Shown here: piece by piece, positions 1 through 64,000 of the stretch
Numbering within the stretch: the first letter of the stretch is position 1
Layout: the number at the start of each line of letters is the position of its first letter
NCBI GenBank assembly: GCA_009797885.1
Contig: WNKP01000001.1
Location: 806,001-870,000, forward strand
DNA length: 64,000 bases
Direction of reading: 5' to 3'
DNA from: Flavobacteriaceae bacterium GF1
GTDB lineage: Bacteria; Bacteroidota; Bacteroidia; Flavobacteriales; Flavobacteriaceae
Made by a program: the position numbers and the translations under genes
Notes under the pieces: model-generated
Seen by the model: only the letters and a program-made list of their open reading frames with translations
What the model was told of the DNA's origin: nothing
Database searches by the model: none

Positions 1-3000
1 GAACAAGTCCAGTATCGGTTAGGTCCGTCCTAAGCAACTGAACGGTGTTCGTTCCAGATCCCCCAGCAACCACAAAATCTATTATACCATCTGCCGTGTT
101 ACAGCTGGGTTGTGTATTGACCATGGCGGAAAGGGTCAACTGGGGTGAAATGGTTATGTTTTCCGTTTCCCCACACCCATTGGCATCCCTAATCGTTACG
201 GTATGGCCTCCTGAGGCCAGATTGGCATAAGTATGGGCAAAGCTTGTAATGCTCTGGAATACAGCACCATCAAGACTCATGGTGTAGGGTCCCACGCCCG
301 TATTTACGGCATCCAATACTACGGAAATGGCGAAGTTCCCTTCAGGGGCGCATTCGTCCACAATGGCCAAAGTGATATCCGGGGTGGTATCGGCAGCTAT
401 GGTTACGGCCAAAGGCGTATTGATGATACATCCGTTGGCGTCCCTAACATAGATGTCCCATGCGGTCGCGGTCAATGGATTCAGTTCCAAGGTACTATCA
501 AATGCGAATGTTGCGGGAACACCGGTTCCACTCTGCGAGGCGCCATAGGTATAGGGTCCCGTTCCACCCGATCCCTGTACCGTCACAATGGAGTTGGCCT
601 CGTTACAGTTGGCATTAACGTTGTCCAGTAGGGTAAGGACCAAAGGCTGTGGGGCATCAATGGTTACGGCATTGGTCTCCGTGGTGCACAGGGGGTCTGC
701 GGTTTCCGTGATACGTACGGCATAGGTCCCAGCACCAAGCGTAGTGGACACGGTAAACGTATAAGGATCGGTTGTGGCGTTATTGGAATCGTTGGTCCCA
801 ACTATGGGATTGCCGAGGTTATCCAATACCACATAGTCAAATGTTCCAGTATATCCCGTAACGGTGACTTCTATGGTCCCATCCGTAGCATCGCTACAGG
901 TAGCATCGGAAGTTACGGTTGCTACAGCATTTATAAGATCATAAGGGTCGACCACATGCTGAACGATAACGGAACAGTTCGTCGTTGTATCGGTCACCTC
1001 GTATACATAGGTGCCGGGAGCGGTAATGACGATGTTTGTTGGATCGGCAACGGGACTTCCGCTTGGTAATTGTGCATAGGAATAGTTGCCCGAACCGTTG
1101 GCGGCAGCAATCTGAATGATTTCCTGGCCGTTGTTACAGTCTATATCCTGAAGTTCGGTAATGGTGGCCGTTACATCCGCCCTTGCAGGAATAGGGACGT
1201 TTACCGTATCGGTACAACCATTGTCATCGCGTACCACGACCACCACAGCTGGACTTCCATAAGCTACCGTGAAAGTATTCCCGCTACCAAAGGCACCCCC
1301 ATTGAAACTATACTGGTACGGCGCAGTACCGGAGGGGTGTCCCAATGCATCATTGTTGATGCCCACCGTTACGGTACTCACCGCGTCATTACAGGTAAAT
1401 ACCGAGGCACTTGCAGTAATATCAAGTTGCGAGGGTTCATCAATGGTTATGGGTAGTGTGGTACTGCACCCTTTGGTGGAGATAACCGTGACATTGTAAG
1501 TGCCTTGAGTGAGTCCAGGGAATACATTCGAGGCCTGTGTTGTTGTCCCGGCATCCAAACTATACAGGTAGGGGACATCTATATTTCCTGGATTTAGGGT
1601 GGCGGTAAGGGTGCCATCGTTACCACCAAAACAGCTGACGTCAGTCTTGGCAAGGGTGAAGGTGGGGTTCACGGGTGCCGGCAGGGTAATGATTACGGGC
1701 ACAATACATCCGGTATTGTTATCCGCCACTTGAAAGGTATAGGCAATGCTATGGGTAAGTCCACTGAACACGCCGGTAGCATTGGAAGCACCTGCAGGAG
1801 TGGTCTGGGTAAAAGTGTATGCTGCCGACCCTCCATTGGCAGTTATGGTGACCTCCCCGGAGTTGGCAGGGTCACAGTTATCATCGGCGGTTATATTGGC
1901 AATAACTTCCAAAGGGGGAAATATGGTGATGTTTTCCAGTTCGCCACACCCATTGGCATCCACTATTTGTATGGTATGATTGCCTGAGCTCAAATTGGAT
2001 ATGGTAACAACATCACCAATATTCGTCCAGGATGTGGCCTGAGGGGCACCACCATCAACACTGATCCTATAGGGAGCGGTACCTGCCACGGTCAACGTTA
2101 CATTAATGGCAAAGTTTCCTTCGGTTACACATTCGTTGGCAATGATCGAAGATATTTCTGGCGATGCATCAACACTTATGGTTACGTCCAAAGGTGGTGA
2201 AACGCATCCAGCGGCATCCCGTGCGTAGATATCCCAGTTTAAATTAACGGAGGGATCCAAGGTAAATGTTTGTCCTTCGGGAAAAACAACGGGGGCTGGA
2301 TTTCCATCTTCCACGTAAGCGTAGCTATAGCCCGCTGTTCCCCCGGAAGCCCTAACCGTAACTTCGGCATCGGTATTACAGTTGGCAGCAAGCTGACTCA
2401 GTAAAGAAACCGCAACGGGGGAAGGCTCCGTGATCCTAAAAGTTGTTGTGGCCGTACAGGACGGAGCAGTGGCTTCCCGTACCACCAGAACGTAGTCCCC
2501 AGGTGGAATTTGGGTTACTGTTGCGGTCTGCGGGCCTCCGGCGGGGCCGGGACCAACACTACCCGTATACGTACCGGGACCGGTTACCACGGTATTGGTA
2601 AGTGCATTTAAAACTTCCCAATTGATAGTTGTGACCGAAGCATCATAATTGTCCACGGTAAAAGTCATGGTACCATCATCATCCCCAACACACGTAATAT
2701 CACTTGTACTATCGACCACAACGGATATGGCAGAAACAGGAGGAATGGTTACTTCCAGAAAGCTTACACATCCGTTGGTGATATCTTCAGCCCTAATAAT
2801 ATAGGTCTGTCCTGGATTTAAACTGGTAAAGGTGGCCACCTCGGTATCGGGAGCAGTAGTTATTTCGCTAGTGGGCCCAGGCCCTCCATTGTAAATTTCA
2901 AAGTTATAATTGCCAGACCCTCCGGAAGCGGTAATATCCACGCTACCACCGGTAATACAGTCTGGAGGGGTCGGATTTGCGGTCAAGGTCAAAAATGGAT

Positions 3001-6000
3001 TGGAGCTGACCCTAACAGAACCCAAATCGCTCTCACAGCCATTGGCATCAATAATACGTATGTAATAATCACCAAAATCAAGATTATTAAAAGTATGGGT
3101 AGTGCTTGCCGAAACAACAGTGCCGATAACAGTATTGGAACTGTCGTAAAGTGTATAGGTAAAGTTGGGTACACCCCCTTGCGTAATGGTAACATCAATA
3201 CTGCCCGGCACCGTAGCCCCTGTACCAAGATTACAGGTTACATCGGTGGCCACCATATTGGATAACAATTGTAAGGGCTCGCCCACTACGGCGTTATCCG
3301 TGAATTCACAGCCCCTACTATCACGTACAGTAAATGGATAGGTGCCTGCACCGAGCGCGGAATAGGTCCTAGTGGCCGTAAATGCACTTCCATCAAAACT
3401 CACGGTATACGGGGCCACGCCAAAGTTTTCATCGATATCGATAACTACGGAACCATCGGCATATCCAAAGCATGCGGCATTGGTCACTATTGTTGTGGCC
3501 TGGGGATTCACGGTAGGGCTAACGATTATTTCATTGGTCTCAACAGTACAACCGTTGTTGTCCGTGATTTGGAACTGGTAGGTTCCCGCTGCTGCTGCTC
3601 CCGAATAGGTAAAAGCGTTTCCGGCTATTGCGGTGGTCGCGCCGTAACCACCACCATTTACCTGTACCTGATAGGTTGCATAAGGCGTATACCCACCGCT
3701 TATGGTGACATCAATCACAGCATTTGCCGTACAGAACAGGTCCTGCGTAAGGACGGCATTGGCAGTAAGTTGAGGTTCAATGGTTTGTGTAATGCTATTG
3801 GACACACAACCGTAGGCGTCCGTCACTTGTATATTGTAGGTGCCCGGTGTTAGATTGCTTATGGTGAAAGGGTTCCCACCAGCTGCTATCAGTCCACCAC
3901 CATTTATGGTGTAGGAATAAGGGGCCACGCCATCGGTGACGCTCACTTCCAGGGAAGCCTGATTCGTACTATCATAACACAGGTCCGAAGGATTAAATGC
4001 GATTACGGGCGTCTCCGCGGGGTCTATGGTAATCGGCCGTGTATGCACACATCCACGGGCGTCCCTCACATAGATGGTATAGGTCCCGGGCGCTACATCG
4101 GCAAAGGAGTTTCCGCTTTGGTACGCATATATGACCGTTGGCCCTGTGGTGTCTTCCAATTGGTATTCATAACCGCCCCATCCGCCTGTAGCGCTAACGG
4201 TTATGGTCGCATCGGAGATACAGGTGTCGTCCGTATTGGAAAAAGCAAAATCAAGGGCCAATGCAGGCTCTGCAATGGTCTGGTTGAGCGTAACGGTACA
4301 ATTGGTGATATCGTCGGTAATGGTTATCACATAGGTATCGGCCCCAAGCCCGGATACGGATATTGGGGTAATCGTGTTTATAGTATTGGCAGACTGAACG
4401 GTGCCACCAAGTCCATCCAACACATCATAGCTATAGGTGGTGTCGAAGTCCGATACCGTAAAATTGAATGCGCCATCCGAACCTCCCACACAGCTGACAT
4501 TGCTGATGAGCTGCGAAACGGCATCCACTTGTGGGATGGGGTTTACCGTATAGTTTTCGGTGATAGCACAGTTCTTGCTGTCCGTTACCCGGAAGGTATA
4601 GGTTCCCGGGGCAAGTCCGGTGAAGATGGCGTTGTTGCCATTGTTGGTGGCACTTCCCGCTGGGGCGATGATTTCGTATACAAAAGGCGTGTTACCACCA
4701 GTCACGGATACGGTGACGTCGCCCACGATTGTTGGACAGGTCAGTGCCGTTTGGGCAAAGGCCAGATCTGTTGGCGGATTCAATGGTGCTATGGTCTGTG
4801 CACTGGTAGCGGTACAATTGTTGGCGTCCCGTACCGTAATGGTATAGGTTCCGTCAGTAAGCCCGGAAAAGGAGGTTGAAGGGCCAAAGTTGACCCCATC
4901 AATACTGTACATATAGGGAGCGGTACCACCACTTGTGGAGGTTACTTCTATGGTGGCGTCCGCATCGCAGGTATAATCTACGGTAATACTTGTGCCCAGG
5001 CCAAGCACGGCAGGTTCATTTACAGTAACGGTATTTGTGGTCATACAGTTCTTGCTGTCCGTGACGGTATAGGTATAAGTGCCTGCCGCAAGACCGCTAT
5101 AGACCTGCTGTGTTGAGGGCGCACTGCCATCGAAGACAATTGAATAGGGAGCAAGACCACCTGAAATGTTCAGGTCCACGGAACCGTTGGAATCCCCATT
5201 ACAAAGGACGTCCGTGACCAATGGGGCAACCGTGGGGAGTGGATTGTCCGTTACAACAACCTGATTTGTCGTGAAGGTACAAGACTCACTATCGGTAATG
5301 ATAAACGTATAGGTTCCTGGCGTAGTGGTAAAATAACTAAAGGGAATACTCGGAACGGGAGTACTTGCCTGATGCGGCGTGCCATTTAAGAAAACTTCAT
5401 ACGTAAAACCTGGATTTCCTCCTGAAATGGAGAGGGAAATTTCCGCATCAGGGGAAACACTGCAATCCAAATCCTTGACCAAACCCGCACTTGCATTTAA
5501 TGTGGGAAAAACGGTTACACCTGCCGTTGCCGTACAATTTCTACTATCAATGACCTCGACGGTATAACTCCCAGGCCCTAAGCCTGTGAAAACAGGGCTG
5601 GATTGGTATGCCCCACTGCCTAAACGGTATTGGAACGGAGCAACACCTCCCGAGCTAACACTGGCGGTAAGCTCCAAACCAATACTGCTATCATAACAGA
5701 GGCTATTTGCCGTAAGATCGAGTACTGGGGAGACCGTTGGTGTTAAACTGAACGTTTGGGTGACTTCACAGCCACCGGCATCACGAACGGTTACCGTATA
5801 ATTCCCTGAAGTATCGGTAAGGCCGGTAAAGGTATTTGTTCCCTGTGGGCCCGTAACGGCACTTGAGGGATCTTCAATTTCATAGGCATATCCTCCCCAT
5901 CCGCCAGTAGCGGTAATCGTAACCGAACCGGGAACCGTCCCGGAAGACGAACAGGTTAAATCAACGACGTCCAAACTTGATATGACCAAGGCAGACGGAG

Positions 6001-9000
6001 GAGCAGCTACGGTTATAGTGCTTGTATCCGTGCAATTGGTATCATTATCGGTCACCACAATGGTATAATCCCCTGCGATTAAAGTGGTCAAGGGGACTGT
6101 ACTCAAGGTTTCCCCCGTCCCATTAAAGGTCATTGGACCGGTAACCGCATAATCAAAGGAATTGATAAAGTCGGTTACCGTAAAGGTTATGTCCCCATTA
6201 TTGCCTCCCAGGCAATCCACATTGGAATTGAGCTGCCCAACAACGGAAATCTGGTCAACTGGCGAAATGGTAAAGTCTTCCTGTAGGGTACAGCCCTTGG
6301 CATCGGTCACCAAAAAAGTATAGGTACCTGGATCCAATCCTGAAAATACGTTCACATTACCGTTATTGGAGACCGCTGCGGCCGGGGCAATGATTTCATA
6401 TATAAAATTGGGATTTCCATCAACCACGGTAACGGTTACGTCCGATGTTAGTGCCGGACAGGTAAGGGCTGTGGTCGCAAAAGTCAAATCCGTTGGCGGA
6501 TTCAATGAATCTAGGGTAATGGAATTGGTTACAAAAACACAGTTATTGGCATCCCTGATACTTATGGTATAGGTGCCATCCGTAAGATTTTCGAACCTGT
6601 GGGCATTTGGCGTGGTGTCCGGGATAAAATTGACCCCGTCAATACTATATGCATACGGAGCGGTGCCTCCCAACACGTTCTGGGCTTCGATGATTCCATT
6701 CTGCAAACAGGTATAATCCTGAACCAAGGCAAGAGTTCCGGATGGAAGATCAGCTGGACCGCCTATCGCAAATGTTTCCACAAAATCGCAGGAAACAACA
6801 CCTTGGGTTTGGATAATGCGAAGGGAATAATTCCCCTGTCCAAGTCCAGTAAAGTTGCCGGAAGCGTTTGTTGAAGTTGAGGCATCGGGATAGGTGAGCT
6901 CATAAGACAATGAATACCCATTGCTATTGGTCACGTTGATGGATACGGAACCATCGGCGGCACCAAAACAGTTTTCATCGATTACGGTCAAGGGGTCATA
7001 TTCCACAGCAGGGGCAACACCTATGGTTACCACATTGGAAATATGGAAGCATCCATTTCCGTCCACTACCACAAATTCATAATCCCCCTCTTCACCATTG
7101 GTAAAATTAAAAGCACTGGTCACCTGATAATCAGGTCCGGGGATGTTGAGCACCTTGGCAGCGTCATCGGCACCACTGTAACGGTCCACACCATTGTAGC
7201 TCCAAATGGCATAATTGTAATCGGGATTTGGAAACCCCCCAGATCCGGTAACGGTGATTATACCATCCGTACAATCTATATTTTTGGTCAGGACGGCGGT
7301 AAGGTCCAAATCGGTCCGATCCAAAATAGTGACCTGTTCCGAGTAACTACATCCATCATCCGTGGTGACCAAAACATCATATGTCCCATCATTGAGGTTT
7401 TCAAAAGTATAGTTGTTGTCGTTGGAGGGACCAAAGGTGTCAATTGCGGTCCCACCCTGTGAAATCTCATAATAATATTGCGGATTTACATCCAAAACGG
7501 AAATGGCAATTTCCCCCAGACCATTGCAATTGGTATCCGTTGTGGCGATATCCACTGCAAAGTCCCTTCTAAGAATTCCAATATTGTCCAGTATAAACAC
7601 ACAACCATCAACTACGCCTTGCTGCCGCATTTCCACTCGATAGGCCCCATTGTTGGTTATGGTAAAGCTTGGGCCATTATTGTCACTATAGGGGGTTATA
7701 ATGGTGTTATTGGAAGCATTGACCAATTGATATTCATAATCGAGGGGCATATTTGTTACCGTAATGTTCCCTGGGGTGGTACAGACAATATCGGTACTGT
7801 TGAACTGTGGATCCAAAGGATTTTTGAACACATTGAAATAAAACCGGGTGAAACAACCATTTTGATAGTTGATGACCAAACGATATTGACCTGCATCCGA
7901 AGCCAGGAAATCACTGCCACTACCCACACTGTTCCATGTACATCCATTGTTGGTGTTGGCACAGTTCGGTGTAGCCGCCGCGCAACTGGTCTCATCCAAT
8001 TGTTCCCAGACAATACTGTCCGCATCCGGAATGTTGATTTGAATCAGCTCCGAATCGTTCAATCCACAAAGGAAGATTTCGGGTAATTCCTCACCATCAT
8101 TGGGGCAAACGAGAACGTTACCCTCAACGGTATTACTGGTGTCATTGATCAGGGCGGTTATTGGATTGGATTGTGTAGCCCCGAAGAATTCCACAATTAT
8201 AATTTCCTGGAAGCCTTTACAGGGGTCGGCCACCTGTTTGTCCACAATATAGGTTCCGGTACTGGAAACCAGGAGGGTACTTGGGTCATTGTCGGAATCA
8301 CCATCGGTGATAATGGTATCCCCTGCATCAATCAGGCGGTCCCCATTTTCATCGATATACCAGATATAGGCATCAAAATTGTCTCCTGCATCCAGCAATA
8401 CATTTTCCCCGCAAAGTTGAACCGTACGGGCGTAATCACAGTTTTCCAGGTCATCCAAAAGAAAGTTAGTGGCCCCAGGGGTAACAAAACCACAATCATC
8501 AAAATCGGACACACTGGGATCATCGGAAATTTGGTTGTCGTTGATGAGGCCCTGATAGGTTGAGAAGGCTACATTTTCAATTTGATCGGTACAGGCATCA
8601 ACAAAGTCAAAGCAGTTTTCTGCTACTTGGACGTTGATTCGAATTTCGGTTATCGGATCTCCTTCTTCCACCAGGCGTTCGGGAATGTCAAAAACGAGTT
8701 CCCTGGTTGTGGAATCATAGGTATAGGTGATATCCGTGTTTGCCCCAAGGTCCACGCCTAAAAAGGAAGTATTTACAGGGAGTACGTCCCTAATGGTATA
8801 ATTGACGGCATCGTCGTTCCCCGTATTGACAAAAGAGAGCACATAATCCAAATATTGCCCCAGGTTTACACCAGCCCCCGTAATATCGTTACCGCCAATA
8901 TCCTCCACTTTTTTTTCGAGAATGATATTGGGCTCAATAATTTCCACCCCAAAGGTTACAAGAAAGGCACCAAAGGCATCTCCTTGGGTAAACAACCTTA

Positions 9001-10069
9001 AGGTAGCATCGGTTTCTTCGTTGGCAATAATACTATTTGCAGGGTTGTTGATTTCAAAGATATCGGAGTCAAAACCCAGGGTATTGGTACTGGCGATATT
9101 TCGAGTAGTTACATCGGCGCCATCTATGGTAATATTGGAATTGAAAAAGTTATTTGAGGGGTTTGAGGTATTGGAAAGACTGGTAAACCCAGGATTTAAA
9201 GGGGTTTCAATCCGGAAAGCATCGCCGGTGATGCTTCTATCCCCTTCTACCACACTGGCACCCAGCCGTGCACGTACAGGCCCAACAGGGATGGTATTAA
9301 AGCCGGCAACTGTGATATCTGCACTGGAGCTTCCCCTAACACCGGCATAGCCGTCAAATACGGAGATGTATTTTCCAGTAAGTGTTGGATTTTCATAAAT
9401 GATGACCAGGGTCCAACCACCGGCCCCACCAACACTTCTTCCCCGTGTGGCCCTTACGTTTCCAACAAAATATTCGCCGTTGGGGTCCGCCAGGGATTGT
9501 AACAAGCCGGTAACATTTCGGTAACAGGTATATGGGGAGTCTTTAAAATTGACATCATCATGGATTATTTCGTCTTCCTCCCCCACTGGGTCGGGATTAT
9601 TGTCCGCCGTTATATCAATATAGCTTCCCCCGGGCATCCGAAATTTGATGGTCGTAAAATCCAGGCGTTGGGTATCATTTTGTGGAAGCCCTGAAATCTG
9701 TGTGTTGTTTAAAACCTCCTGTTGGTAGTTTGCGGACCAGTACAAGCCTGCGTAGTAGATTCTGGAACAGAAGGGAAGGCTGAGCGTGGAACTGCTCGAG
9801 CTAAAAGTAGTTGGGTCTCCATCGATATCAATATAATCCCGGTGAAAACCATTGTTATTGGATCCACCGTTATAGGGGTCGTTGGCCGAGTTACTCGAAT
9901 CGACCCTATTCAAAATACCATTTGATAGAAATGTGTAGTCCCCCTTTATGTTAACATAGGAATTGTCCAATCTCGGGGTAAAGGGCACCTCTACTTGTGC
10001 CCAACCCGTGACGAACAAGAGGAGGGTAGTAAAGAGCGCTAATGCGCCCTTGACGTCTATGGTTTTCAT
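1..10069 (-). CDS. Giant SprB-like cell-surface adhesin, C-terminus beyond the window
   Basis: The minus frame is open from an ATG at 10069 to the window edge, giving at least 3,356 residues without a stop. Residues 1 to about 25 form a signal peptide ending GWAQ. A unique N-terminal part follows, with a DUF11-like domain (motif YVLSFVNTGNDDA) at about residues 385-475. From about residue 700 onward the protein is a long series of Cys-containing beta-rich repeats of about 83 residues, each with a DANGC-like end. These resemble the repeats of SprB, the mobile gliding adhesin of Flavobacterium johnsoniae. Its ATG directly follows the TAA of the upstream PorP/SprF gene, so translation is probably coupled. 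Export through the type IX secretion system is inferred. The expected C-terminal sorting domain lies outside the window. Family assignment is firm, a gliding role is not. Confidence 0.9.
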   Translation of the reverse strand, partial: MKTIDVKGALALFTTLLLFVTGWAQVEVPFTPRLDNSYVNIKGDYTFLSNGILNRVDSSNSANDPYNGGSNNNGFHRDYIDIDGDPTTFSSSSSTLSLPFCSRIYYAGLYWSANYQQEVLNNTQISGLPQNDTQRLDFTTIKFRMPGGSYIDITADNNPDPVGEEDEIIHDDVNFKDSPYTCYRNVTGLLQSLADPNGEYFVGNVRATRGRSVGGAGGWTLVIIYENPTLTGKYISVFDGYAGVRGSSSADITVAGFNTIPVGPVRARLGASVVEGDRSITGDAFRIETPLNPGFTSLSNTSNPSNNFFNSNITIDGADVTTRNIASTNTLGFDSDIFEINNPANSIIANEETDATLRLFTQGDAFGAFLVTFGVEIIEPNIILEKKVEDIGGNDITGAGVNLGQYLDYVLSFVNTGNDDAVNYTIRDVLPVNTSFLGVDLGANTDITYTYDSTTRELVFDIPERLVEEGDPITEIRINVQVAENCFDFVDACTDQIENVAFSTYQGLINDNQISDDPSVSDFDDCGFVTPGATNFLLDDLENCDYARTVQLCGENVLLDAGDNFDAYIWYIDENGDRLIDAGDTIITDGDSDNDPSTLLVSSTGTYIVDKQVADPCKGFQEIIIVEFFGATQSNPITALINDTSNTVEGNVLVCPNDGEELPEIFLCGLNDSELIQINIPDADSIVWEQLDETSCAAATPNCANTNNGCTWNSVGSGSDFLASDAGQYRLVINYQNGCFTRFYFNVFKNPLDPQFNSTDIVCTTPGNITVTNMPLDYEYQLVNASNNTIITPYSDNNGPSFTITNNGAYRVEMRQQGVVDGCVFILDNIGILRRDFAVDIATTDTNCNGLGEIAISVLDVNPQYYYEISQGGTAIDTFGPSNDNNYTFENLNDGTYDVLVTTDDGCSYSEQVTILDRTDLDLTAVLTKNIDCTDGIITVTGSGGFPNPDYNYAIWSYNGVDRYSGADDAAKVLNIPGPDYQVTSAFNFTNGEEGDYEFVVVDGNGCFHISNVVTIGVAPAVEYDPLTVIDENCFGAADGSVSINVTNSNGYSLSYELTYPDASTSTNASGNFTGLGQGNYSLRIIQTQGVVSCDFVETFAIGGPADLPSGTLALVQDYTCLQNGIIEAQNVLGGTAPYAYSIDGVNFIPDTTPNAHRFENLTDGTYTISIRDANNCVFVTNSITLDSLNPPTDLTFATTALTCPALTSDVTVTVVDGNPNFIYEIIAPAAAVSNNGNVNVFSGLDPGTYTFLVTDAKGCTLQEDFTISPVDQISVVGQLNSNVDCLGGNNGDITFTVTDFINSFDYAVTGPMTFNGTGETLSTVPLTTLIAGDYTIVVTDNDTNCTDTSTITVAAPPSALVISSLDVVDLTCSSSGTVPGSVTITATGGWGGYAYEIEDPSSAVTGPQGTNTFTGLTDTSGNYTVTVRDAGGCEVTQTFSLTPTVSPVLDLTANSLCYDSSIGLELTASVSSGGVAPFQYRLGSGAYQSSPVFTGLGPGSYTVEVIDSRNCTATAGVTVFPTLNASAGLVKDLDCSVSPDAEISLSISGGNPGFTYEVFLNGTPHQASTPVPSIPFSYFTTTPGTYTFIITDSESCTFTTNQVVVTDNPLPTVAPLVTDVLCNGDSNGSVDLNISGGLAPYSIVFDGSAPSTQQVYSGLAAGTYTYTVTDSKNCMTTNTVTVNEPAVLGLGTSITVDYTCDADATIEVTSTSGGTAPYMYSIDGVNFGPSTSFSGLTDGTYTITVRDANNCTATSAQTIAPLNPPTDLAFAQTALTCPTIVGDVTVSVTGGNTPFVYEIIAPAGSATNNGNNAIFTGLAPGTYTFRVTDSKNCAITENYTVNPIPQVDAVSQLISNVSCVGGSDGAFNFTVSDFDTTYSYDVLDGLGGTVQSANTINTITPISVSGLGADTYVITITDDITNCTVTLNQTIAEPALALDFAFSNTDDTCISDATITVSATGGWGGYEYQLEDTTGPTVIYAYQSGNSFADVAPGTYTIYVRDARGCVHTRPITIDPAETPVIAFNPSDLCYDSTNQASLEVSVTDGVAPYSYTINGGGLIAAGGNPFTISNLTPGTYNIQVTDAYGCVSNSITQTIEPQLTANAVLTQDLFCTANAVIDVTISGGYTPYATYQVQVNGGGYGATTAIAGNAFTYSGAAAAGTYQFQITDNNGCTVETNEIIVSPTVNPQATTIVTNAACFGYADGSVVIDIDENFGVAPYTVSFDGSAFTATRTYSALGAGTYPFTVRDSRGCEFTDNAVVGEPLQLLSNMVATDVTCNLGTGATVPGSIDVTITQGGVPNFTYTLYDSSNTVIGTVVSASTTHTFNNLDFGDYYIRIIDANGCESDLGSVRVSSNPFLTLTANPTPPDCITGGSVDITASGGSGNYNFEIYNGGPGPTSEITTAPDTEVATFTSLNPGQTYIIRAEDITNGCVSFLEVTIPPVSAISVVVDSTSDITCVGDDDGTMTFTVDNYDASVTTINWEVLNALTNTVVTGPGTYTGSVGPGPAGGPQTATVTQIPPGDYVLVVREATAPSCTATTTFRITEPSPVAVSLLSQLAANCNTDAEVTVRASGGTAGYSYAYVEDGNPAPVVFPEGQTFTLDPSVNLNWDIYARDAAGCVSPPLDVTISVDASPEISSIIANECVTEGNFAINVTLTVAGTAPYRISVDGGAPQATSWTNIGDVVTISNLSSGNHTIQIVDANGCGELENITIFPPLEVIANITADDNCDPANSGEVTITANGGSAAYTFTQTTPAGASNATGVFSGLTHSIAYTFQVADNNTGCIVPVIITLPAPVNPTFTLAKTDVSCFGGNDGTLTATLNPGNIDVPYLYSLDAGTTTQASNVFPGLTQGTYNVTVISTKGCSTTLPITIDEPSQLDITASASVFTCNDAVSTVTVGINNDALGHPSGTAPYQYSFNGGAFGSGNTFTVAYGSPAVVVVVRDDNGCTDTVNVPIPARADVTATITELQDIDCNNGQEIIQIAAANGSGNYSYAQLPSGSPVADPTNIVITAPGTYVYEVTDTTTNCSVIVQHVVDPYDLINAVATVTSDATCSDATDGTIEVTVTGYTGTFDYVVLDNLGNPIVGTNDSNNATTDPYTFTVSTTLGAGTYAVRITETADPLCTTETNAVTIDAPQPLVLTLLDNVNANCNEANSIVTVQGSGGTGPYTYGASQSGTGVPATFAFDSTLELNPLTATAWDIYVRDANGCIINTPLAVTIAADTTPDITLAIVDECAPEGNFAISVVLDAVNTGVGPYTMSLDGAVFQSITSFAHTYANLASGGHTVTIRDANGCGETENITISPQLTLSAMVNTQPSCNTADGIIDFVVAGGSGTNTVQLLRTDLTDTGLV
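160..7640 (-). repeat. Tandem array of about 30 SprB-like repeat units
   Basis: On the plus strand, variants of the reverse complement of a Cys/DANGC-type codon string recur roughly every 240-260 bases. Examples lie near 171, 430, 1215, 1945, 2205, 3035, 3550, 3800, 4050, 4570, 4815, 5045, 5770, 6290, 6545, 7050, 7350 and 7600. I counted about 30 units by eye. The units diverge in DNA sequence but keep the same frame and spacing, which fits a filamentous stalk of repeated beta domains. Two units (near 4570 and 5045) share nearly identical bases around the motif, suggesting more recent duplication. Confidence 0.8.
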
Positions 10070-12268
10070 TTAGCCGGTTTGGTTTGGTTTTATACGCATT
10101 ATCCATATAGGATCATTGTAAGCATTATTTAGTTTGGAGTAGTAGTTGGTCAATGCCGCGGTCCAGTCTTCATGTTTCTTTAAATAGACGTAGCGGTATT
10201 TGTTTTCTGGATTAATAAAATAACTGGCGTTCAGCCCCTTGCTATTGAGTTCTTTTACAAAACGAGTGGCATTGTTGGGATTGGCAAACACGTTGGCGAT
10301 GATATAAAAGCCAGAGCCAACACCATTCATCCTAACTGTTTTTAATGAGGGTTTTCCAGGACGCCCCATGCCATTATTGACGACATTCTTTTGAAGCACA
10401 TTGTTGTCATACCTACTGGTATTTTCTGCCAGTCCGGAGTTATCGATTGTGCCCTGTACCCGCATTACCCAAGTATCCTCATGGTATTGTCCGTTCATAT
10501 TGGACTTATGGGCCGCTATGGCTTCCGATTTGTTGTCAAAGTTTTTGAGGTAGACGTAGTTAAGGCCGTTTCTTGGATTTGTAAAATAATCGGCTTCAAT
10601 ACCTTTGGCCTCAAGTTCCTCCATGAAAATGTTCATGTACTTTGTGCCTTTGTACACGTTGGCTATCAAATAATGCCCAGACTCCACATTTGGAATGCTG
10701 AAGTTTTTAAACCTAGATTTCCTAACCGTGGTCTTTGGGGCACTGGTCTTATCCTTTTTAGTGTTTGCCAACGCCACTTTGTCAACCTTTACCTCGGAAG
10801 GTTTGTTCAGGTTTTTAACGTTGCTCATGCGCTTGGCGGTGGAAGTGCTTGTGAACTGTTTGTCCAGGCCGGTTGTGTTTTGGGCAACAGCTTCCGTTTC
10901 ATTCGCATTGGCCGTTCCGCTGGCACTATTATTGTTTTGGTCTTCAAGATTAATGATTCGCTTGGAAGCGGTGGTGTTGGTCAGACCGTGGTTGGAAAGC
11001 GGGGCTTGGGAACGGGCCTGTACAAGTTCATCACTTTCGGCATTCTGAAAGTACAGCTGTTTTGCCTTCTCTTCCAACTCGGGACGATTTCCTTTGGTTT
11101 CCCTACGCACCATTTTCATGACCGTATTGAACCTTCTTTCCAAATCCGACCTGCGGTTCCTTTCAATGGAGTCCTGTCGCAGCAACAGCTCATCCAAAAT
11201 GGCATCGTTTTCAGCAAGCTTTTGTTCCAATTCCGCAATTTTTAAGTCCTTTTCGGTAAGGCTCAATTCCTCCATGGGGACTTCTTCATCCCCATTGCTG
11301 GCTAAGTCTTCGTTGCCCTTTTCTAGCAGCACCCTGTCCTCGGTAAGGTTGGGTACAAAAGAATAGGCCAATGATATTTCGTGGTTTACACCAAAATTTT
11401 CAAAATTGTTGGACAGCCCCTTTTCAACCGTATACCCCAGGGAAAGGCGTTTGTTCAGGTTAAAACCAATCCCTGCCGCTGCACCGTAAATATCGTCATA
11501 ACCCGCTTGCAACCACCCTAGTTTGGGGAGGTCCAGAATAAGGCTTCCACTTAGGGAAATATCCTCACCCTCTACATTTCGCACACGGGCCAAGGGCATT
11601 AACCTACCGCTTTCCAAAATCCCGGAGGCCTTTTTAAACTGATGGGTATATTGCAAATGTCCGGTAAACGTTTTTTGATCGAACGTAGTAATGGATTCAC
11701 TGGTTTTTAGGTTGTAGTCAAACAGATTGTCCGCCAGCACCCCAAAATCGAAATTGCCATAACTGATATTAAAACCGGGCTGAAACGTAATGAGTGCGCT
11801 ATCGTCCAAACTGTCCAATAAGGGATCGTCATCCACCGGATTGGCCCTTCCTTCATTGAACCCACTGTTGTAATAGGAAAAATTGGCCCCAAAGGTAAAG
11901 TTGCTTTTATCGCTCAATTTAACCCCGTAGGCATAGTTGGCCAACAGCCCAAAGTTATCGATCAAGCCTTCGCGCTGCGTGTAAAGGCTAAGCCCTACTC
12001 CACTTCTATCCCCTATCCTACCACTATAGCTTAAAAAATAGGTTTGAAAATTATCATCAAAAGAAACCGATTGGTTTCTATGAAATAAATTGATGTACGA
12101 TTTGTCCTCGCGAACCGTGGAAAAAGTGGGGTTCAATAGGAACCTATTAAATTTCAACAAGTTCTGTGAGGGCACGTCGTAAGCTATAAAGGGGGCTTCC
12201 TCCTGCGCCTTGGTCGTTCCAAAGACAAGAAAAAATAGGATAATGAGTATGGGGCTATACTTTCGCAT
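10070..12268 (-). CDS. PorP/SprF-family outer-membrane protein with coiled coil and two SPOR-like repeats
   Basis: This 732-residue protein starts with a signal peptide (about 1-21, ending TKAQ). Residues about 25-305 form a PorP/SprF-type outer-membrane barrel; PorP/SprF proteins work with the type IX secretion system and help specific adhesins reach the surface. The usual family length is about 300-350 residues, so this one is long. Residues about 330-410 are a charged coiled coil, 410-525 a Thr/Asn/Lys-rich linker, and two similar units follow at about 531-605 and 652-727. Each begins G-x-Y/F-x-I-A-N-V and ends W-x-M-R, like SPOR peptidoglycan-binding domains. The gene sits 7 bases after the upstream gene, and its TAA touches the ATG of the giant adhesin. 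Anchoring to the cell wall is inferred. Confidence 0.85.
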   Translation of the reverse strand: MRKYSPILIILFFLVFGTTKAQEEAPFIAYDVPSQNLLKFNRFLLNPTFSTVREDKSYINLFHRNQSVSFDDNFQTYFLSYSGRIGDRSGVGLSLYTQREGLIDNFGLLANYAYGVKLSDKSNFTFGANFSYYNSGFNEGRANPVDDDPLLDSLDDSALITFQPGFNISYGNFDFGVLADNLFDYNLKTSESITTFDQKTFTGHLQYTHQFKKASGILESGRLMPLARVRNVEGEDISLSGSLILDLPKLGWLQAGYDDIYGAAAGIGFNLNKRLSLGYTVEKGLSNNFENFGVNHEISLAYSFVPNLTEDRVLLEKGNEDLASNGDEEVPMEELSLTEKDLKIAELEQKLAENDAILDELLLRQDSIERNRRSDLERRFNTVMKMVRRETKGNRPELEEKAKQLYFQNAESDELVQARSQAPLSNHGLTNTTASKRIINLEDQNNNSASGTANANETEAVAQNTTGLDKQFTSTSTAKRMSNVKNLNKPSEVKVDKVALANTKKDKTSAPKTTVRKSRFKNFSIPNVESGHYLIANVYKGTKYMNIFMEELEAKGIEADYFTNPRNGLNYVYLKNFDNKSEAIAAHKSNMNGQYHEDTWVMRVQGTIDNSGLAENTSRYDNNVLQKNVVNNGMGRPGKPSLKTVRMNGVGSGFYIIANVFANPNNATRFVKELNSKGLNASYFINPENKYRYVYLKKHEDWTAALTNYYSKLNNAYNDPIWIMRIKPNQTG

Positions 12269-12275
12269 GTTTGGT

Positions 12276-14522
12276 TTATCTGATCACCGTAATGGTGCCT
12301 TGCTTCAAGGTTTGGTTGGCTCTTCTAATTTTATAATAGAACAATTGGTTTTTTTGACGGAAGCCCAAGGATGAAGGTGGCCAATTGTTTGTATATCCCG
12401 TTTGATTCAAGAGCTCATCACCCAATTCATTGTAAATAATTACGGTAACATCGGGTTGTCTTGAATAGGTGTTGGGAATGACCCATAAATCATTGATTCC
12501 ATCTCCGTTGGCCGTGATCACATTGGGAATCTGAAAATCATCCCTGAAGGTCACGGTAAAATTCCTGGTGATTTGACAGTTGTCGATGGTTGCAATCAAC
12601 AAGTAATTCCCTTCCTGTTCAAGGGTAACGGAATCGGTGGACGACAAAAGGGTATTGGATTCCCCATACCACTCGTAGGAAGTACCTCCGCTTGCGGTAA
12701 CGGTTTGCGATTCGCCTTCGGGGAAAATAATGTTTTCCTCAGCATCTGCAGTGATTACGGATTCATCGAAATTTACAAGGGTAATTTCATTGGACAGGAT
12801 TGGACATCCATCCGTTACTACGGACAGTTGGTAAACCCCAGCTTCATTTGCCGTAAGCGCTGTGGAAGAGGCATCAATGTTCTGACCATTACGGCTCCAG
12901 TTAAAGGTTGTCCCGGTCAAATCATAAGTCGTGGACAGGGTAACGGTAACTCCGTTGCACAATTGGGTTCCATTGCTGGAAATCGCAATGGTAGCTCCGG
13001 AATTGAGCACGACTTCCAAGTTGTTGGACGTTTCCGAAAAGGCCCCTAAATTGGCCTCCAGGGAGTATATTCCATTTTCTGCCGAAGAGGTCAATGAGAG
13101 CGAAGCACCGGTACTTCCGCCAATGACGGTACCATCCTTGAACCATTGATACGTAAAATCATCGATCAGCTGGGCCGTGACATCAAAGGTATTGCCATTT
13201 TCCGTGGCATTAATTTGACTGACCTCCAAGACCACACTGCTGTTTGCACAATTGGTATAGCTGCCGTTATAGTCAACCGTAATATCAAACGCATTGGGAA
13301 ACACTGCGGTAGTGGTTTCCGAAGTTTTGGTGGAAACCCCACAGGACCCACCGGTTTCCGTTACTGTGGCATAGTAGTCGCCAGGCTCCGAAATCGATAA
13401 TGTGGTGCTGGTTTCCCCTGCTACGGGAGCGCCATCCTTGAACCATTGAATATCCGGATTGCTTGCATTGGTGCTTATGGTCAGGGTTTCGTTCTGCCCT
13501 GGGAGCAGTACGAGCCTTGCTGCATTGTCCCGGTTTACCGTAAAGCTTCCCGGATTGGATATGGCGATCGGGGCCGATTGTTCCAAACAAATGCCCGTAC
13601 CGGAAATCTCTACGCTATAATCGCCTTCAAATCCAACAATTCCACCATCCACAACGTAGGTGTGCGCATCAACCGTGGGTGCGGATATGGCCGTGCCGTC
13701 TTTGTACCAGGTGTAGGTATGGCCCATGCCAGAAACATTGGCTTCCAAAGTAACGGTATCATCCGGACACAGGGTGGTCACTGCTGGAGGGTTTATGGAA
13801 AGGCCCAACGGGCTACTGATGATGATGTCAATGGCATTGGATAGTGTATTGGCCGATCCGGAGCAATTGGGACCATAATCAATTTCCACATAATACATTC
13901 CAGACTGGTTAATGGTAAGGGAAGTTGAACTTTCCGATAATCTGGTCCCACTTCTGTACCAAATGTATTTGTAGTTCCCAGCGGACGGGATATTATGGGG
14001 CCTTAAGGTTAGGGATTCCCCATTGCATAGGCTTATTTGCCCTCCTGGAGGAAGCGTTCCGTTGCCATCCCGGCTGATTAGGATGGGAAGGTTAAAGCCG
14101 ATGTAGTACATCGAAAAGGCGTCCGATACCTCACTGACCAGTTCTGGGGCCGTACTCCTTACCCTGAAACGATAATTATCGCCCTGGGTATCTTGCGGCA
14201 AAATGAATTGAAAGTCAAAATCGAAGTTCGTGTTCTTGTCGGAGACCCTGGATAGTTCAACAGGGCTTCCGAAATTCCCATTGGCATCGGACAGTTCCAA
14301 AATAAACTCATTGGTACTGCCCACCACTGGGGGATTCCAGGTAAAGTTCACAAAGTATTCGTTAAAATCGTCCGAGGCACAGGCAGCGGTCCAGGCTGAG
14401 TTACCGGGTAGGTTCGGGTTGTCTGCGGGAACAGGCTTGTTCAACACCTGTCCACTGGCAATTTGCATGGCAAAAGCGCAGCACATTGTTCGTAGGATAC
14501 TGTTTAGCATTTTAGGTCTCAT
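12276..14522 (-). CDS. Secreted Ig-like multidomain protein with type B (CHU_C) C-terminal sorting domain
   Basis: This 748-residue protein has an N-terminal signal peptide (about 1-24). A fibronectin-like region follows, then a series of Ig/PKD-like units with recurring W-x-K-D-G and Y-x-V/L motifs. The last 80 residues match the gliding-motility-associated C-terminal domain (CHU_C, type B sorting signal): IPNVITANGDGIND, then YNELGDELL, a final aromatic YYKI and GTITVIR. Such domains direct export by the type IX system and retention at the surface. It is the first gene of the three-gene operon, 7 bases before the PorP/SprF gene. The ATG at 14522 is chosen, but an ATG four codons later would also leave a full signal peptide. 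Its ligand is unknown. Confidence 0.88.
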   Translation of the reverse strand: MRPKMLNSILRTMCCAFAMQIASGQVLNKPVPADNPNLPGNSAWTAACASDDFNEYFVNFTWNPPVVGSTNEFILELSDANGNFGSPVELSRVSDKNTNFDFDFQFILPQDTQGDNYRFRVRSTAPELVSEVSDAFSMYYIGFNLPILISRDGNGTLPPGGQISLCNGESLTLRPHNIPSAGNYKYIWYRSGTRLSESSTSLTINQSGMYYVEIDYGPNCSGSANTLSNAIDIIISSPLGLSINPPAVTTLCPDDTVTLEANVSGMGHTYTWYKDGTAISAPTVDAHTYVVDGGIVGFEGDYSVEISGTGICLEQSAPIAISNPGSFTVNRDNAARLVLLPGQNETLTISTNASNPDIQWFKDGAPVAGETSTTLSISEPGDYYATVTETGGSCGVSTKTSETTTAVFPNAFDITVDYNGSYTNCANSSVVLEVSQINATENGNTFDVTAQLIDDFTYQWFKDGTVIGGSTGASLSLTSSAENGIYSLEANLGAFSETSNNLEVVLNSGATIAISSNGTQLCNGVTVTLSTTYDLTGTTFNWSRNGQNIDASSTALTANEAGVYQLSVVTDGCPILSNEITLVNFDESVITADAEENIIFPEGESQTVTASGGTSYEWYGESNTLLSSTDSVTLEQEGNYLLIATIDNCQITRNFTVTFRDDFQIPNVITANGDGINDLWVIPNTYSRQPDVTVIIYNELGDELLNQTGYTNNWPPSSLGFRQKNQLFYYKIRRANQTLKQGTITVIR

Positions 14523-14540
14523 GGTATGTTAGCTTAAGTT

Positions 14541-14563
14541 GATGGCACTTTGGGGATGCCATC
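14541..14563 (-). other. Hairpin in the leader of the adhesin operon
   Basis: A perfect 7-base stem (GATGGCA at 14541-14547, TGCCATC at 14557-14563) encloses a 9-base loop. It lies 19 bases upstream of the first gene's ATG on the minus strand. It has no T-run, so it is not an obvious terminator, and its role is unknown. Confidence 0.3.
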
Positions 14564-14744
14564 ACGCATTTTTATAGTTAGTAGGTGCCTTTGGGGGCCA
14601 TTTTCATACAGTATTCATAAAACAAATATTTTAAATAATCCATAGAGGATAAACTTAATGTTGTGCTTGGCCCTTATTCTGTTGTGAAACAGTGAATTTG
14701 TAGGATGAAGGATTTAAAAATATCGTCAAAATGCGCATTTTCAC

Positions 14745-14752
14745 TACATTTG
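14745..14752 (+). promoter_or_regulatory. Bacteroidota -7 promoter element for glnS
   Basis: TACATTTG matches the TAnnTTTG consensus and ends 16 bases before the glnS ATG. No clear TTTG -33 box was found at the expected distance. Confidence 0.6.
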
Positions 14753-14768
14753 CACCTCAATTTTAGGT

Positions 14769-16454
14769 ATGGCCAACGAGGAAAAATCCCTGAATTTTAT
14801 TGAACACATTATCGAGGACGATCTTAAAAGTGGATACTCCGATGAGCAGCTTAGATTTCGGTTTCCACCAGAGCCGAATGGCTATTTGCACATAGGCCAT
14901 GCGAGTTCCATTTGCCTAAATTTTGGTCTGGGAGAGCGCTACAAAGCCCCCGTAAACCTTAGGTTTGACGATACCAATCCAGAAAAGGAGGAAAAGGAAT
15001 TTGTGGATGCCATAAAACGGGATATTGAATGGTTGGGTTTTACATGGGACCAGGAGTGTTATGCATCGGACTATTTTCAGCAGTTGTATGACTGGGCAAT
15101 AGGCTTGATCAAGGCCGGAAAGGCCTATGTTGACAGTCAATCCTCCGAAGAAATGGCCAACCAAAAAGGAACGCCAACGGAGCCGGGAACCGATAGCCCT
15201 TTTAGAGACCGAAGCGTCGAAGAGAACGTATCGCTTTTCGAACGGATGAAAAATGGGGAATTTGAAGAAGGGGTGCATGTGCTAAGGGCTAAAATTGATA
15301 TGGCTTCCCCCAATATGCTGATGAGGGACCCCATCCTCTACAGGGTCCTGAACAAGGCGCACCACCGCACAAATACCGATTGGTGTATTTATCCAATGTA
15401 TGACTGGGCGCACGGTCAGGGCGATTATATCGAACAAGTTTCACATTCGCTGTGCACTCTGGAATTTTTACCCCATAGGGAGCTGTACGATTGGTGTTTG
15501 GACCAATTGGTATCTTCCAAAAAATTGAGGCCTAAGCAGCGGGAATTTGCCCGTAGGAACCTGAGCCATACCGTTGTAAGCAAAAGAAAACTGTTGCAAT
15601 TGGTCAACGATGGCGTGGTCGCAGGATGGGATGACCCAAGAATGCCCACCATTTCCGGTCTTCGTAGAAGAGGGTATACACCGGAATCCATTCGCAACTT
15701 CGCGGATACCATTGGTATTGCCAAACGGGAGAATTTGGTGGACGTTTCCCTTTTGGAATTCCACGCCAGGGAGCACTTAAATAAAATTGCCCCAAGGGTG
15801 ATGGCCGTGTTAAACCCCCTTAAAGTTGTTATTACCAACTATCCCGAAGGAGAGGAAGAATGGTTGGATGCGGAGAACAATCCCGAAGATGAAACCGCGG
15901 GCTCTAGAAAAGTACCCTTTTCCAGAACGCTTTATATAGAACGGGAAGATTTTAGGGAACAGGCCAACCGAAAGTTTTTCCGATTGAAGTTGGGCGGCGA
16001 GGTGCGGTTGAAGAACGGCTATATCATAAAAGCGGAAAGCTGCACCAAAGATACCGATGGGAATATTATAGAGGTGCAATGTACCTATGACCCAAAGAGT
16101 AAAAGTGGAAGTGGCACCGAAGAGAGCCTGCGAAAAGTAAAGGGCACCTTGCATTGGGTCTCTGTGGCACATGCCATTGAGGCTGAGGTCCGCATTTATG
16201 ACCGATTGTTTACCGATGAGAATCCGGATGGTCACAAGGATCGGGATTTTATGGAATTTGTGAATAGGGATTCACTCAGAATAGTCACTGGGTTTTTGGA
16301 ACCAAGCTTAAGGGAAGCCAAAGTTGGCGAACGGTTTCAATTTCAACGATTGGGCTATTTTAATGTGGACAACGACTCCAAACCAGGAAATCTGGTCTTC
16401 AACAGAACAGTGACACTGCGGGATACCTGGGCCAAGATTCAACAAAAAAATTGA
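14769..16454 (+). CDS. glnS: Glutaminyl-tRNA synthetase
   Basis: This 561-residue class I aminoacyl-tRNA synthetase charges tRNA-Gln with glutamine in the cytoplasm. The ATP-binding HIGH motif is at residues 41-44 within PEPNGYLHIGHA. The KMSKS-type loop appears as VVSKRKL near residue 268, as in other GlnRS proteins. The length is typical of the family, and the C-terminal anticodon-binding beta-barrel region (NRTVTLRDTWAK) is complete. It is preceded by a good -7 promoter element and transcribed away from the adhesin operon. A window with both glnS and gltX suggests direct Gln-tRNA charging. Confidence 0.97.
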   Translation: MANEEKSLNFIEHIIEDDLKSGYSDEQLRFRFPPEPNGYLHIGHASSICLNFGLGERYKAPVNLRFDDTNPEKEEKEFVDAIKRDIEWLGFTWDQECYASDYFQQLYDWAIGLIKAGKAYVDSQSSEEMANQKGTPTEPGTDSPFRDRSVEENVSLFERMKNGEFEEGVHVLRAKIDMASPNMLMRDPILYRVLNKAHHRTNTDWCIYPMYDWAHGQGDYIEQVSHSLCTLEFLPHRELYDWCLDQLVSSKKLRPKQREFARRNLSHTVVSKRKLLQLVNDGVVAGWDDPRMPTISGLRRRGYTPESIRNFADTIGIAKRENLVDVSLLEFHAREHLNKIAPRVMAVLNPLKVVITNYPEGEEEWLDAENNPEDETAGSRKVPFSRTLYIEREDFREQANRKFFRLKLGGEVRLKNGYIIKAESCTKDTDGNIIEVQCTYDPKSKSGSGTEESLRKVKGTLHWVSVAHAIEAEVRIYDRLFTDENPDGHKDRDFMEFVNRDSLRIVTGFLEPSLREAKVGERFQFQRLGYFNVDNDSKPGNLVFNRTVTLRDTWAKIQQKN

Positions 16455-16532
16455 TGTACCAAGTGCTGTAGCACTGGGGAATTTTCGAAATTTGACCGAT
16501 TTTTCGTAGGGAAGTGCATTTTATTTCGTCTG

Positions 16533-16549
16533 ATAGCTTCTAAAGCTAT
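16533..16549 (+). promoter_or_regulatory. Hairpin overlapping the start codon of the Omp85-like gene
   Basis: A perfect 7-base stem (ATAGCTT 16533-16539, AAGCTAT 16543-16549) with loop CTA covers two bases of the ATG at 16548. If formed in RNA it would hide that start and favour the ATG at 16557. A regulatory role is speculative. Confidence 0.3.
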
Positions 16550-17834
16550 GATTAAGATGAAAAAAATAGTTCAGTTCGTACTATTTTTTAGTGTTGTACT
16601 GCTTACCGCACAAGAAAGGAACATATCCAACATTGAATTTGAAGGACTTAAGCGCACCAAGGCGCGTTTTTTGGAGCGTTTGATAAAAAGCAAGGTTGAC
16701 GAAGCTTATGATGAGGATAAAGTTGCCGAGGATGTGGAGCGATTAAAACGATTGCCCGGTATTGCTTATGCTGAGGCCAAAACACAAGAGGGTTCTCAGG
16801 GTATCGTCATAACTTATACCATAGAAGAAAACTTTACTTTGATTCCTGGGGCGCGCATAGCCACGGCACCAGATGAAAGCTTTGCCTACCGCCTCTCCTT
16901 ATTTGAGTTTAATTTTTTGGGAAACAACCAATTGGTTGGGGGCTTTTTTGAAAGAAATGTCTTTAATTCTTTCGGTTTCTTTTGGGAACATCCCTTTTTG
17001 TTCAGCGACAAACTGGGTATAGGCTTCAACTATCAGGACATCACCCGCCAAGAACCCATTTTCTTTAGAGAGGGGGATAAGGATTACCGCTTTAATTCCC
17101 AAATGTTTGAAGGCGCCCTGCTGTTCTCCTTTGATTTTAACAATGAGGCAGAGCTCGGTGTGGTCTGGGTGAGGGAAAATTACCTCTTTGATGGGGAAGA
17201 ACCCTTATTGGATAGCCCTTTGGAACTCAATGCGGATAAGATTTTTTATAGGGCGATCTATCGTTATGTAAATATTGATATTGACTATCAATATGTGGAT
17301 GGCGTGCAAAGTGAATTTACGGGACAGTTTATTCAACAAACGGATGGGGATGCGGCCGGAAGGATGTTTTTGCAAGACTTTTTGTCCTTGCGGAATGATT
17401 TCATTTACTACAAGAAATTGGGGAGCCGTGGTAACTGGGCCAGTAGATTACGCGTGGCGGCCACGATTGGTAATGAAGATTCGCCATTTGCCCCTTTTAC
17501 ACTGGACAATCAATTGAATATACGGGGAGTGGGCAATGTGGTCGATCGCGGAACGGCTGCTATTGTCCTAAACACCGAATACAGGCATACTTTTTATGAG
17601 AAAGGCTGGTTTATGGTTCAGGGGAATGCCTTTATTGATGCTGGTTCATGGCGTAATCCCGGGAACCCTTTCTCCCAATTGTTCGATGGATCGTCCACCA
17701 GATTGTCACCGGGAATAGGGTTCCGATTGATCCATAAGCGAATTTTCAACGCAGTTTTCCGACTTGATTATGGTTTTGGGATAGGCGATAATGCGTCCAG
17801 CGGAATCGTTTTTGGAATTGGCCAGTATTTTTAG
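16548..17834 (+). CDS. Omp85/BamA-superfamily outer-membrane protein (one POTRA plus barrel)
   Basis: This 428-residue protein has a signal peptide ending LLTAQ. A single POTRA-like domain follows (about residues 22-95, motif ISNIEFEGLKRTKARFLERLI). The rest is a beta-barrel rich in alternating aromatic residues that ends in GQYF with a terminal Phe, as expected for BamA-assisted insertion. It is much shorter than BamA (about 800-900) and has one POTRA instead of five, so it is not BamA itself. A TamA-like or surface-export role is possible. The start could be the ATG at 16548 or the ATG at 16557, which gives MKKIVQF, a more usual signal-peptide start. It lies 93 bases downstream of glnS. Confidence 0.8.
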   Translation: MIKMKKIVQFVLFFSVVLLTAQERNISNIEFEGLKRTKARFLERLIKSKVDEAYDEDKVAEDVERLKRLPGIAYAEAKTQEGSQGIVITYTIEENFTLIPGARIATAPDESFAYRLSLFEFNFLGNNQLVGGFFERNVFNSFGFFWEHPFLFSDKLGIGFNYQDITRQEPIFFREGDKDYRFNSQMFEGALLFSFDFNNEAELGVVWVRENYLFDGEEPLLDSPLELNADKIFYRAIYRYVNIDIDYQYVDGVQSEFTGQFIQQTDGDAAGRMFLQDFLSLRNDFIYYKKLGSRGNWASRLRVAATIGNEDSPFAPFTLDNQLNIRGVGNVVDRGTAAIVLNTEYRHTFYEKGWFMVQGNAFIDAGSWRNPGNPFSQLFDGSSTRLSPGIGFRLIHKRIFNAVFRLDYGFGIGDNASSGIVFGIGQYF

Positions 17835-17977
17835 GATAAACTGGCGCGAGTTCGATGTAGCAATTTGGTTTGAGTTTCGGTTTTCAACAGTTTATGTTTG
17901 GTTTCGGGTTGAGGATCTACCTGAATGCTATAAGCGGGCAGGCAGTTGGGACCTTATCAAAGTATTCGATTTTAAGG

Positions 17978-18001
17978 CTTCTCGACTGCGCTCGAAGTGA
18001 C
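17978..18001. repeat. Short intergenic repeat with imperfect palindrome
   Basis: CTTCTCGACTGCGCTCGAAG followed by TGAC is an imperfect hairpin. Sequences of this form, as I remember them, recur between genes in many Bacteroidota genomes. Here only one copy is seen, so repeat status rests on recognition and not on counting within the window. Confidence 0.5.
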
Positions 18002-18209
18002 GGCACACATAAGCTATTTATAGCGATATCTAAATCATTGATTTCTTATGTCGGATTAAAACAGTACGTTTCACGAGAGAACCCATAATGGAACCTGAAT
18101 ATATCAAGTCGTATTTGAAATGAAGATAAACTCCTTTGCTAACCAGGTTAAAGGTTCAAACCCTTTAATTTCTTTGGTTTGCATAAACCATTTTTCAACC
18201 GGTTCTGTC

Positions 18210-18230
18210 ATTCCGCACTTGGTGCGGAAT
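18210..18230. repeat. Perfect palindromic intergenic repeat
   Basis: ATTCCGCAC (18210-18218) and GTGCGGAAT (18222-18230) form a perfect 9-base stem with loop TTG, preceded by TGTC. This form is familiar as a dispersed intergenic element in Bacteroidota. Only one copy is present in this window. Confidence 0.55.
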
Positions 18231-18393
18231 CCATAATTTCTCCTCGGCAAATGGTTGGCCCTTAGCTACCAAAAACGATAAAGAAGATACCCAACCTTTA
18301 ATGTACTCTTCGGTATATTTTGGGGTTAAGCTACGTTTTGGCACTGTTGAGGTCCCAGAATACCGAACTGGTATTTAAAACGGCTGAAACATT

Positions 18394-18416
18394 GCCCTCC
18401 ATAATTCATGGAGGGC
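18394..18416 (-). terminator. Strong hairpin downstream of the SPFH gene
   Basis: GCCCTCCAT (18394-18402) pairs perfectly with ATGGAGGGC (18408-18416) across a 5-base loop. It lies 46 bases beyond the minus-strand SPFH stop. No T-run follows on either strand, so it may be a transcript-stabilising hairpin or another dispersed repeat and not an intrinsic terminator. Confidence 0.4.
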
Positions 18417-18461
18417 GATGCCCAAAGTATCAACTATTAGGTTTTCAAAATGGGATTGGGT

Positions 18462-19391
18462 CTACTTGCCCCCGCTTTTGGGACTGGATTTTTTCATCTG
18501 TTCACCGATCATATTGCTAGCGGTAAAAGAAGCCACCATGTTGTTAAGCATATCGCTGCCGGCCTGCGGAGAGTTGGGCAGTAGGATCAAATTGGTATTG
18601 GTTTCCTCCCCAATGGATTGTAGGGTATCATAATGTTGGGTAACCACGATCAGCGCTGAAGCCTCTTGTGAATTGATGCCCACTTTGTTCAATACTTCCA
18701 CGGATTCTTCCAGACCCCTGGCAATCTCACGTCGTTGGTCAGCAATACCCTGTCCCTGTAATCGTTTACTTTCGGCCTCGGCCTTTGCTTTTTCCACGAT
18801 TAGGATTCGAGCCGCATCACCTTCAAATTGGGCAGCGATCTTTTCCCTTTCCGAAGCATTGATTCGATTCATGGCCTCTTTTACCTGGGCATCGGGATCA
18901 ATATCGGTCACCAGGGTTTTGATAATATCATACCCATATTCGGACATGTACTCCTGGAGTTCACGTTTTACGGCAATGGCAATATCATCTTTTTTGACAA
19001 AGACATCATCCAGTTTCATTTTGGGTACTTCGGCACGGACCACATCAAAAACAAATGAAGTGATCTGGTCATGGGGGTATTCCAATTTATAAAAGGCATC
19101 ATACACTTTGTCGCGTATCACAACATACTGCACGGACACCTTTAGTTTTACAAAAACATCGTCGAGGGTTTTGGTCTCAATGATAACGTCCAACTGTTGG
19201 ATTTTTAAACTTAACCTGCCGGCAATGCGGTCAACAAGGGGAATCTTCATTTGTAACCCAGAGTTGCGAATGCTTTGGAAACGGCCAAAACGCTCAACAA
19301 CGACCGCAGTCTGCTGCTTGACGATAAAAAAGGAGGCAAATAAAATAATAAGCCCAAAAAAAACGATTGGTATTAGTAAGAAAGTGCTCAT
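18462..19391 (-). CDS. SPFH/band 7 (stomatin-like) membrane protein
   Basis: This 309-residue protein has one N-terminal membrane segment (about residues 4-24). An SPFH/band 7 domain follows at about 25-200, with the typical VVVERFGRFQSI and IPLVDRI motifs. An Ala/Glu-rich coiled coil lies at about 185-250 (AKAEAESKRLQGQGIADQRREIARGL). Such proteins oligomerise in the inner membrane and form scaffolds for proteases or membrane microdomains. Its length and order match the stomatin/QmcA group. No NfeD-type partner gene is adjacent. It is transcribed divergently from the DUF6326 gene. The substrate or partner is unknown. Confidence 0.9.
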   Translation of the reverse strand: MSTFLLIPIVFFGLIILFASFFIVKQQTAVVVERFGRFQSIRNSGLQMKIPLVDRIAGRLSLKIQQLDVIIETKTLDDVFVKLKVSVQYVVIRDKVYDAFYKLEYPHDQITSFVFDVVRAEVPKMKLDDVFVKKDDIAIAVKRELQEYMSEYGYDIIKTLVTDIDPDAQVKEAMNRINASEREKIAAQFEGDAARILIVEKAKAEAESKRLQGQGIADQRREIARGLEESVEVLNKVGINSQEASALIVVTQHYDTLQSIGEETNTNLILLPNSPQAGSDMLNNMVASFTASNMIGEQMKKSSPKSGGK

Positions 19392-19459
19392 TGCATAGTG
19401 TTTTTGATGAATATGGAAAATACGAAAGTCTTGGATAGTATAGGTCTAGAATATGAAAG

Positions 19460-19491
19460 TTTTGTTACAATTCCTGATCGTTGTAACAAAA
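19460..19491 (+). promoter_or_regulatory. Paired TTGTWACAA operator-like sites
   Basis: TTTTGTTACAA (19460-19470) and TTGTAACAAAA (19481-19491) form an 11-base perfect inverted repeat with a 10-base spacer. Each arm contains its own 9-base palindrome TTGTWACAA, with centres 19 bases apart, about two helical turns. This is the layout of a site bound by a pair of dimeric repressors. It lies between the divergent SPFH and DUF6326 genes, 38 bases before the chosen DUF6326 start. Confidence 0.5.
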
Positions 19492-19529
19492 TGGAGACGG
19501 TACAGTCTTATGGGATAAACCTGTCACTA

Positions 19530-19961
19530 ATGGCCATACCATCCAACCCGTTGAGCAATCCCAAAGTGAATATCAAAACAAAACTGGCTTGCTTTTGGGC
19601 TTCCCTCATGTTTTTATATATCTACGCGGATTATTTTGGTCTGATGACTCCTGGAAATCTCGAGGATATGATGAATTTAGAAACGCCAATGGGCCCTACC
19701 ACACCAGGGATCTTGATCGGCTTTTCCGTTTTGCTCATCATTCCGGCGTTGATGATAATGGCCTCGGTCGTTCTTAGGGCCCAATGGAATAGATGGTTGA
19801 ACATTGTCGTAGCGCTATTGTATGCGGTGATTTCCATTTTAATCATTATCAGTGATATGGGAAATGAATGGAAGAAATTCTTTGTACTGTATCAATTTGT
19901 GGAATTATTTGTTTTTGGGATGATTATCTGGCACGCCATAAAATGGCCCAGAACACCTTAG
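19530..19961 (+). CDS. DUF6326-family membrane protein
   Basis: The 143-residue product has four hydrophobic segments and begins near NPKVNIKTKLACFW, followed by YADYFGLMTPG. This is typical of the DUF6326 family, small integral membrane proteins of unknown function. The frame is open further upstream to 19398, but that extension would run through the paired palindromes at 19460-19491. The family also usually starts just before the NPKVNIKTK stretch, so the ATG at 19530 is preferred, with the ATG at 19491 as an alternative. It stands alone, convergent with gltX. The upstream operator suggests it is inducible. Confidence 0.65.
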   Translation: MAIPSNPLSNPKVNIKTKLACFWASLMFLYIYADYFGLMTPGNLEDMMNLETPMGPTTPGILIGFSVLLIIPALMIMASVVLRAQWNRWLNIVVALLYAVISILIIISDMGNEWKKFFVLYQFVELFVFGMIIWHAIKWPRTP

Positions 19962-20033
19962 TTAGCTATCTTTTGGTAGGTGGTGATGTCGGTTTTCGTA
20001 AACGCAAAAAGGTACACGACGGAAACAAATTGA

Positions 20034-21542
20034 CTAAGACAGGGTATTAATTGCCCTACGTATCCTAAGTGAACACTCCTCTTTCCCCAATACCGCCATA
20101 ATGTCAAATAAATGGGGTCCCATCATATCCCCAACAATGACCAAACGCAAAGGAGGCATTACTTTCCCAAAGGAATACCCCTGGTCCCCAATCCAATTTT
20201 TAATGGTGGCTTCAAGGGTGTCCGATGAAAAGTCTTCCATGGACCCTAATACTTCCGCAAGGTGTCCCATGATGGTCGGGGTATCTTCCTTCCACTGTTT
20301 TTTGACTGCTTTTTCCGAATAAGTAGTAGGGGTTTCAAAGAAGTAGCTTCCCAATTCCCATAAGTCCTGGACAAAATTCGCTCGTTCTTTGATGAGTGAA
20401 ATCACTTTTTCCACATGGCCGTCGTTCCGAACATTGCTCGGAATCTTATGATCATCCAAAATCGAATCAAATAAATCCGCTAACTCCCCATCATGCTTTT
20501 TCTGCAACCATTGATGGTTATACCATTTGGTTTTTTCTGGGTCGAATCGAGCACCGGATTTATTGACCCGCTCCAGCGAGAATTCCTGGACAAGTTCTTC
20601 CAGGGAGAACAATTCTTGTTCTGTTCCCGGGTTCCAACCCAAAAACGCCAGAAAATTTAGAACCGCCTCAGGAAAATACCCAGCCTCCCTATATCCCTGG
20701 GATTCCTTCCAGGACAATGGAAAGACCGGAAAGCCGCCTTTTTCACCGTCGCGTTTGCTCAGTTTACCTTTTCCGGTAGGTTTCATAATTAACGGTAAAT
20801 GTGCAAAAATGGGTTTCTCCCAGCCAAGGGCATCGTATAACAAATTGTGCAAAGCCAAGGAAGGAAGCCACTCCTCACCCCTAATGACATGGCTTATTTC
20901 CATGAGATGATCGTCTACAATATTGGCCAAATGATATGTGGGCATGCCATCGCTTTTAAAAAGTATTTTATCATCCAGCACGTTGGTATCAATTTCGATG
21001 GCCCCTCGAATCACATCTTGTAAGACCATTTTTTGGTCCTGTGGGGATTTAAATCGAATAACATAGGGTTGACCGGAATTGAGTTTGGCGTGGGTTTCTT
21101 CTTCCGATAGGGAAAGGGAATTGTCCAGTTTTAAACGATTGTGCCAGTTGTAGATAAAGGTTTTACCCTTGGCCTCATGATCTTTTCGGTGAAAATCCAA
21201 TTTTTCTGCAGTATCGAAAGCATAGTACGCATGCCCTTTGGTTATCAGTTCCAAGGCGTATTGTTTGTACAAGTGTTGGCGCTCACTTTGTCGGTAAGGT
21301 CCAAATGCCCCAGGCTTGGTAGGATCCTCGTCAAAAGGAATCCCGCACCATTTCATGGCTTCAATGATGTATTCCTCTGCACCTTCCACGCGGCGGCTTT
21401 GATCGGTATCCTCTATGCGAAGGACGAAATCACCACCGTTTTTTTTGGCAAACAAATAATTAAAAAGCGCAGTACGGACACCTCCAATATGTAAAGGTCC
21501 GGTAGGACTTGGCGCAAAGCGAACGCGAGTTTTTTTACCCAT
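20034..21542 (-). CDS. gltX: Glutamyl-tRNA synthetase
   Basis: This 502-residue class I synthetase attaches glutamate to tRNA-Glu. The HIGH-type motif is HIGG at residues 18-21 in FAPSPTGPLHIGG, and the KMSKS loop is KLSKRDG near residue 258, both standard for bacterial GluRS. The open frame extends 52 codons further upstream to 21698. That part resembles no GluRS, and a consensus -7 promoter lies inside it, so the start is MGKKTRVRF at 21542. It is divergent from the DUF4175 gene and convergent with the DUF6326 gene. Confidence 0.97.
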   Translation of the reverse strand: MGKKTRVRFAPSPTGPLHIGGVRTALFNYLFAKKNGGDFVLRIEDTDQSRRVEGAEEYIIEAMKWCGIPFDEDPTKPGAFGPYRQSERQHLYKQYALELITKGHAYYAFDTAEKLDFHRKDHEAKGKTFIYNWHNRLKLDNSLSLSEEETHAKLNSGQPYVIRFKSPQDQKMVLQDVIRGAIEIDTNVLDDKILFKSDGMPTYHLANIVDDHLMEISHVIRGEEWLPSLALHNLLYDALGWEKPIFAHLPLIMKPTGKGKLSKRDGEKGGFPVFPLSWKESQGYREAGYFPEAVLNFLAFLGWNPGTEQELFSLEELVQEFSLERVNKSGARFDPEKTKWYNHQWLQKKHDGELADLFDSILDDHKIPSNVRNDGHVEKVISLIKERANFVQDLWELGSYFFETPTTYSEKAVKKQWKEDTPTIMGHLAEVLGSMEDFSSDTLEATIKNWIGDQGYSFGKVMPPLRLVIVGDMMGPHLFDIMAVLGKEECSLRIRRAINTLS

Positions 21543-21559
21543 AACATGAAATTCAATTG

Positions 21560-21567
21560 CAAATATA
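21560..21567 (-). promoter_or_regulatory. Bacteroidota -7 promoter element for gltX
   Basis: Read on the minus strand, TATATTTG matches TAnnTTTG and ends 17 bases before the gltX ATG at 21542. It supports the shorter start. No convincing -33 TTTG was found. Confidence 0.6.
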
Positions 21568-21680
21568 GGGCATGGTATGCATGGCGGCAGACAGATGAAT
21601 TTGTGAAATTGAACTGATTTAACATAATATTTTGGGGTGGACTTTTGTTCAATAACTAATTTGGAAGAAAGAATTGAGTA

Positions 21681-24600
21681 TTGAATAGTTTTCAACACGT
21701 TATAGCGAAACTGGAAGCCTTTAGTAAAAGGTACTACAGCAAGGTGCTTGTAAAAGGGATTTTGTTGTTCTTGACCTTTGGGTTGCTACTTTTTTTACTA
21801 GTTACCGCCACGGAATACCTGTTTTGGCTGTCCACAACAACACGATTGGTCCTTTTCTTTGGCTTCTTGGCCATACTTGTGGGGTTGGGATACCAATATG
21901 TATTGGTTCCGATACTGTATTTGGTAAAACTCAAAAAGGGTATTACGGAAAGGGAGGCTTCACGGTTGATAGGGAGGCATTTTCCAAAAGTGGGGGACAA
22001 ATTGCTCAATTTATTGGAGCTTTCTGAAAATTCGGCGAAAACAGACCTGCTTCTGGCTGCAATTGAGCAACGTTCCGTAGAGTTAAAACCGTTGCCTTTT
22101 GGCGATGCCGTAAACTTTAGGGAAGGTTTTAGGTATGGGCGTTATTTGGTGATTCCCATATTGATTTTGGGTTTGGTGTGGGTTTCTGGAAGCATTGCGG
22201 ATTTTTTCAACTCCTACAACAGGGTAGTCAATTATGATGTGGCCTATGAACCTCCGGCCCCGTTCCAATTCATTTTAAGAAATGGGGATTTAACGGTTTT
22301 GGAGGATACTCCGTTGAAAATCGAGGTGGGCACACATGGCGAAGTAGTTCCAGAGGCGGTATTCATGGAAGTTGGGGGAGAACGAATGTTAATGCAGGCT
22401 ACAGGCAAGGGGACGCACGAGTTTACCTTGGAACCACCACTTACAAACTTTACATTTCGTTTTAGTGCGAATGAAGTGGATTCGCGGGACTACACGGTAA
22501 TGGTGACGAAAGTTCCGGCGATTGCGGATTTTAGGGTAAAGGTAAACTACCCGAACTATTTGGGGTTGGCCGAAAAGGAAATTCGGGGTACTGGTAATAT
22601 GACCATTCCGGAAGGAAGTCGAATTAGTTGGTATTTGGAAGGTTTGAATACAACGACCATTGAATTTATTACCAAGGATACCACCGAATCCTTTGACCGA
22701 ACGGAAAATGAGTTTCTTTTCTCAAAACGGGTTTTTAATACCATGGATTACGAGTTGTCCACTTCCAACCAGGAGGTGAGTCATTATGAACGTTTGGGAT
22801 ATCGATTGAATGTTTTGAAGGATGCAGCGCCAAGGATCAAAGTAGAACAGCTATTGGACTCATTGCGACCCAATGAGATTTATTTTTCCGGTGGAGCCTC
22901 CGATGATAATATGGTGGACAGAATTCATCTGGTCTACTATGAAGCGGGAAAACCGAATGAAGAAAATAGGATAGAATTGTTAAGGCCAAACACCAATGTT
23001 GCGCAATTCTATTATACGTTTCCATCTGGCATTGCCATTGAGGAAGGGAAGGTGTACGAGTTATATTTTGAAGCCGTGGACAACGACGGGCTCAGAGGGG
23101 GAAAACGAGTGAAAAGTCAGGTGTTTAAAACCGCTTTATTGAATGATAAAGAACTGAAAGACAGAGATTTAGAGAATCAAGAATCCTTAATTAAAGGATT
23201 GGATAAGAGTTTGGAACAGCTGGAAGAGCAGAGCGGTGTTTTAATGGAAATGAACTTGCAACAAAAACAGAAGGACAATCTGGAATATAAGGAAAGGGAA
23301 CGAATACGACAGTTCTTGAACAAGCAGCAACAGCAGGAGGAACTGATGGAGAAATTCAGCAGGGAGCTTAGGGAAAACTTGGGGAAAGAGGAGAAGGACA
23401 GTGAAATGAACCAATTGTTACAGGAACGGTTGGAACGGCAGGAACTGGAAGCCAAAAAGAACCAGAAGCTGTTGGAGGAGTTGGATCGGGTAGCGGATAA
23501 AATTGAAAAGGAGGAACTAAAGAAGAGATTGGAGGACTTGGCCAAATCCCAAAGTTCGGGCAAAAGGAACTTGGAGCAGTTGCTGGAGCTTACCAAGCGG
23601 TATTATGTAACGGAAAAGGCAGCGCAACTTGGCGAGAAACTCAATGAACTTTCGGAGAAGCAACAAACGTTGTCAGAACGTAAATTGGAGGAGGGTCTTT
23701 CCAAAAAGGAACAGCAAAAACTGAATGAAGCGTTTGAGGAAATCTCAAAGGAATTGGATGAATTAAAGGGGGATAACCGGGCATTAAAGAAGCCGATGGA
23801 TCTGGACTTTAATAAAAACCAGCAGGAGTCGATCAAAAAAGATCAACGGGAGGCGTTGGAGGAAATCAACAAGCAGCAAGGAGAGGAGAACTCCGGGCTG
23901 AGTGAAGAAGAGAAGGAACAAATACAGAACAAGGCTTCGCAAAGGCAAAAGTCTGCGGCGGAAAAGATGAAGGAACTTTCTGAAAAACTTCAGGAAAGTA
24001 TGTCCGGGGCGGCTGGGGGCTCCAGTGTGGTGGAGGATGCCGAAATGCTACGGCAGATTCTGGACAACTTGGTAACGTTTTCCTTTAAACAGGAAAATTT
24101 ATTGGACAAGGTCAATGGGAGTGATGTGGAGATTGGGGAATTTTCCACAACGGTCAGAAAACAAAAGGAGTTACGGCAGCTTTTTGAACATGTGGACGAC
24201 AGTTTATTTGCACTTTCATTGCGAAGGGCGGAACTATCTGAATTTGTGAACGAACAGATTACGGAAGTGTACTATAATGTTGACAAGACCCTGGAAAGTG
24301 TTGCCGAGAACCAAATTTACCAGGCAGCATCCTATCAGCAGTATGTGTTGAATGCTTCCAATTCGCTGGCGGATTTTTTGGCGGATATCCTGGACAATAT
24401 GCAACAAAGTATGATGAGCGGACAAGGTCAGGGACAAGGTGAAGGTTTTCAATTGCCAGATATCATTAAGAGCCAAGGGGAACTTCAGGAAAAGATGAAT
24501 GGTTCCCAGGGTTCTGAAAAGGGCGAACAGAATGGAGAAGGAAATGAAGGTGAGCAAAGTGGGGAAGGACAAAAAGAAGGAAGTTCCAAGGAAGGTGGAA

Positions 24601-25160
24601 ATGAGGGCAAACAGGGAGAAGGTGAGTCCGAAGGGGAGGAACAAATAGGAAAGCAAGGAAGGGAAAATGAAGGCAAAGGAAAGGGGAATGGTTATGGAGA
24701 ATCCGATGGTTCAGGAAACAACGGGTTGTCAGAGGAACAGCTAAAGGAAATCTATGAAATTTACCAAGAGCAGCAAACCATTCGGCGAACGCTGGAGGAA
24801 CAATTGCAAAATATTATTGATGGGGACAAAAGGGACCTGGCAAAGAAACTGACGATTCAAATGGAACAGTTTGAGGATGCCTTGTTGGAAAATGGGATTA
24901 CGGAGCGGACATTGAATCGAATGAACCAGATCCAACATCAGTTGTTGAAATTGGAGAATGCGGCCTTAAAACAGGGAGAGAAAAAGGAACGTGAAAGTAA
25001 TACCAACAAAAAGGATTACAGCACACCCATTTTGACGAAGCCAGAGTTGTTATCACCAAGAAACAATGAAATTGAGATTTTAAACCGACAAGCATTACCT
25101 TTGCGGCCTGATTTTCAGAATAAAGTGAAGGAATACTTTGGCAATGGCAATCCTTTATAA
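21681..25160 (+). CDS. DUF4175-family membrane protein, long Gln/Glu-rich coiled coil, TTG start
   Basis: This 1,159-residue protein has two N-terminal membrane segments (about 25-75) and a third near 150-172. A beta-rich extracytoplasmic part follows to about 480. A very long Glu/Gln/Lys coiled coil spans about 490-820, and a Gly/Glu/Gln low-complexity tract lies at about 912-1015 before a conserved C-terminal segment. The layout fits the DUF4175 family of Bacteroidota, whose function is unknown. An in-frame TGA lies at 21675-21677 and the next in-frame ATG is more than 200 codons in, beyond the membrane segments. The start is therefore TTG at 21681, giving MNSFQHVIAKLEAF. Its end overlaps ybeY by 17 bases. 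Confidence 0.85.
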   Translation: MNSFQHVIAKLEAFSKRYYSKVLVKGILLFLTFGLLLFLLVTATEYLFWLSTTTRLVLFFGFLAILVGLGYQYVLVPILYLVKLKKGITEREASRLIGRHFPKVGDKLLNLLELSENSAKTDLLLAAIEQRSVELKPLPFGDAVNFREGFRYGRYLVIPILILGLVWVSGSIADFFNSYNRVVNYDVAYEPPAPFQFILRNGDLTVLEDTPLKIEVGTHGEVVPEAVFMEVGGERMLMQATGKGTHEFTLEPPLTNFTFRFSANEVDSRDYTVMVTKVPAIADFRVKVNYPNYLGLAEKEIRGTGNMTIPEGSRISWYLEGLNTTTIEFITKDTTESFDRTENEFLFSKRVFNTMDYELSTSNQEVSHYERLGYRLNVLKDAAPRIKVEQLLDSLRPNEIYFSGGASDDNMVDRIHLVYYEAGKPNEENRIELLRPNTNVAQFYYTFPSGIAIEEGKVYELYFEAVDNDGLRGGKRVKSQVFKTALLNDKELKDRDLENQESLIKGLDKSLEQLEEQSGVLMEMNLQQKQKDNLEYKERERIRQFLNKQQQQEELMEKFSRELRENLGKEEKDSEMNQLLQERLERQELEAKKNQKLLEELDRVADKIEKEELKKRLEDLAKSQSSGKRNLEQLLELTKRYYVTEKAAQLGEKLNELSEKQQTLSERKLEEGLSKKEQQKLNEAFEEISKELDELKGDNRALKKPMDLDFNKNQQESIKKDQREALEEINKQQGEENSGLSEEEKEQIQNKASQRQKSAAEKMKELSEKLQESMSGAAGGSSVVEDAEMLRQILDNLVTFSFKQENLLDKVNGSDVEIGEFSTTVRKQKELRQLFEHVDDSLFALSLRRAELSEFVNEQITEVYYNVDKTLESVAENQIYQAASYQQYVLNASNSLADFLADILDNMQQSMMSGQGQGQGEGFQLPDIIKSQGELQEKMNGSQGSEKGEQNGEGNEGEQSGEGQKEGSSKEGGNEGKQGEGESEGEEQIGKQGRENEGKGKGNGYGESDGSGNNGLSEEQLKEIYEIYQEQQTIRRTLEEQLQNIIDGDKRDLAKKLTIQMEQFEDALLENGITERTLNRMNQIQHQLLKLENAALKQGEKKERESNTNKKDYSTPILTKPELLSPRNNEIEILNRQALPLRPDFQNKVKEYFGNGNPL

Positions 25161-25566
25161 TTACGAGACGGATTTTAGACGGCTGTCAGAACTCGATTAT
25201 TCCGATTGGGTAAGTAGGATAGTGTCCTCCGAGGGATATAACGTGGGAGAGTTGTCCTTTATTTTTTGCGAGGACAATTATTTACATAAGATGAACAGAA
25301 CCTATTTAAATCACGACACCCTAACGGATATTATCACTTTTGATTATTCGACGGGGAAGACGATTTCCGGGGATGTGTTCATATCCATTGAACGGGTATG
25401 TGATAACGCCAAACGTTTTGGCGTTGAAGAGGAAGAAGAATTGCAACGGGTAATGGCGCATGGTGTATTACACCTGTTGGGCTACAATGATAAAACCGAG
25501 GAAGAGTCGGTGGTCATGCGCGCAAAGGAAAATGAAAAAATGAAATTGTTCCACGTGGAACATTAA
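25144..25566 (+). CDS. ybeY: Endoribonuclease YbeY (rRNA maturation factor)
   Basis: This 140-residue metal-dependent endoribonuclease acts in 16S rRNA 3'-end maturation and ribosome quality control. The metal site appears as HGVLHLLGYNDKTEEE near residues 105-120. The third ligand His of the usual GYDH is replaced by Asp-Lys, a form I recall from Bacteroidota. A TTG lies two codons upstream, but the ATG at 25144 is the natural start. It overlaps the DUF4175 gene by 17 bases and precedes mnmG by 3, so all three are probably co-transcribed. Its last codons (LFHVEH) are encoded by a parS-like site. Confidence 0.93.
   Translation: MAILYNYETDFRRLSELDYSDWVSRIVSSEGYNVGELSFIFCEDNYLHKMNRTYLNHDTLTDIITFDYSTGKTISGDVFISIERVCDNAKRFGVEEEEELQRVMAHGVLHLLGYNDKTEEESVVMRAKENEKMKLFHVEH
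25547..25562. other. parS: parS centromere-like site 1
   Basis: TGTTCCACGTGGAACA is a perfect 16-base palindrome, identical to the pseudomonad ParB-binding site parS and two bases (C/T and G/A) from the Bacillus form. It sits in the last codons of ybeY, 7 bases before mnmG. ParB binding is inferred from the sequence. Confidence 0.8.
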
Positions 25567-25569
25567 GGT

Positions 25570-27438
25570 ATGTTTGAAAAGGAATATGATGTAATCGTTG
25601 TTGGAGGTGGCCACGCTGGAGCAGAGGCTGTAGCTGCTGCGGCCAACATGGGTTCTAGGACATTGTTGGTAACGATGAACCTGCAAACCATTGGACAGAT
25701 GTCTTGCAACCCGGCTATGGGAGGTATTGCAAAAGGACAGATTGTACGGGAAATAGATGCTTTGGGCGGCTATAGCGGAATTGTTACGGACAAATCGGCC
25801 ATTCAATTTAAAATGCTCAACAAATCCAAAGGCCCGGCAATGTGGAGTCCTCGGGCCCAGAACGACAGGATGCGCTTTGCGGAAGAATGGCGGTTGGCCC
25901 TTGAACAAACACCCAATGTCGATTTTTATCAGGAGATGGTTTCGGGCTTGTTGGTGGATAATGATAGGGTCGTTGGGGTGAGGACTTCTTTAGGTATCGA
26001 TGTGAGGGGAAAGGCGGTTGTGCTTACCAATGGGACATTTCTGAACGGATTGATTCATATTGGGGAGAAACAATTTGGGGGCGGAAGAGCAGGTGAGAGA
26101 GCGGCAACTGGTATCACGGAGCAATTGGTGGATATCGGGTTCGATAGTGGACGAATGAAAACCGGTACACCGCCAAGGGTCGATGGAAGATCTTTGGACT
26201 ATGACGTTATGATTCCACAACCTGGGGACCAAAACCCGGAAAAGTTCTCCTACTTGAATACACCTTTATTGGACAAACAGCGTGATTGCCATATGACGCA
26301 CACCAGCACCTTGGTGCATGATTTGCTTAGGGAAGGATTTGACCGCTCACCAATGTTCAATGGACGGATTAAAAGCATTGGACCAAGATATTGCCCGTCT
26401 ATAGAGGATAAAATACACCGTTTTTCAGACAAGGATTCACATCAGATTTTTGTGGAACCTGAGGGATGGAATACGGTTGAGGTTTATGTAAATGGATTTT
26501 CAACCTCCCTGCCGGAAGATGTGCAGTATAGGGCACTGCGTTCCGTAAAAGGTTTTGAGAGTGTAAAGTTTTTTAGACCGGGCTACGCAATCGAATATGA
26601 TTACTTTCCGCCGACACAGTTAAAACACACCTTGGAAACGAAGTTGATCAAAAATCTGTATTTCGCAGGGCAGATTAATGGTACTACCGGCTATGAGGAA
26701 GCGGCGTCGCAAGGCTTGATGGCTGGAATAAATGCCCATTTGCAAATCAATGAAAAGGAACCCTTTATTTTAAAAAGGGATGAGGCCTATATTGGAGTAT
26801 TAATAGATGATCTGATTACCAAAGGAACTGAGGAACCGTATCGAATGTTCACCTCTCGGGCCGAATATCGTACATTATTGCGACAAGATAATGCGGACAT
26901 TCGGTTAACCCCCAAAGGGTATGCATTGGGTTTGGCAAAGGAGGAGCGGTTATATAGAATGGAGGAAAAAAAGGAAAAGTCAGATGCTTTTGTTTCTTTT
27001 TTCAGGAAAACAAGTTTTTCTCCTGACGAAATCAACCCGATTTTGGAAGAAATAGGAACGGCCAAAGTGAAACAATCCGACAAAATGTTCAAAGTGTTTT
27101 CCAGGCCAAAAGTAACCATGGACCATATGATGCAGTTGGATTCGGTCATGGAATATGTTAGCAGCAATAGTCTGGATACTGAAGTAATGGAACAGGCAGA
27201 AATTCAGGTGAAGTATTCGGGATACATTGAAAAGGAAAAAAACAATGCGGACAAATTGCAGCGCCTGGAAAATATTAAAATCCCGCAGGGCTTCGATTAT
27301 TCAAGATTAAAGTCGCTTTCTTCCGAGGCGAGGGAAAAATTACAGGAAATACAACCCGTTACAATTTCACAAGCTTCTAGAATTAGCGGCGTGTCCCCAT
27401 CGGACATTAGTGTGCTTTTGGTGTTTTTGGGAAGATAG
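25570..27438 (+). CDS. mnmG: tRNA uridine-5-carboxymethylaminomethyl modification enzyme MnmG (GidA)
   Basis: The 622-residue FAD enzyme works with MnmE to install carboxymethylaminomethyl groups on U34 of certain tRNAs. The N-terminal dinucleotide-binding motif GGGHAGAEA is at residues 12-20. The family signatures [16 protein letters not shown] and [11 protein letters not shown] and the FAD-binding [16 protein letters not shown] are all present. The length is normal. It directly follows ybeY, and perfect or near-perfect parS sites lie at both ends. In many bacteria mnmG lies near the replication origin and parAB, but neither parA nor parB is in this window. Confidence 0.97.
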
Positions 27439-27445
27439 GGCAGAT

Positions 27446-27461
27446 CGTTCCACGTGGAACA
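27446..27461. other. parS: parS centromere-like site 2
   Basis: CGTTCCACGTGGAACA contains the perfect 14-base core GTTCCACGTGGAAC at 27447-27460 and differs from site 1 only at its first base. It lies 7 bases beyond the mnmG stop, in non-coding sequence, so it is not explained by codon constraint. Confidence 0.78.
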
Positions 27462-27518
27462 ATTTGGATTTTGGCCTGGTTTTTGATTTGCTTTTGTAAC
27501 CAAAAAACCTAGACCAAA

Positions 27519-28082
27519 ATGAGAAACCTTTCCATTATCCTTTTGGGATTTTTTCTAGTGTCATCCTGCATACCGCTGCGTGTTGCCCCAAGGATTTCCG
27601 ACTATAAAACCGTTAAAGGAAAACGCTTTAAAAAAGGACTTCCCAAGAAAACGGTTTTCGTTTTTGAAGACCCAAAACAAGCCGGGCATTTTTATGACTA
27701 TATCAACACAAAATTCAACCTTCAAGACTATTATGTAGATGTGGAAGTGCCATTTCAAATTGATGACAACGATTATTTCTTTTCATTTTATGAAGTGGAA
27801 AAAAAGGATAAGGCAATCAATCTGATTCCTCTTCTTTTTGATGTGACCATGAATGCCGCATTCGCCAATGAGGAGTTTGAAACCTATACGGCCACCGACG
27901 AAAACACCATTTACAGAAGCGGCAATTACTATATTGTGATGGAAGTGTTCTCCAAAATGGAAAAAGACTGTTTGCACGATGACTATGTGAATCGAGCAAG
28001 GGTTTTGACCTATCTTCGCAGCCTAAAGGAAGAATACCTTTCCACCCATAATTACAATGAAGTCGTATTTAAAAACGAATGA
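27519..28082 (+). CDS. Hypothetical lipoprotein
   Basis: The product is 187 residues with a lipoprotein signal peptide and lipobox LVSSC (lipidated Cys at about residue 17). The mature part is basic, then acidic, with aromatic residues throughout and no domain I recognise. It overlaps the following methyltransferase gene by 26 bases, so the two are probably translated together. It lies 80 bases after mnmG, just past parS site 2. Membrane attachment is supported by the lipobox, the function is unknown. Confidence 0.75.
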   Translation: MRNLSIILLGFFLVSSCIPLRVAPRISDYKTVKGKRFKKGLPKKTVFVFEDPKQAGHFYDYINTKFNLQDYYVDVEVPFQIDDNDYFFSFYEVEKKDKAINLIPLLFDVTMNAAFANEEFETYTATDENTIYRSGNYYIVMEVFSKMEKDCLHDDYVNRARVLTYLRSLKEEYLSTHNYNEVVFKNE

Positions 28083-28887
28083 CTTTTTTCTTTCGAATGA
28101 AGCTTTTGAATTGCTTTATGATGAGACCCTGGACATGTTGGTCACCTCTCCGCGGCCTATCGACATAGAAAAGTATTACGATACGGACAATTACATTTCA
28201 CACTCCGATGGGGAAAACACGCTTCTGGAAAAGGTGTACCAATCAATTAAAAAGCGGAACCTCCAGAAAAAAGTTGCTTTGATAGAAAAGTTCGCTAGAG
28301 ATGGTAAGACACTTTTGGATGTTGGTGCTGGAACAGGGGATTTTTTACGCCGCGCAAAAAACAACGGATGGAAGGTTTTTGGAGTGGAACCCAACGCAAA
28401 TGCACGAAAACTTGCATCACAAAAAAAAATTGATCTGGAAGGGGATTTGGACACTATTCAGGAAATGAAGTTTTCGGTCATCACCTTATGGCATGTGTTG
28501 GAACATTTGCCCAATCTTGAAGAAAACATTGGACGGTTGTCCCATATATTGGAAGAGGGGGGAGCCCTTATTGTCGCGGTCCCCAATTTCAAATCCTACG
28601 ACGCCAAATACTATGGCCGGTTTTGGGCAGCCTATGACGTGCCGCGTCATTTATGGCATTTTTCCAGAACGGCGATATCGCGATTGTTCCTAAAGCAAGG
28701 AATGGAACTGAAAAAGGTAAAACCCATGTGGTTTGATTCCTTTTATGTTTCCCTTTTGAGTGAAGAATATAAAACTGGCAAAAAGAATTGGATAAAAGCT
28801 GGAGTACTTGGTTTGGTTTCCAATATCAGGGGAATGATCACCAAAGAATACAGTTCCCATATCTATATCTTGCAAAAAAGCAAATAG
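28057..28887 (+). CDS. Class I SAM-dependent methyltransferase
   Basis: The 276-residue protein carries the SAM-binding motif LLDVGAGTGDFLRRA (about residues 87-101) and motif II-like VEPNANARKLA. A WHVLEHLPN stretch and a GGALIVAVPN post-motif follow, as in the Methyltransf_23 group. The N-terminus lacks the zinc ribbon that many sugar methyltransferases have. Its gene begins inside the end of the lipoprotein gene. The substrate cannot be told from the sequence. Confidence 0.85.
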   Translation: MKSYLKTNDFFLSNEAFELLYDETLDMLVTSPRPIDIEKYYDTDNYISHSDGENTLLEKVYQSIKKRNLQKKVALIEKFARDGKTLLDVGAGTGDFLRRAKNNGWKVFGVEPNANARKLASQKKIDLEGDLDTIQEMKFSVITLWHVLEHLPNLEENIGRLSHILEEGGALIVAVPNFKSYDAKYYGRFWAAYDVPRHLWHFSRTAISRLFLKQGMELKKVKPMWFDSFYVSLLSEEYKTGKKNWIKAGVLGLVSNIRGMITKEYSSHIYILQKSK

Positions 28888-29082
28888 AAGCCGGTAGAAA
28901 GCACCTTTGGACCACTTCCTACATGTCATCAAGGGGATTGGGAGAAACGCGCTCAACGGCTCTTTAAATCAAGCCACTCTCATAGCTCACCCCTATGTGT
29001 CCGGCATATATTTATAAATAATACTTATGACTCCTGAAATAAACAATTTCCTTTACTGTAAGGTGATAGCCAAGGCTTTTGT

Positions 29083-29090
29083 TATTTTTG
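29083..29090 (+). promoter_or_regulatory. Bacteroidota -7 promoter element for the OmpH-like gene
   Basis: TATTTTTG matches TAnnTTTG and ends 20 bases before the ATG at 29111. The rest of the 223-base intergenic stretch from 28888 shows nothing clear. Confidence 0.55.
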
Positions 29091-29110
29091 CGTGCTTATA
29101 AAACACAAAC

Positions 29111-29617
29111 ATGAAAAAGTTCCTTTACACTGTACTGGTTTTGGCCCTCGTTTCCTGCCAACAAGATAAAATCGGTTATGTCGACAACGTGAAACTGATG
29201 GACGGCTATCAAGAAAAAATAGAAGTGGAGAATAAGTTCAAGGCCAAAGCAGAGCTCATGAACAAAAAACGGGACAGTATTTCCCAGGCGTTCCAACTGG
29301 AGTATCAAGCCTTACAGACCAAGGCACAGAGTTGGTCACAGAAAAAAGCGCAAGAAGAACTGGGACTGTTGCAGCAAAAAAGTCAGTTTCTTGGACAACA
29401 GATTCAACAAGAAGAACAACAGTTACAAATCGAAGGCCAGACAGAAATGGATAGTGTGGTCAGCAAGGTAAAAAAAGAAATCAAAGCGTATGGAGAGACC
29501 AATGGTTACACTTATATCCTGACCGGAGGTGAAGGGGGAAGTGTACTTTACGGGGTTGAAGCGAAGAACCTAACAACGGAGGTCCTCAAAATACTAAATG
29601 ATAAGTACAAGCAATAA
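29111..29617 (+). CDS. OmpH/Skp-family periplasmic lipoprotein
   Basis: This 168-residue protein has a lipoprotein signal with lipobox LVSC (Cys at residue 16). A short beta strand (KIGYVDNVKLMDGY) and a long Gln/Lys/Glu coiled coil (about 35-120) follow, then the C-terminal YTYILTGGEGGSVLYG strand. This is the Skp/OmpH jellyfish-tentacle layout of chaperones that hold unfolded outer-membrane proteins. Most Skp proteins are soluble, so the lipid anchor is notable, although lipidated forms exist in Bacteroidota. It is transcribed alone, with a promoter upstream and a hairpin terminator downstream. Confidence 0.85.
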   Translation: MKKFLYTVLVLALVSCQQDKIGYVDNVKLMDGYQEKIEVENKFKAKAELMNKKRDSISQAFQLEYQALQTKAQSWSQKKAQEELGLLQQKSQFLGQQIQQEEQQLQIEGQTEMDSVVSKVKKEIKAYGETNGYTYILTGGEGGSVLYGVEAKNLTTEVLKILNDKYKQ

Positions 29618-29637
29618 AAAACGCACAGAATACTACT

Positions 29638-29660
29638 AAAACCCTGATTATCAGGGTTTT
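29638..29660. terminator. Bidirectional intrinsic terminator
   Basis: The stem is ACCCTGA (29641-29647) with TCAGGGT (29651-29657) around loop TTA, extended by flanking A and T runs. It serves the OmpH-like gene on the plus strand and the DoxX gene on the minus strand, which converge here. Confidence 0.8.
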
Positions 29661-30059
29661 TTATTGCAATAAAAACAACAAAAGGACTGTTGGCACCAAA
29701 TAGATGACTATGGTTTTAGCTCCCTCATAATCCTTGGCCACACGCTGACCCAATAAAAGCATTAAAAGGGTAATCCCAGAGACCAAGGCACCATACAAGG
29801 CAAAAACGGCGTTGTCATGCAGCAGCAAATGCACCAATCCCAAAACGGACAGCAGCCCCGAGGCAATTTCCATCACCGTGATGGTTCCCAACAAAAAGGG
29901 AACTCCATTTTTAAAGGGGGATTTCGCAAAATGGCCCTTCAACCAGGAAAGGTTGCCTTTCCAATCGGTTACTTTATCGATACCGCTCTGTAAAAACACA
30001 ATGATCAAAAAAACGAGTAAGATGGCCTGGGCATAATTTCCCTCAAGATGTAGGTGCAT
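29661..30059 (-). CDS. DoxX-family membrane protein
   Basis: The 132-residue protein has four hydrophobic segments and an N-terminal FLQSGIDKVTDW motif typical of DoxX/DoxD-like proteins. These small integral membrane proteins are often linked to quinone or redox functions, but their role is usually not established. It lies 12 bases after holB in the same direction and its end abuts the shared terminator. It is probably expressed with holB. Confidence 0.8.
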   Translation of the reverse strand: MHLHLEGNYAQAILLVFLIIVFLQSGIDKVTDWKGNLSWLKGHFAKSPFKNGVPFLLGTITVMEIASGLLSVLGLVHLLLHDNAVFALYGALVSGITLLMLLLGQRVAKDYEGAKTIVIYLVPTVLLLFLLQ

Positions 30060-30071
30060 AGTAGTTAAAGT

Positions 30072-31220
30072 TTAAGAAGCCTTTACATGTAAAAGGCGGG
30101 TTAATTTAATGGATAAATCCGTAAAAATAAGCCTGGAATTTCCATTGCGTTCCACATGGAGCATTGCCGATTCCAACTCTCCAAAAATCGCTTGGATATT
30201 GTTTTCATGAATGAATGGAGCAAATTTTTTCAGCTCAAAATTGTCCATATGCATTTTGGAATAGACCAGTTCAGGGGCATTATAATTCAATAATAGTGCC
30301 TGTCTAATAATGGAAATACAATATTTTAAGAACTTCTTCTGAACTTCACGACCTACTTTGGCAAGCTCTTCGCTCCATAGGATCAAATCGCGAATGGCCG
30401 CTTTGTTGCCTTTGGCCTTGAATGCACTCCGAACCCACTGCACAAACCATTTTTCAAAGATCAAGTCCTCAGAATCCTGGTTCATCAGGTCCAGGGCCTT
30501 ATTAAAGTTTCCATTGGCTTCGTGAGCCAATTGCTTTGCCTGGTCCCGATCCAAGCCTTTTTCCACCAAACCCTCCGCAATAATAGCTTCCGGCAATGGG
30601 GGAAAATGAAGGACCTGACAGCGGGATTTAATGGTGCTGATCAATTGTTCCTCTTCTTCGACCAGCAACAGGATTACCGTCTGTTTCGGGGGCTCTTCAA
30701 TTAGTTTTAGAAGTTTGTTGGAGGCGGCAACATTCATTTTTTCGGCCATCCAAACAATTAGGATTTTGTAACCGCCCTCATAAGATTTTAAAGAGAGTTT
30801 CTTGACAATGTCCTGCGCTTCGTCCACCCCAATCTGCCCCTGCTTTTTTTCAATCCCCACAAATCGGTACCAATCAAAGAGGTTTCCATAAGGCTGTTCC
30901 GATAAAAACTGCCGCCATTCCTGCAGGTAATTGTCACTGACGGCGTGACTTTTTATCTTGTCGGAATTGGAAACCGGAAACGCAAAATGAATGTCCGGAT
31001 GTGTAAAGGTGGTACATTTATGCAAACAACTATTATAGGCGTCGGAGTCCTTTGGATGGGACTTACTTATAACATATTGGGCATAGGCCAATGCTATGGG
31101 CAGGGATCCGCAGCCTTCCGGACCCACAAAAAGTTGGGCGTGCGGAATTCGCCCCCTATCGGCAGAGGTGATCAGATGACTTTTTAGGTGTTTTTGGCCT
31201 AAGGCATTTTTAAAAAGCAT
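30072..31220 (-). CDS. holB: DNA polymerase III delta' subunit
   Basis: This 382-residue protein belongs to the AAA+ clamp-loader family. The Walker A region is degenerate (GPEGCGSL at residues 33-40), with the usual Lys and Thr/Ser replaced by Ser and Leu. That fits delta', which does not hydrolyse ATP. Downstream come KILIVWMAEKMN (Walker B-like), KLIEEPP and the sensor-type STIKSRCQ motif, all diagnostic of the family. The zinc-finger Cys set is reduced to CLHKC. It opens the sliding clamp together with delta and the DnaX subunits. The start has a consensus -7 element 5 bases upstream. Confidence 0.92.
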   Translation of the reverse strand: MLFKNALGQKHLKSHLITSADRGRIPHAQLFVGPEGCGSLPIALAYAQYVISKSHPKDSDAYNSCLHKCTTFTHPDIHFAFPVSNSDKIKSHAVSDNYLQEWRQFLSEQPYGNLFDWYRFVGIEKKQGQIGVDEAQDIVKKLSLKSYEGGYKILIVWMAEKMNVAASNKLLKLIEEPPKQTVILLLVEEEEQLISTIKSRCQVLHFPPLPEAIIAEGLVEKGLDRDQAKQLAHEANGNFNKALDLMNQDSEDLIFEKWFVQWVRSAFKAKGNKAAIRDLILWSEELAKVGREVQKKFLKYCISIIRQALLLNYNAPELVYSKMHMDNFELKKFAPFIHENNIQAIFGELESAMLHVERNGNSRLIFTDLSIKLTRLLHVKAS

Positions 31221-31225
31221 AGACC

Positions 31226-31233
31226 CAAATATA
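31226..31233 (-). promoter_or_regulatory. Bacteroidota -7 promoter element for holB
   Basis: On the minus strand TATATTTG matches TAnnTTTG, ending 5 bases before the holB ATG at 31220. The transcript would have almost no leader. No -33 box was recognised. Confidence 0.5.
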
Positions 31234-31288
31234 GCGTATTTAAGGGCGTTAACTTGAATTTAAAACCCAGTCCGAATTGAGGCCTAAA

Positions 31289-31323
31289 TTTGTTTCGGCA
31301 GGACTCGGAATTACTTACTTTTG
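31289..31323 (+). promoter_or_regulatory. Full Bacteroidota promoter for pgk
   Basis: TTTG at 31289-31292 and TACTTTTG at 31316-31323 are separated by 23 bases, matching the TTTG / TAnnTTTG layout. The -7 box ends 21 bases before the ATG at 31345 and overlaps the TTG that could otherwise be read as an earlier start, which argues against that start. Confidence 0.75.
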
Positions 31324-31344
31324 AAACTCAAACCAAGAAAACCT

Positions 31345-32535
31345 ATGAAAACAATAGACGACTATATTTTTGAAGATAAAAAGGCCTTGATCCGCGTAGA
31401 TTTTAATGTGCCTTTGGATGGGGAATTCAATGTAACCGATACCAGTAGGATCGAAGCGGCAAAACCTACCATTTTAAAAGTTTTGGAAGACGGGGGCAGC
31501 GCTGTTTTAATGAGCCATTTGGGGAGACCAAAAGGGCAACGGAATGAGGATATGTCCCTGAAACATATTTCTGAAAAAGTTTCTGAGATTATAGGGGTAC
31601 AGGTAAAGTTTGTAGATGATTGTGTGGGTGAAAAAGTAGAACAGGCCTATGGAAATTTACAAAGTGGGGAAATTCTATTGTTGGACAACCTTCGGTTTTA
31701 CAGTGAGGAAACCAGTGGCGATAAGGATTTTGCCGAAAAACTTTCAAAATTTGGGGATGTCTATGTGAACGATGCTTTCGGTACTGCCCACCGTGCACAT
31801 GCCTCAACCACCATTGTTGCACAATTCTTCCCGGAAAACAAATGCTTTGGCTATTTGTTGGCCAAGGAAATAAAAGCTATAGAAAAGGTAATGCAGACCG
31901 GGGAAAAACCGGTAACCGCAATTCTTGGGGGAGCGAAGGTTTCTTCAAAAATCACCATAATTGAGAACATCCTGGATAAGGTGGACCACCTTATTGTTGG
32001 CGGGGGTATGACATATACGTTCGTGAAAGCGCAAGGCGGACAGGTTGGGGATTCCATTTGCGAGGACGATAAATTGGACCTGGCCTTGGATATCCTGAAA
32101 AAAGCGGCAGAAAAGAATGTGATGGTGCACTTACCCGTGGATGTGGTGGCTGCGGATGCATTTGATAATGGGGCCAATACACAGACCGTTTCGGTAAACG
32201 AAATTCCGGAAGGATGGCAAGGGTTGGATGCAGGACCAAAAACCTTGGAGAAATTCAAAGAGGTCATTTTGCAGTCGAAGACCATTTTATGGAACGGCCC
32301 GGTCGGCGTTTTTGAAATGGAGAGCTTTGCCAAAGGAACGATTGCCGTGGGAAATTATGTTGACGAGGCTACACAAAAAGGTGCCTTTTCATTGGTCGGT
32401 GGAGGTGACTCAGTCGCAGCGGTCAAACAATTTGGCTTCCAGGACAAGGTCAGCTATGTATCTACCGGTGGTGGTGCCATGCTGGAAAGCTTGGAAGGAA
32501 AAACACTGCCAGGTATTGCTGCAATATTGGGCTAA
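31345..32535 (+). CDS. pgk: Phosphoglycerate kinase
   Basis: The 396-residue glycolytic enzyme transfers phosphate between 1,3-bisphosphoglycerate and ADP. Family signatures are visible: RVDFNVPL near residue 20, [10 protein letters not shown] near 57, [13 protein letters not shown] near 143, [10 protein letters not shown] near 195 and the C-terminal GGGDSVAA. The ATG at 31345 (MKTIDDY) is the start, because an upstream in-frame TTG lies inside the promoter. It is a single-gene unit divergent from holB. Confidence 0.97.
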
Positions 32536-32652
32536 TCAATACGTTATCGATTAACGGAATTTATCCGATTTTTTTAGTTTTTGACCCTATTGTTTTTGAA
32601 TTTGGGAAAAAAACTGCATTTTAGTTGGTCCCAAACCAAACTGTGTACAACG

Positions 32653-34266
32653 ATGAACGTAAGATTTTTTGCCCTATTTCTGATATGTGCATTTCTTGGC
32701 CCACATGCACTAAGTGCCCAAGAAGAAAAAAAGGATAGTCTGAACATAGCGGTTGATTCCTTGAGCAGGGATCAGCCCATTCTACTGCAAACCCAGGATA
32801 ACACTATTCAAGATGCTTCCCTACAGGTTCCAGTGGCAAAAACGGAAACCGAACAAGCTTCGCTCGAGGATATGGAGCAAGCGTACACTTATGACAGCCT
32901 TTGGTTAAGGGAACTGGCAAAACACGAGGACTATTTTAAGGAAATGTACGCCCAGGTTACCCGAATGGATGTGGACACCACGGAATACCTGGAGCTCCCT
33001 ACGGATACCTTAAAGGCTCGCTTACAACGGCTGGATGAAAAAACACCGTTCAACATTGCTTACAACCCTTCCTTGGAGCGGGTGATAAAAACCTTTTTGA
33101 CCAAAAAAAGGGGATTAATGCAACGCATGTTAACGGCAAGCCAATTTTATTTCCCGTTGTTTGAACAAGAGTTGGACAATCAAAATATTCCTTTGGAAGT
33201 TAAATATTTGGCTATTGTGGAGTCTGCACTCAATCCCAGGGCAAAGTCCAGGGTGGGTGCTACAGGCCTTTGGCAATTTATGTTTTCCACGGGAAAGATA
33301 TACGGATTGGATGTTAGTAGTTATGTGGATGAACGTAGTGATCCCATTGCATCAACCAAAGCAGCGGGCAAATACCTGGCCAAATTATACGATATATTCA
33401 ACGATTGGGATTTGGCCTTAGCGGCCTACAACTCCGGCCCTGGAAATGTCAATAAGGCCATCCGTCGTTCTGGAGGATATAAAAACTATTGGAACATCCG
33501 TAGAAACCTTCCACGTGAAACAGCAGGTTACGTACCGGCTTTTTTGGCGGCCATGTATCTTTTTGAATATGCCGAGGAGCACGGTTTAACGGGTGAAAAG
33601 ATTGAGAGGCCCTATTTTGAGACGGATACCGTTCATATAAAGGAGCTCATTACTTTTGATCAGATTTCGAGCCTCGTTGGGATTTCCAAAGAAGAACTTG
33701 AAGTACTGAACCCACAATACAAACTGAATATTATCCCTAAAGTGAAGGGAAAGACCTATACGTTACGCCTTCCGGTGAAACATATGGGTAAATTCGTATC
33801 CAATGAGCAGGCCATCTACGCCTATGCGAAGACTGAGCTGGACAAACAGGAAAAACCCCTTCCGCGCCTTGTTAATAGTAGTGACCGTATTCGATATAAG
33901 GTAAAAAGTGGGGATTATTTGGGGAAAATTGCCCAACGGTACGGTGTTGGTATAAGTCAGATCAAACGATGGAACGGATTACGGAGCAATAACCTCCGTA
34001 TTGGACAGCGTTTGACCATTTATCCAAGAAAACCCGTGACCACAGCACAATCTAAAGCGGTGGCCACTAATCAACCCAAACCCAAACCAATTGCTCTTCC
34101 CAATGACCCTTCCAAGGTGCACGAAGTGCAATCGGGGGACTCCCTCTGGACCATTTCCAGAAAATATCCAGGAATTAGTATTGAAAATTTACGAGAATGG
34201 AACGGTATTCGCGGTAACAATTTGAAACCGGGAACAAAGTTGAGACTGTGCAATTGTTCTTCGTAA
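32653..34266 (+). CDS. LysM-containing lytic transglycosylase (MltD-like)
   Basis: The 537-residue product has a signal peptide (MNVRFFALFLICAFLG...LSAQ). An SLT catalytic domain lies at about 165-310, with the catalytic Glu in VESALNPRAKSRVGATGLWQFM and the AAYNSGPGNV and LPRETAGYVP motifs. Two LysM domains occupy the C-terminus, YKVKSGDYLGKIAQRYG and HEVQSGDSLWTISRKY. It cleaves peptidoglycan to anhydromuropeptides in the periplasm. The frame extends upstream to a TTG at 32581, but the ATG at 32653 gives a clean signal peptide. DUF4837 follows 9 bases later. Confidence 0.92.
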   Translation: MNVRFFALFLICAFLGPHALSAQEEKKDSLNIAVDSLSRDQPILLQTQDNTIQDASLQVPVAKTETEQASLEDMEQAYTYDSLWLRELAKHEDYFKEMYAQVTRMDVDTTEYLELPTDTLKARLQRLDEKTPFNIAYNPSLERVIKTFLTKKRGLMQRMLTASQFYFPLFEQELDNQNIPLEVKYLAIVESALNPRAKSRVGATGLWQFMFSTGKIYGLDVSSYVDERSDPIASTKAAGKYLAKLYDIFNDWDLALAAYNSGPGNVNKAIRRSGGYKNYWNIRRNLPRETAGYVPAFLAAMYLFEYAEEHGLTGEKIERPYFETDTVHIKELITFDQISSLVGISKEELEVLNPQYKLNIIPKVKGKTYTLRLPVKHMGKFVSNEQAIYAYAKTELDKQEKPLPRLVNSSDRIRYKVKSGDYLGKIAQRYGVGISQIKRWNGLRSNNLRIGQRLTIYPRKPVTTAQSKAVATNQPKPKPIALPNDPSKVHEVQSGDSLWTISRKYPGISIENLREWNGIRGNNLKPGTKLRLCNCSS

Positions 34267-34275
34267 ATTAGGAGC

Positions 34276-35256
34276 ATGAAAAATCTGGGAACACTATGGG
34301 TCGCAGCGGTATTGCTGGTGGCCATTTCTTGTAACGAATCCAATAAAAAAGAACGTTTTCTACCGCCTTCCACAGGGAGCGTTAACTCTGTGATGGTGGT
34401 TATGGACAATGAACTGTGGAGGGGCGCCATTGGGGACAAGGTACGTGAGCTTTTTGCCAGGCCCGCCCTGAGCTTAATGCCGGAGCAACCCATCCTATCC
34501 TTGACACAAATCCCTCCCAATGTATTTTTGGGGGCAACTGCCCATTCCCGATCCGTACTGTTCGTGCAGCAGGATTCCGTTACGGTTTCCCATGTTAAGA
34601 CGGACGTATATGCCCAACCCCAAAAAGTGGCTGTGGTAAAAGGAACAAATTATGCAGAACTGGTCGGCGGTCTGGAAAGTGTAGCTGAAAATGCCATAAC
34701 CGAATTTAAAAGGGTTGAAATATCCGAAGCCCAGGAACGATTTAAACGTTCGTTGAACAAGGAAAAGGCGCTACAAGAGACTTTTGGGGTGTCCATGACC
34801 ATTCCTTCTGCGTATAGGGTGGGGAAACAGGAGGCCAACTTTGTTTGGTTGGACAGGCAAATTCCCAAAGGGAATATGAACATTGTGGTGTACAGTATGC
34901 CGGAAGATAGTTTTTCCAATGATTCCACCTTTGTGCGGGACATTGTTTCCATGCGTGATTCCATAGGTAAAAAATATATTCCGGGACCGGATGATGGCAC
35001 TTTTATGATAACGGAAAAAGCCTTTGCCCCCTATTTGTTCCCTGCCGAGGTTGGCGGCCTAAAAGGAGCTGAGGCACGAGGGATATGGGAAATTAACGGT
35101 TATCCAATGGCAGGCCCATTTTTGACCTATATCCTGAATGATCAAAACAATAACCGCAAGCTGATCGTGGAGGGCTTTACCTTTGCTCCTTCCACCCAAA
35201 AAAGGGACTATATGTTTGAGCTTGAGGCCATTCTAAAAACACTGAGAGTGCAATAA
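34276..35256 (+). CDS. DUF4837-family lipoprotein
   Basis: This 326-residue protein has a lipoprotein signal with Cys at residue 19 (VAISC). It matches the DUF4837 family, which is common in Bacteroidota and of unknown function. Recognisable stretches are GSVNSVMVVMDNELWRG near the start and GIWEINGYPMAGPFLTY near the end. It sits 9 bases behind the lytic transglycosylase gene and shares its direction, so a cell-envelope role is plausible but not shown. A strong palindromic terminator begins at its stop codon. Confidence 0.85.
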   Translation: MKNLGTLWVAAVLLVAISCNESNKKERFLPPSTGSVNSVMVVMDNELWRGAIGDKVRELFARPALSLMPEQPILSLTQIPPNVFLGATAHSRSVLFVQQDSVTVSHVKTDVYAQPQKVAVVKGTNYAELVGGLESVAENAITEFKRVEISEAQERFKRSLNKEKALQETFGVSMTIPSAYRVGKQEANFVWLDRQIPKGNMNIVVYSMPEDSFSNDSTFVRDIVSMRDSIGKKYIPGPDDGTFMITEKAFAPYLFPAEVGGLKGAEARGIWEINGYPMAGPFLTYILNDQNNNRKLIVEGFTFAPSTQKRDYMFELEAILKTLRVQ

Positions 35257-35283
35257 AAAAGGCGGGAAATTTCCCGCCTTTTT
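35256..35283. terminator. Bidirectional intrinsic terminator
   Basis: GGCGGGAAATTTCCCGCC (35261-35278) is a perfect palindrome flanked by five A on the left and five T on the right, so it can end transcription from both strands. It separates the DUF4837 gene from the convergent OmpA-family gene. Confidence 0.85.
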
Positions 35284-35304
35284 AGTGTTATTTAATCGTG
35301 TGGT

Positions 35305-37347
35305 TTAATCGTACACAAAAATGAACTCCGAACGCCTATTCAACTGATGTGCTTGCCTTGAACAAGAGGCGCCATCAAGACAATCGTTCAACAATCGGTC
35401 TTCCCCATATCCCTCGGCACTGACAATTTGATCGGTGGATACCCCTTTGGACAACAAATAATCCTTGGATGCCTGGGCACGTTTTCCGGATAGGTACTTA
35501 TTGTACACGGCACTACCCCTGGAATCTGTATGCGATTCAATTTTCAGCTTTACATTTTGGTTGTCCACTAAGTAATCTGCCAATCTATCCAATTCCTTTT
35601 TGGCATCTTCACGAATGTTGGAACTATCAAAATTGAAGTATACGGCCTTGGTCTTGAACGCGGGCAGGCCTTCCGCATTTTGGGCGACTATCGCATCTGC
35701 CGGCATTAGTTTATGTGTAAACGTAATTTCAATATTGTCCTTGGTCGTTACGGACTCCAGGGTTTCCTGATAATCGTCTTTGGTGATGGCAAGGGTATAA
35801 TCGTAGTTTGAAATCAAATTTTCAAGTTTGAAAGCCCCATCTTCAGCAGTTTCCAATTCAGCTATCTTAAGATTGTTGGAATCGAATAAAGTGACATTTG
35901 CGTTTGGCACAGGCGCAGCAGTGACGGCATCAATGACCATTCCATTTACGCGGTTCCTGTTTTCGATATCATTTTCGGGCTGTTCCTTTTTGAAGTAATA
36001 AATGTCATCATCACCCTTACCCCCTTTTCTGTTAGAGGCCAAATACCCGGTTTCCTTGTCCTTTAGGAGCATAAATGAGAAATCGTCCCGAATACTGTTA
36101 AAGGGTTTGCCCAGATTTATGGGCTTTTCGGCAGCACCATTCCTTAGATCGCTTTGGTAGATGTCCAATCCGCCCAGCCCGGATTTTCTATTGGAGGAAA
36201 AATAGAGCTTATCTTCGGTAACGAACGGAAACATTTCCTTTCTGCTGGAATTGATTTCCGGCCCTAGGTTCCTGGGTTCGGAAAAGTCACCATTTTCATC
36301 AATATCCACAACATAAAGGTCAGTGTAGCCGTACCCTCCGGGCATATCCGATACAAAATACAATTGCTTTCCGTCCTTGCTAAGGGCTGGATGGCCCGTT
36401 GAGTAGTTTTCATTGTTAAAAGAAACCTCTTTTGCCGGACCCCATTTTTCGTTGTCATATTTGGACCTAAAGATCTTTAAATGGTTAACGTTCTTTTTGC
36501 CCCTTTTTTTCCTGCTGTTATTGTTTCGGGTAAAGTATATGGTATTTCCATCCGGCGAAAACGAAGCAGAGGCTTCATGATGTTTTGTGTTTATGGTCTT
36601 TGCCAATTTTTTCACATCACTGAACTCGTAACCGTCCCCGTTTGTTTTGGCCTCATAGAGGTCCAGAAAGGGTTGATTGTTCCATTTATACCGCTTGGTT
36701 TTTAAAAATCCAGTGTCGGCCGAAGAAGAAAAAACGATTCGCCCATCAGGCTTGGAGATGGGACTGAATTCCGAATACTTGGTGTTTATCTTTAGGTTCT
36801 TAAGCACAATTTGTTCCCGGTACTTGAGATAACTTGGCGTCGTATTTTCAAAATCCTTTCCGGCTATAATGGTTAAGACCCTATCTGCATTTTGCTTCCT
36901 TCCGATCCCTTTAAGGACGTGGGAATATTTGAATAGGTCATCTTTGGATAGTACATCCCCATAATTTTCAAAAAGGACTTTATACCACTTGGAGGCATTT
37001 TCCATATCCCCTATAAAATAATAGGAGTCCGCAGCTTTTTGCAGCGTTTGCATGGCCGGAACGCCATCCATATAGGAAAAAGCCTGTTCATAGTGTTCAG
37101 CGGCTTCCGAATACCACATGTTATCAAATGCCTTATCTGCTATTTTTAATAGCTTTTTGGCCGTTCTATTTTGAATTGGGGATGCCGTATTGGTTTTTTC
37201 AACAAAATCTGCCGTACCCGCTGCATCAATAGTGGGATTGGACAATACCTCTTCTTCCATGGTTGTTTGGAGATCGGTAACGGTAACCTCTTGAGCTTTT
37301 AGGGAGATTAAGCCAAGAGAAAAAAGGAATACCAAGAAAAGCCTCAT
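35305..37347 (-). CDS. PorE-like OmpA-family protein (TPR, beta-propeller, CRD, OmpA)
   Basis: The 680-residue protein has a signal peptide (MRLFLVFLFSLGLISLKAQ). A TPR-like helical part lies at about 55-170 and PD40/WD40-type propeller repeats at about 190-450 (FSPDGNTIYFTRN, ALSKDGKQLYFVSD). A carboxypeptidase-regulatory-like domain follows at about 460-545 (VNGMVIDAVTAAPVPNANVTLFD), then an OmpA peptidoglycan-binding domain at about 565-680 (VYFNFDSSNI, IESHTDSRGS, LNRRSEFIF). This order matches PorE of Porphyromonas gingivalis, which links the type IX system to peptidoglycan. No lipobox Cys is present, unlike PorE. The frame extends upstream to 37425, but the ATG at 37347 starts the signal peptide. 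No PorP gene is adjacent. Confidence 0.85.
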   Translation of the reverse strand: MRLFLVFLFSLGLISLKAQEVTVTDLQTTMEEEVLSNPTIDAAGTADFVEKTNTASPIQNRTAKKLLKIADKAFDNMWYSEAAEHYEQAFSYMDGVPAMQTLQKAADSYYFIGDMENASKWYKVLFENYGDVLSKDDLFKYSHVLKGIGRKQNADRVLTIIAGKDFENTTPSYLKYREQIVLKNLKINTKYSEFSPISKPDGRIVFSSSADTGFLKTKRYKWNNQPFLDLYEAKTNGDGYEFSDVKKLAKTINTKHHEASASFSPDGNTIYFTRNNNSRKKRGKKNVNHLKIFRSKYDNEKWGPAKEVSFNNENYSTGHPALSKDGKQLYFVSDMPGGYGYTDLYVVDIDENGDFSEPRNLGPEINSSRKEMFPFVTEDKLYFSSNRKSGLGGLDIYQSDLRNGAAEKPINLGKPFNSIRDDFSFMLLKDKETGYLASNRKGGKGDDDIYYFKKEQPENDIENRNRVNGMVIDAVTAAPVPNANVTLFDSNNLKIAELETAEDGAFKLENLISNYDYTLAITKDDYQETLESVTTKDNIEITFTHKLMPADAIVAQNAEGLPAFKTKAVYFNFDSSNIREDAKKELDRLADYLVDNQNVKLKIESHTDSRGSAVYNKYLSGKRAQASKDYLLSKGVSTDQIVSAEGYGEDRLLNDCLDGASCSRQAHQLNRRSEFIFVYD

Positions 37348-37538
37348 TACATTAAAGATTAGGACTGGGCATGAATCCTTGCGACAACAAAATTGAATGG
37401 AAACCTGCCAAAACGTTAACGCCAAATTAAGGCCTTGGATATAAGTAAATTAATTTTTGTTGTGAAATGAAAAATAAGTGCTGTAAAAGCGAAATTCCAG
37501 AAGATTTTAAATCAAGGGCAACGCAGGAAACTCCCCCT

Positions 37539-37733
37539 TTAGGAGCTTGCCCCATTCTTATCCTCCAACTTTTCATCTTCCTTTGAGGCATCCTTGAATT
37601 CCTTGATACCACTACCGAGGCCTCGCATAAGCTCAGGGATTTTCTTTCCTCCGAAAAGCAAAAGAACCACCACTACTATAAGGACAATTTGCCAAGGACC
37701 AAGCATACCTAGAAAAAAAGATAGGGAAATCAT
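37539..37733 (-). CDS. tatA: Sec-independent translocase TatA/E
   Basis: The 64-residue protein has one membrane helix ([18 protein letters not shown]), the [17 protein letters not shown] amphipathic helix and a charged tail ([12 protein letters not shown]). This is the TatA/E signature. It forms the pore component of twin-arginine protein export, which needs TatC; that gene is not in this window. It precedes the PorE-like gene in the same direction, 191 bases apart, with no clear shared operon. Confidence 0.9.
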
Positions 37734-37876
37734 AATTGTTAAATTCTCATGTTAAGGGTGTAAAAATACAAAAAACCCATGTGCTTTGCTGTTAAAGAAC
37801 GAAATTGGGCCATAAACATTGTAAAGGAAAGCATAAAACCACTTGTAAATTCCAAAAACTTTCACAACTTGGGTGT

Positions 37877-37911
37877 TTTGGCCCAACAAGTCAAATCTAA
37901 AATTATCTTTG
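37877..37911 (+). promoter_or_regulatory. Full Bacteroidota promoter for the M23 peptidase gene
   Basis: TTTG at 37877-37880 and TATCTTTG at 37904-37911 are spaced by 23 bases, the same as at pgk. The -7 box ends only 5 bases before the ATG at 37917, so the transcript would be leaderless or nearly so. Confidence 0.65.
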
Positions 37912-37916
37912 CGTCC

Positions 37917-38786
37917 ATGGCGAACAAGAAAAGGAAGAGAAAGGAAATTAAAAGGAAACTGCTGCATAAGTATCGATTGGTGATACTTAACGAGAGTACG
38001 TTCGAAGAGAAGATTTCCTTTAAACTGAACAGACTCAACGTTTTTGTTACCGGTACGCTATTCATTATTGTCTTAATTGGTCTGACCACTTTATTGATAG
38101 CCTTTACCCCACTCCGTGAATATATTCCCGGATATTCCTCAACGAGGCTCAAAAGACAGGCCACCGAACTTACCTATAGGACAGATTCCCTGGTTACCGT
38201 CCTAAATTATACCAACAGGTATTTAGATAATGTGCGGTTGGTACTCCGCGGGGAGGTGGAGAATAATGAAACCAATCGTGATTCCCTCTTTGAACGCTAT
38301 AAACTGGACCCTTCAAAAGTTAATCTGGATCCCATTGAACAAGATTTAAGATTACGGGAAGAAGTGGCTTTGGAAGATAAATACAATTTGTTCGAACGAA
38401 ATCTGGAGGATTTTGGCAATGCCCTTTTTCCGCCGGTTTCGGGGACCATATCCCAAGGTTTTGACGCGGAAAAAAAGCATTTCGCCATTGATGTTGTGGC
38501 AGCTCAGGGCTCTCCTGTAAAAGCAGTTGCGGATGGGACCGTGATTTTTTCGGAATGGACGGCAGAAACAGGCTATGTTATTATCCTTGAGCACAGGGAC
38601 AACATTATTTCCGTTTACAAACACAATGGTTCCTTAAGCAAGTCCCAAGGGGATCTAGTACGCTCCGGAGAAGTTATTGCGTCCGTTGGCAATACTGGGG
38701 AACTCACCACAGGGCCCCACCTTCATTTTGAATTATGGCTGGACGGAAAACCAAAAGACCCTGCAGATTTTATTGACTTCAATTAG
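37917..38786 (+). CDS. M23-family peptidase with one membrane anchor
   Basis: The 289-residue protein has a basic N-terminus (MANKKRKRKEIKRK), one membrane helix (about 43-65) and a periplasmic part. A LytM/M23 zinc peptidase domain lies at about 170-289. Zinc ligands are seen in KHFAIDVVA (His and Asp near 188-192) and in GPHLHFELW (HLH near 270). It probably cuts peptide cross-bridges of peptidoglycan, or acts in an envelope-remodelling complex. The frame extends to 37779, but the promoter lies inside that stretch. The GH3 gene follows 4 bases later, so they are likely co-transcribed. Confidence 0.88.
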   Translation: MANKKRKRKEIKRKLLHKYRLVILNESTFEEKISFKLNRLNVFVTGTLFIIVLIGLTTLLIAFTPLREYIPGYSSTRLKRQATELTYRTDSLVTVLNYTNRYLDNVRLVLRGEVENNETNRDSLFERYKLDPSKVNLDPIEQDLRLREEVALEDKYNLFERNLEDFGNALFPPVSGTISQGFDAEKKHFAIDVVAAQGSPVKAVADGTVIFSEWTAETGYVIILEHRDNIISVYKHNGSLSKSQGDLVRSGEVIASVGNTGELTTGPHLHFELWLDGKPKDPADFIDFN

Positions 38787-38790
38787 CATT

Positions 38791-40287
38791 ATGTCCCTAA
38801 AGTCGTTTGCCGCCAAAATTTTTGCCCGCAGGATCGTAAGGAGAAATCTGAAATGGATAGCCAATCCCGTTACCACCCAGAAGAAGGTTTTTGAAGAATT
38901 GATTGCGCGTGCCAAGGGGACAAAGTTTGGGAGCGACCATGATTTTTCCAATATCAAAACCTATCGGGACTTTGTCAAGAACGTTCCCATAAGGGATTAC
39001 GAGCAACTAAAACCTTATGTAGAGCTGATCAAAGAAGGAAAAACGGATATCCTATGGCCGGGGAAACCCTTGTACTTTGCCAAGACCTCAGGCACTACAT
39101 CGGGAGCAAAGTACATTCCCATTACCAAGGAATCCATTAAACATCAGGTAAATGCGTCCAGGGACGCCATCCTCACTTATATTCATGAGACCCGAAATTC
39201 CAAGTTTGTGGATGGAAGGATGATCTTCTTGCAGGGCAGCCCGGAACTTGATGAGATCGGAGGCATAAAAATGGGGAGGCTATCTGGCATATCTGCCCAT
39301 TATGTCCCCAACTACCTTCAAAAAAACCGTTTGCCCAGTTGGGAGACCAATTGTATTGAAGACTGGGAAACCAAGGTGAATGCCATTATTGAGGAGACCG
39401 AAAATGAGGATATGACCGTTATTGCGGGAATACCTTCCTGGGTACAGATGTATTTTGAAAAGCTTAAGGAAAAACACGGTAAGGACGTTGGAGCGCTCTT
39501 TAAGAATTTTGAGCTCTTCATCTATGGAGGAGTGAATTATGAACCGTACAGGGCCAAGTTTGAGGGTTTGATCGGTAGGCCCGTGGACAGCATTGAGCTC
39601 TTTCCGGCAAGCGAAGGGTTCTTTGCCTATCAGGATACCCAAAGGGAAAAAGGGATGCTTTTACTTTTGAATTCGGGCATCTTTTACGAGTTTGTAAAAG
39701 CGGACGATTTTTTTGGATCGGACCCTGAACGCCTAACTATTGGGGAGGTGGAATTGGGCATCAATTACGTTATGATCATTAGCACCGATGCCGGGCTTTG
39801 GAGCTACAACCTGGGGGATACCGTTCAGTTTATTTCTTTGGAACCCTTCAAAGTAATAGTATCTGGGCGAATTAAGCACTTTATTTCTGCTTTTGGGGAA
39901 CACGTTATTGCCAAGGAAGTGGAACAAGCAATGCAGGAGGGCATTAAAAACACGGACGCGGAAGTGAACGAGTTTACCGTAGCGCCACAAATTACGCCAA
40001 CGGATGGTGGACTTCCCTATCATGAATGGTTGATAGAATTTGGAAAGCTTCCTTCGGATATGGAAAAGTTCATTGCAATTCTGGATCAATCCCTCCAGGA
40101 CCAAAACAGCTATTATTTTGATTTGATTGACGGAAAAATCCTTCAGACCCTAAAAGTATCCTGTATTGAAAAGGACGGATTCAAGAACTATATGAAGTCC
40201 ATTGGAAAATTGGGGGGCCAGAACAAGATCCAACGTTTGTCCAACGATCGAAAATTGGCAGATTCCCTTCAATCCTATACCATTTAA
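38791..40287 (+). CDS. GH3-family acyl-adenylate/amido synthetase-like protein
   Basis: This 498-residue protein belongs to the GH3 auxin-responsive promoter family, part of the adenylating-enzyme superfamily. The nucleotide-binding motif is FAKTSGTTSGAKYIPIT near residues 92-108. Later motifs include ELFPASEGFFAYQ and VSGRIKHFISAFGEH. Plant GH3 enzymes join acyl acids to amino acids; bacterial homologues are common in Bacteroidota but their substrates are unknown. The frame extends upstream to 38677 inside the M23 gene, and the ATG at 38791 is the start. Confidence 0.88.
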   Translation: MSLKSFAAKIFARRIVRRNLKWIANPVTTQKKVFEELIARAKGTKFGSDHDFSNIKTYRDFVKNVPIRDYEQLKPYVELIKEGKTDILWPGKPLYFAKTSGTTSGAKYIPITKESIKHQVNASRDAILTYIHETRNSKFVDGRMIFLQGSPELDEIGGIKMGRLSGISAHYVPNYLQKNRLPSWETNCIEDWETKVNAIIEETENEDMTVIAGIPSWVQMYFEKLKEKHGKDVGALFKNFELFIYGGVNYEPYRAKFEGLIGRPVDSIELFPASEGFFAYQDTQREKGMLLLLNSGIFYEFVKADDFFGSDPERLTIGEVELGINYVMIISTDAGLWSYNLGDTVQFISLEPFKVIVSGRIKHFISAFGEHVIAKEVEQAMQEGIKNTDAEVNEFTVAPQITPTDGGLPYHEWLIEFGKLPSDMEKFIAILDQSLQDQNSYYFDLIDGKILQTLKVSCIEKDGFKNYMKSIGKLGGQNKIQRLSNDRKLADSLQSYTI

Positions 40288-40376
40288 CCGTAAATAAAGA
40301 GTGTTTCCCCGGTGGCAGGTTTGTACAAAAAAGGATACATAAAGACCTTGCTTTATGCAACACTTCCCATAAATAG

Positions 40377-40538
40377 GAACTCGTCTTGAGTTTGGAGGGT
40401 TTAGGGAAAAAATAAGATTTTGTGCCCAGATGAAGGCTTTTTTGCGTTGCATAGCCATAGCTACGGAACAAGAAAAAGACAAAATATGGGTGCAGGCAGC
40501 TGTTTTTGCAGCAAATTTTATGAACTCAAGACGAGTTC
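40377..40538. repeat. 162-base element bounded by 16-base inverted repeats
   Basis: GAACTCGTCTTGAGTT at 40377-40392 is matched exactly, in reverse complement, by AACTCAAGACGAGTTC at 40523-40538. Each end is also a partial palindrome (GAACTC...GAGTT). The 130-base interior has no coding frame but holds shorter complementary tracts (ATTTTGT and ACAAAAT). It could be a MITE-like element, a large RNA fold or a terminator-like structure. Target-site duplications are not evident. Confidence 0.55.
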
Positions 40539-40595
40539 TAGTTTAGCTTTTTCCCAAACAAGTAGCGGATAGGGTTTAGTTATGTCCAATTCGTG

Positions 40596-40603
40596 TATTT
40601 TTG
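40596..40603 (+). promoter_or_regulatory. Bacteroidota -7 promoter element for the DUF6909 gene
   Basis: TATTTTTG matches TAnnTTTG and ends 15 bases before the ATG at 40619. It supports that start over an in-frame TTG at 40601, which overlaps the box. Confidence 0.6.
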
Positions 40604-40618
40604 TGCGGAAATAATTAC

Positions 40619-42304
40619 ATGGACGCCAAAACAAAGGAAACAACCAGGGCTCAGGAGTCCACAAACGCCATTGAACGTTTGTACGTGACCATGAGACATT
40701 TGTTCAACCGGGGATTTTACAAACCCTCTGGAGTTTCTGGGAATGCCCTTAAAAATGCACTTCTTGTCCTTAGGCCGGAAATATATGGCTCAGTGGCCGA
40801 GGAAAAAGGAGAGCTCAATGGATTGATTTATGTTTTGGAACGTTTACCGGAGGGGATAGAGCAATGCCGCTTTATCAATTTAACGTCCGATGAAGGCTTC
40901 TCAAAATCACATTTAAAGCCGATTATTCCCCCAAAAAGAAGAAGGAACTGTTATCGGATCGATGAGGAACAGATGAATATTGAGATTACCAGGGGGCGAT
41001 CGGACATCTATGATATTCTTACCCATCTTACCTTTCTCTTTATAGAATCGAACAAAATTTGTGAACGGGTCTTTTTTGAGGAAGATCAATCCACCGTACG
41101 GGATTGGGATAAATTGGTTGCCTTTGTGCAAAGCAGGAAAAAAACCGAGCACGCCCGGGAAGTTGCCTTGATCCATGCCGCCAATATCCTGGGAAGGACT
41201 TTTGAAGAAGTGGTCGAAGTGCACAACAAGCTAAGTACGGAAAAGCAAAAAGACCGTTTTCTTGAAATTATCTATTGGCTGGGAAAGCTGTCCATTGAAG
41301 AACAGACTACGGGAAATAAAAGGACCATTACGTTCAGCCCCTTGCTCAGGGAAAGTTTGGGGCACCATATCCATGGGGAACGCTGGGCCATCACCGTTAA
41401 GGAAAAAATGCTCGAGTTGGATTTGATCAACCGTCCCATACATATTATCAGTGCAAATATGCACAGCGTTATGAATACGCTTTTTGCCCGAAATGCACTA
41501 AAGGACGAGCTACCAAAAACAGCGCCCCTGGACATTTACAAAACCCTTAGTATTAACAAAAAGGAGGCGCTTCAAGAAAAGGTTTTGAAGGTGGCAGCGG
41601 AAAATGGAATGGTCTATATTGATGATACCTCAGGGGCAAACATTGATGTACAGCTTTTCGATACGGCAAAATTTAATGAAGCCGCTTGCTGTTACGCATT
41701 TCCAAAAACAAAGGACAAGGCCAGCAAACCTGTTATATTTGTCATGGATTATGCATTTGGTGAACAAGCTTTTGAGACCATTGACGAGTTGTTGAAGCCT
41801 TACGAGGTTGATGGAAAAAAACATTTCTTGGACGTCCATTCCATTTCCATAATGGGCAAAGCAGGAATTTTGGACGGCAAAAAAGGGGATCTGATGATTC
41901 CTTCAGCACATATTTTTGAAGGTACCGCGGACAATTACCCCTTCAAAAACGAACTTTGTTCGGCCGATTTTGAAGGGTATGGTCTAGAGGTTTTTGAGGG
42001 TACTATGGTCACCGTTTTGGGAACCTCATTGCAGAACAAGGATATTCTCCGGTTTTTTTACGAATCCACTTGGAATGTCATAGGCTTGGAGATGGAAGGG
42101 GTACATTACCAAAAGGCCATCCAATCTGCCTCTAAAATTCGTAAAAGTATACGGAAGGATATCAAGGTCAGGTACGCCTATTATGCCTCGGACAATCCTT
42201 TGGAAACCGGAAGTACCTTGGCATCCGGCGGGTTGGGGACCGCAGGGGTAAAACCGACCTACTTGATTACAGATAAAATTTTGGAACAATTATTCAATTC
42301 ATAG
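40619..42304 (+). CDS. DUF6909-family protein with a nucleoside-phosphorylase-like C-terminus
   Basis: The 561-residue cytoplasmic protein has a helical N-terminal part (IERLYVTMRHLFNRGFYKPSG, then IPPKRRRNCYRIDEEQMNIEITRGRS). The C-terminal part contains VIGLEMEGVHYQKAI, which resembles the conserved Met-Glu motif of the PNP/UDP phosphorylase family. It also contains TGSTLASGGLGTAGVKPTY. I assign it to DUF6909 from memory of the N-terminal motifs; function is unknown. It lies 3 bases before the Wzz-like gene, so it may lead the polysaccharide operon or simply read into it. Confidence 0.65.
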   Translation: MDAKTKETTRAQESTNAIERLYVTMRHLFNRGFYKPSGVSGNALKNALLVLRPEIYGSVAEEKGELNGLIYVLERLPEGIEQCRFINLTSDEGFSKSHLKPIIPPKRRRNCYRIDEEQMNIEITRGRSDIYDILTHLTFLFIESNKICERVFFEEDQSTVRDWDKLVAFVQSRKKTEHAREVALIHAANILGRTFEEVVEVHNKLSTEKQKDRFLEIIYWLGKLSIEEQTTGNKRTITFSPLLRESLGHHIHGERWAITVKEKMLELDLINRPIHIISANMHSVMNTLFARNALKDELPKTAPLDIYKTLSINKKEALQEKVLKVAAENGMVYIDDTSGANIDVQLFDTAKFNEAACCYAFPKTKDKASKPVIFVMDYAFGEQAFETIDELLKPYEVDGKKHFLDVHSISIMGKAGILDGKKGDLMIPSAHIFEGTADNYPFKNELCSADFEGYGLEVFEGTMVTVLGTSLQNKDILRFFYESTWNVIGLEMEGVHYQKAIQSASKIRKSIRKDIKVRYAYYASDNPLETGSTLASGGLGTAGVKPTYLITDKILEQLFNS

Positions 42305-42307
42305 ACA

Positions 42308-43351
42308 ATGGCTGAGCAAACAAATAAGAACACTTCGGAAGAAATGGATCTGGGGCAACTGTTCCAATTAATTGGGAGGGGCTTTCAAAAGCTGTTCAAT
42401 TTCATAGGATCAATTCTCAGCGGAATTTTTCATGCTATAATTACTTTCCTTCTTTTTCTGCAAAAGAATTTTGTTGTCTTGGCGATTACCGTTATCGTTG
42501 GGGCTGTAGGAGGGTTCTTGGCCGATTCATATAAGACTCCGATGTATATTTCCAAAATGGTAGTGGAGCCTAACTTTAACAGTGTGCAACAATTATATAA
42601 CAACATTGATTTTTACAATGATTTGGCCATGGCTAGGGACTCATTGACACTATCAAGGGCATTGGAAATTTCCGTTAGTGAGGCCACGACTATAAAGAAA
42701 GTTTTTGTGGACTCCTATTCCGATGAAAATCAAAAAATCAAACTGTTTGATGAATTTATCAAGGAGTTGGACACTACGACCGTAAAGGCACTGGACTACC
42801 AGAGTTATTTGGAGAACTTCAACTCCATGGACGCTCGTTTTCACCAAATATCAATAGTGAGTACTGACAATTCTATAGCTAAAAAAACACAAAACGCTAT
42901 TGTTAGTTCAATTTCGGCCAATGATTACTTTAAGTTACAAAAGGAAATTAATGATGAGAATTTGGATTTACAGGAGAAGATCTATAATCAACAACTTTCT
43001 GAAATAGATTCCTTACAGCAATTGTACAAAAGGGTACTGGAAAAAGAAGCGGATAAACCTATGCAAGGAACCAGTATTAATTTAGCGGAGAATGGCGAAG
43101 CCCAGAATAAGGAGCTGGCGCTGGTCCAAGAACGTGACATTTTAAAAGACCGATTGGTAGTGTTGAATCTTGAAAGGGCAAATAAATCCGCAATTTTGAA
43201 TGTAATCAGTGATTTTCCGGCTAGGGGGGTAAAGGTTAAGGGGTTTTGGAGGAGTTATAAATTTGTTTTGCCAATACTTTTTCTAGGGATGGTCTTATTT
43301 GTTCTTTTACTAGTTCAACTGAACACTTTTTTAAAAAAACATTCCGTATAG
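42308..43351 (+). CDS. Wzz/GumC-like chain-length or export protein
   Basis: This 347-residue protein has two membrane segments, at about 48-68 and about 315-335, either side of a long coiled-coil periplasmic part. This is the Wzz/Etk N-terminal layout of polysaccharide co-polymerases. The usual Pro-rich sequence before the second helix is weak, and no C-terminal kinase domain is present. It probably regulates chain length or links synthesis with export. It is the first clear gene of the polysaccharide cluster and precedes wecB by 13 bases. Confidence 0.7.
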   Translation: MAEQTNKNTSEEMDLGQLFQLIGRGFQKLFNFIGSILSGIFHAIITFLLFLQKNFVVLAITVIVGAVGGFLADSYKTPMYISKMVVEPNFNSVQQLYNNIDFYNDLAMARDSLTLSRALEISVSEATTIKKVFVDSYSDENQKIKLFDEFIKELDTTTVKALDYQSYLENFNSMDARFHQISIVSTDNSIAKKTQNAIVSSISANDYFKLQKEINDENLDLQEKIYNQQLSEIDSLQQLYKRVLEKEADKPMQGTSINLAENGEAQNKELALVQERDILKDRLVVLNLERANKSAILNVISDFPARGVKVKGFWRSYKFVLPILFLGMVLFVLLLVQLNTFLKKHSV

Positions 43352-43364
43352 AGAAAGTGCCAAA

Positions 43365-44495
43365 ATGACTAAAAACTTAATTGTATTCGGGACACGACCA
43401 GAAGCCATAAAGATGGCACCATTGATTAAGGAATTCAAGAAGTTTCCTGGAAGTTTCGAGACCAAGGTTTGTATCACAGCGCAGCACAGGGAGATGTTGG
43501 ACCAAGTACTGTCTTTTTTTGAAATAGTTCCGGATTATGATTTGGACTTGATGAGGCCCAATCAAAATCTTTATTCTTTGACAGCCGACATTATCCTGGG
43601 CCTTAAGCCAATTTTAGAGGACTATAATCCAGACTTTGTTTTTGTACATGGCGATACTACCACGAGCATGGCTTCGAGTTTGGCAGCATTCTACGCACAA
43701 TCCAAAGTTTGCCATATTGAAGCAGGCCTTAGGACATTTAACCTGAAATCGCCTTTTCCAGAGGAAATGAATAGGTGTGTGACCGGCGTATTTTCCCAAT
43801 TCCATTTTGCACCAACAAATATTTCGAAAGAAAATCTTCTAAAAGAAAACAAAGACAAGAAGGCTATTTTGGTTACTGGAAATACGGTTATAGATGCTTT
43901 AAATTTTAGTGTAAAAAAAGTTACGGCAAATGGGTTTAATGATACTGAAATAGCTGAATTAACAAAATTGATTGATGTTGAAAAAAGAATCATTTTGGTT
44001 ACAGGACATCGTCGCGAAAATCATGGCCAAGGATTTATTAACATTTGTAATGCGCTAAAGCAATTGGCAATAGATCATGGCGATGTGCAAATTATTTATC
44101 CAGTGCACTTAAACCCAAATGTTCAAAGACCGGTTTATGAGCTTTTAAATCAAATAGAAAACATAGAACTAATTGCTCCGTTGTCTTATCCAGCATTTGT
44201 TTGGCTAATGAATCAGTCTTATTTGATACTAACTGATAGCGGAGGGGTACAGGAAGAGGCTCCAAGTTTGGGGAAGCCCGTTTTGGTAATGCGCGATACT
44301 ACCGAACGACCTGAGGCGGTAGAGGCTGGAACGGTTATTCTCGTTGGAACCGACAAGGATAAAATAATCTATGAAATCAAAAGACTACTAAAGGACAAAA
44401 CTTTTTATAAAAACATGAGCAAACTGCACAATCCATATGGAGATGGGAAATCATCAGAGCGAATAGTTCGTTATATTCAGGGGTTAAACGTTTAA
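43365..44495 (+). CDS. wecB: UDP-N-acetylglucosamine 2-epimerase (non-hydrolysing)
   Basis: The 376-residue enzyme converts UDP-GlcNAc to UDP-ManNAc. Signature motifs are GTRPEAIKMAPLI at the start, VHGDTTTSMA, HIEAGLRTF, PFPEEMNRC, TGHRRENHGQG and the nucleotide-binding TDSGGVQEEAPSLGKPVLVMRDTTERPEA. The length matches the family. Its stop overlaps the ATG of the beta-helix gene by one base. WecC two genes later would oxidise its product to UDP-ManNAcA. Confidence 0.95.
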   Translation: MTKNLIVFGTRPEAIKMAPLIKEFKKFPGSFETKVCITAQHREMLDQVLSFFEIVPDYDLDLMRPNQNLYSLTADIILGLKPILEDYNPDFVFVHGDTTTSMASSLAAFYAQSKVCHIEAGLRTFNLKSPFPEEMNRCVTGVFSQFHFAPTNISKENLLKENKDKKAILVTGNTVIDALNFSVKKVTANGFNDTEIAELTKLIDVEKRIILVTGHRRENHGQGFINICNALKQLAIDHGDVQIIYPVHLNPNVQRPVYELLNQIENIELIAPLSYPAFVWLMNQSYLILTDSGGVQEEAPSLGKPVLVMRDTTERPEAVEAGTVILVGTDKDKIIYEIKRLLKDKTFYKNMSKLHNPYGDGKSSERIVRYIQGLNV

Positions 44496-46078
44496 TGGTC
44501 TTACCAATGAGAAGTAAACATAAAGAGATGCTATTGTTCGTTTTGATAACAATATGCAATCTATGGATATTAGTGGGTCAAAAAACTTATTTTGTTTCCT
44601 TAGAGGGCAATGATGATAATACAGGTCTGTCCCAACGTGCTTCTTGGCGAACTATTTCTTATGCTGCCTCTTCGAAAAGTCCAATTAAACCAGGAGATAC
44701 TGTATATATCAAAGCTGGAAACTACGGAAATGAAAACGTTGTTTTTGAGAAAGGCGGTAGAGCAAAAAAACAGATAACGTTTGAAGGGTATTTATCCATT
44801 CCAGGGGATAATCCACAACTTGATTGGGAATACGGTGATAATCTTAACCCAATGAAGATGCCCCTTTTGGATGGAGGAGATAGGAGCCAAGGTATTGGAA
44901 TCGCTTTGTATGACAAAAAGTACATTAATATCAAGAATGTACAGATCACCAATTATGAAATTGGCCTTCATGCCTTAAAGTCCCGCAATATTAGATTAAA
45001 TAATATCGTGGCCATGTTTTTTGGAGATGTACACGAAGAGTATCATGGGAAAGGGATTGCCTTCGGGTCCAATAACAAAAAAAACATGGGGAGCCATAAC
45101 AAAATCGAAAATTGTATAGTTTACAATGCTTGTGCAGAAGGATTGTCAATTTATGGTGATTATCATCACGTCAACAATTGCCGGATATATAGTGATGATA
45201 ATTCTACTGGGCTTAATAGCTCAATGGACTATTATATACATATAGGGGGCAATAACAACATTGTAGAGAATAGTTACGTAGAACGTATTGGCGATTTGAA
45301 ACATGGTGGTCATGGTATTGATATAAAACGAAATTGCCAGAACAACATAATCAGAAACTGCATCGCTAAAAACATGAGGTTAAATGGGTATGAATTACGA
45401 CATAGGGGCGTTAAATATAATCTTATTGAGAATTGTAAAGCCATCAATTGTGGATACACGATCAGAGACGGCGCAAGCTACAATACCATTAGAAATTGTA
45501 CGGCTGAGGGCGCAGCCTCTTCGGTTTTGTTTTTTGATACCACAGAGGACGAGGGCGCACAATATGCAGGGAGATATAATACGTTTGAAAATTGTGTTTT
45601 CAGAAACTCCAAAGAAAATGTCATAAAGTTTTTTCATCATAACCCGGCAACATTGTCCATAGTGGATAATAACGTATTTGTAAACTGTGTTTTTGATGGG
45701 GGAGAATATTTAATTAATGCAGACCGGGAAAATATAGATAACAAGATGATAAACAGTATAGTTACCAACGTAGAAAATTATTCTCGCAGCATTTTTTTCT
45801 CCATTCGCCCATTGGCCGTTAATTTTGATTTTGAGTATACCAACTTCTGGAATAATGGTTTTGATGCACCAAAGGGTAAAAGCGTAACCACATTCGACCC
45901 TCATTTTGTCGACATTCAAAATGGCGATTATCATCTAAAAGAAACCTCCCCTTGTATTGGTATTGGAATACCGACAAAAGCCCCTGATTTTGATTTTGAC
46001 GGAGACGTTAGAAACAAAGAGCGCATTGACCTTGGACCATATATATTTAAGAACACAAATGAATCCCGAGAAAACTAA
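44495..46078 (+). CDS. Secreted right-handed beta-helix protein
   Basis: The 527-residue protein starts with a short hydrophilic stretch, then a hydrophobic segment (MLLFVLITICNLWILVGQ) that looks like a signal peptide. A GNDDNTG...SWRTISYA motif follows, typical of DUF1565-type beta-helices. The body holds parallel beta-helix coils of the form N-x-I-x-N-C (NKIENCIVYNAC, NIIRNCIAKN, NLIENCKAIN, NTIRNCTAEG). Such folds are shared by polysaccharide lyases, epimerases and tailspikes, so it may process or modify the polymer. It overlaps wecB by one base and wecC by 20 bases. No catalytic residues are assigned. Confidence 0.78.
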   Translation: MVLPMRSKHKEMLLFVLITICNLWILVGQKTYFVSLEGNDDNTGLSQRASWRTISYAASSKSPIKPGDTVYIKAGNYGNENVVFEKGGRAKKQITFEGYLSIPGDNPQLDWEYGDNLNPMKMPLLDGGDRSQGIGIALYDKKYINIKNVQITNYEIGLHALKSRNIRLNNIVAMFFGDVHEEYHGKGIAFGSNNKKNMGSHNKIENCIVYNACAEGLSIYGDYHHVNNCRIYSDDNSTGLNSSMDYYIHIGGNNNIVENSYVERIGDLKHGGHGIDIKRNCQNNIIRNCIAKNMRLNGYELRHRGVKYNLIENCKAINCGYTIRDGASYNTIRNCTAEGAASSVLFFDTTEDEGAQYAGRYNTFENCVFRNSKENVIKFFHHNPATLSIVDNNVFVNCVFDGGEYLINADRENIDNKMINSIVTNVENYSRSIFFSIRPLAVNFDFEYTNFWNNGFDAPKGKSVTTFDPHFVDIQNGDYHLKETSPCIGIGIPTKAPDFDFDGDVRNKERIDLGPYIFKNTNESREN

Positions 46079-47294
46079 AACCCCTAGTCGACCTGAAGTT
46101 GTAATGTTAGGTTTGGGCTATATAGGTTTGCCAACTGCTACCCTAATTGCTCAAAACCAAACGTATGTTCATGGGGTGGACATTAATCCTGAAGTTGTGG
46201 AAACAATCAATGCAGGGAAAGTTCACATAGTAGAACCAGAATTAGATCAAGCCGTTTCCACTGCCGTCGCGAATGGGTATTTGAAGGCGGCAACGAAACC
46301 TGTTGAGGCAAATACTTATATTGTTGTTGTCCCAACCCCTTTTAAAGATAAGAATGAACCGGATATATCCTTTGTTCAGGCCGCTACAGAAGCCATTATC
46401 CCGTTATTAAAGGAGGGAGACCTGTATATCATTGAATCTACTTCACCGATTGGAACCACTGAGAAAATGATGGATTTAATATATGGGGTTCGACCAGAGC
46501 TCAAAAGAAAATTGCATATTGCCTATTGTCCCGAACGGGTATTGCCTGGTAACGTCATGTTTGAGCTAGTACACAATGACAGGGTGATTGGGGGAATTGA
46601 CGAAGAATCCACCAACAAAGCGGTCGAGTTTTATAAACGTTTTATTAAAGGGGAATTACACAAAACCAACGCACGTACCGCTGAAATGTGTAAACTTGTA
46701 GAAAATTCTTCCAGAGATGTACAAATTGCTTTTGCAAATGAGCTATCCTTAATTTGTGACAAGGCAGACATCAATGTTTGGGAATTGATAGACCTGGCCA
46801 ATAGGCATCCTAGGGTCAATATACTTCAGCCGGGCTGTGGCGTTGGAGGTCATTGTATTGCCGTGGATCCTTATTTCATAGTATCAGACTACCCCTTGGA
46901 ATCTCAGCTAATAGGCAAGGCAAGGGAAATAAACAATTATAAATCGTTTTGGTGCGCGGAAAAAATAAAAACTGAAAAGCTTGAATATCAATTAAAATAT
47001 GGGAAAAAGCCTAAAGTTGCCCTCATGGGCTTGGCGTTCAAGCCTAACATAGACGATTTAAGGGAATCTCCAGCAAAATATATTGTTCAAAAGGTCTTGC
47101 AGAATGCGAATGATGAAGAATATTATATTGTTGAACCAAACATTTCGTCGCATAAAGTATTCAAGTTAACGGCGTACAAGGAAGCAGTGGATAAGGCAGA
47201 CATTGTTGCTTTTTTGGTAGCTCACAAAGAGTTTACAAGGTTGGAACTTTCAAACGAAAAGGTAATACTTGATTTCTGTGGCATCTCCAATTAA
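46059..47294 (+). CDS. wecC: UDP-N-acetyl-D-mannosamine dehydrogenase
   Basis: This 411-residue NAD-dependent enzyme oxidises UDP-ManNAc to UDP-ManNAcA. The dinucleotide motif is GLGYIGLP (about residues 17-24). The catalytic Cys is in QPGCGVGGHCIAVDPYF, and LAFKPNIDDLRESPA is conserved. The frame extends upstream to 45957, but MNPEKTK at 46059 is the natural start and overlaps the beta-helix gene end by 20 bases. With WecB it supplies a uronic acid building block for the surface polymer. Confidence 0.93.
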   Translation: MNPEKTKTPSRPEVVMLGLGYIGLPTATLIAQNQTYVHGVDINPEVVETINAGKVHIVEPELDQAVSTAVANGYLKAATKPVEANTYIVVVPTPFKDKNEPDISFVQAATEAIIPLLKEGDLYIIESTSPIGTTEKMMDLIYGVRPELKRKLHIAYCPERVLPGNVMFELVHNDRVIGGIDEESTNKAVEFYKRFIKGELHKTNARTAEMCKLVENSSRDVQIAFANELSLICDKADINVWELIDLANRHPRVNILQPGCGVGGHCIAVDPYFIVSDYPLESQLIGKAREINNYKSFWCAEKIKTEKLEYQLKYGKKPKVALMGLAFKPNIDDLRESPAKYIVQKVLQNANDEEYYIVEPNISSHKVFKLTAYKEAVDKADIVAFLVAHKEFTRLELSNEKVILDFCGISN

Positions 47295-47309
47295 CTAATT
47301 CATATAAGA

Positions 47310-48689
47310 ATGATATCAAAGGTTTCAGCGGACAGTCTAATGGATACAGTGGTCAAGAGGGGCTATTGCTCAGGATGTGGTGTTTGTACAGCTTCTAAAG
47401 GAAGTGTTCTTAAAATGAAACTTACCGCCAAGGGTAATTATGAGCCCCATAAGAGTTCTCTTGCCAGCTCGGACTCTGGAGTGGTTTGTCCTTTTGCCGA
47501 TCATGGAGTCAATGAGGATAGTATATCTGAAACCTTGTTTTCCAATATAGATAGAATTAAAAAAAAGAAAGAAGTTGGTCATTATAGAAATATCTATGCA
47601 GGATTTGTAGGGGAAGGGGAATATAGGAAAAATGGAAGTTCAGGAGGTGGGGTTTCTTGGTTATGTGCACAATTGCTGAATGAAAAGAAGGTAGATTATG
47701 TAATTCATGTAAAGCAATCCAACAGTACGGAGAAAAGAGTTTTTTATGAATACAATATAAGTTCAAATATATCAGAATTAAAAGAAGGCGCTAAATCCAG
47801 ATACTACCCGATCACCTTAGAAAAAACGCTGGAAAAAATAAAGAATTCAAATGGTAAATATGCCATAGTTGGTGTTCCTTGTTTTATCAAGGGGATACAA
47901 CTCTTACGATTTTCGGAAGAGGTTTTTATGAAAAGAATAGTCCATACAATTTCGATTTTTTGTGGGCATCTTAAGACCACACATTATATGGATGTGCTCA
48001 TTAATCAATTTGATGTGCCCCAAAAGGAGGTGGCTAAGTTTGATTTCAGACATAAAATACCAAATAGGTTAGCCTCAGATTATGGCACTTCAATCTTAAC
48101 AAACCAGAAAAAGAAAAAAGTAAAAGTCAACAAGACCCTTTTTGGCACCAACTGGGGTTTGAATTTGTTTAAGTTAAAGGCATGTGACTATTGTGACGAT
48201 GTAATTGGGGAAACAGCGGACATTTCTTTTGGAGATGCTTGGCTACCACAATATTTGGAAGATTCTATGGGGACCAATGTTATTGTGGTAAGGAACAAAT
48301 ATCTAGATGAAATTATTAAAAAGGGCATTGAAGAACAAAAGCTTTCAATGGAACCCCTTTCAACAGAGGACCTAATTAAAAGTCAAGCAGGAGGATTTAG
48401 ACATAGAAGGGAAGGTTTAAAGCACAGACTCTTTCTTAAGGATAGCAATAATGAATGGAGGCCTCAAAAAAGATATAAGGCTGAGAAGCTTAAAAACGAA
48501 AAAAGAGCGCGCATCTATGAGAATAGAATCAGAATGCAAGAGGTTTCATTTAATTCAAGGAACCATAATAATTTGAGTGCGCTAATGAGAGAGCTACAGC
48601 CATTTATTAAGGTTAATTCTAGATTAAACAAGGTAAGTTTAGCAAAAAGAATTTGGAATAAAATCAAAAGAACGATAAATCAAGGATAA
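47310..48689 (+). CDS. FrhB-like (coenzyme F420 hydrogenase beta-subunit family) protein of a polysaccharide cluster
   Basis: The 459-residue protein begins with a ferredoxin-like Cys cluster (YCSGCGVC). The FrhB domain follows (NGSSGGGVSWLCAQLL, VGVPCFIKGIQLL, IFCGHLKT). A second Cys group, CDYCDD, sits before ISFGDAWLP, and the C-terminus is basic and helical. FrhB-type proteins are frequent in exopolysaccharide loci beside pyruvyl transferases, where their redox role is unsettled. The pyruvyl transferase gene lies two genes downstream, matching that pattern. It probably binds an iron-sulfur cluster and flavin. Confidence 0.85.
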   Translation: MISKVSADSLMDTVVKRGYCSGCGVCTASKGSVLKMKLTAKGNYEPHKSSLASSDSGVVCPFADHGVNEDSISETLFSNIDRIKKKKEVGHYRNIYAGFVGEGEYRKNGSSGGGVSWLCAQLLNEKKVDYVIHVKQSNSTEKRVFYEYNISSNISELKEGAKSRYYPITLEKTLEKIKNSNGKYAIVGVPCFIKGIQLLRFSEEVFMKRIVHTISIFCGHLKTTHYMDVLINQFDVPQKEVAKFDFRHKIPNRLASDYGTSILTNQKKKKVKVNKTLFGTNWGLNLFKLKACDYCDDVIGETADISFGDAWLPQYLEDSMGTNVIVVRNKYLDEIIKKGIEEQKLSMEPLSTEDLIKSQAGGFRHRREGLKHRLFLKDSNNEWRPQKRYKAEKLKNEKRARIYENRIRMQEVSFNSRNHNNLSALMRELQPFIKVNSRLNKVSLAKRIWNKIKRTINQG

Positions 48690-48727
48690 AGAAAGACTGT
48701 ACATTTTATAGATTTTGGATTCTAAAT

Positions 48728-50248
48728 ATGAGTTCTTCCAAACTGATTTTAAAAAACACTTCCTTTTTATACCTGAAAATGGTTATCACAATGATTTTGT
48801 CACTGTTGATAACCAGAATTCTATTGATTGAACTAGGTGTTGTAGATTACGGAATCTACAACCTCATCATGGGAGTTGTCGGACTTTTGGCCTTTTTAAA
48901 TTCGGCTATGGCCATCTCTTCTCAGCGATTTTTGTCTTTTTTTATTGGGGCCAGGCAAGAACATAAATTAAAAAGTGTCTTTTTTTCAAGCGTTTGTTTA
49001 CACCTAGGTCTTGCAATTATTGTTTTGTTGGGCCTGGAAATTGCGGGCCTTTTTTTATTTGATGGGTTTTTGACCATACCTCAGGATAGGATTTCTGCTG
49101 CTAAATATACTTTCCAATGTTTAGTGGCGACCTCATTTGTAACCATCATTTTTGTTCCTTTTGATGCCTCGATTATCTCAAATGAAAAGTTGGTGTTCGA
49201 GTCTATTGTCAGTACTGTTGAAGTAGCTTTAAAATTGGCATCAGCATTTTGGATTTCCGTCTTGTTGGAAAGTAAGCTGGAGCTTTATTCTTTAAGCATC
49301 TTGCTTATTACCTTGGCCATTAGATTGATCAAATCGTTTTATTGCTACAAAAATTTTGGTGAATGCCGGTCTTTATCACTGAAGTTGTTTAATCTTGGCA
49401 TTTTTAAAGAAATGTCATTGTTTGCTGGTTGGAACTCTTTTGGAGCCTTATGTGGAGTTGCCAAAAACCAAGGATTGGCCGTGATTATGAACCTGTTTTT
49501 TGGAACGGTTGTAAATGCGGCTTTTGGAGTAGCAACACAGGTTGGGGCCCAAGTATTCAGTTTTTCCTCCAATATGCTTAAAGCCGTAAACCCTCAAATA
49601 ATGAAAAATGAGGGTAAAGGAGAACGTAAATCGATGATTACCCTGTCTTTAAGAGCAACTAAGTTCAGCTTTTTTCTCTTGTCCTTTTTGTTAATTCCAT
49701 TTGCGTTTAATATTAAATTTCTTTTCAAAATCTGGCTTGAGGAAATCCCAGAGTACACCATAATCTTTACTTTACTTTATTTGGCCGGTACGCTAACCAA
49801 TCAATTGACGATAGGCCTTCAAACGGCCATTCAATCTACTGGAAACATTAAATTATATCAATCCATCGTAGGGACAATCCTTATACTTAATTTACCGATT
49901 GCCTATTTCATCTTTAACCTTGGTCACTCGGCTTATTATGGTCTAGTTTCCTTTATCTTAATAGAGTTATTGGCATGTATATTTAGGCTAATTATATCCA
50001 AAAGGATATTAGGAATATCAATAAAACTCTACTATCAAAGTATAATTGTCAAGATTGTACCCCCGTTTATTCTTACATTATTGATATGTTCAATACTTGC
50101 GTATTTTTTACCAGATAATTTTATAAGGCTCATGATCATTGGGTTTACTTCCGTAATAATTTATGGCTTTATGTTTTACCGATCCGGAATGGATGCATTT
50201 GAAAGACAGCAGTTTAAAAAAGTGATAGGCAAGTTATCCATAGTTTAG
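48728..50248 (+). CDS. Wzx-like polysaccharide flippase
   Basis: The 506-residue protein is very hydrophobic, with about 12-14 membrane segments. It starts SKLILKNTSFLYLKMVITMILSLLITRILL and has the ELGVVDYGIYNLIMG motif of the MATE/Wzx group. It moves lipid-linked repeat units across the inner membrane. Neighbours (FrhB-like protein, pyruvyl transferase, glycosyltransferases) support this. The start is the ATG at 48728. Confidence 0.9.
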   Translation: MSSSKLILKNTSFLYLKMVITMILSLLITRILLIELGVVDYGIYNLIMGVVGLLAFLNSAMAISSQRFLSFFIGARQEHKLKSVFFSSVCLHLGLAIIVLLGLEIAGLFLFDGFLTIPQDRISAAKYTFQCLVATSFVTIIFVPFDASIISNEKLVFESIVSTVEVALKLASAFWISVLLESKLELYSLSILLITLAIRLIKSFYCYKNFGECRSLSLKLFNLGIFKEMSLFAGWNSFGALCGVAKNQGLAVIMNLFFGTVVNAAFGVATQVGAQVFSFSSNMLKAVNPQIMKNEGKGERKSMITLSLRATKFSFFLLSFLLIPFAFNIKFLFKIWLEEIPEYTIIFTLLYLAGTLTNQLTIGLQTAIQSTGNIKLYQSIVGTILILNLPIAYFIFNLGHSAYYGLVSFILIELLACIFRLIISKRILGISIKLYYQSIIVKIVPPFILTLLICSILAYFLPDNFIRLMIIGFTSVIIYGFMFYRSGMDAFERQQFKKVIGKLSIV

Positions 50249-50250
50249 TT

Positions 50251-51321
50251 ATGAAGAAAAGTTTCAAAGTTGGGGTTTTAACGTTTCACTATTCCAATAA
50301 CAATTTTGGGGCGCTATTGCAGACCTTCGCAATATTAAATAGTATAAAGGGATTGGGATTGGAGGCAAGAATTATTGATTTTAAGCCAAGGATATCCAAT
50401 GGCCTGAAGCAACAGTTGTTCGATTTAATAAGATTTTTACTGGGATACAATTTCACAAAATTCCGAAATCAATATATAGCTCTACAACCTGTTGATGGCA
50501 ATTTGATGGAGTTGAACAATTCCTTGGACACTTTTGTTGTGGGAAGCGATCAGGTTTGGCGTTACCGGGAACAACATGAAAACTTAAAACATTATTTCTT
50601 TGATTTTGTGAATGACCCAAATAAAAAATTATCATACGCGGCAAGTTTTGGTCTTGACCAATGGCATGGCAAAGATGACATTACCGGAGAGATAGGTAAA
50701 TTAGTTAAACGCTTTGACCACGTTTCGGTTCGAGAGGCCTCTGGGGTTAAGATTTGTAATGATACCTTCAATGTTTATGCGGAGTTGGTGTTGGATTCAA
50801 CGCTTCTTTTGGACAAGAGCCACTATGAAAGTATTATTAGTCGCAAAATCAAAGTAAACAAAGACAAAAATACCTTACTGTCCTACATGTTACTGGATGA
50901 TTCAAAAGAGAACAAAACCTTTTTTGCGAGATTTGCAAAAAAGAACAATTTGAAGTTTAAAAGAATAAAAGGATTCAAGATTTCCAATAAGTACGATTTT
51001 TGGATTTTCAACAGTGTGGCTAAGTGGTTATATTATATTAGCAATAGCGAGTTGATTGTAACGGATTCCTTTCACTGTACGGTTTTTGCCATCATCTTTA
51101 AAAAGAAGTTTATTGTCCTGTCCAATCCTAATCGCGGTATCACCAGAATCGAAAATCTTTTGGGGCTAATTGATAGAAAGGACAGGTTGTTCCATAGCTT
51201 AAATGATATTGATGAAAAAATTTTGGAGAATGATTTTGATTATGAAAAAATTGACCAAATAATACAAAATGAAAGGATAAAGTCTTTAGGGTTTCTGAGG
51301 AAAAGTCTTCTGGGCCAATAA
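50251..51321 (+). CDS. Polysaccharide pyruvyl transferase-family protein
   Basis: This 356-residue protein has the family start GVLTFHYSNNNFGALLQTFAI, the VVGSDQVWR motif near residue 93 and TDSFHCTVFAIIFKKKFIVL near residue 270. It is expected to add a pyruvyl ketal from phosphoenolpyruvate to a sugar of the repeat unit, giving a negative charge. It follows the flippase by 2 bases and precedes a glycosyltransferase. Confidence 0.88.
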   Translation: MKKSFKVGVLTFHYSNNNFGALLQTFAILNSIKGLGLEARIIDFKPRISNGLKQQLFDLIRFLLGYNFTKFRNQYIALQPVDGNLMELNNSLDTFVVGSDQVWRYREQHENLKHYFFDFVNDPNKKLSYAASFGLDQWHGKDDITGEIGKLVKRFDHVSVREASGVKICNDTFNVYAELVLDSTLLLDKSHYESIISRKIKVNKDKNTLLSYMLLDDSKENKTFFARFAKKNNLKFKRIKGFKISNKYDFWIFNSVAKWLYYISNSELIVTDSFHCTVFAIIFKKKFIVLSNPNRGITRIENLLGLIDRKDRLFHSLNDIDEKILENDFDYEKIDQIIQNERIKSLGFLRKSLLGQ

Positions 51322-51358
51322 TTTGGATATTTTTTTTGACCAATCCTTGTATAAATAG

Positions 51359-52525
51359 GTGAAAAGGAGAATTTGTATCATAAGAGCAAGCGATATTACT
51401 TTTATATCGAGAATTCATAGGACCGCCCAGGCACTTCAGGAAAGTGGGAAATATGAAGTAAGTGTGTTAAGTATTATGCCCAGAAGGTATGATCCCACAA
51501 AGTATTCTTATAAAACAATCTACATACCCATAAAATCTAGGGTCCTCAAAAGCTCTTTTTTTTCAATTGTACGAATTGTAGAGGGCCTGGTTAAGCTTTT
51601 TTTTAGGGCAAATAAACAAAAGGCACATATCTACATTCCCGTAGGAATCGAAGATTTGATTATAGTCTACATTATTTCAAGGTTAAAAAAAACCAAATTT
51701 GTCTATTCTGCCAATGAACTGGAGGGTGATAGGAAAAGGGTAGGAAACAAAAGGGTAAACGATTTTTTAAATCAACAGGTCATAAAAATTGAAAAATGGA
51801 TACTAAAAAAATCCGATGGTGTGATAGCGGCAGACTTGGAAAGGGCAAAGGTGATGGAAAAATGGTATGGCCTTGACAAAGTGGAAGTCGTTAGGAATGT
51901 GCCAATTTATGAGGATTTGAAAAATGAAAACCTGATTAGAAAGAAGTTGAACATTTCCCAAGAAAGTAAAATATTGTTATATCAAGGCATGCTGTCTCCT
52001 GGGAGAGGATTGGAAGTTTCCATAGAAGCATGCGCACAGTCAAGTTGCCAAAGTAGGGTCCACTTAGTACTCTTAGGGTTCATCACAGAAGATTATAAGA
52101 ATAAATTACAAAGAATAGCAAATAACCACGGTTTTAAAAACTTGAACATCTTACCCCCGGTGCCTTGGAAAGAGCTGCTTTTATGGACCAAAAGTGCGGA
52201 TATTAGTTTAGTTTTAATAGAAAATGTTTCCATTAGCTATTATTTGGCCGCGCCAAACAAACTTTATGAGACTATTATGGCAGGAGTACCCTATATAGCT
52301 AGCAATTTTCCGGAAATTCAACATGTTCACAAAGTTGCAAAATCGGGACTTTTGGTAAATCCAGAGAACGTTAACGAGATATCCAAGGCAATTGACAGTT
52401 TAATTGAAGATAAGGCGCTATATGAAAGCTGCAATTCATTTTCAGAATATGCCAAAACTGTTTTTAATTGGAGCCTGGAACAAAAGAAACTATTGCAAAT
52501 AATTGATACTGTCAGTCTTCAATGA
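51359..52525 (+). CDS. GT4-type glycosyltransferase, GTG start
   Basis: The 388-residue protein has a GT-B fold pattern: an N-terminal half with FVYSANELEGDRKRVGN, and a C-terminal donor-binding half with LLYQGMLSPGRGLEVSIEA and APNKLYETIMAGVPYIASNFPE. The last includes the conserved Glu of GT4 enzymes. It begins with GTG at 51359, and no ATG is suitably placed. Donor and acceptor are unknown. It is cytoplasmic or loosely membrane-bound. Confidence 0.87.
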   Translation: MKRRICIIRASDITFISRIHRTAQALQESGKYEVSVLSIMPRRYDPTKYSYKTIYIPIKSRVLKSSFFSIVRIVEGLVKLFFRANKQKAHIYIPVGIEDLIIVYIISRLKKTKFVYSANELEGDRKRVGNKRVNDFLNQQVIKIEKWILKKSDGVIAADLERAKVMEKWYGLDKVEVVRNVPIYEDLKNENLIRKKLNISQESKILLYQGMLSPGRGLEVSIEACAQSSCQSRVHLVLLGFITEDYKNKLQRIANNHGFKNLNILPPVPWKELLLWTKSADISLVLIENVSISYYLAAPNKLYETIMAGVPYIASNFPEIQHVHKVAKSGLLVNPENVNEISKAIDSLIEDKALYESCNSFSEYAKTVFNWSLEQKKLLQIIDTVSLQ

Positions 52526-52544
52526 TTTTTAAGAACTACCATAT

Positions 52545-53654
52545 ATGATATTGGCCTACAGTATATATCTTTTTTTGTTGGTACTATTATACACCGTTTC
52601 TTCTCACAATCATAAGATTGTTATTGCCCGAAATAGTCTAATACCTTTTGTAAGGCCGACAACCATATGGAGATGGCCCTTGTTATTGGGGCTTTTTATT
52701 TTGATTCTTATTGTTGGTTTTAGATACGACGTTGGGGTGGATTTTTTAGGATATAAATTCGACTTTGATGGTATTTCAAAAGGAGAAGGACAATGGGGAA
52801 GATATGAAATTGGCTATAGATTCATTGGGAACGCATTTAGTTTTTTGGGGTTAGGGTCATGGAGCCTTTTTATATTTACGGCCTTTATAACATGGTATTA
52901 TTTTATTCGAAGCTTTGAGGTTTTCCCCTTTCTTCTAAAATGGGGGTTTCTTTTTGCATTGACCACGGGATTTCTTTTTGCATCCATGAATGGGATGAGG
53001 CAAACCATGGCATTGGTCATATTTATGTATGCAATAAAGTTCATAGAAGAGAAATCCTTGCTAAAATATACGTTGTATATAGCATTTGCATTTGCATTCC
53101 ACACCAGCATTTTATTGGTATACCCATTTTATTTTTTCATAAACAAGATTTCGTTTTCAGACAAAAAATGGATTTTCCTGTACGTGGTCACCTTTATTAT
53201 AGGTGATAAAATCGATATTAGGAAATTGGTGGTCTATGGTGCGTCTAAAATTCCTAAATACGAACATTATGTAATTCGATTTTTAGAAGACTTCAACAAA
53301 CCGTTGAGTATGGGATTGGGGGGGATTTATTTTTTTCTAGTTGGTCTCTTGGTCATTATCCTTTCTAAAAACTTTTTGCAGAAGAACCCTAGGCTCAGAA
53401 TTTATTACAATCTATATTTTATTGGAGCCGTTCTTTATAATTTCTTTTGGAAGTATGAAATTTTAGGTCGGATTTATTACCTGTTCATTTGGTTTGAAAT
53501 CTTTTGTCTTGCGGCCATTGCTTATTATTTGGGTAAATCAAAGAATTCCCTATTTCTATATTTGTTATTGATTTCCCAAATCTTATTTTTTATTTACAAA
53601 ATTTACAAAGGGGAAAACCAATGTGCACCGTTTCAATTTATATTCAATAAGTAA
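52545..53654 (+). CDS. EpsG-like polysaccharide polymerase (Wzy candidate)
   Basis: This 369-residue protein has about 9-10 membrane segments. Residues 57-75 carry IVGFRYDVGVDFLGYKFDF and residues about 140-160 ASMNGMRQTMALVIFMYAIKF, the two signatures of EpsG-type polymerases. It would join repeat units in the periplasm. A second ligase/polymerase-like gene lies at 61284, so assignment of the true Wzy is not certain. Confidence 0.8.
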   Translation: MILAYSIYLFLLVLLYTVSSHNHKIVIARNSLIPFVRPTTIWRWPLLLGLFILILIVGFRYDVGVDFLGYKFDFDGISKGEGQWGRYEIGYRFIGNAFSFLGLGSWSLFIFTAFITWYYFIRSFEVFPFLLKWGFLFALTTGFLFASMNGMRQTMALVIFMYAIKFIEEKSLLKYTLYIAFAFAFHTSILLVYPFYFFINKISFSDKKWIFLYVVTFIIGDKIDIRKLVVYGASKIPKYEHYVIRFLEDFNKPLSMGLGGIYFFLVGLLVIILSKNFLQKNPRLRIYYNLYFIGAVLYNFFWKYEILGRIYYLFIWFEIFCLAAIAYYLGKSKNSLFLYLLLISQILFFIYKIYKGENQCAPFQFIFNK

Positions 53655-53692
53655 AGGGTAATAATTAGGGAAAACAGCGTAAGACCGCGCAT

Positions 53693-54277
53693 ATGAAAAG
53701 ACTCGTTTATTTTTGGTCTAAATTATTTAAGAAAGTACTGGGCAGTGCAATTTTGAATTTGGAAATACATTCCGCCCCTAAAGTGTAGGCTGGTTCCGGT
53801 TTTGTAAATTCCAAGATGGAGAAACATTAACTTTGTAGATTTAATTGTGATACTAATAATACAGAAATTGGATTGTTTTGTTCTATAGCGAATGGTTTTA
53901 TGATTGGTGGAGGAATGCACCTAATGGGTTTTGTTTCCACATTCCCAGTATACTATGAAAGTAGAAATAGTGTAAACAAGAAGCATGCTACATATAAACG
54001 GGCCGCAGTTAAAGAACCAAGATTGGACATAATGTTTGGTTGTATTAATTTGCTTGTTCAACCGGGTCCGGATGCGCAGCAGAAATGGGTAGTGTGTTGG
54101 TTGTCAAGGATAAATCGCCATATACAACGGTTGTGGACGTTGCTACTAAAGTTATGAAAAAAGGACTCTCCGAACAATTAAATTCCAAATGGTGGATTTT
54201 TTAAAGATAAACAACTGGTTAAACAGGTGCACTTTATTAATGATCCCGGACATTTTGTTAAAAGAATAAATGAATGA
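53693..54277 (+). pseudogene. Broken hexapeptide (CatB-type) O-acetyltransferase
   Basis: Reading from ATG 53693 gives a protein similar to hexapeptide acetyltransferases of surface-polymer loci (KRLVYFWSKLFKKVLGSAILN, then FCSIANGFMIGGGMH and VSTFPVYYESRNSVN). It has an in-frame TAG after SAPKV, an in-frame TAA after SKMEKH and a decayed LIGNDVWIG region. It then shifts frame: MGSVLVVKDKSPYTTVV and LNSKWWIF are in a second frame, and DKQLVKQVHFINDPGHFVKRINE in a third. The final frame ends TGA at 54275-54277, four bases into the next gene's ATG (ATGA). This shows it was once translated in step with that gene. Confidence 0.82.
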
Positions 54278-55434
54278 AGATTCTACATTGTTGTTTAGCT
54301 AATTTTTACATTGACAATTATGGTTATCAAGAAAACATTTTGCCTAAACTCCATAAATTACAGGGACATGAAGTTGAAATTGTAGCTTCTACTGAAACGT
54401 ATATTAACAATAAGTCATTGGGCTATGTCCAACCCAAAAAATATGTCAACGAAAATGATACTCTAGTTTCAAGGATACCATACATAAATTGGTTGCCCCA
54501 TATCTTGGTAAAGAAACTAAGAATCTATAAAGGACTAAATAAGGTATTACACGATTTTAAACCTGATATAATCTTTCTGCACGACTGTCAATTTCTTAGT
54601 ATACATCAAATCGTGAATTATGCAAAAAAGAACAACGGCACAAAAATTTACGTAGACGGTCATACGGACTTTATAAACAGTGCCAAAAATTGGCTTTCCA
54701 AAAACATACTACACAAAATAATATATAAATATTGCGCAAAAAAAATCGAACCGTATACCCTAAAATTTTATGGGACCTTACCATCAAGAGTCAAATTTTT
54801 TGTTGAGGTTTATGGTATTGATGATAGAAAGGTAGAACTTCTGGAGTTGGGTGCGGATGATAGTTCTTTTGACTTTTCAGAAGAGGATGACATCCGGAAA
54901 AAGGTAAGGAGGAGTCTAGGATTCAAGAAAAAAGATTTTGTTTTGGTCTCTGGGGGAAAACTTGATAGAAGAAAAAATATTCATGTATTGATGAAATCCA
55001 TGAATATTTTGGGCACGGACAGAATCAAGCTTGTTATTTTTGGATCTCCAAATACAGAAATGGAAAAGGAGATGAAGGAGTTGACCGAAAATAAAAACAT
55101 AATACCTTTAGGATGGCTTTCCTCAAACAAAATTTATGATGTATTGTTTGCTTCTGATTTGGGCTTTTTTCCAGGAACTCATTCTGTTCTTTGGGAACAA
55201 TGCGTGGGGGTAGGATTACCTTGTGTTTTTAAAAAATGGGACGATATTGATCATGTCGATGTTGGGGGAAATTGTGCCTTTCTGGAGGATATTACTGCAG
55301 AAAGCATAGCAAATAAGATATTAGAGATATATGAGAACGAAGAGTTACGTACAGAAATGAAAAAAAGTGCTAGTGAAAAAGGAGTTAAAAGATTTTCTTA
55401 TTCCGAGATTGCAAAAAGAGCAATTCAGCAATAA
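54274..55434 (+). CDS. GT4-type glycosyltransferase
   Basis: The 386-residue protein has the N-terminal motif MKILHCCLANFYIDNYGYQ and PDIIFLHDCQF. A donor-side pattern LVSGGKLDRRKNIHVLMKSM and a C-terminal FFPGTHSVLWEQCVGVGLPCVF region with the conserved Glu follow. It adds one sugar of the repeat unit, identity unknown. It shares ATGA with the end of the broken acetyltransferase, so it was formerly coupled to it. It lies in the most A+T-rich part of the window. Confidence 0.87.
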   Translation: MKILHCCLANFYIDNYGYQENILPKLHKLQGHEVEIVASTETYINNKSLGYVQPKKYVNENDTLVSRIPYINWLPHILVKKLRIYKGLNKVLHDFKPDIIFLHDCQFLSIHQIVNYAKKNNGTKIYVDGHTDFINSAKNWLSKNILHKIIYKYCAKKIEPYTLKFYGTLPSRVKFFVEVYGIDDRKVELLELGADDSSFDFSEEDDIRKKVRRSLGFKKKDFVLVSGGKLDRRKNIHVLMKSMNILGTDRIKLVIFGSPNTEMEKEMKELTENKNIIPLGWLSSNKIYDVLFASDLGFFPGTHSVLWEQCVGVGLPCVFKKWDDIDHVDVGGNCAFLEDITAESIANKILEIYENEELRTEMKKSASEKGVKRFSYSEIAKRAIQQ

Positions 55435-55464
55435 TCCATTGAGGACAGTAAATCAGAATGTACT

Positions 55465-55722
55465 TTGAAGCATACAATATATCAAAATTGTGTTATGAGC
55501 ACTGTTGATGGGACGGTTAAAAAGTTTGATTCTGATATGTTTGTGCAAAAACCAAATCTGCCTCATTTGAACAAGAACAGTATTAGACCCGCAATACCAC
55601 ATCCTATTTTTAAAAATATCGATTTTGAACAAGGGCTCTATTTTTTGTACACCTAATTACTTTTCTTGTAATTCGGAAAATGATATACCAACCAAAATCG
55701 AATTTCGGCCCAATTGCTGTCT
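55465..55722 (+). pseudogene. Chimeric relic: start of a WbpG-like gene joined to the middle of a HisH-like gene
   Basis: The frame from 55465 (TTG) encodes KHTIYQNCVMSTVDG, matching the RVCTNCVMDTTDS start of the intact amidotransferase at 56644. It then runs directly into TVKKFDSDMFVQKPNLPHL and IFKNIDFEQGLYFLYT, matching residues about 100-145 of the intact HisH at 57777. A frameshift follows, and YFSCNSENDI in the next frame continues the HisH likeness to about 55720. It lacks catalytic regions of both. The rest of the 333-base gap shows nothing else. Confidence 0.72.
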
Positions 55723-55767
55723 AACAACAGATATATAGTTTAAAAACAATACTTTACAGTAAGTTTT

Positions 55768-56640
55768 ATGAAAGATAAAAAGACTGAATTAATAAGCTGC
55801 CCATGTTGTAAAAAATCGGAAAGTTATCCTTGGGCGGTGGAAAATGGATTCACAGCTGTTAAATGTCTAAACTGTGGTTTTGTTTATGTAAACCCCCGTC
55901 CTGTAGAATTTTTAATAAATGATGCCGTAAAAACAGGGGTACATAGCGATGTAGACCACAATAGAACCGCAATTGCCCGTCGCGTAAAATCAAACATCCC
56001 TTTATACGAAAAAACAATTGGAGAAATGTATTCTGATGTTTGGAGTGAACATAAAAAGATTTCTTGGTTGGATATTGGTGCTGGATATGGTGAATTTATT
56101 GAGGCAATTTCAAGATTAGCTACTTCAGATAGTAAAATATTGGGGATAGAACCGATGAAACCTAAAGTTGAGAATGCATTGAAACGAGGACTTAACATCA
56201 AAGAATGCTATCTTAAAGATATAAATGAACAATTTGATTATATATCATTGGTCAACGTATTTTCACATATTCCAGAATTCGATGTTTTTTTGATAGAATT
56301 AAAAAAGATTTTAGCTCCAGGGGGAGAATTTTTTATGGAAACAGGTAATATTGGCGATTTGTCAAGTTATAAAGAAGTCCCTTCCGAACTTGATTTACCT
56401 GATCATCTTGTATTTGCAGGAGAAGAAAATATATTTACTTTTTTAAACAATGCTGGGTTCGAAATAGTTGCAATAAAAAGAAGGAGAAAAGACGGTTTTA
56501 TAAATTTCGCTAAAAGTATAATTAAAAAAATGATGGGAAGGCAGATAACGTTGGCATTACCCTATACTTCTAAATATAGAAGTCTTTTAATTAGGGCGAA
56601 ATTAAAAAAATCAACTATTAATGGTTCAATAAATGAATAA
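55768..56640 (+). CDS. Class I SAM-dependent methyltransferase with zinc ribbon
   Basis: This 290-residue protein begins with two Cys pairs (CPCCKKSES and VKCLNCGFVYVNPRP), a zinc ribbon typical of sugar or lipid-linked methyltransferases. The SAM motif WLDIGAGYGEFIEAI and a GIEPMKPK stretch follow. A LAPGGEFFMETGN motif comes later. It sits between the relic and the amidotransferase, 3 bases before the latter, so it is probably part of the same unit and may methylate a sugar of the repeat. Very A+T-rich. Confidence 0.83.
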   Translation: MKDKKTELISCPCCKKSESYPWAVENGFTAVKCLNCGFVYVNPRPVEFLINDAVKTGVHSDVDHNRTAIARRVKSNIPLYEKTIGEMYSDVWSEHKKISWLDIGAGYGEFIEAISRLATSDSKILGIEPMKPKVENALKRGLNIKECYLKDINEQFDYISLVNVFSHIPEFDVFLIELKKILAPGGEFFMETGNIGDLSSYKEVPSELDLPDHLVFAGEENIFTFLNNAGFEIVAIKRRRKDGFINFAKSIIKKMMGRQITLALPYTSKYRSLLIRAKLKKSTINGSINE

Positions 56641-56643
56641 AGT

Positions 56644-57780
56644 ATGAATCTTGGATATAGGGTTTGCACAAATTGCGTTATGGACACCACTGATTCAAAA
56701 ATTGTTTTTGATGAAAACGGTGTTTGTGACCATTGCAATACATACTATAAAGATATTTTACCCTATTGGCATACCGATGAACGAGGCGAGAAAAATTTAA
56801 AAGAGATCATTGCCAAAATAAAGAAAGAGGGCAAGGGCAAAGACTTTGACTGTTTAATGGGTATGAGCGGGGGAATAGACAGTTCATACCTTTTATATGC
56901 CATGAAAGAAAAATATGGTCTCCGCCCCTTGGTTTTTCATGTTGATGCGGGTTGGAATTCACAAATTGCAGTTAACAATATTGAGCGTTTGGTTGACGGA
57001 TTGGGGCTGGACCTTTATACCGAAGTTATTAATTGGGAAGAGATAAAAGACCTGCAATTAGCTTATTTTAAGTCGGGCGTGCCACATATAGACACTCCTC
57101 AAGACCATGCCTTTTTTGCAACCATGTACAAATTTGCTTCCAAGCACAAGATTAAATACATACTTACCGGAGGCAACTATTCAACGGAATGTGTCCGCAA
57201 CCCATTGGAGTGGATGTATTACCAGTCCGATTCAATCCAACTTAGGGATATTTATAAAAAACATGGTACCGGTAAACTTAAAGATTATCCTGTGACCAAC
57301 ATCTTATGGCATAAGGTGTATTTACCTTATTTTAAGGGGATCAAGCTAATTCGTCCATTGGACCATATTCCTTATAAAAAAGATGAAGCTATGCAGTTTT
57401 TGGTAGATAATTATGGCTATCAAAAATATCCCCAAAAGCATTTTGAATCACGATTTACCAGATTCTATGAAGCGTATTGGCTTCCAAAAAAATTTGGATA
57501 CGATACTAGAAAAGTTCAATACTCAAGTTTAATTCTTACGAATCAAATGACAAGGGAAGAAGCATTGGAAGAACTCAAAAAACCCGCTTATGACCCAAAA
57601 ACCATTAAACAAGACTTTGAGTTTGTTGCAAATAAGTTAGGCATAACAGTAGAAGAGCTACAAAGCTATATGGACGCCCCCAATAAAACATATAAGGACT
57701 ACAGATCACAAGAAAGTATTTATAGTGTTGGGGCAAAAGTGATGCGGATTTTTGGACTTGAAAAAGGAGGAAAGCGATGA
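56644..57780 (+). CDS. N-acetyl sugar amidotransferase (WbpG/PseA-like)
   Basis: The 378-residue protein has an N-terminal zinc ribbon (CTNCVMDTTDS and CDHCNTY). The PP-loop ATP-pyrophosphatase motif GMSGGIDSSYLLYA follows near residue 75, with LTGGNYSTECVRNP further on. Enzymes of this kind use ammonia from a HisH/HisF pair to convert a sugar acetamido group to an acetamidino group or a carboxylate to an amide. The hisH gene overlaps its stop by four bases (ATGA), then hisF follows. The substrate may be the uronic acid made by WecB and WecC, but that is inference. Confidence 0.88.
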   Translation: MNLGYRVCTNCVMDTTDSKIVFDENGVCDHCNTYYKDILPYWHTDERGEKNLKEIIAKIKKEGKGKDFDCLMGMSGGIDSSYLLYAMKEKYGLRPLVFHVDAGWNSQIAVNNIERLVDGLGLDLYTEVINWEEIKDLQLAYFKSGVPHIDTPQDHAFFATMYKFASKHKIKYILTGGNYSTECVRNPLEWMYYQSDSIQLRDIYKKHGTGKLKDYPVTNILWHKVYLPYFKGIKLIRPLDHIPYKKDEAMQFLVDNYGYQKYPQKHFESRFTRFYEAYWLPKKFGYDTRKVQYSSLILTNQMTREEALEELKKPAYDPKTIKQDFEFVANKLGITVEELQSYMDAPNKTYKDYRSQESIYSVGAKVMRIFGLEKGGKR

Positions 57781-58391
57781 TAAAAATCGTTAACTATGGC
57801 TCTGGTAATATTCAGGCGATCTTAAATATTTACAAGCAGTTGGACATAGAGTGTATTGTTGCCGATAATCCTACGCAACTTGCAGGTGCCACAAAGTTAA
57901 TCTTACCAGGCGTTGGAGCTTTTGACGAAACAATGCAGGAACTTTTGGACTCTGGGTTTCAGGCAGAATTGAATCGATTGGTTTTGGAAAACAAAATCCC
58001 GGTCTTAGGAGTCTGTGTGGGAATGCAGATATTGGGAAACCGAAGTGATGAGGGAAAACTACCAGGCCTTGGTTTTATCGATGGTGAAATAAAAAAATTT
58101 GACAGTAAAATTTTCATACAAAAACCTCATTTGCCACATTTGGGGTGGAATAGTATTCAACCGTCAAAAGAACACTCCATTTTTGATAATATTGATTTTG
58201 AACAAGGGTTTTATTTTTTACATACCTATTATTTTTCCTGTAATTCAAAAGAAGATATTCTGGCCAGTACTGAATATGGAATCGAATTCTCTTCGGCCGT
58301 AAACCATGGTAATATTTTTGGTATGCAATTCCATCCTGAAAAAAGCCATAACAACGGGGTACAAGTATTCAAAAACTTCGCAAACCTATAA
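57777..58391 (+). CDS. hisH: HisH-like glutaminase of the amidotransferase
   Basis: This 204-residue glutamine amidotransferase shows the nucleophile in GVCVGMQILG (Cys near residue 80). The His/Glu pair is in MQFHPEKSH (near residue 182). It would release ammonia from glutamine. In histidine synthesis HisH pairs with HisF, but here both sit with a WbpG-type gene and no other his gene, so they probably serve sugar amidation. Starts ATGA inside the preceding stop. Confidence 0.9.
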   Translation: MIKIVNYGSGNIQAILNIYKQLDIECIVADNPTQLAGATKLILPGVGAFDETMQELLDSGFQAELNRLVLENKIPVLGVCVGMQILGNRSDEGKLPGLGFIDGEIKKFDSKIFIQKPHLPHLGWNSIQPSKEHSIFDNIDFEQGFYFLHTYYFSCNSKEDILASTEYGIEFSSAVNHGNIFGMQFHPEKSHNNGVQVFKNFANL

Positions 58392-58394
58392 TTT

Positions 58395-59159
58395 ATGCTG
58401 CGCTCAAGAATTATTCCCTGTCTGTTGGTCAGAAACAAAGGCTTGGTAAAAACGGTTCAGTTTAAGGATGGCAAGTATGTTGGGGATCCAATAAATGCGG
58501 TGAAAATCTTTAATGAAAAAGAAGTGGATGAGCTTATGGTCATTGATATTGATGCCACTAAGGAAGGAAGGGAACCGGATTTTGGCATGATCGAAAATTT
58601 GGCCAATGAGTCGCGAATGCCACTCTGTTATGGCGGAGGGGTTAAAACTGTGGAGCACGCCAAAAAGATTGTTCATTTGGGAGCTGAAAAGGTAGCACTG
58701 AGTTCTGCTGCAATTGAAAACCCTAATCTAATATCCGATATAGCAAAAGCAGTTGGGGTGCAAAGTGTAATAGTGGTCCTGGATGTGAAAAAGAAAGGGT
58801 TGTTCGGAAAGTATCAAGTTTATATCCACAACGGAACAAAACCCACCAGTAAGAGTCCTGTTGAGCTTGCCAAAAAATTTGAAGCGTTGGGCGCAGGTGA
58901 AATTGTAATCAATTCCATTGATAATGATGGTGTAATGAAGGGTTATGATACCAGTTTGATCGATTTGGTGAGATCTGCAATTGATTTGCCCTTAACAGTA
59001 TTGGGGGGTGCTGGAAGTTTGGAAGACATCAAAAGTATCATTGAGAAATACAAGGTGATTGGCGTGGCGGCAGGAAGCCTATTTGTATTTAAGGGAAAGT
59101 TCAAGGCCGTATTGATAAATTATCCCAACAGGGATGAAAAGAGAAAATTACTGAGTTGA
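58395..59159 (+). CDS. hisF: HisF-like ammonia-channel partner, catalytic Asp replaced
   Basis: The 254-residue TIM barrel matches HisF, with GGGVKTVEHAKKIVHLGAEKVALSSAAIENP and INSIDNDGVMKGYD. The usual CLDV stretch of cyclase HisF (catalytic Asp near residue 11) reads CLLVRNKG, so this Asp is absent, while the second Asp (VVLDVK) is kept. This suggests it cannot close the imidazole ring and acts as an ammonia conduit. It follows hisH by 3 bases and ends just before the oxidoreductase start. Confidence 0.88.
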   Translation: MLRSRIIPCLLVRNKGLVKTVQFKDGKYVGDPINAVKIFNEKEVDELMVIDIDATKEGREPDFGMIENLANESRMPLCYGGGVKTVEHAKKIVHLGAEKVALSSAAIENPNLISDIAKAVGVQSVIVVLDVKKKGLFGKYQVYIHNGTKPTSKSPVELAKKFEALGAGEIVINSIDNDGVMKGYDTSLIDLVRSAIDLPLTVLGGAGSLEDIKSIIEKYKVIGVAAGSLFVFKGKFKAVLINYPNRDEKRKLLS

Positions 59160-61280
59160 ATGAAACAAATTATCCAAGATATAAAGAACGGAGAAACCAT
59201 ATTGCAAGAGGTCCCTGTACCTATTGTGAAATCGGGCCATGTATTGATCAAAACCACAAAATCACTGGTCTCTCTAGGAACAGAACGCATGTTGGTCGAG
59301 TTTGGCAAGGCAAATTTTATCCAAAAGGCCAAACAGCAGCCTGACAAAGTAAAAATGGTTTTGGACAAAGTAAAGTCTGACGGCCTAAAACCTACGATGG
59401 ATTCTGTGAGAAACAAGCTAAGCCAACCATTGCCGCTAGGATATTGTAATGTGGGTGAAGTTGTTGGTGTAGGGCGAGGTGTTACGGAATTCAGAATAGG
59501 TGACCGAGTGGCTTCCAACGGTAACCATGCCGAGTATGTGAACATCCCCAAAAACCTGGTCGTTAAGATTCCTGATAATGTAACGGATGAAGAAGCTTCA
59601 TTTACCGTAATTGGTGCCATTGGATTACAAGGAATAAGATTATTGAATCCAACTTTTGGAGAAACCATGGTAGTGGTTGGTCTCGGACTGATCGGATTGG
59701 TTACCGCAGAGTTACTTTTGGCAAATGGGTGCAATGTCATAGGTTTTGATTTTGACCAGGACAAGATTCGTATCGCCAAGAAGAAGGGTATTGTGGCCAT
59801 TAATCCGGCAGAAGGTACCGATCAAATAAAATTTGTTGAATCGTATACCAATGGAATCGGTGCAGATGGGGTTATCATCACTGCTTCAAATAAAAGCAAT
59901 GAAATTATTTCACAATCGGCTCAAATGTGCAGAAAACGGGGAAGGGTCATTTTGGTTGGGGTTATAGGTTTAAATATCAGTAGAGCGGATTTTTACGAAA
60001 AGGAAATTTCGTTTCAGGTATCATGTTCCTACGGGCCGGGGCGCTATGATGAAGAATACGAACAAAAAGGCAATGATTATCCAATTGGTTATGTACGCTG
60101 GACAGAAAAAAGAAATTTTGAAGCAATATTGAACGCAATTTCAAAGGACTCGTTGGATGTTGGGCCCTTGATCACAGAGCGTGTACCTTTAAAGAGCTTT
60201 CAAAATATTTATAAAGATATAGGCAGCTCCAAGTCCATTGCCTCAATTTTGGAATATGATAAGGCTGACCGGCCAAAAAGTACCGTAACTATCAATAACA
60301 CTTCTTTTGAAGGCAAAAAAGGTGTTATTGGCATTATTGGAGCAGGTAATTTTACGAGTTCAACCATATTGCCCAGCCTTAAAAAACTAAATGTAGACAT
60401 AAAGTATATTGGTAGTTCAGGAGGTTTGTCTTCTACCATTATGGCAAAGCGATACGCAATCGCAAAGTCAACCACAGATTACAAAGAAATTTTAAACGAC
60501 AATGAGGTTGATTTGGTGTTTATAACCACAAAGCATAATATGCATGCACCCATGGTGTTGGAGACCTTAAGGTCCGGAAAAAGTGTGTTTGTGGAAAAAC
60601 CCTTGGCACTTAACAATGTGGAAATTCAGGAAATTATCGGGGCATACAAAGGCCAAAATGTTAACCTGAGTGTTGGGTTTAATAGACGATTTGCTCCAAT
60701 CGCCAAAAAGATGAAGAAACTTTTGGGCAACGACAATAGCCCCATGAACATTGTAGCAACCATGAATGCGGGATATATACCCTCGGATGTTTGGGTGCAT
60801 GATATGGAAATTGGAGGGGGCAGAATAATTGGAGAAGCCTGCCATTATATCGATCTGTGCACATACTTGGCAGGAAGTAACGTGAAGGCCGTATGTATGA
60901 ATGCTATGGGATTGAACCCAAAAGAAAATACGGATAACGCCAGTATTCTCTTAAAATATGAAAATGGCACCAATGCAACAATTAACTACTTTTCAAATGG
61001 CAGTAAGGCGTACTCTAAAGAGCGTGTTGAGGTATATTCCCAAGAAAGAACCATGATTATGGACAATTGGAGAAAATTAAAGACCTATGGCTTTAAGAAT
61101 GGGAAGAACATTTCCACCAAACAAGACAAAGGACATTTTAATCAGTTTAATGCGCTTATAGAACAACAGCGAAAAGGGGGAAATCCAATAATTTCCTTCG
61201 ATGAAATCGTTAATACAAGCAAAGCTTCCATAGCGGCGATTGATTCTTTAAAAAAGCAGAAATGGATTACAATTGAATAA
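59160..61280 (+). CDS. Bi-domain oxidoreductase: zinc-type dehydrogenase plus Gfo/Idh/MocA
   Basis: This 706-residue protein has an N-terminal zinc-type alcohol-dehydrogenase-like half (about 1-370), with LGTERM, GDRVASNGNHAEYVNIPKNLV and VVVGLGLIGLVTAELL. A Gfo/Idh/MocA half follows (about 380-706), with GVIGIIGAGNFTSSTILPSL, STTDYKEILNDNEVDLVFITT, VFVEKPLALNN and GEACHYIDL. Such fusions occur in polysaccharide loci with heparinase-like genes. It probably oxidises or epimerises a sugar nucleotide or polymer sugar. It directly follows hisF and precedes the ligase-like gene by 3 bases. Confidence 0.88.
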   Translation: MKQIIQDIKNGETILQEVPVPIVKSGHVLIKTTKSLVSLGTERMLVEFGKANFIQKAKQQPDKVKMVLDKVKSDGLKPTMDSVRNKLSQPLPLGYCNVGEVVGVGRGVTEFRIGDRVASNGNHAEYVNIPKNLVVKIPDNVTDEEASFTVIGAIGLQGIRLLNPTFGETMVVVGLGLIGLVTAELLLANGCNVIGFDFDQDKIRIAKKKGIVAINPAEGTDQIKFVESYTNGIGADGVIITASNKSNEIISQSAQMCRKRGRVILVGVIGLNISRADFYEKEISFQVSCSYGPGRYDEEYEQKGNDYPIGYVRWTEKRNFEAILNAISKDSLDVGPLITERVPLKSFQNIYKDIGSSKSIASILEYDKADRPKSTVTINNTSFEGKKGVIGIIGAGNFTSSTILPSLKKLNVDIKYIGSSGGLSSTIMAKRYAIAKSTTDYKEILNDNEVDLVFITTKHNMHAPMVLETLRSGKSVFVEKPLALNNVEIQEIIGAYKGQNVNLSVGFNRRFAPIAKKMKKLLGNDNSPMNIVATMNAGYIPSDVWVHDMEIGGGRIIGEACHYIDLCTYLAGSNVKAVCMNAMGLNPKENTDNASILLKYENGTNATINYFSNGSKAYSKERVEVYSQERTMIMDNWRKLKTYGFKNGKNISTKQDKGHFNQFNALIEQQRKGGNPIISFDEIVNTSKASIAAIDSLKKQKWITIE

Positions 61281-61283
61281 TGG

Positions 61284-62531
61284 ATGGTTAAAGAGAAATA
61301 TCTTGATAAAGCGAATTTTCTGATCACCGGCATTTTTGTATTTCTAATGCCTTTGGACATCAAGATATTATCTCCCCTGATAGGATTAATGATTGTAATT
61401 GCGATAATTCGGTCAAACAAATCCGTGGTTTTGAAAAACCTTGAGGTATATAAAAGCTGTTTTTTATTCTTCGTCCTTTTATTTGTTTGGCAGCTAATTT
61501 CGGTCGCATGGTCTTCTGACATGTCTGAAGGATTAAAAGCTATTGAACACAGATTGTTCTATCTGATGGCACCACTTTTGTTTTTATTGGTCAATAAATG
61601 GCCATCAGATAAGCTGATAAAAATTTTTATAATCAGTAATTTTTTGATTTGTATTTATTGTTTTTTCAACTTGGGATATTTCTTTTTTAATGAAAAAATG
61701 TATTTCATTGACAGAACAATTAATGAAGGAATAACACTGGGGACCTTTCATTACATTGCATACCATAGTGGGGCAAATTTTATAATATTCGACGTACACA
61801 GACTATATTTTTCCTTTTCACTATTATCGAGCTTATTGTTTCTTTATTTTAATAAGCGCATCATAAAAAAAAGCCTTTTTAGGTATCTGGTTGCCTTCAC
61901 ATTCATTTTTGTAATATTCTTGTTGTTGTCCAAGGTCGCAATCATTCTCTTGGTTGCTCTTTTAACTTATATGACCTATCAAGAATTTAAACAGAGCAAG
62001 ACAAAAAAGCGAACAATTATTCTATCTGTATTTATTCTCATTTTGTCTTTGGGGTTTTATCTTGCCAAAATAAGGTTTCGTCAATCCATAGAGCAATTGG
62101 GGGTAATCGAGCAAAACAGGGAAGGGAGCCTGATAGAACGTTTTCAATATGCAAAATGCTCCTTGGAACTAATCGGAGAAGCACCCCTATTTGGTTATGG
62201 CATTGGGGATATCAACAATGTGGTAAAAGAAAAACTGATAAAATATAACTACACGTTTTTGTTGGAGAGAGGGGTTTATGACCCACACAATGAATTTTTT
62301 AAAACGTATATAGGATCTGGAATTATTGCTGTCCTTCTTTTTTTGGGAATCTTCATCTCACTTTTCCGGAGGGCATATCATGATAAAAATTTTATGCTCC
62401 TTATCTATACCGGGTTTGTTTTTACCATTTGTTTGATTGAACCATTCTTGAGTAGGCAAGCTGGAATATTACCTGTGCTATTTTTTATTGGTTTGCTCTC
62501 ATACAAAGAAAAAAACACCTTATCTCCGTGA
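61284..62531 (+). CDS. O-antigen ligase/polymerase-like membrane protein
   Basis: The 415-residue protein has about 10-12 membrane segments and the Wzy_C motif ERGVYDPHNEFFKTYIGSGIIAVLLFLGIF, with the conserved His and Glu typical of O-antigen ligases and polymerases. The cluster thus has two polymerase-type proteins (the other at 52545), one perhaps ligating the chain to a carrier. Its stop overlaps the GTG start of the next gene by four bases. Confidence 0.8.
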   Translation: MVKEKYLDKANFLITGIFVFLMPLDIKILSPLIGLMIVIAIIRSNKSVVLKNLEVYKSCFLFFVLLFVWQLISVAWSSDMSEGLKAIEHRLFYLMAPLLFLLVNKWPSDKLIKIFIISNFLICIYCFFNLGYFFFNEKMYFIDRTINEGITLGTFHYIAYHSGANFIIFDVHRLYFSFSLLSSLLFLYFNKRIIKKSLFRYLVAFTFIFVIFLLLSKVAIILLVALLTYMTYQEFKQSKTKKRTIILSVFILILSLGFYLAKIRFRQSIEQLGVIEQNREGSLIERFQYAKCSLELIGEAPLFGYGIGDINNVVKEKLIKYNYTFLLERGVYDPHNEFFKTYIGSGIIAVLLFLGIFISLFRRAYHDKNFMLLIYTGFVFTICLIEPFLSRQAGILPVLFFIGLLSYKEKNTLSP

Positions 62532-64000
62532 GTTTTTTCAAGTTGTTCAATACCGTCAAATACCTGCATTATAAACAAGTTTATTATCGACTTTATTATT
62601 TGATTCGAAATAAGTTGGGTAAAAAAGTTTACAATCAACTATTGACGAAAGAAGTCCATCCTTTACAATGGAGGGATTCGCTTTTTTTTGATGATTGTTT
62701 CATTGACCATAAAACCTTTTGCTTTCTTAATATTTCACATCAGTTTGAAGAAAAAATAGATTGGAATTTTTCCAACTATGGTAAGCTATGGACCTACAAT
62801 CTCAATTATTTTGATTTTTTGAGCCAAGAAAACGTGCAGCAGGGAAAAGCATTAGGGTTGATCTGGGATTATATTACCAGTGAAAAAGGACTAAAAGATG
62901 GCTTGGAACCCTACCCGATCTCTCTGCGTGGCATCAACTGGATTAAATTCCTATCAAAGAATGATATTTCCGAAAAAGAGATAAATCAAAGCCTTTACAA
63001 TCAATACCAAACCCTTCTTCATAACCTGGAATACCATTTGCTTGGCAACCATTTGCTGGAAAATGGGTATTCCCTTTTTTTTGGCGCCTATTATTTCAAG
63101 GATGACAAAATTTACGAAAAAGCGAAATCAATTCTTATTTCAGAATTAAAAGAACAGATTTTGGGAGACGGCGCACATTTTGAACTCTCACCAATGTATC
63201 ATCAAATTTTATTGCACCATTTGTTGGATTGCATAAATCTAGCTCAACTGAACATGTGGCAAACAGATGATTTGCTTCTCTTTCTCAGAGGAAAAGCATC
63301 CAAAATGCTTTCTTGGCTTCAGGCGGTTACTTTTTACAATGGTAATATCCCTATGGTCAATGACAGCGCTTATGGAATAGCACCGTCTTCAGATAAACTT
63401 TTTGGTTATGCAAAAACCCTTGGTTTAAAATGGTCAAAAGGTGAGCTATCAGATTCTGGGTATCGAAAGTTCAATAAATTCAACTATGAACTTTTTATTG
63501 ATGTTGGAAATATTGGCCCGGATTATCAACCAGGGCATGCCCATTCGGACACCTTCAGTTTTGAATTACAAATCAATGAAAGGCCTTTTATCGTAGATAC
63601 GGGAACCTCGACATATGAAAAGAATCATTTGCGTCAAAGTGAACGAGAAACATCGGCACATAATACGGTAAAAATTGGAGCTCATGAGCAAACCCAGGTT
63701 TGGGGAGGATTCAGAGTAGCAAAGAGAGCCAAGATTGTCAACCTACGGGAAAGTGCAAATATGGTTTCAGCTTCACATGACGGTTATTTGTCTATAGGAC
63801 TGATTCACGAGAGAAGCTTTAGCACAACCGAAAGAATTATCATAAATGATAGGGTTTTGTCAAATAAAAGCAAGAAGATAGAATCTCAAGCATTTTTTCA
63901 TATTCATCCGTCAATAAAGGATATTGTCTTAAATAATAGACATGTGTCTTTTGGAAAAATGAATGTTTCCTTAGGTTTTGAAGGAGAAATCAACGACATT
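62528..64000 (+). CDS. Heparinase II/III-like protein, C-terminus beyond the window
   Basis: An open frame starts at GTG 62528 (GTGA overlap with the upstream stop) and continues for 491 codons to the edge. The N-terminal part has the helical toroid motifs TYNLNYFDFL, ISLRGINWIKFL and LLGNHLLENGYSLFFGAYYF typical of heparinase II/III and alginate lyases. The later part has GHAHSDTFSFELQINERPFIVDTGTSTYE and SAHNTVKI. Members cut uronic-acid-containing polymers, so it may trim the polymer made by this cluster. No signal peptide is obvious. Confidence 0.85.
   Translation, partial: MSFFKLFNTVKYLHYKQVYYRLYYLIRNKLGKKVYNQLLTKEVHPLQWRDSLFFDDCFIDHKTFCFLNISHQFEEKIDWNFSNYGKLWTYNLNYFDFLSQENVQQGKALGLIWDYITSEKGLKDGLEPYPISLRGINWIKFLSKNDISEKEINQSLYNQYQTLLHNLEYHLLGNHLLENGYSLFFGAYYFKDDKIYEKAKSILISELKEQILGDGAHFELSPMYHQILLHHLLDCINLAQLNMWQTDDLLLFLRGKASKMLSWLQAVTFYNGNIPMVNDSAYGIAPSSDKLFGYAKTLGLKWSKGELSDSGYRKFNKFNYELFIDVGNIGPDYQPGHAHSDTFSFELQINERPFIVDTGTSTYEKNHLRQSERETSAHNTVKIGAHEQTQVWGGFRVAKRAKIVNLRESANMVSASHDGYLSIGLIHERSFSTTERIIINDRVLSNKSKKIESQAFFHIHPSIKDIVLNNRHVSFGKMNVSLGFEGEINDI

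Follow-up and report, generated by a model that had tools for sequence, protein, structure and literature searches.

The two palindromes that lie at either end of mnmG in the DNA analysed here (the window, a stretch of 64,000 nucleotides from a Flavobacteriaceae genome) are, judging from their sequence, almost certainly chromosomal parS-type sites, an observation that is very firm but ordinary in kind. An element of a known kind stands in a strikingly fixed position. What is unusual is that parS and mnmG are paired recurrently across the phylum, that dnaA stands apart from the origin region in this family and that no canonical Smc was found in this genome. We propose with high confidence that the palindromes form a chromosomal parS of Bacteroidota type, that is, a centromere on which ParB would be loaded and which would be copied early owing to its place near a probable origin between the genes rpiB and rnr.

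Two palindromes at the ends of mnmG

In the pattern scan the first palindrome, parS1, showed 0 mismatches to the parS pattern TGTTCCACGTGGAACA, and the second, parS2, differed from it by 1 (Table 1), as had been claimed for these positions in an earlier reading made from the sequence only. The same reading had placed the sites at both ends of mnmG, with the second in non-coding DNA, and this also held: each site lies 7 bases from the gene, parS1 before its ATG and within the last codons of ybeY, and parS2 past its stop codon. The 14-base core of the palindromes, GTTCCACGTGGAAC, occurs in exactly two copies when up to one mismatch is allowed in the 5.28 Mb draft genome (62 contigs), and both of them flank mnmG, 1.9 kb apart, while a reversed control pattern of the core has 0 copies in the whole genome. 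The genome-wide count that the sequence-only reading had proposed as a check hence gave two sites at mnmG rather than sites scattered over the genome.

Table 1. Positions in the window of the parS-type sites, the genes beside them and the weaker matches.
Feature	Position	Strand	Basis
parS1, TGTTCCACGTGGAACA, perfect 16-base palindrome in the 3' end of ybeY	25547..25562		Scan; equivalents beside mnmG in relatives
parS2, CGTTCCACGTGGAACA, 14-base perfect palindrome, non-coding	27446..27461		Scan; equivalents in relatives
mnmG (gidA), between both sites	25570..27438	+	Pfam GIDA, 540.5 bits; TIGR00136 above cut-off
ybeY ORF (endoribonuclease), last codons carrying parS1	25138..25566	+	Pfam YbeY, 99.7 bits
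3-mismatch parS-like match in DNA polymerase III delta-type gene (gene on minus strand), probably not functional	30148..30163	+	Scan
3-mismatch parS-like match in LysM transglycosylase gene, codons for LPRETAGY, probably not functional	33507..33522	+	Scan

A chance origin of the palindromes had been held unlikely from the start, and it was ruled out by shuffling of the window, by the genome count and by the control in the whole family (see below). When up to 3 mismatches are allowed, 4 matches fall in the window where 0.17 would be expected, and 0 of 100 shuffles reach 4; a uniform-base estimate gives about 0.02 exact copies of the core per genome. The weaker matches elsewhere in the genome are mostly noise, because the 16-base pattern with up to 3 mismatches was found in 30 places against 19 for its control. 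The two sites in the window are probably the only good parS sites of the genome.

We also considered additional weak parS sites near mnmG and rejected them. In seven relatives the 300 kb surrounding mnmG contained 7 extra matches with up to 3 mismatches, compared with 5 in 1.9 Mb taken from elsewhere. Four of the 7 fell in the transglycosylase gene, with flanking codons in common, one in the DNA polymerase III delta-type gene, one in a methyltransferase gene and one in no tested gene. They are mostly conserved protein motifs and not independent sites, and because such motifs explain the matches in the transglycosylase and DNA polymerase III delta-type genes, and are also the better explanation for the two 3-mismatch matches of the window, we do not claim the apparent enrichment. 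The parS-like word in the transglycosylase gene, which encodes LPRETAGY in the window, recurs in relatives (L131:13398, L087:18802 and L137:10352), and parS scans that allow loose mismatches will catch it.

The remainder of the window includes part of a 4512-aa ORF (C11:802531-816069; window 1-10069, minus strand) that adjoins a gene for a PorP/SprF type IX secretion protein (10070-12268, minus strand), a layout that we take to suggest a giant secreted adhesin. An AT-rich polysaccharide synthesis cluster (42308-62531, plus strand) comprises an epimerase, glycosyltransferases and a Wzy ligase, with an FrhB/FdhB-like protein within it (47310-48689). Neither ARAGORN nor Rfam at gathering scores found RNA genes in the 64 kb.

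Recurrence of the site beside mnmG

The exact core was present in 124 of the 149 genomes of our family sample (148 genera, the window's genome included), and its control had 0 copies in all 149. Copies per genome numbered two in 83 cases, one in 35, three in 5, five in 1 and none in 25. mnmG was found in 147 of the genomes, and it stood beside the site in 28 of 29 family loci taken from other genomes and in all 4 further family loci. For the genomes without the exact core the flanks of mnmG were read in five of the 25, and in a sixth by coordinates. In all five (G021, G037, G101, G103 and G122) mnmG is flanked on either side by parS variants, for example TGTTTCACGTGGAACA or TGTTCCACGTGAAACA, and variant sites lie on both sides of the gene in the sixth (G131) as well. 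Relatives differ at position 5 and at the position mirroring it, which is where known parS sites vary.

Two members of the family, G107 (single-contig, 99% complete) and G004 (90% complete), have neither a match to mnmG nor the exact parS core. Loss of mnmG and change of parS may go together in these genomes.

Beyond the family, a degenerate core, GTTYCACGTGRAAC, was found in 274 of 296 genomes of the phylum (22 being without it), in a draw that was uneven and favoured some genera, and its reversed control gave at most one match per genome. The adjacency counts were drawn from genomes with a match and so test adjacency and not presence. Among 24 loci from five other families of the class, 18 have mnmG no more than 1.5 kb from the site, and the six misses comprised all 5 loci of one family (f5) and one of the 2 loci of another (f9). 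For the phylum we chose 30 genomes with a match, mostly one per family and six of them from the same class, and obtained 29 loci from 27 families. Judged at the first-listed site of each genome, mnmG was within 1.5 kb in 24 of the 29 loci and not in the other 5. In 12 of the 30 chosen genomes two sites are separated by 1.88-2.02 kb, which is the spacing of an mnmG gene, and in the others the sites are clustered on one side.

In one genus, g112, the sites have become more numerous, and its genomes (for example G361, G345 and G310) have 3-10 parS-type sites each rather than two. G345 carries nine of them within 2.5 kb, beside mnmG (locus L201).

Why the neighbour should be mnmG can be read in more than one way. 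The pairing may be inherited gene order only, the frozen remains of an ancient origin cluster without any special need of mnmG, and we find the case for and against this account evenly balanced. It is compatible with the parS explanation and concerns only the identity of the neighbour. In Firmicutes and many Proteobacteria gidA, gidB, parA, parB and parS cluster at the origin, as this account would have it, and parS is found away from mnmG in the f5 loci, in one of the two f9 loci, in the 5 phylum loci and in one genome of the family, G020, where it lies 4.6 kb from rnr, beside the usual downstream neighbour gene of mnmG, with mnmG itself 285 kb from rnr. Inertia would, however, have to have persisted through many families (27 of them for the 29 phylum loci) while parAB is here on another contig.

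By contrast, it is very improbable that the palindromes are operators or attenuators of ybeY-mnmG expression, bound by ParB or another dimeric regulator and without a role in segregation: although each end of a single gene has one of them at a distance of 7 bases and the proximity of a site to mnmG is repeated across the phylum, their sequence is the ParB consensus and varies where known parS sites do, one copy is downstream of the gene, no T run is found 3' of either palindrome, the sites of G020 remain near rnr with mnmG far off, and some genomes have clusters of sites, such as the nine of G345.

The origin region and the position of dnaA

By GC skew the parS locus is origin-proximal, in agreement with what the sequence-only reading had suggested for the window. 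Third-codon-position skew on contig C11 was negative in 16 of 16 samples from 0-800 kb and positive in the seven window blocks of 814-870 kb, as it was in all 4 samples taken farther along; in the block between (C11:806-814 kb) a long minus-strand ORF gives a skew of +0.306 over window 1-10069. The cumulative raw skew, followed over 234 contiguous kb, reaches its minimum at C11:797,100, 34.4 kb ahead of parS1. This minimum falls in a 587-base intergenic region (C11:796,814-797,400) between the divergent genes rpiB, named from its sequence by eye, and rnr, named by TIGR02063. This region, 8.6-9.2 kb outside the window, is 73% AT. No other 200-base stretches in the scanned 55 kb are as rich in AT as those it contains (76%), and the skew minimum lies inside the richest of them.

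The AT-rich region is conserved in relatives. rpiB was recognisable and divergent to rnr in 18 of 30 rnr loci (our own included), with 572-1200 bases between the genes and an AT content of 68-83%, and the 12 loci in which rpiB was unrecognised upstream or the flank was missing were left out of the intergenic analysis. The 18 regions contain 42 copies of TTATnAACA, with copies in every one, and 11 copies of TTATnCACA in 9 of them, versus means of 4.4 and 1.0 after shuffling in two-base blocks. In density this amounts to 3.12 copies of TTATnAACA and 0.82 of TTATnCACA per kb. Stretches from elsewhere, most of them coding and 1.56 Mb in total, have 0.127 and 0.037 per kb, and the reversed motifs reach at most 0.59 per kb in the rpiB-rnr regions. 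No cluster of classical DnaA boxes (TTATCCACA) was found in these 18 regions, which have a single copy between them. The region of our own genome has only 3 TTATn[A/C]ACA boxes, and there are no TTATnCACA boxes in the 64-kb window. A skew switch, AT-rich non-coding DNA and a conserved position, which are traits of an oriC, are all found at rpiB-rnr, and this intergenic region is most likely oriC, with TTATnAACA as a putative divergent DnaA box and with replication presumably initiating there.

The gene dnaA is elsewhere. In the draft genome it is on contig C54, which, provided that the assembly is correct, puts it some 277 kb or more from the sites. In 27 single-contig genomes of the family (G107, single-contig but with no mnmG match, being left out) the distance between rnr and mnmG was 7-56 kb in 26 and 285 kb in G020, with a median of 18 kb, whereas that between rnr and dnaA was 20-49% of the genome, with a median of 33.5%. 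Lengths were exact for 8 of these genomes (G013, G020, G052, G069, G074, G109, G124 and G148) and rounded to 100 kb for the other 19, except G085 (4.04 Mb). The sequence-only reading had proposed plotting the sites against GC skew and dnaA; the skew half of this plot agrees with an origin-proximal position, but the dnaA half would mislead, because dnaA is far from mnmG in the single-contig genomes of the family.

Skew in the relatives was taken from 20 samples per genome, with the terminus assumed to lie opposite the origin. An origin at rnr fitted more samples than one at dnaA in G124 (18 versus 2), G052 (17 versus 7) and G109 (16 versus 5). The best-fit origin was at 1.97 Mb in G124 (rnr at 2.02), 0.51 Mb in G052 (rnr at 0.39) and 1.46-1.63 Mb in G109 (rnr at 1.65), positions that are only rough since the samples are mostly 130-220 kb apart; in G109 the sign of the skew flips within about 30 kb of rnr. 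The skew of G020 is weak and noisy, with 12 of 20 samples fitting an origin at rnr, 7 of 20 one at dnaA and 15 of 20 the best fit at 1.18-1.24 Mb, which is nearer to mnmG (1.277 Mb) than to parS (0.999 Mb). The case of G020 is thus only suggestive of a parS that keeps to the origin and not to mnmG, and we do not use it as proof because the skew is too noisy and the best fit is elsewhere.

For members of this family, an origin set at dnaA in a genome record or a growth-rate estimate would be misplaced. The pairing of parS with mnmG offers a simple way to locate the segregation locus by sequence, and in this family the origin region too, in genomes where dnaA misleads.

Partner proteins and known systems

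The sequence-only reading supposed that ParB loads here and made this depend on a ParB-family gene in the genome, and such a gene was found. On contig C2 (locus L003) a ParA of 257 aa is directly followed by a ParB of 303 aa in one operon, which, judged by the distances to contig ends and provided that the assembly is correct, lies about 229 kb or more from the parS sites. This ParB has the Pfam domains ParB_N, HTH_ParB and ParB_C, and it matched chains of solved structure from ParB, Spo0J and Noc proteins. Another protein with ParB_N, encoded on contig C8, has no further Pfam domain. According to the available portion of one report, all extant ParB orthologues conserve R173 and G201, and Q173, K179, K184 and R201 mark Noc (PMC7383237). 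At the Caulobacter positions our protein has R173, N178, Y179, K184 and G201 (at GHGR), numbered gap-free along the GKxR motif and not from a residue alignment to Caulobacter ParB, and on these residues it belongs to the parS-binding class rather than to the Noc class.

Under the explanation that we favour, ParB made from the operon on the other contig would load as a clamp at both sites and then spread over and around mnmG, after which ParA would move the newly copied region apart. Loading and spreading of ParB and separation driven by ParA make up the established ParABS pathway. Replication would start in the AT-rich rpiB-rnr region about 34 kb upstream, at TTATnAACA boxes and with dnaA itself away from the origin, and the sites would work because, being near it, they are copied early.

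The sequence-only reading had further suggested that SMC may load at the sites, and for canonical Smc this is unsupported because no protein reached the family cut-off. In a genome rated 99.99% complete the best score for TIGR02168 was 26.9 bits against a cut-off of 567.35. PF02463 (SMC_N), the second of the two models used in our condensin search, gave 18 hits, of which three were above cut-off, in frames of 554, 396 and 234 aa. We take these proteins, by size only, to be RecN-, RecF- and ABC-like, and they are far shorter than Smc. The 396-aa frame, of RecF size, is about 10 kb from parAB (contig C2, 51-64 kb). Loading of Smc-ScpAB condensin at these sites, as in Bacillus and Caulobacter, would be a common role of chromosomal parS (PMC10197239, in the part available, and established knowledge), but with those scores and short frames, and with no known condensin found there in two other Bacteroidetes, we think it highly unlikely here. 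Contacts between chromosome arms are nonetheless reported in one of those two. This raises the question of how ParB and parS segregate and fold the chromosome in a phylum in which the few genomes so examined (this one and the two in the accessible part of PMC10197239) show no canonical Smc.

For Bacteroidota as a whole we put forward, as a reading with about an equal chance of being right or wrong, that a parS set with a fixed place at mnmG serves as the centromere and is what remains of an ancestral origin cluster that dnaA and parAB have left, and that segregation would proceed through ParAB without canonical condensin, beside an origin with divergent TTATnAACA boxes.

Among the titles and abstracts covered we found no report of parS beside mnmG in this phylum; the main parS survey (Livny 2007) was outside this coverage and may contain part of it. 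Origins near mnmG are in print for single strains. In Mariniflexile litorale the predicted origin is near mnmG and agrees with GC skew, and the text has dnaA misfitting the skew, with the labels of the two reversed in a figure legend (PMC11278836), and in an Algorimicrobium strain, also of the Flavobacteriaceae, mnmG is given as the replication origin by Ori-Finder and GC skew (PMC12843772). Both resemble the present case, and the passages available from these papers mention neither parS nor the rpiB-rnr region; here the arrangement was tested over a family and the link to parS over the phylum. The available text of PMC10197239 ties parS clusters to the skew origin, notes that the origin is not always at dnaA and warns about relying on dnaA. 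The clusters of Bacteroides caecimuris and Muribaculum intestinale that it describes are likewise near the skew origin, with no known condensin, and parS beside mnmG is not stated in that text. In a Blattabacterium endosymbiont neither DnaA boxes nor dnaA were found, according to the part available of PMC2768785.

The sites described here share with the chromosomal parS of B. subtilis, C. crescentus and P. aeruginosa the 16-base palindrome type (the consensus is quoted as TGTTTCACGTGAAACA in the portion available of PMC10197239), an origin-proximal position and a ParA-ParB operon. They differ from those of Bacillus subtilis, Caulobacter crescentus and Pseudomonas aeruginosa in that no canonical Smc was found, parAB is on another contig and there are two good sites, one at each end of mnmG. 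Noc binding sites (NBS), as the available extract of PMC7383237 presents them, are also of 16 bases and are bound by a ParB paralogue; in contrast to that system, the ParB of this genome has the R and G residues of the parS type, and its candidate sites are clustered rather than scattered.
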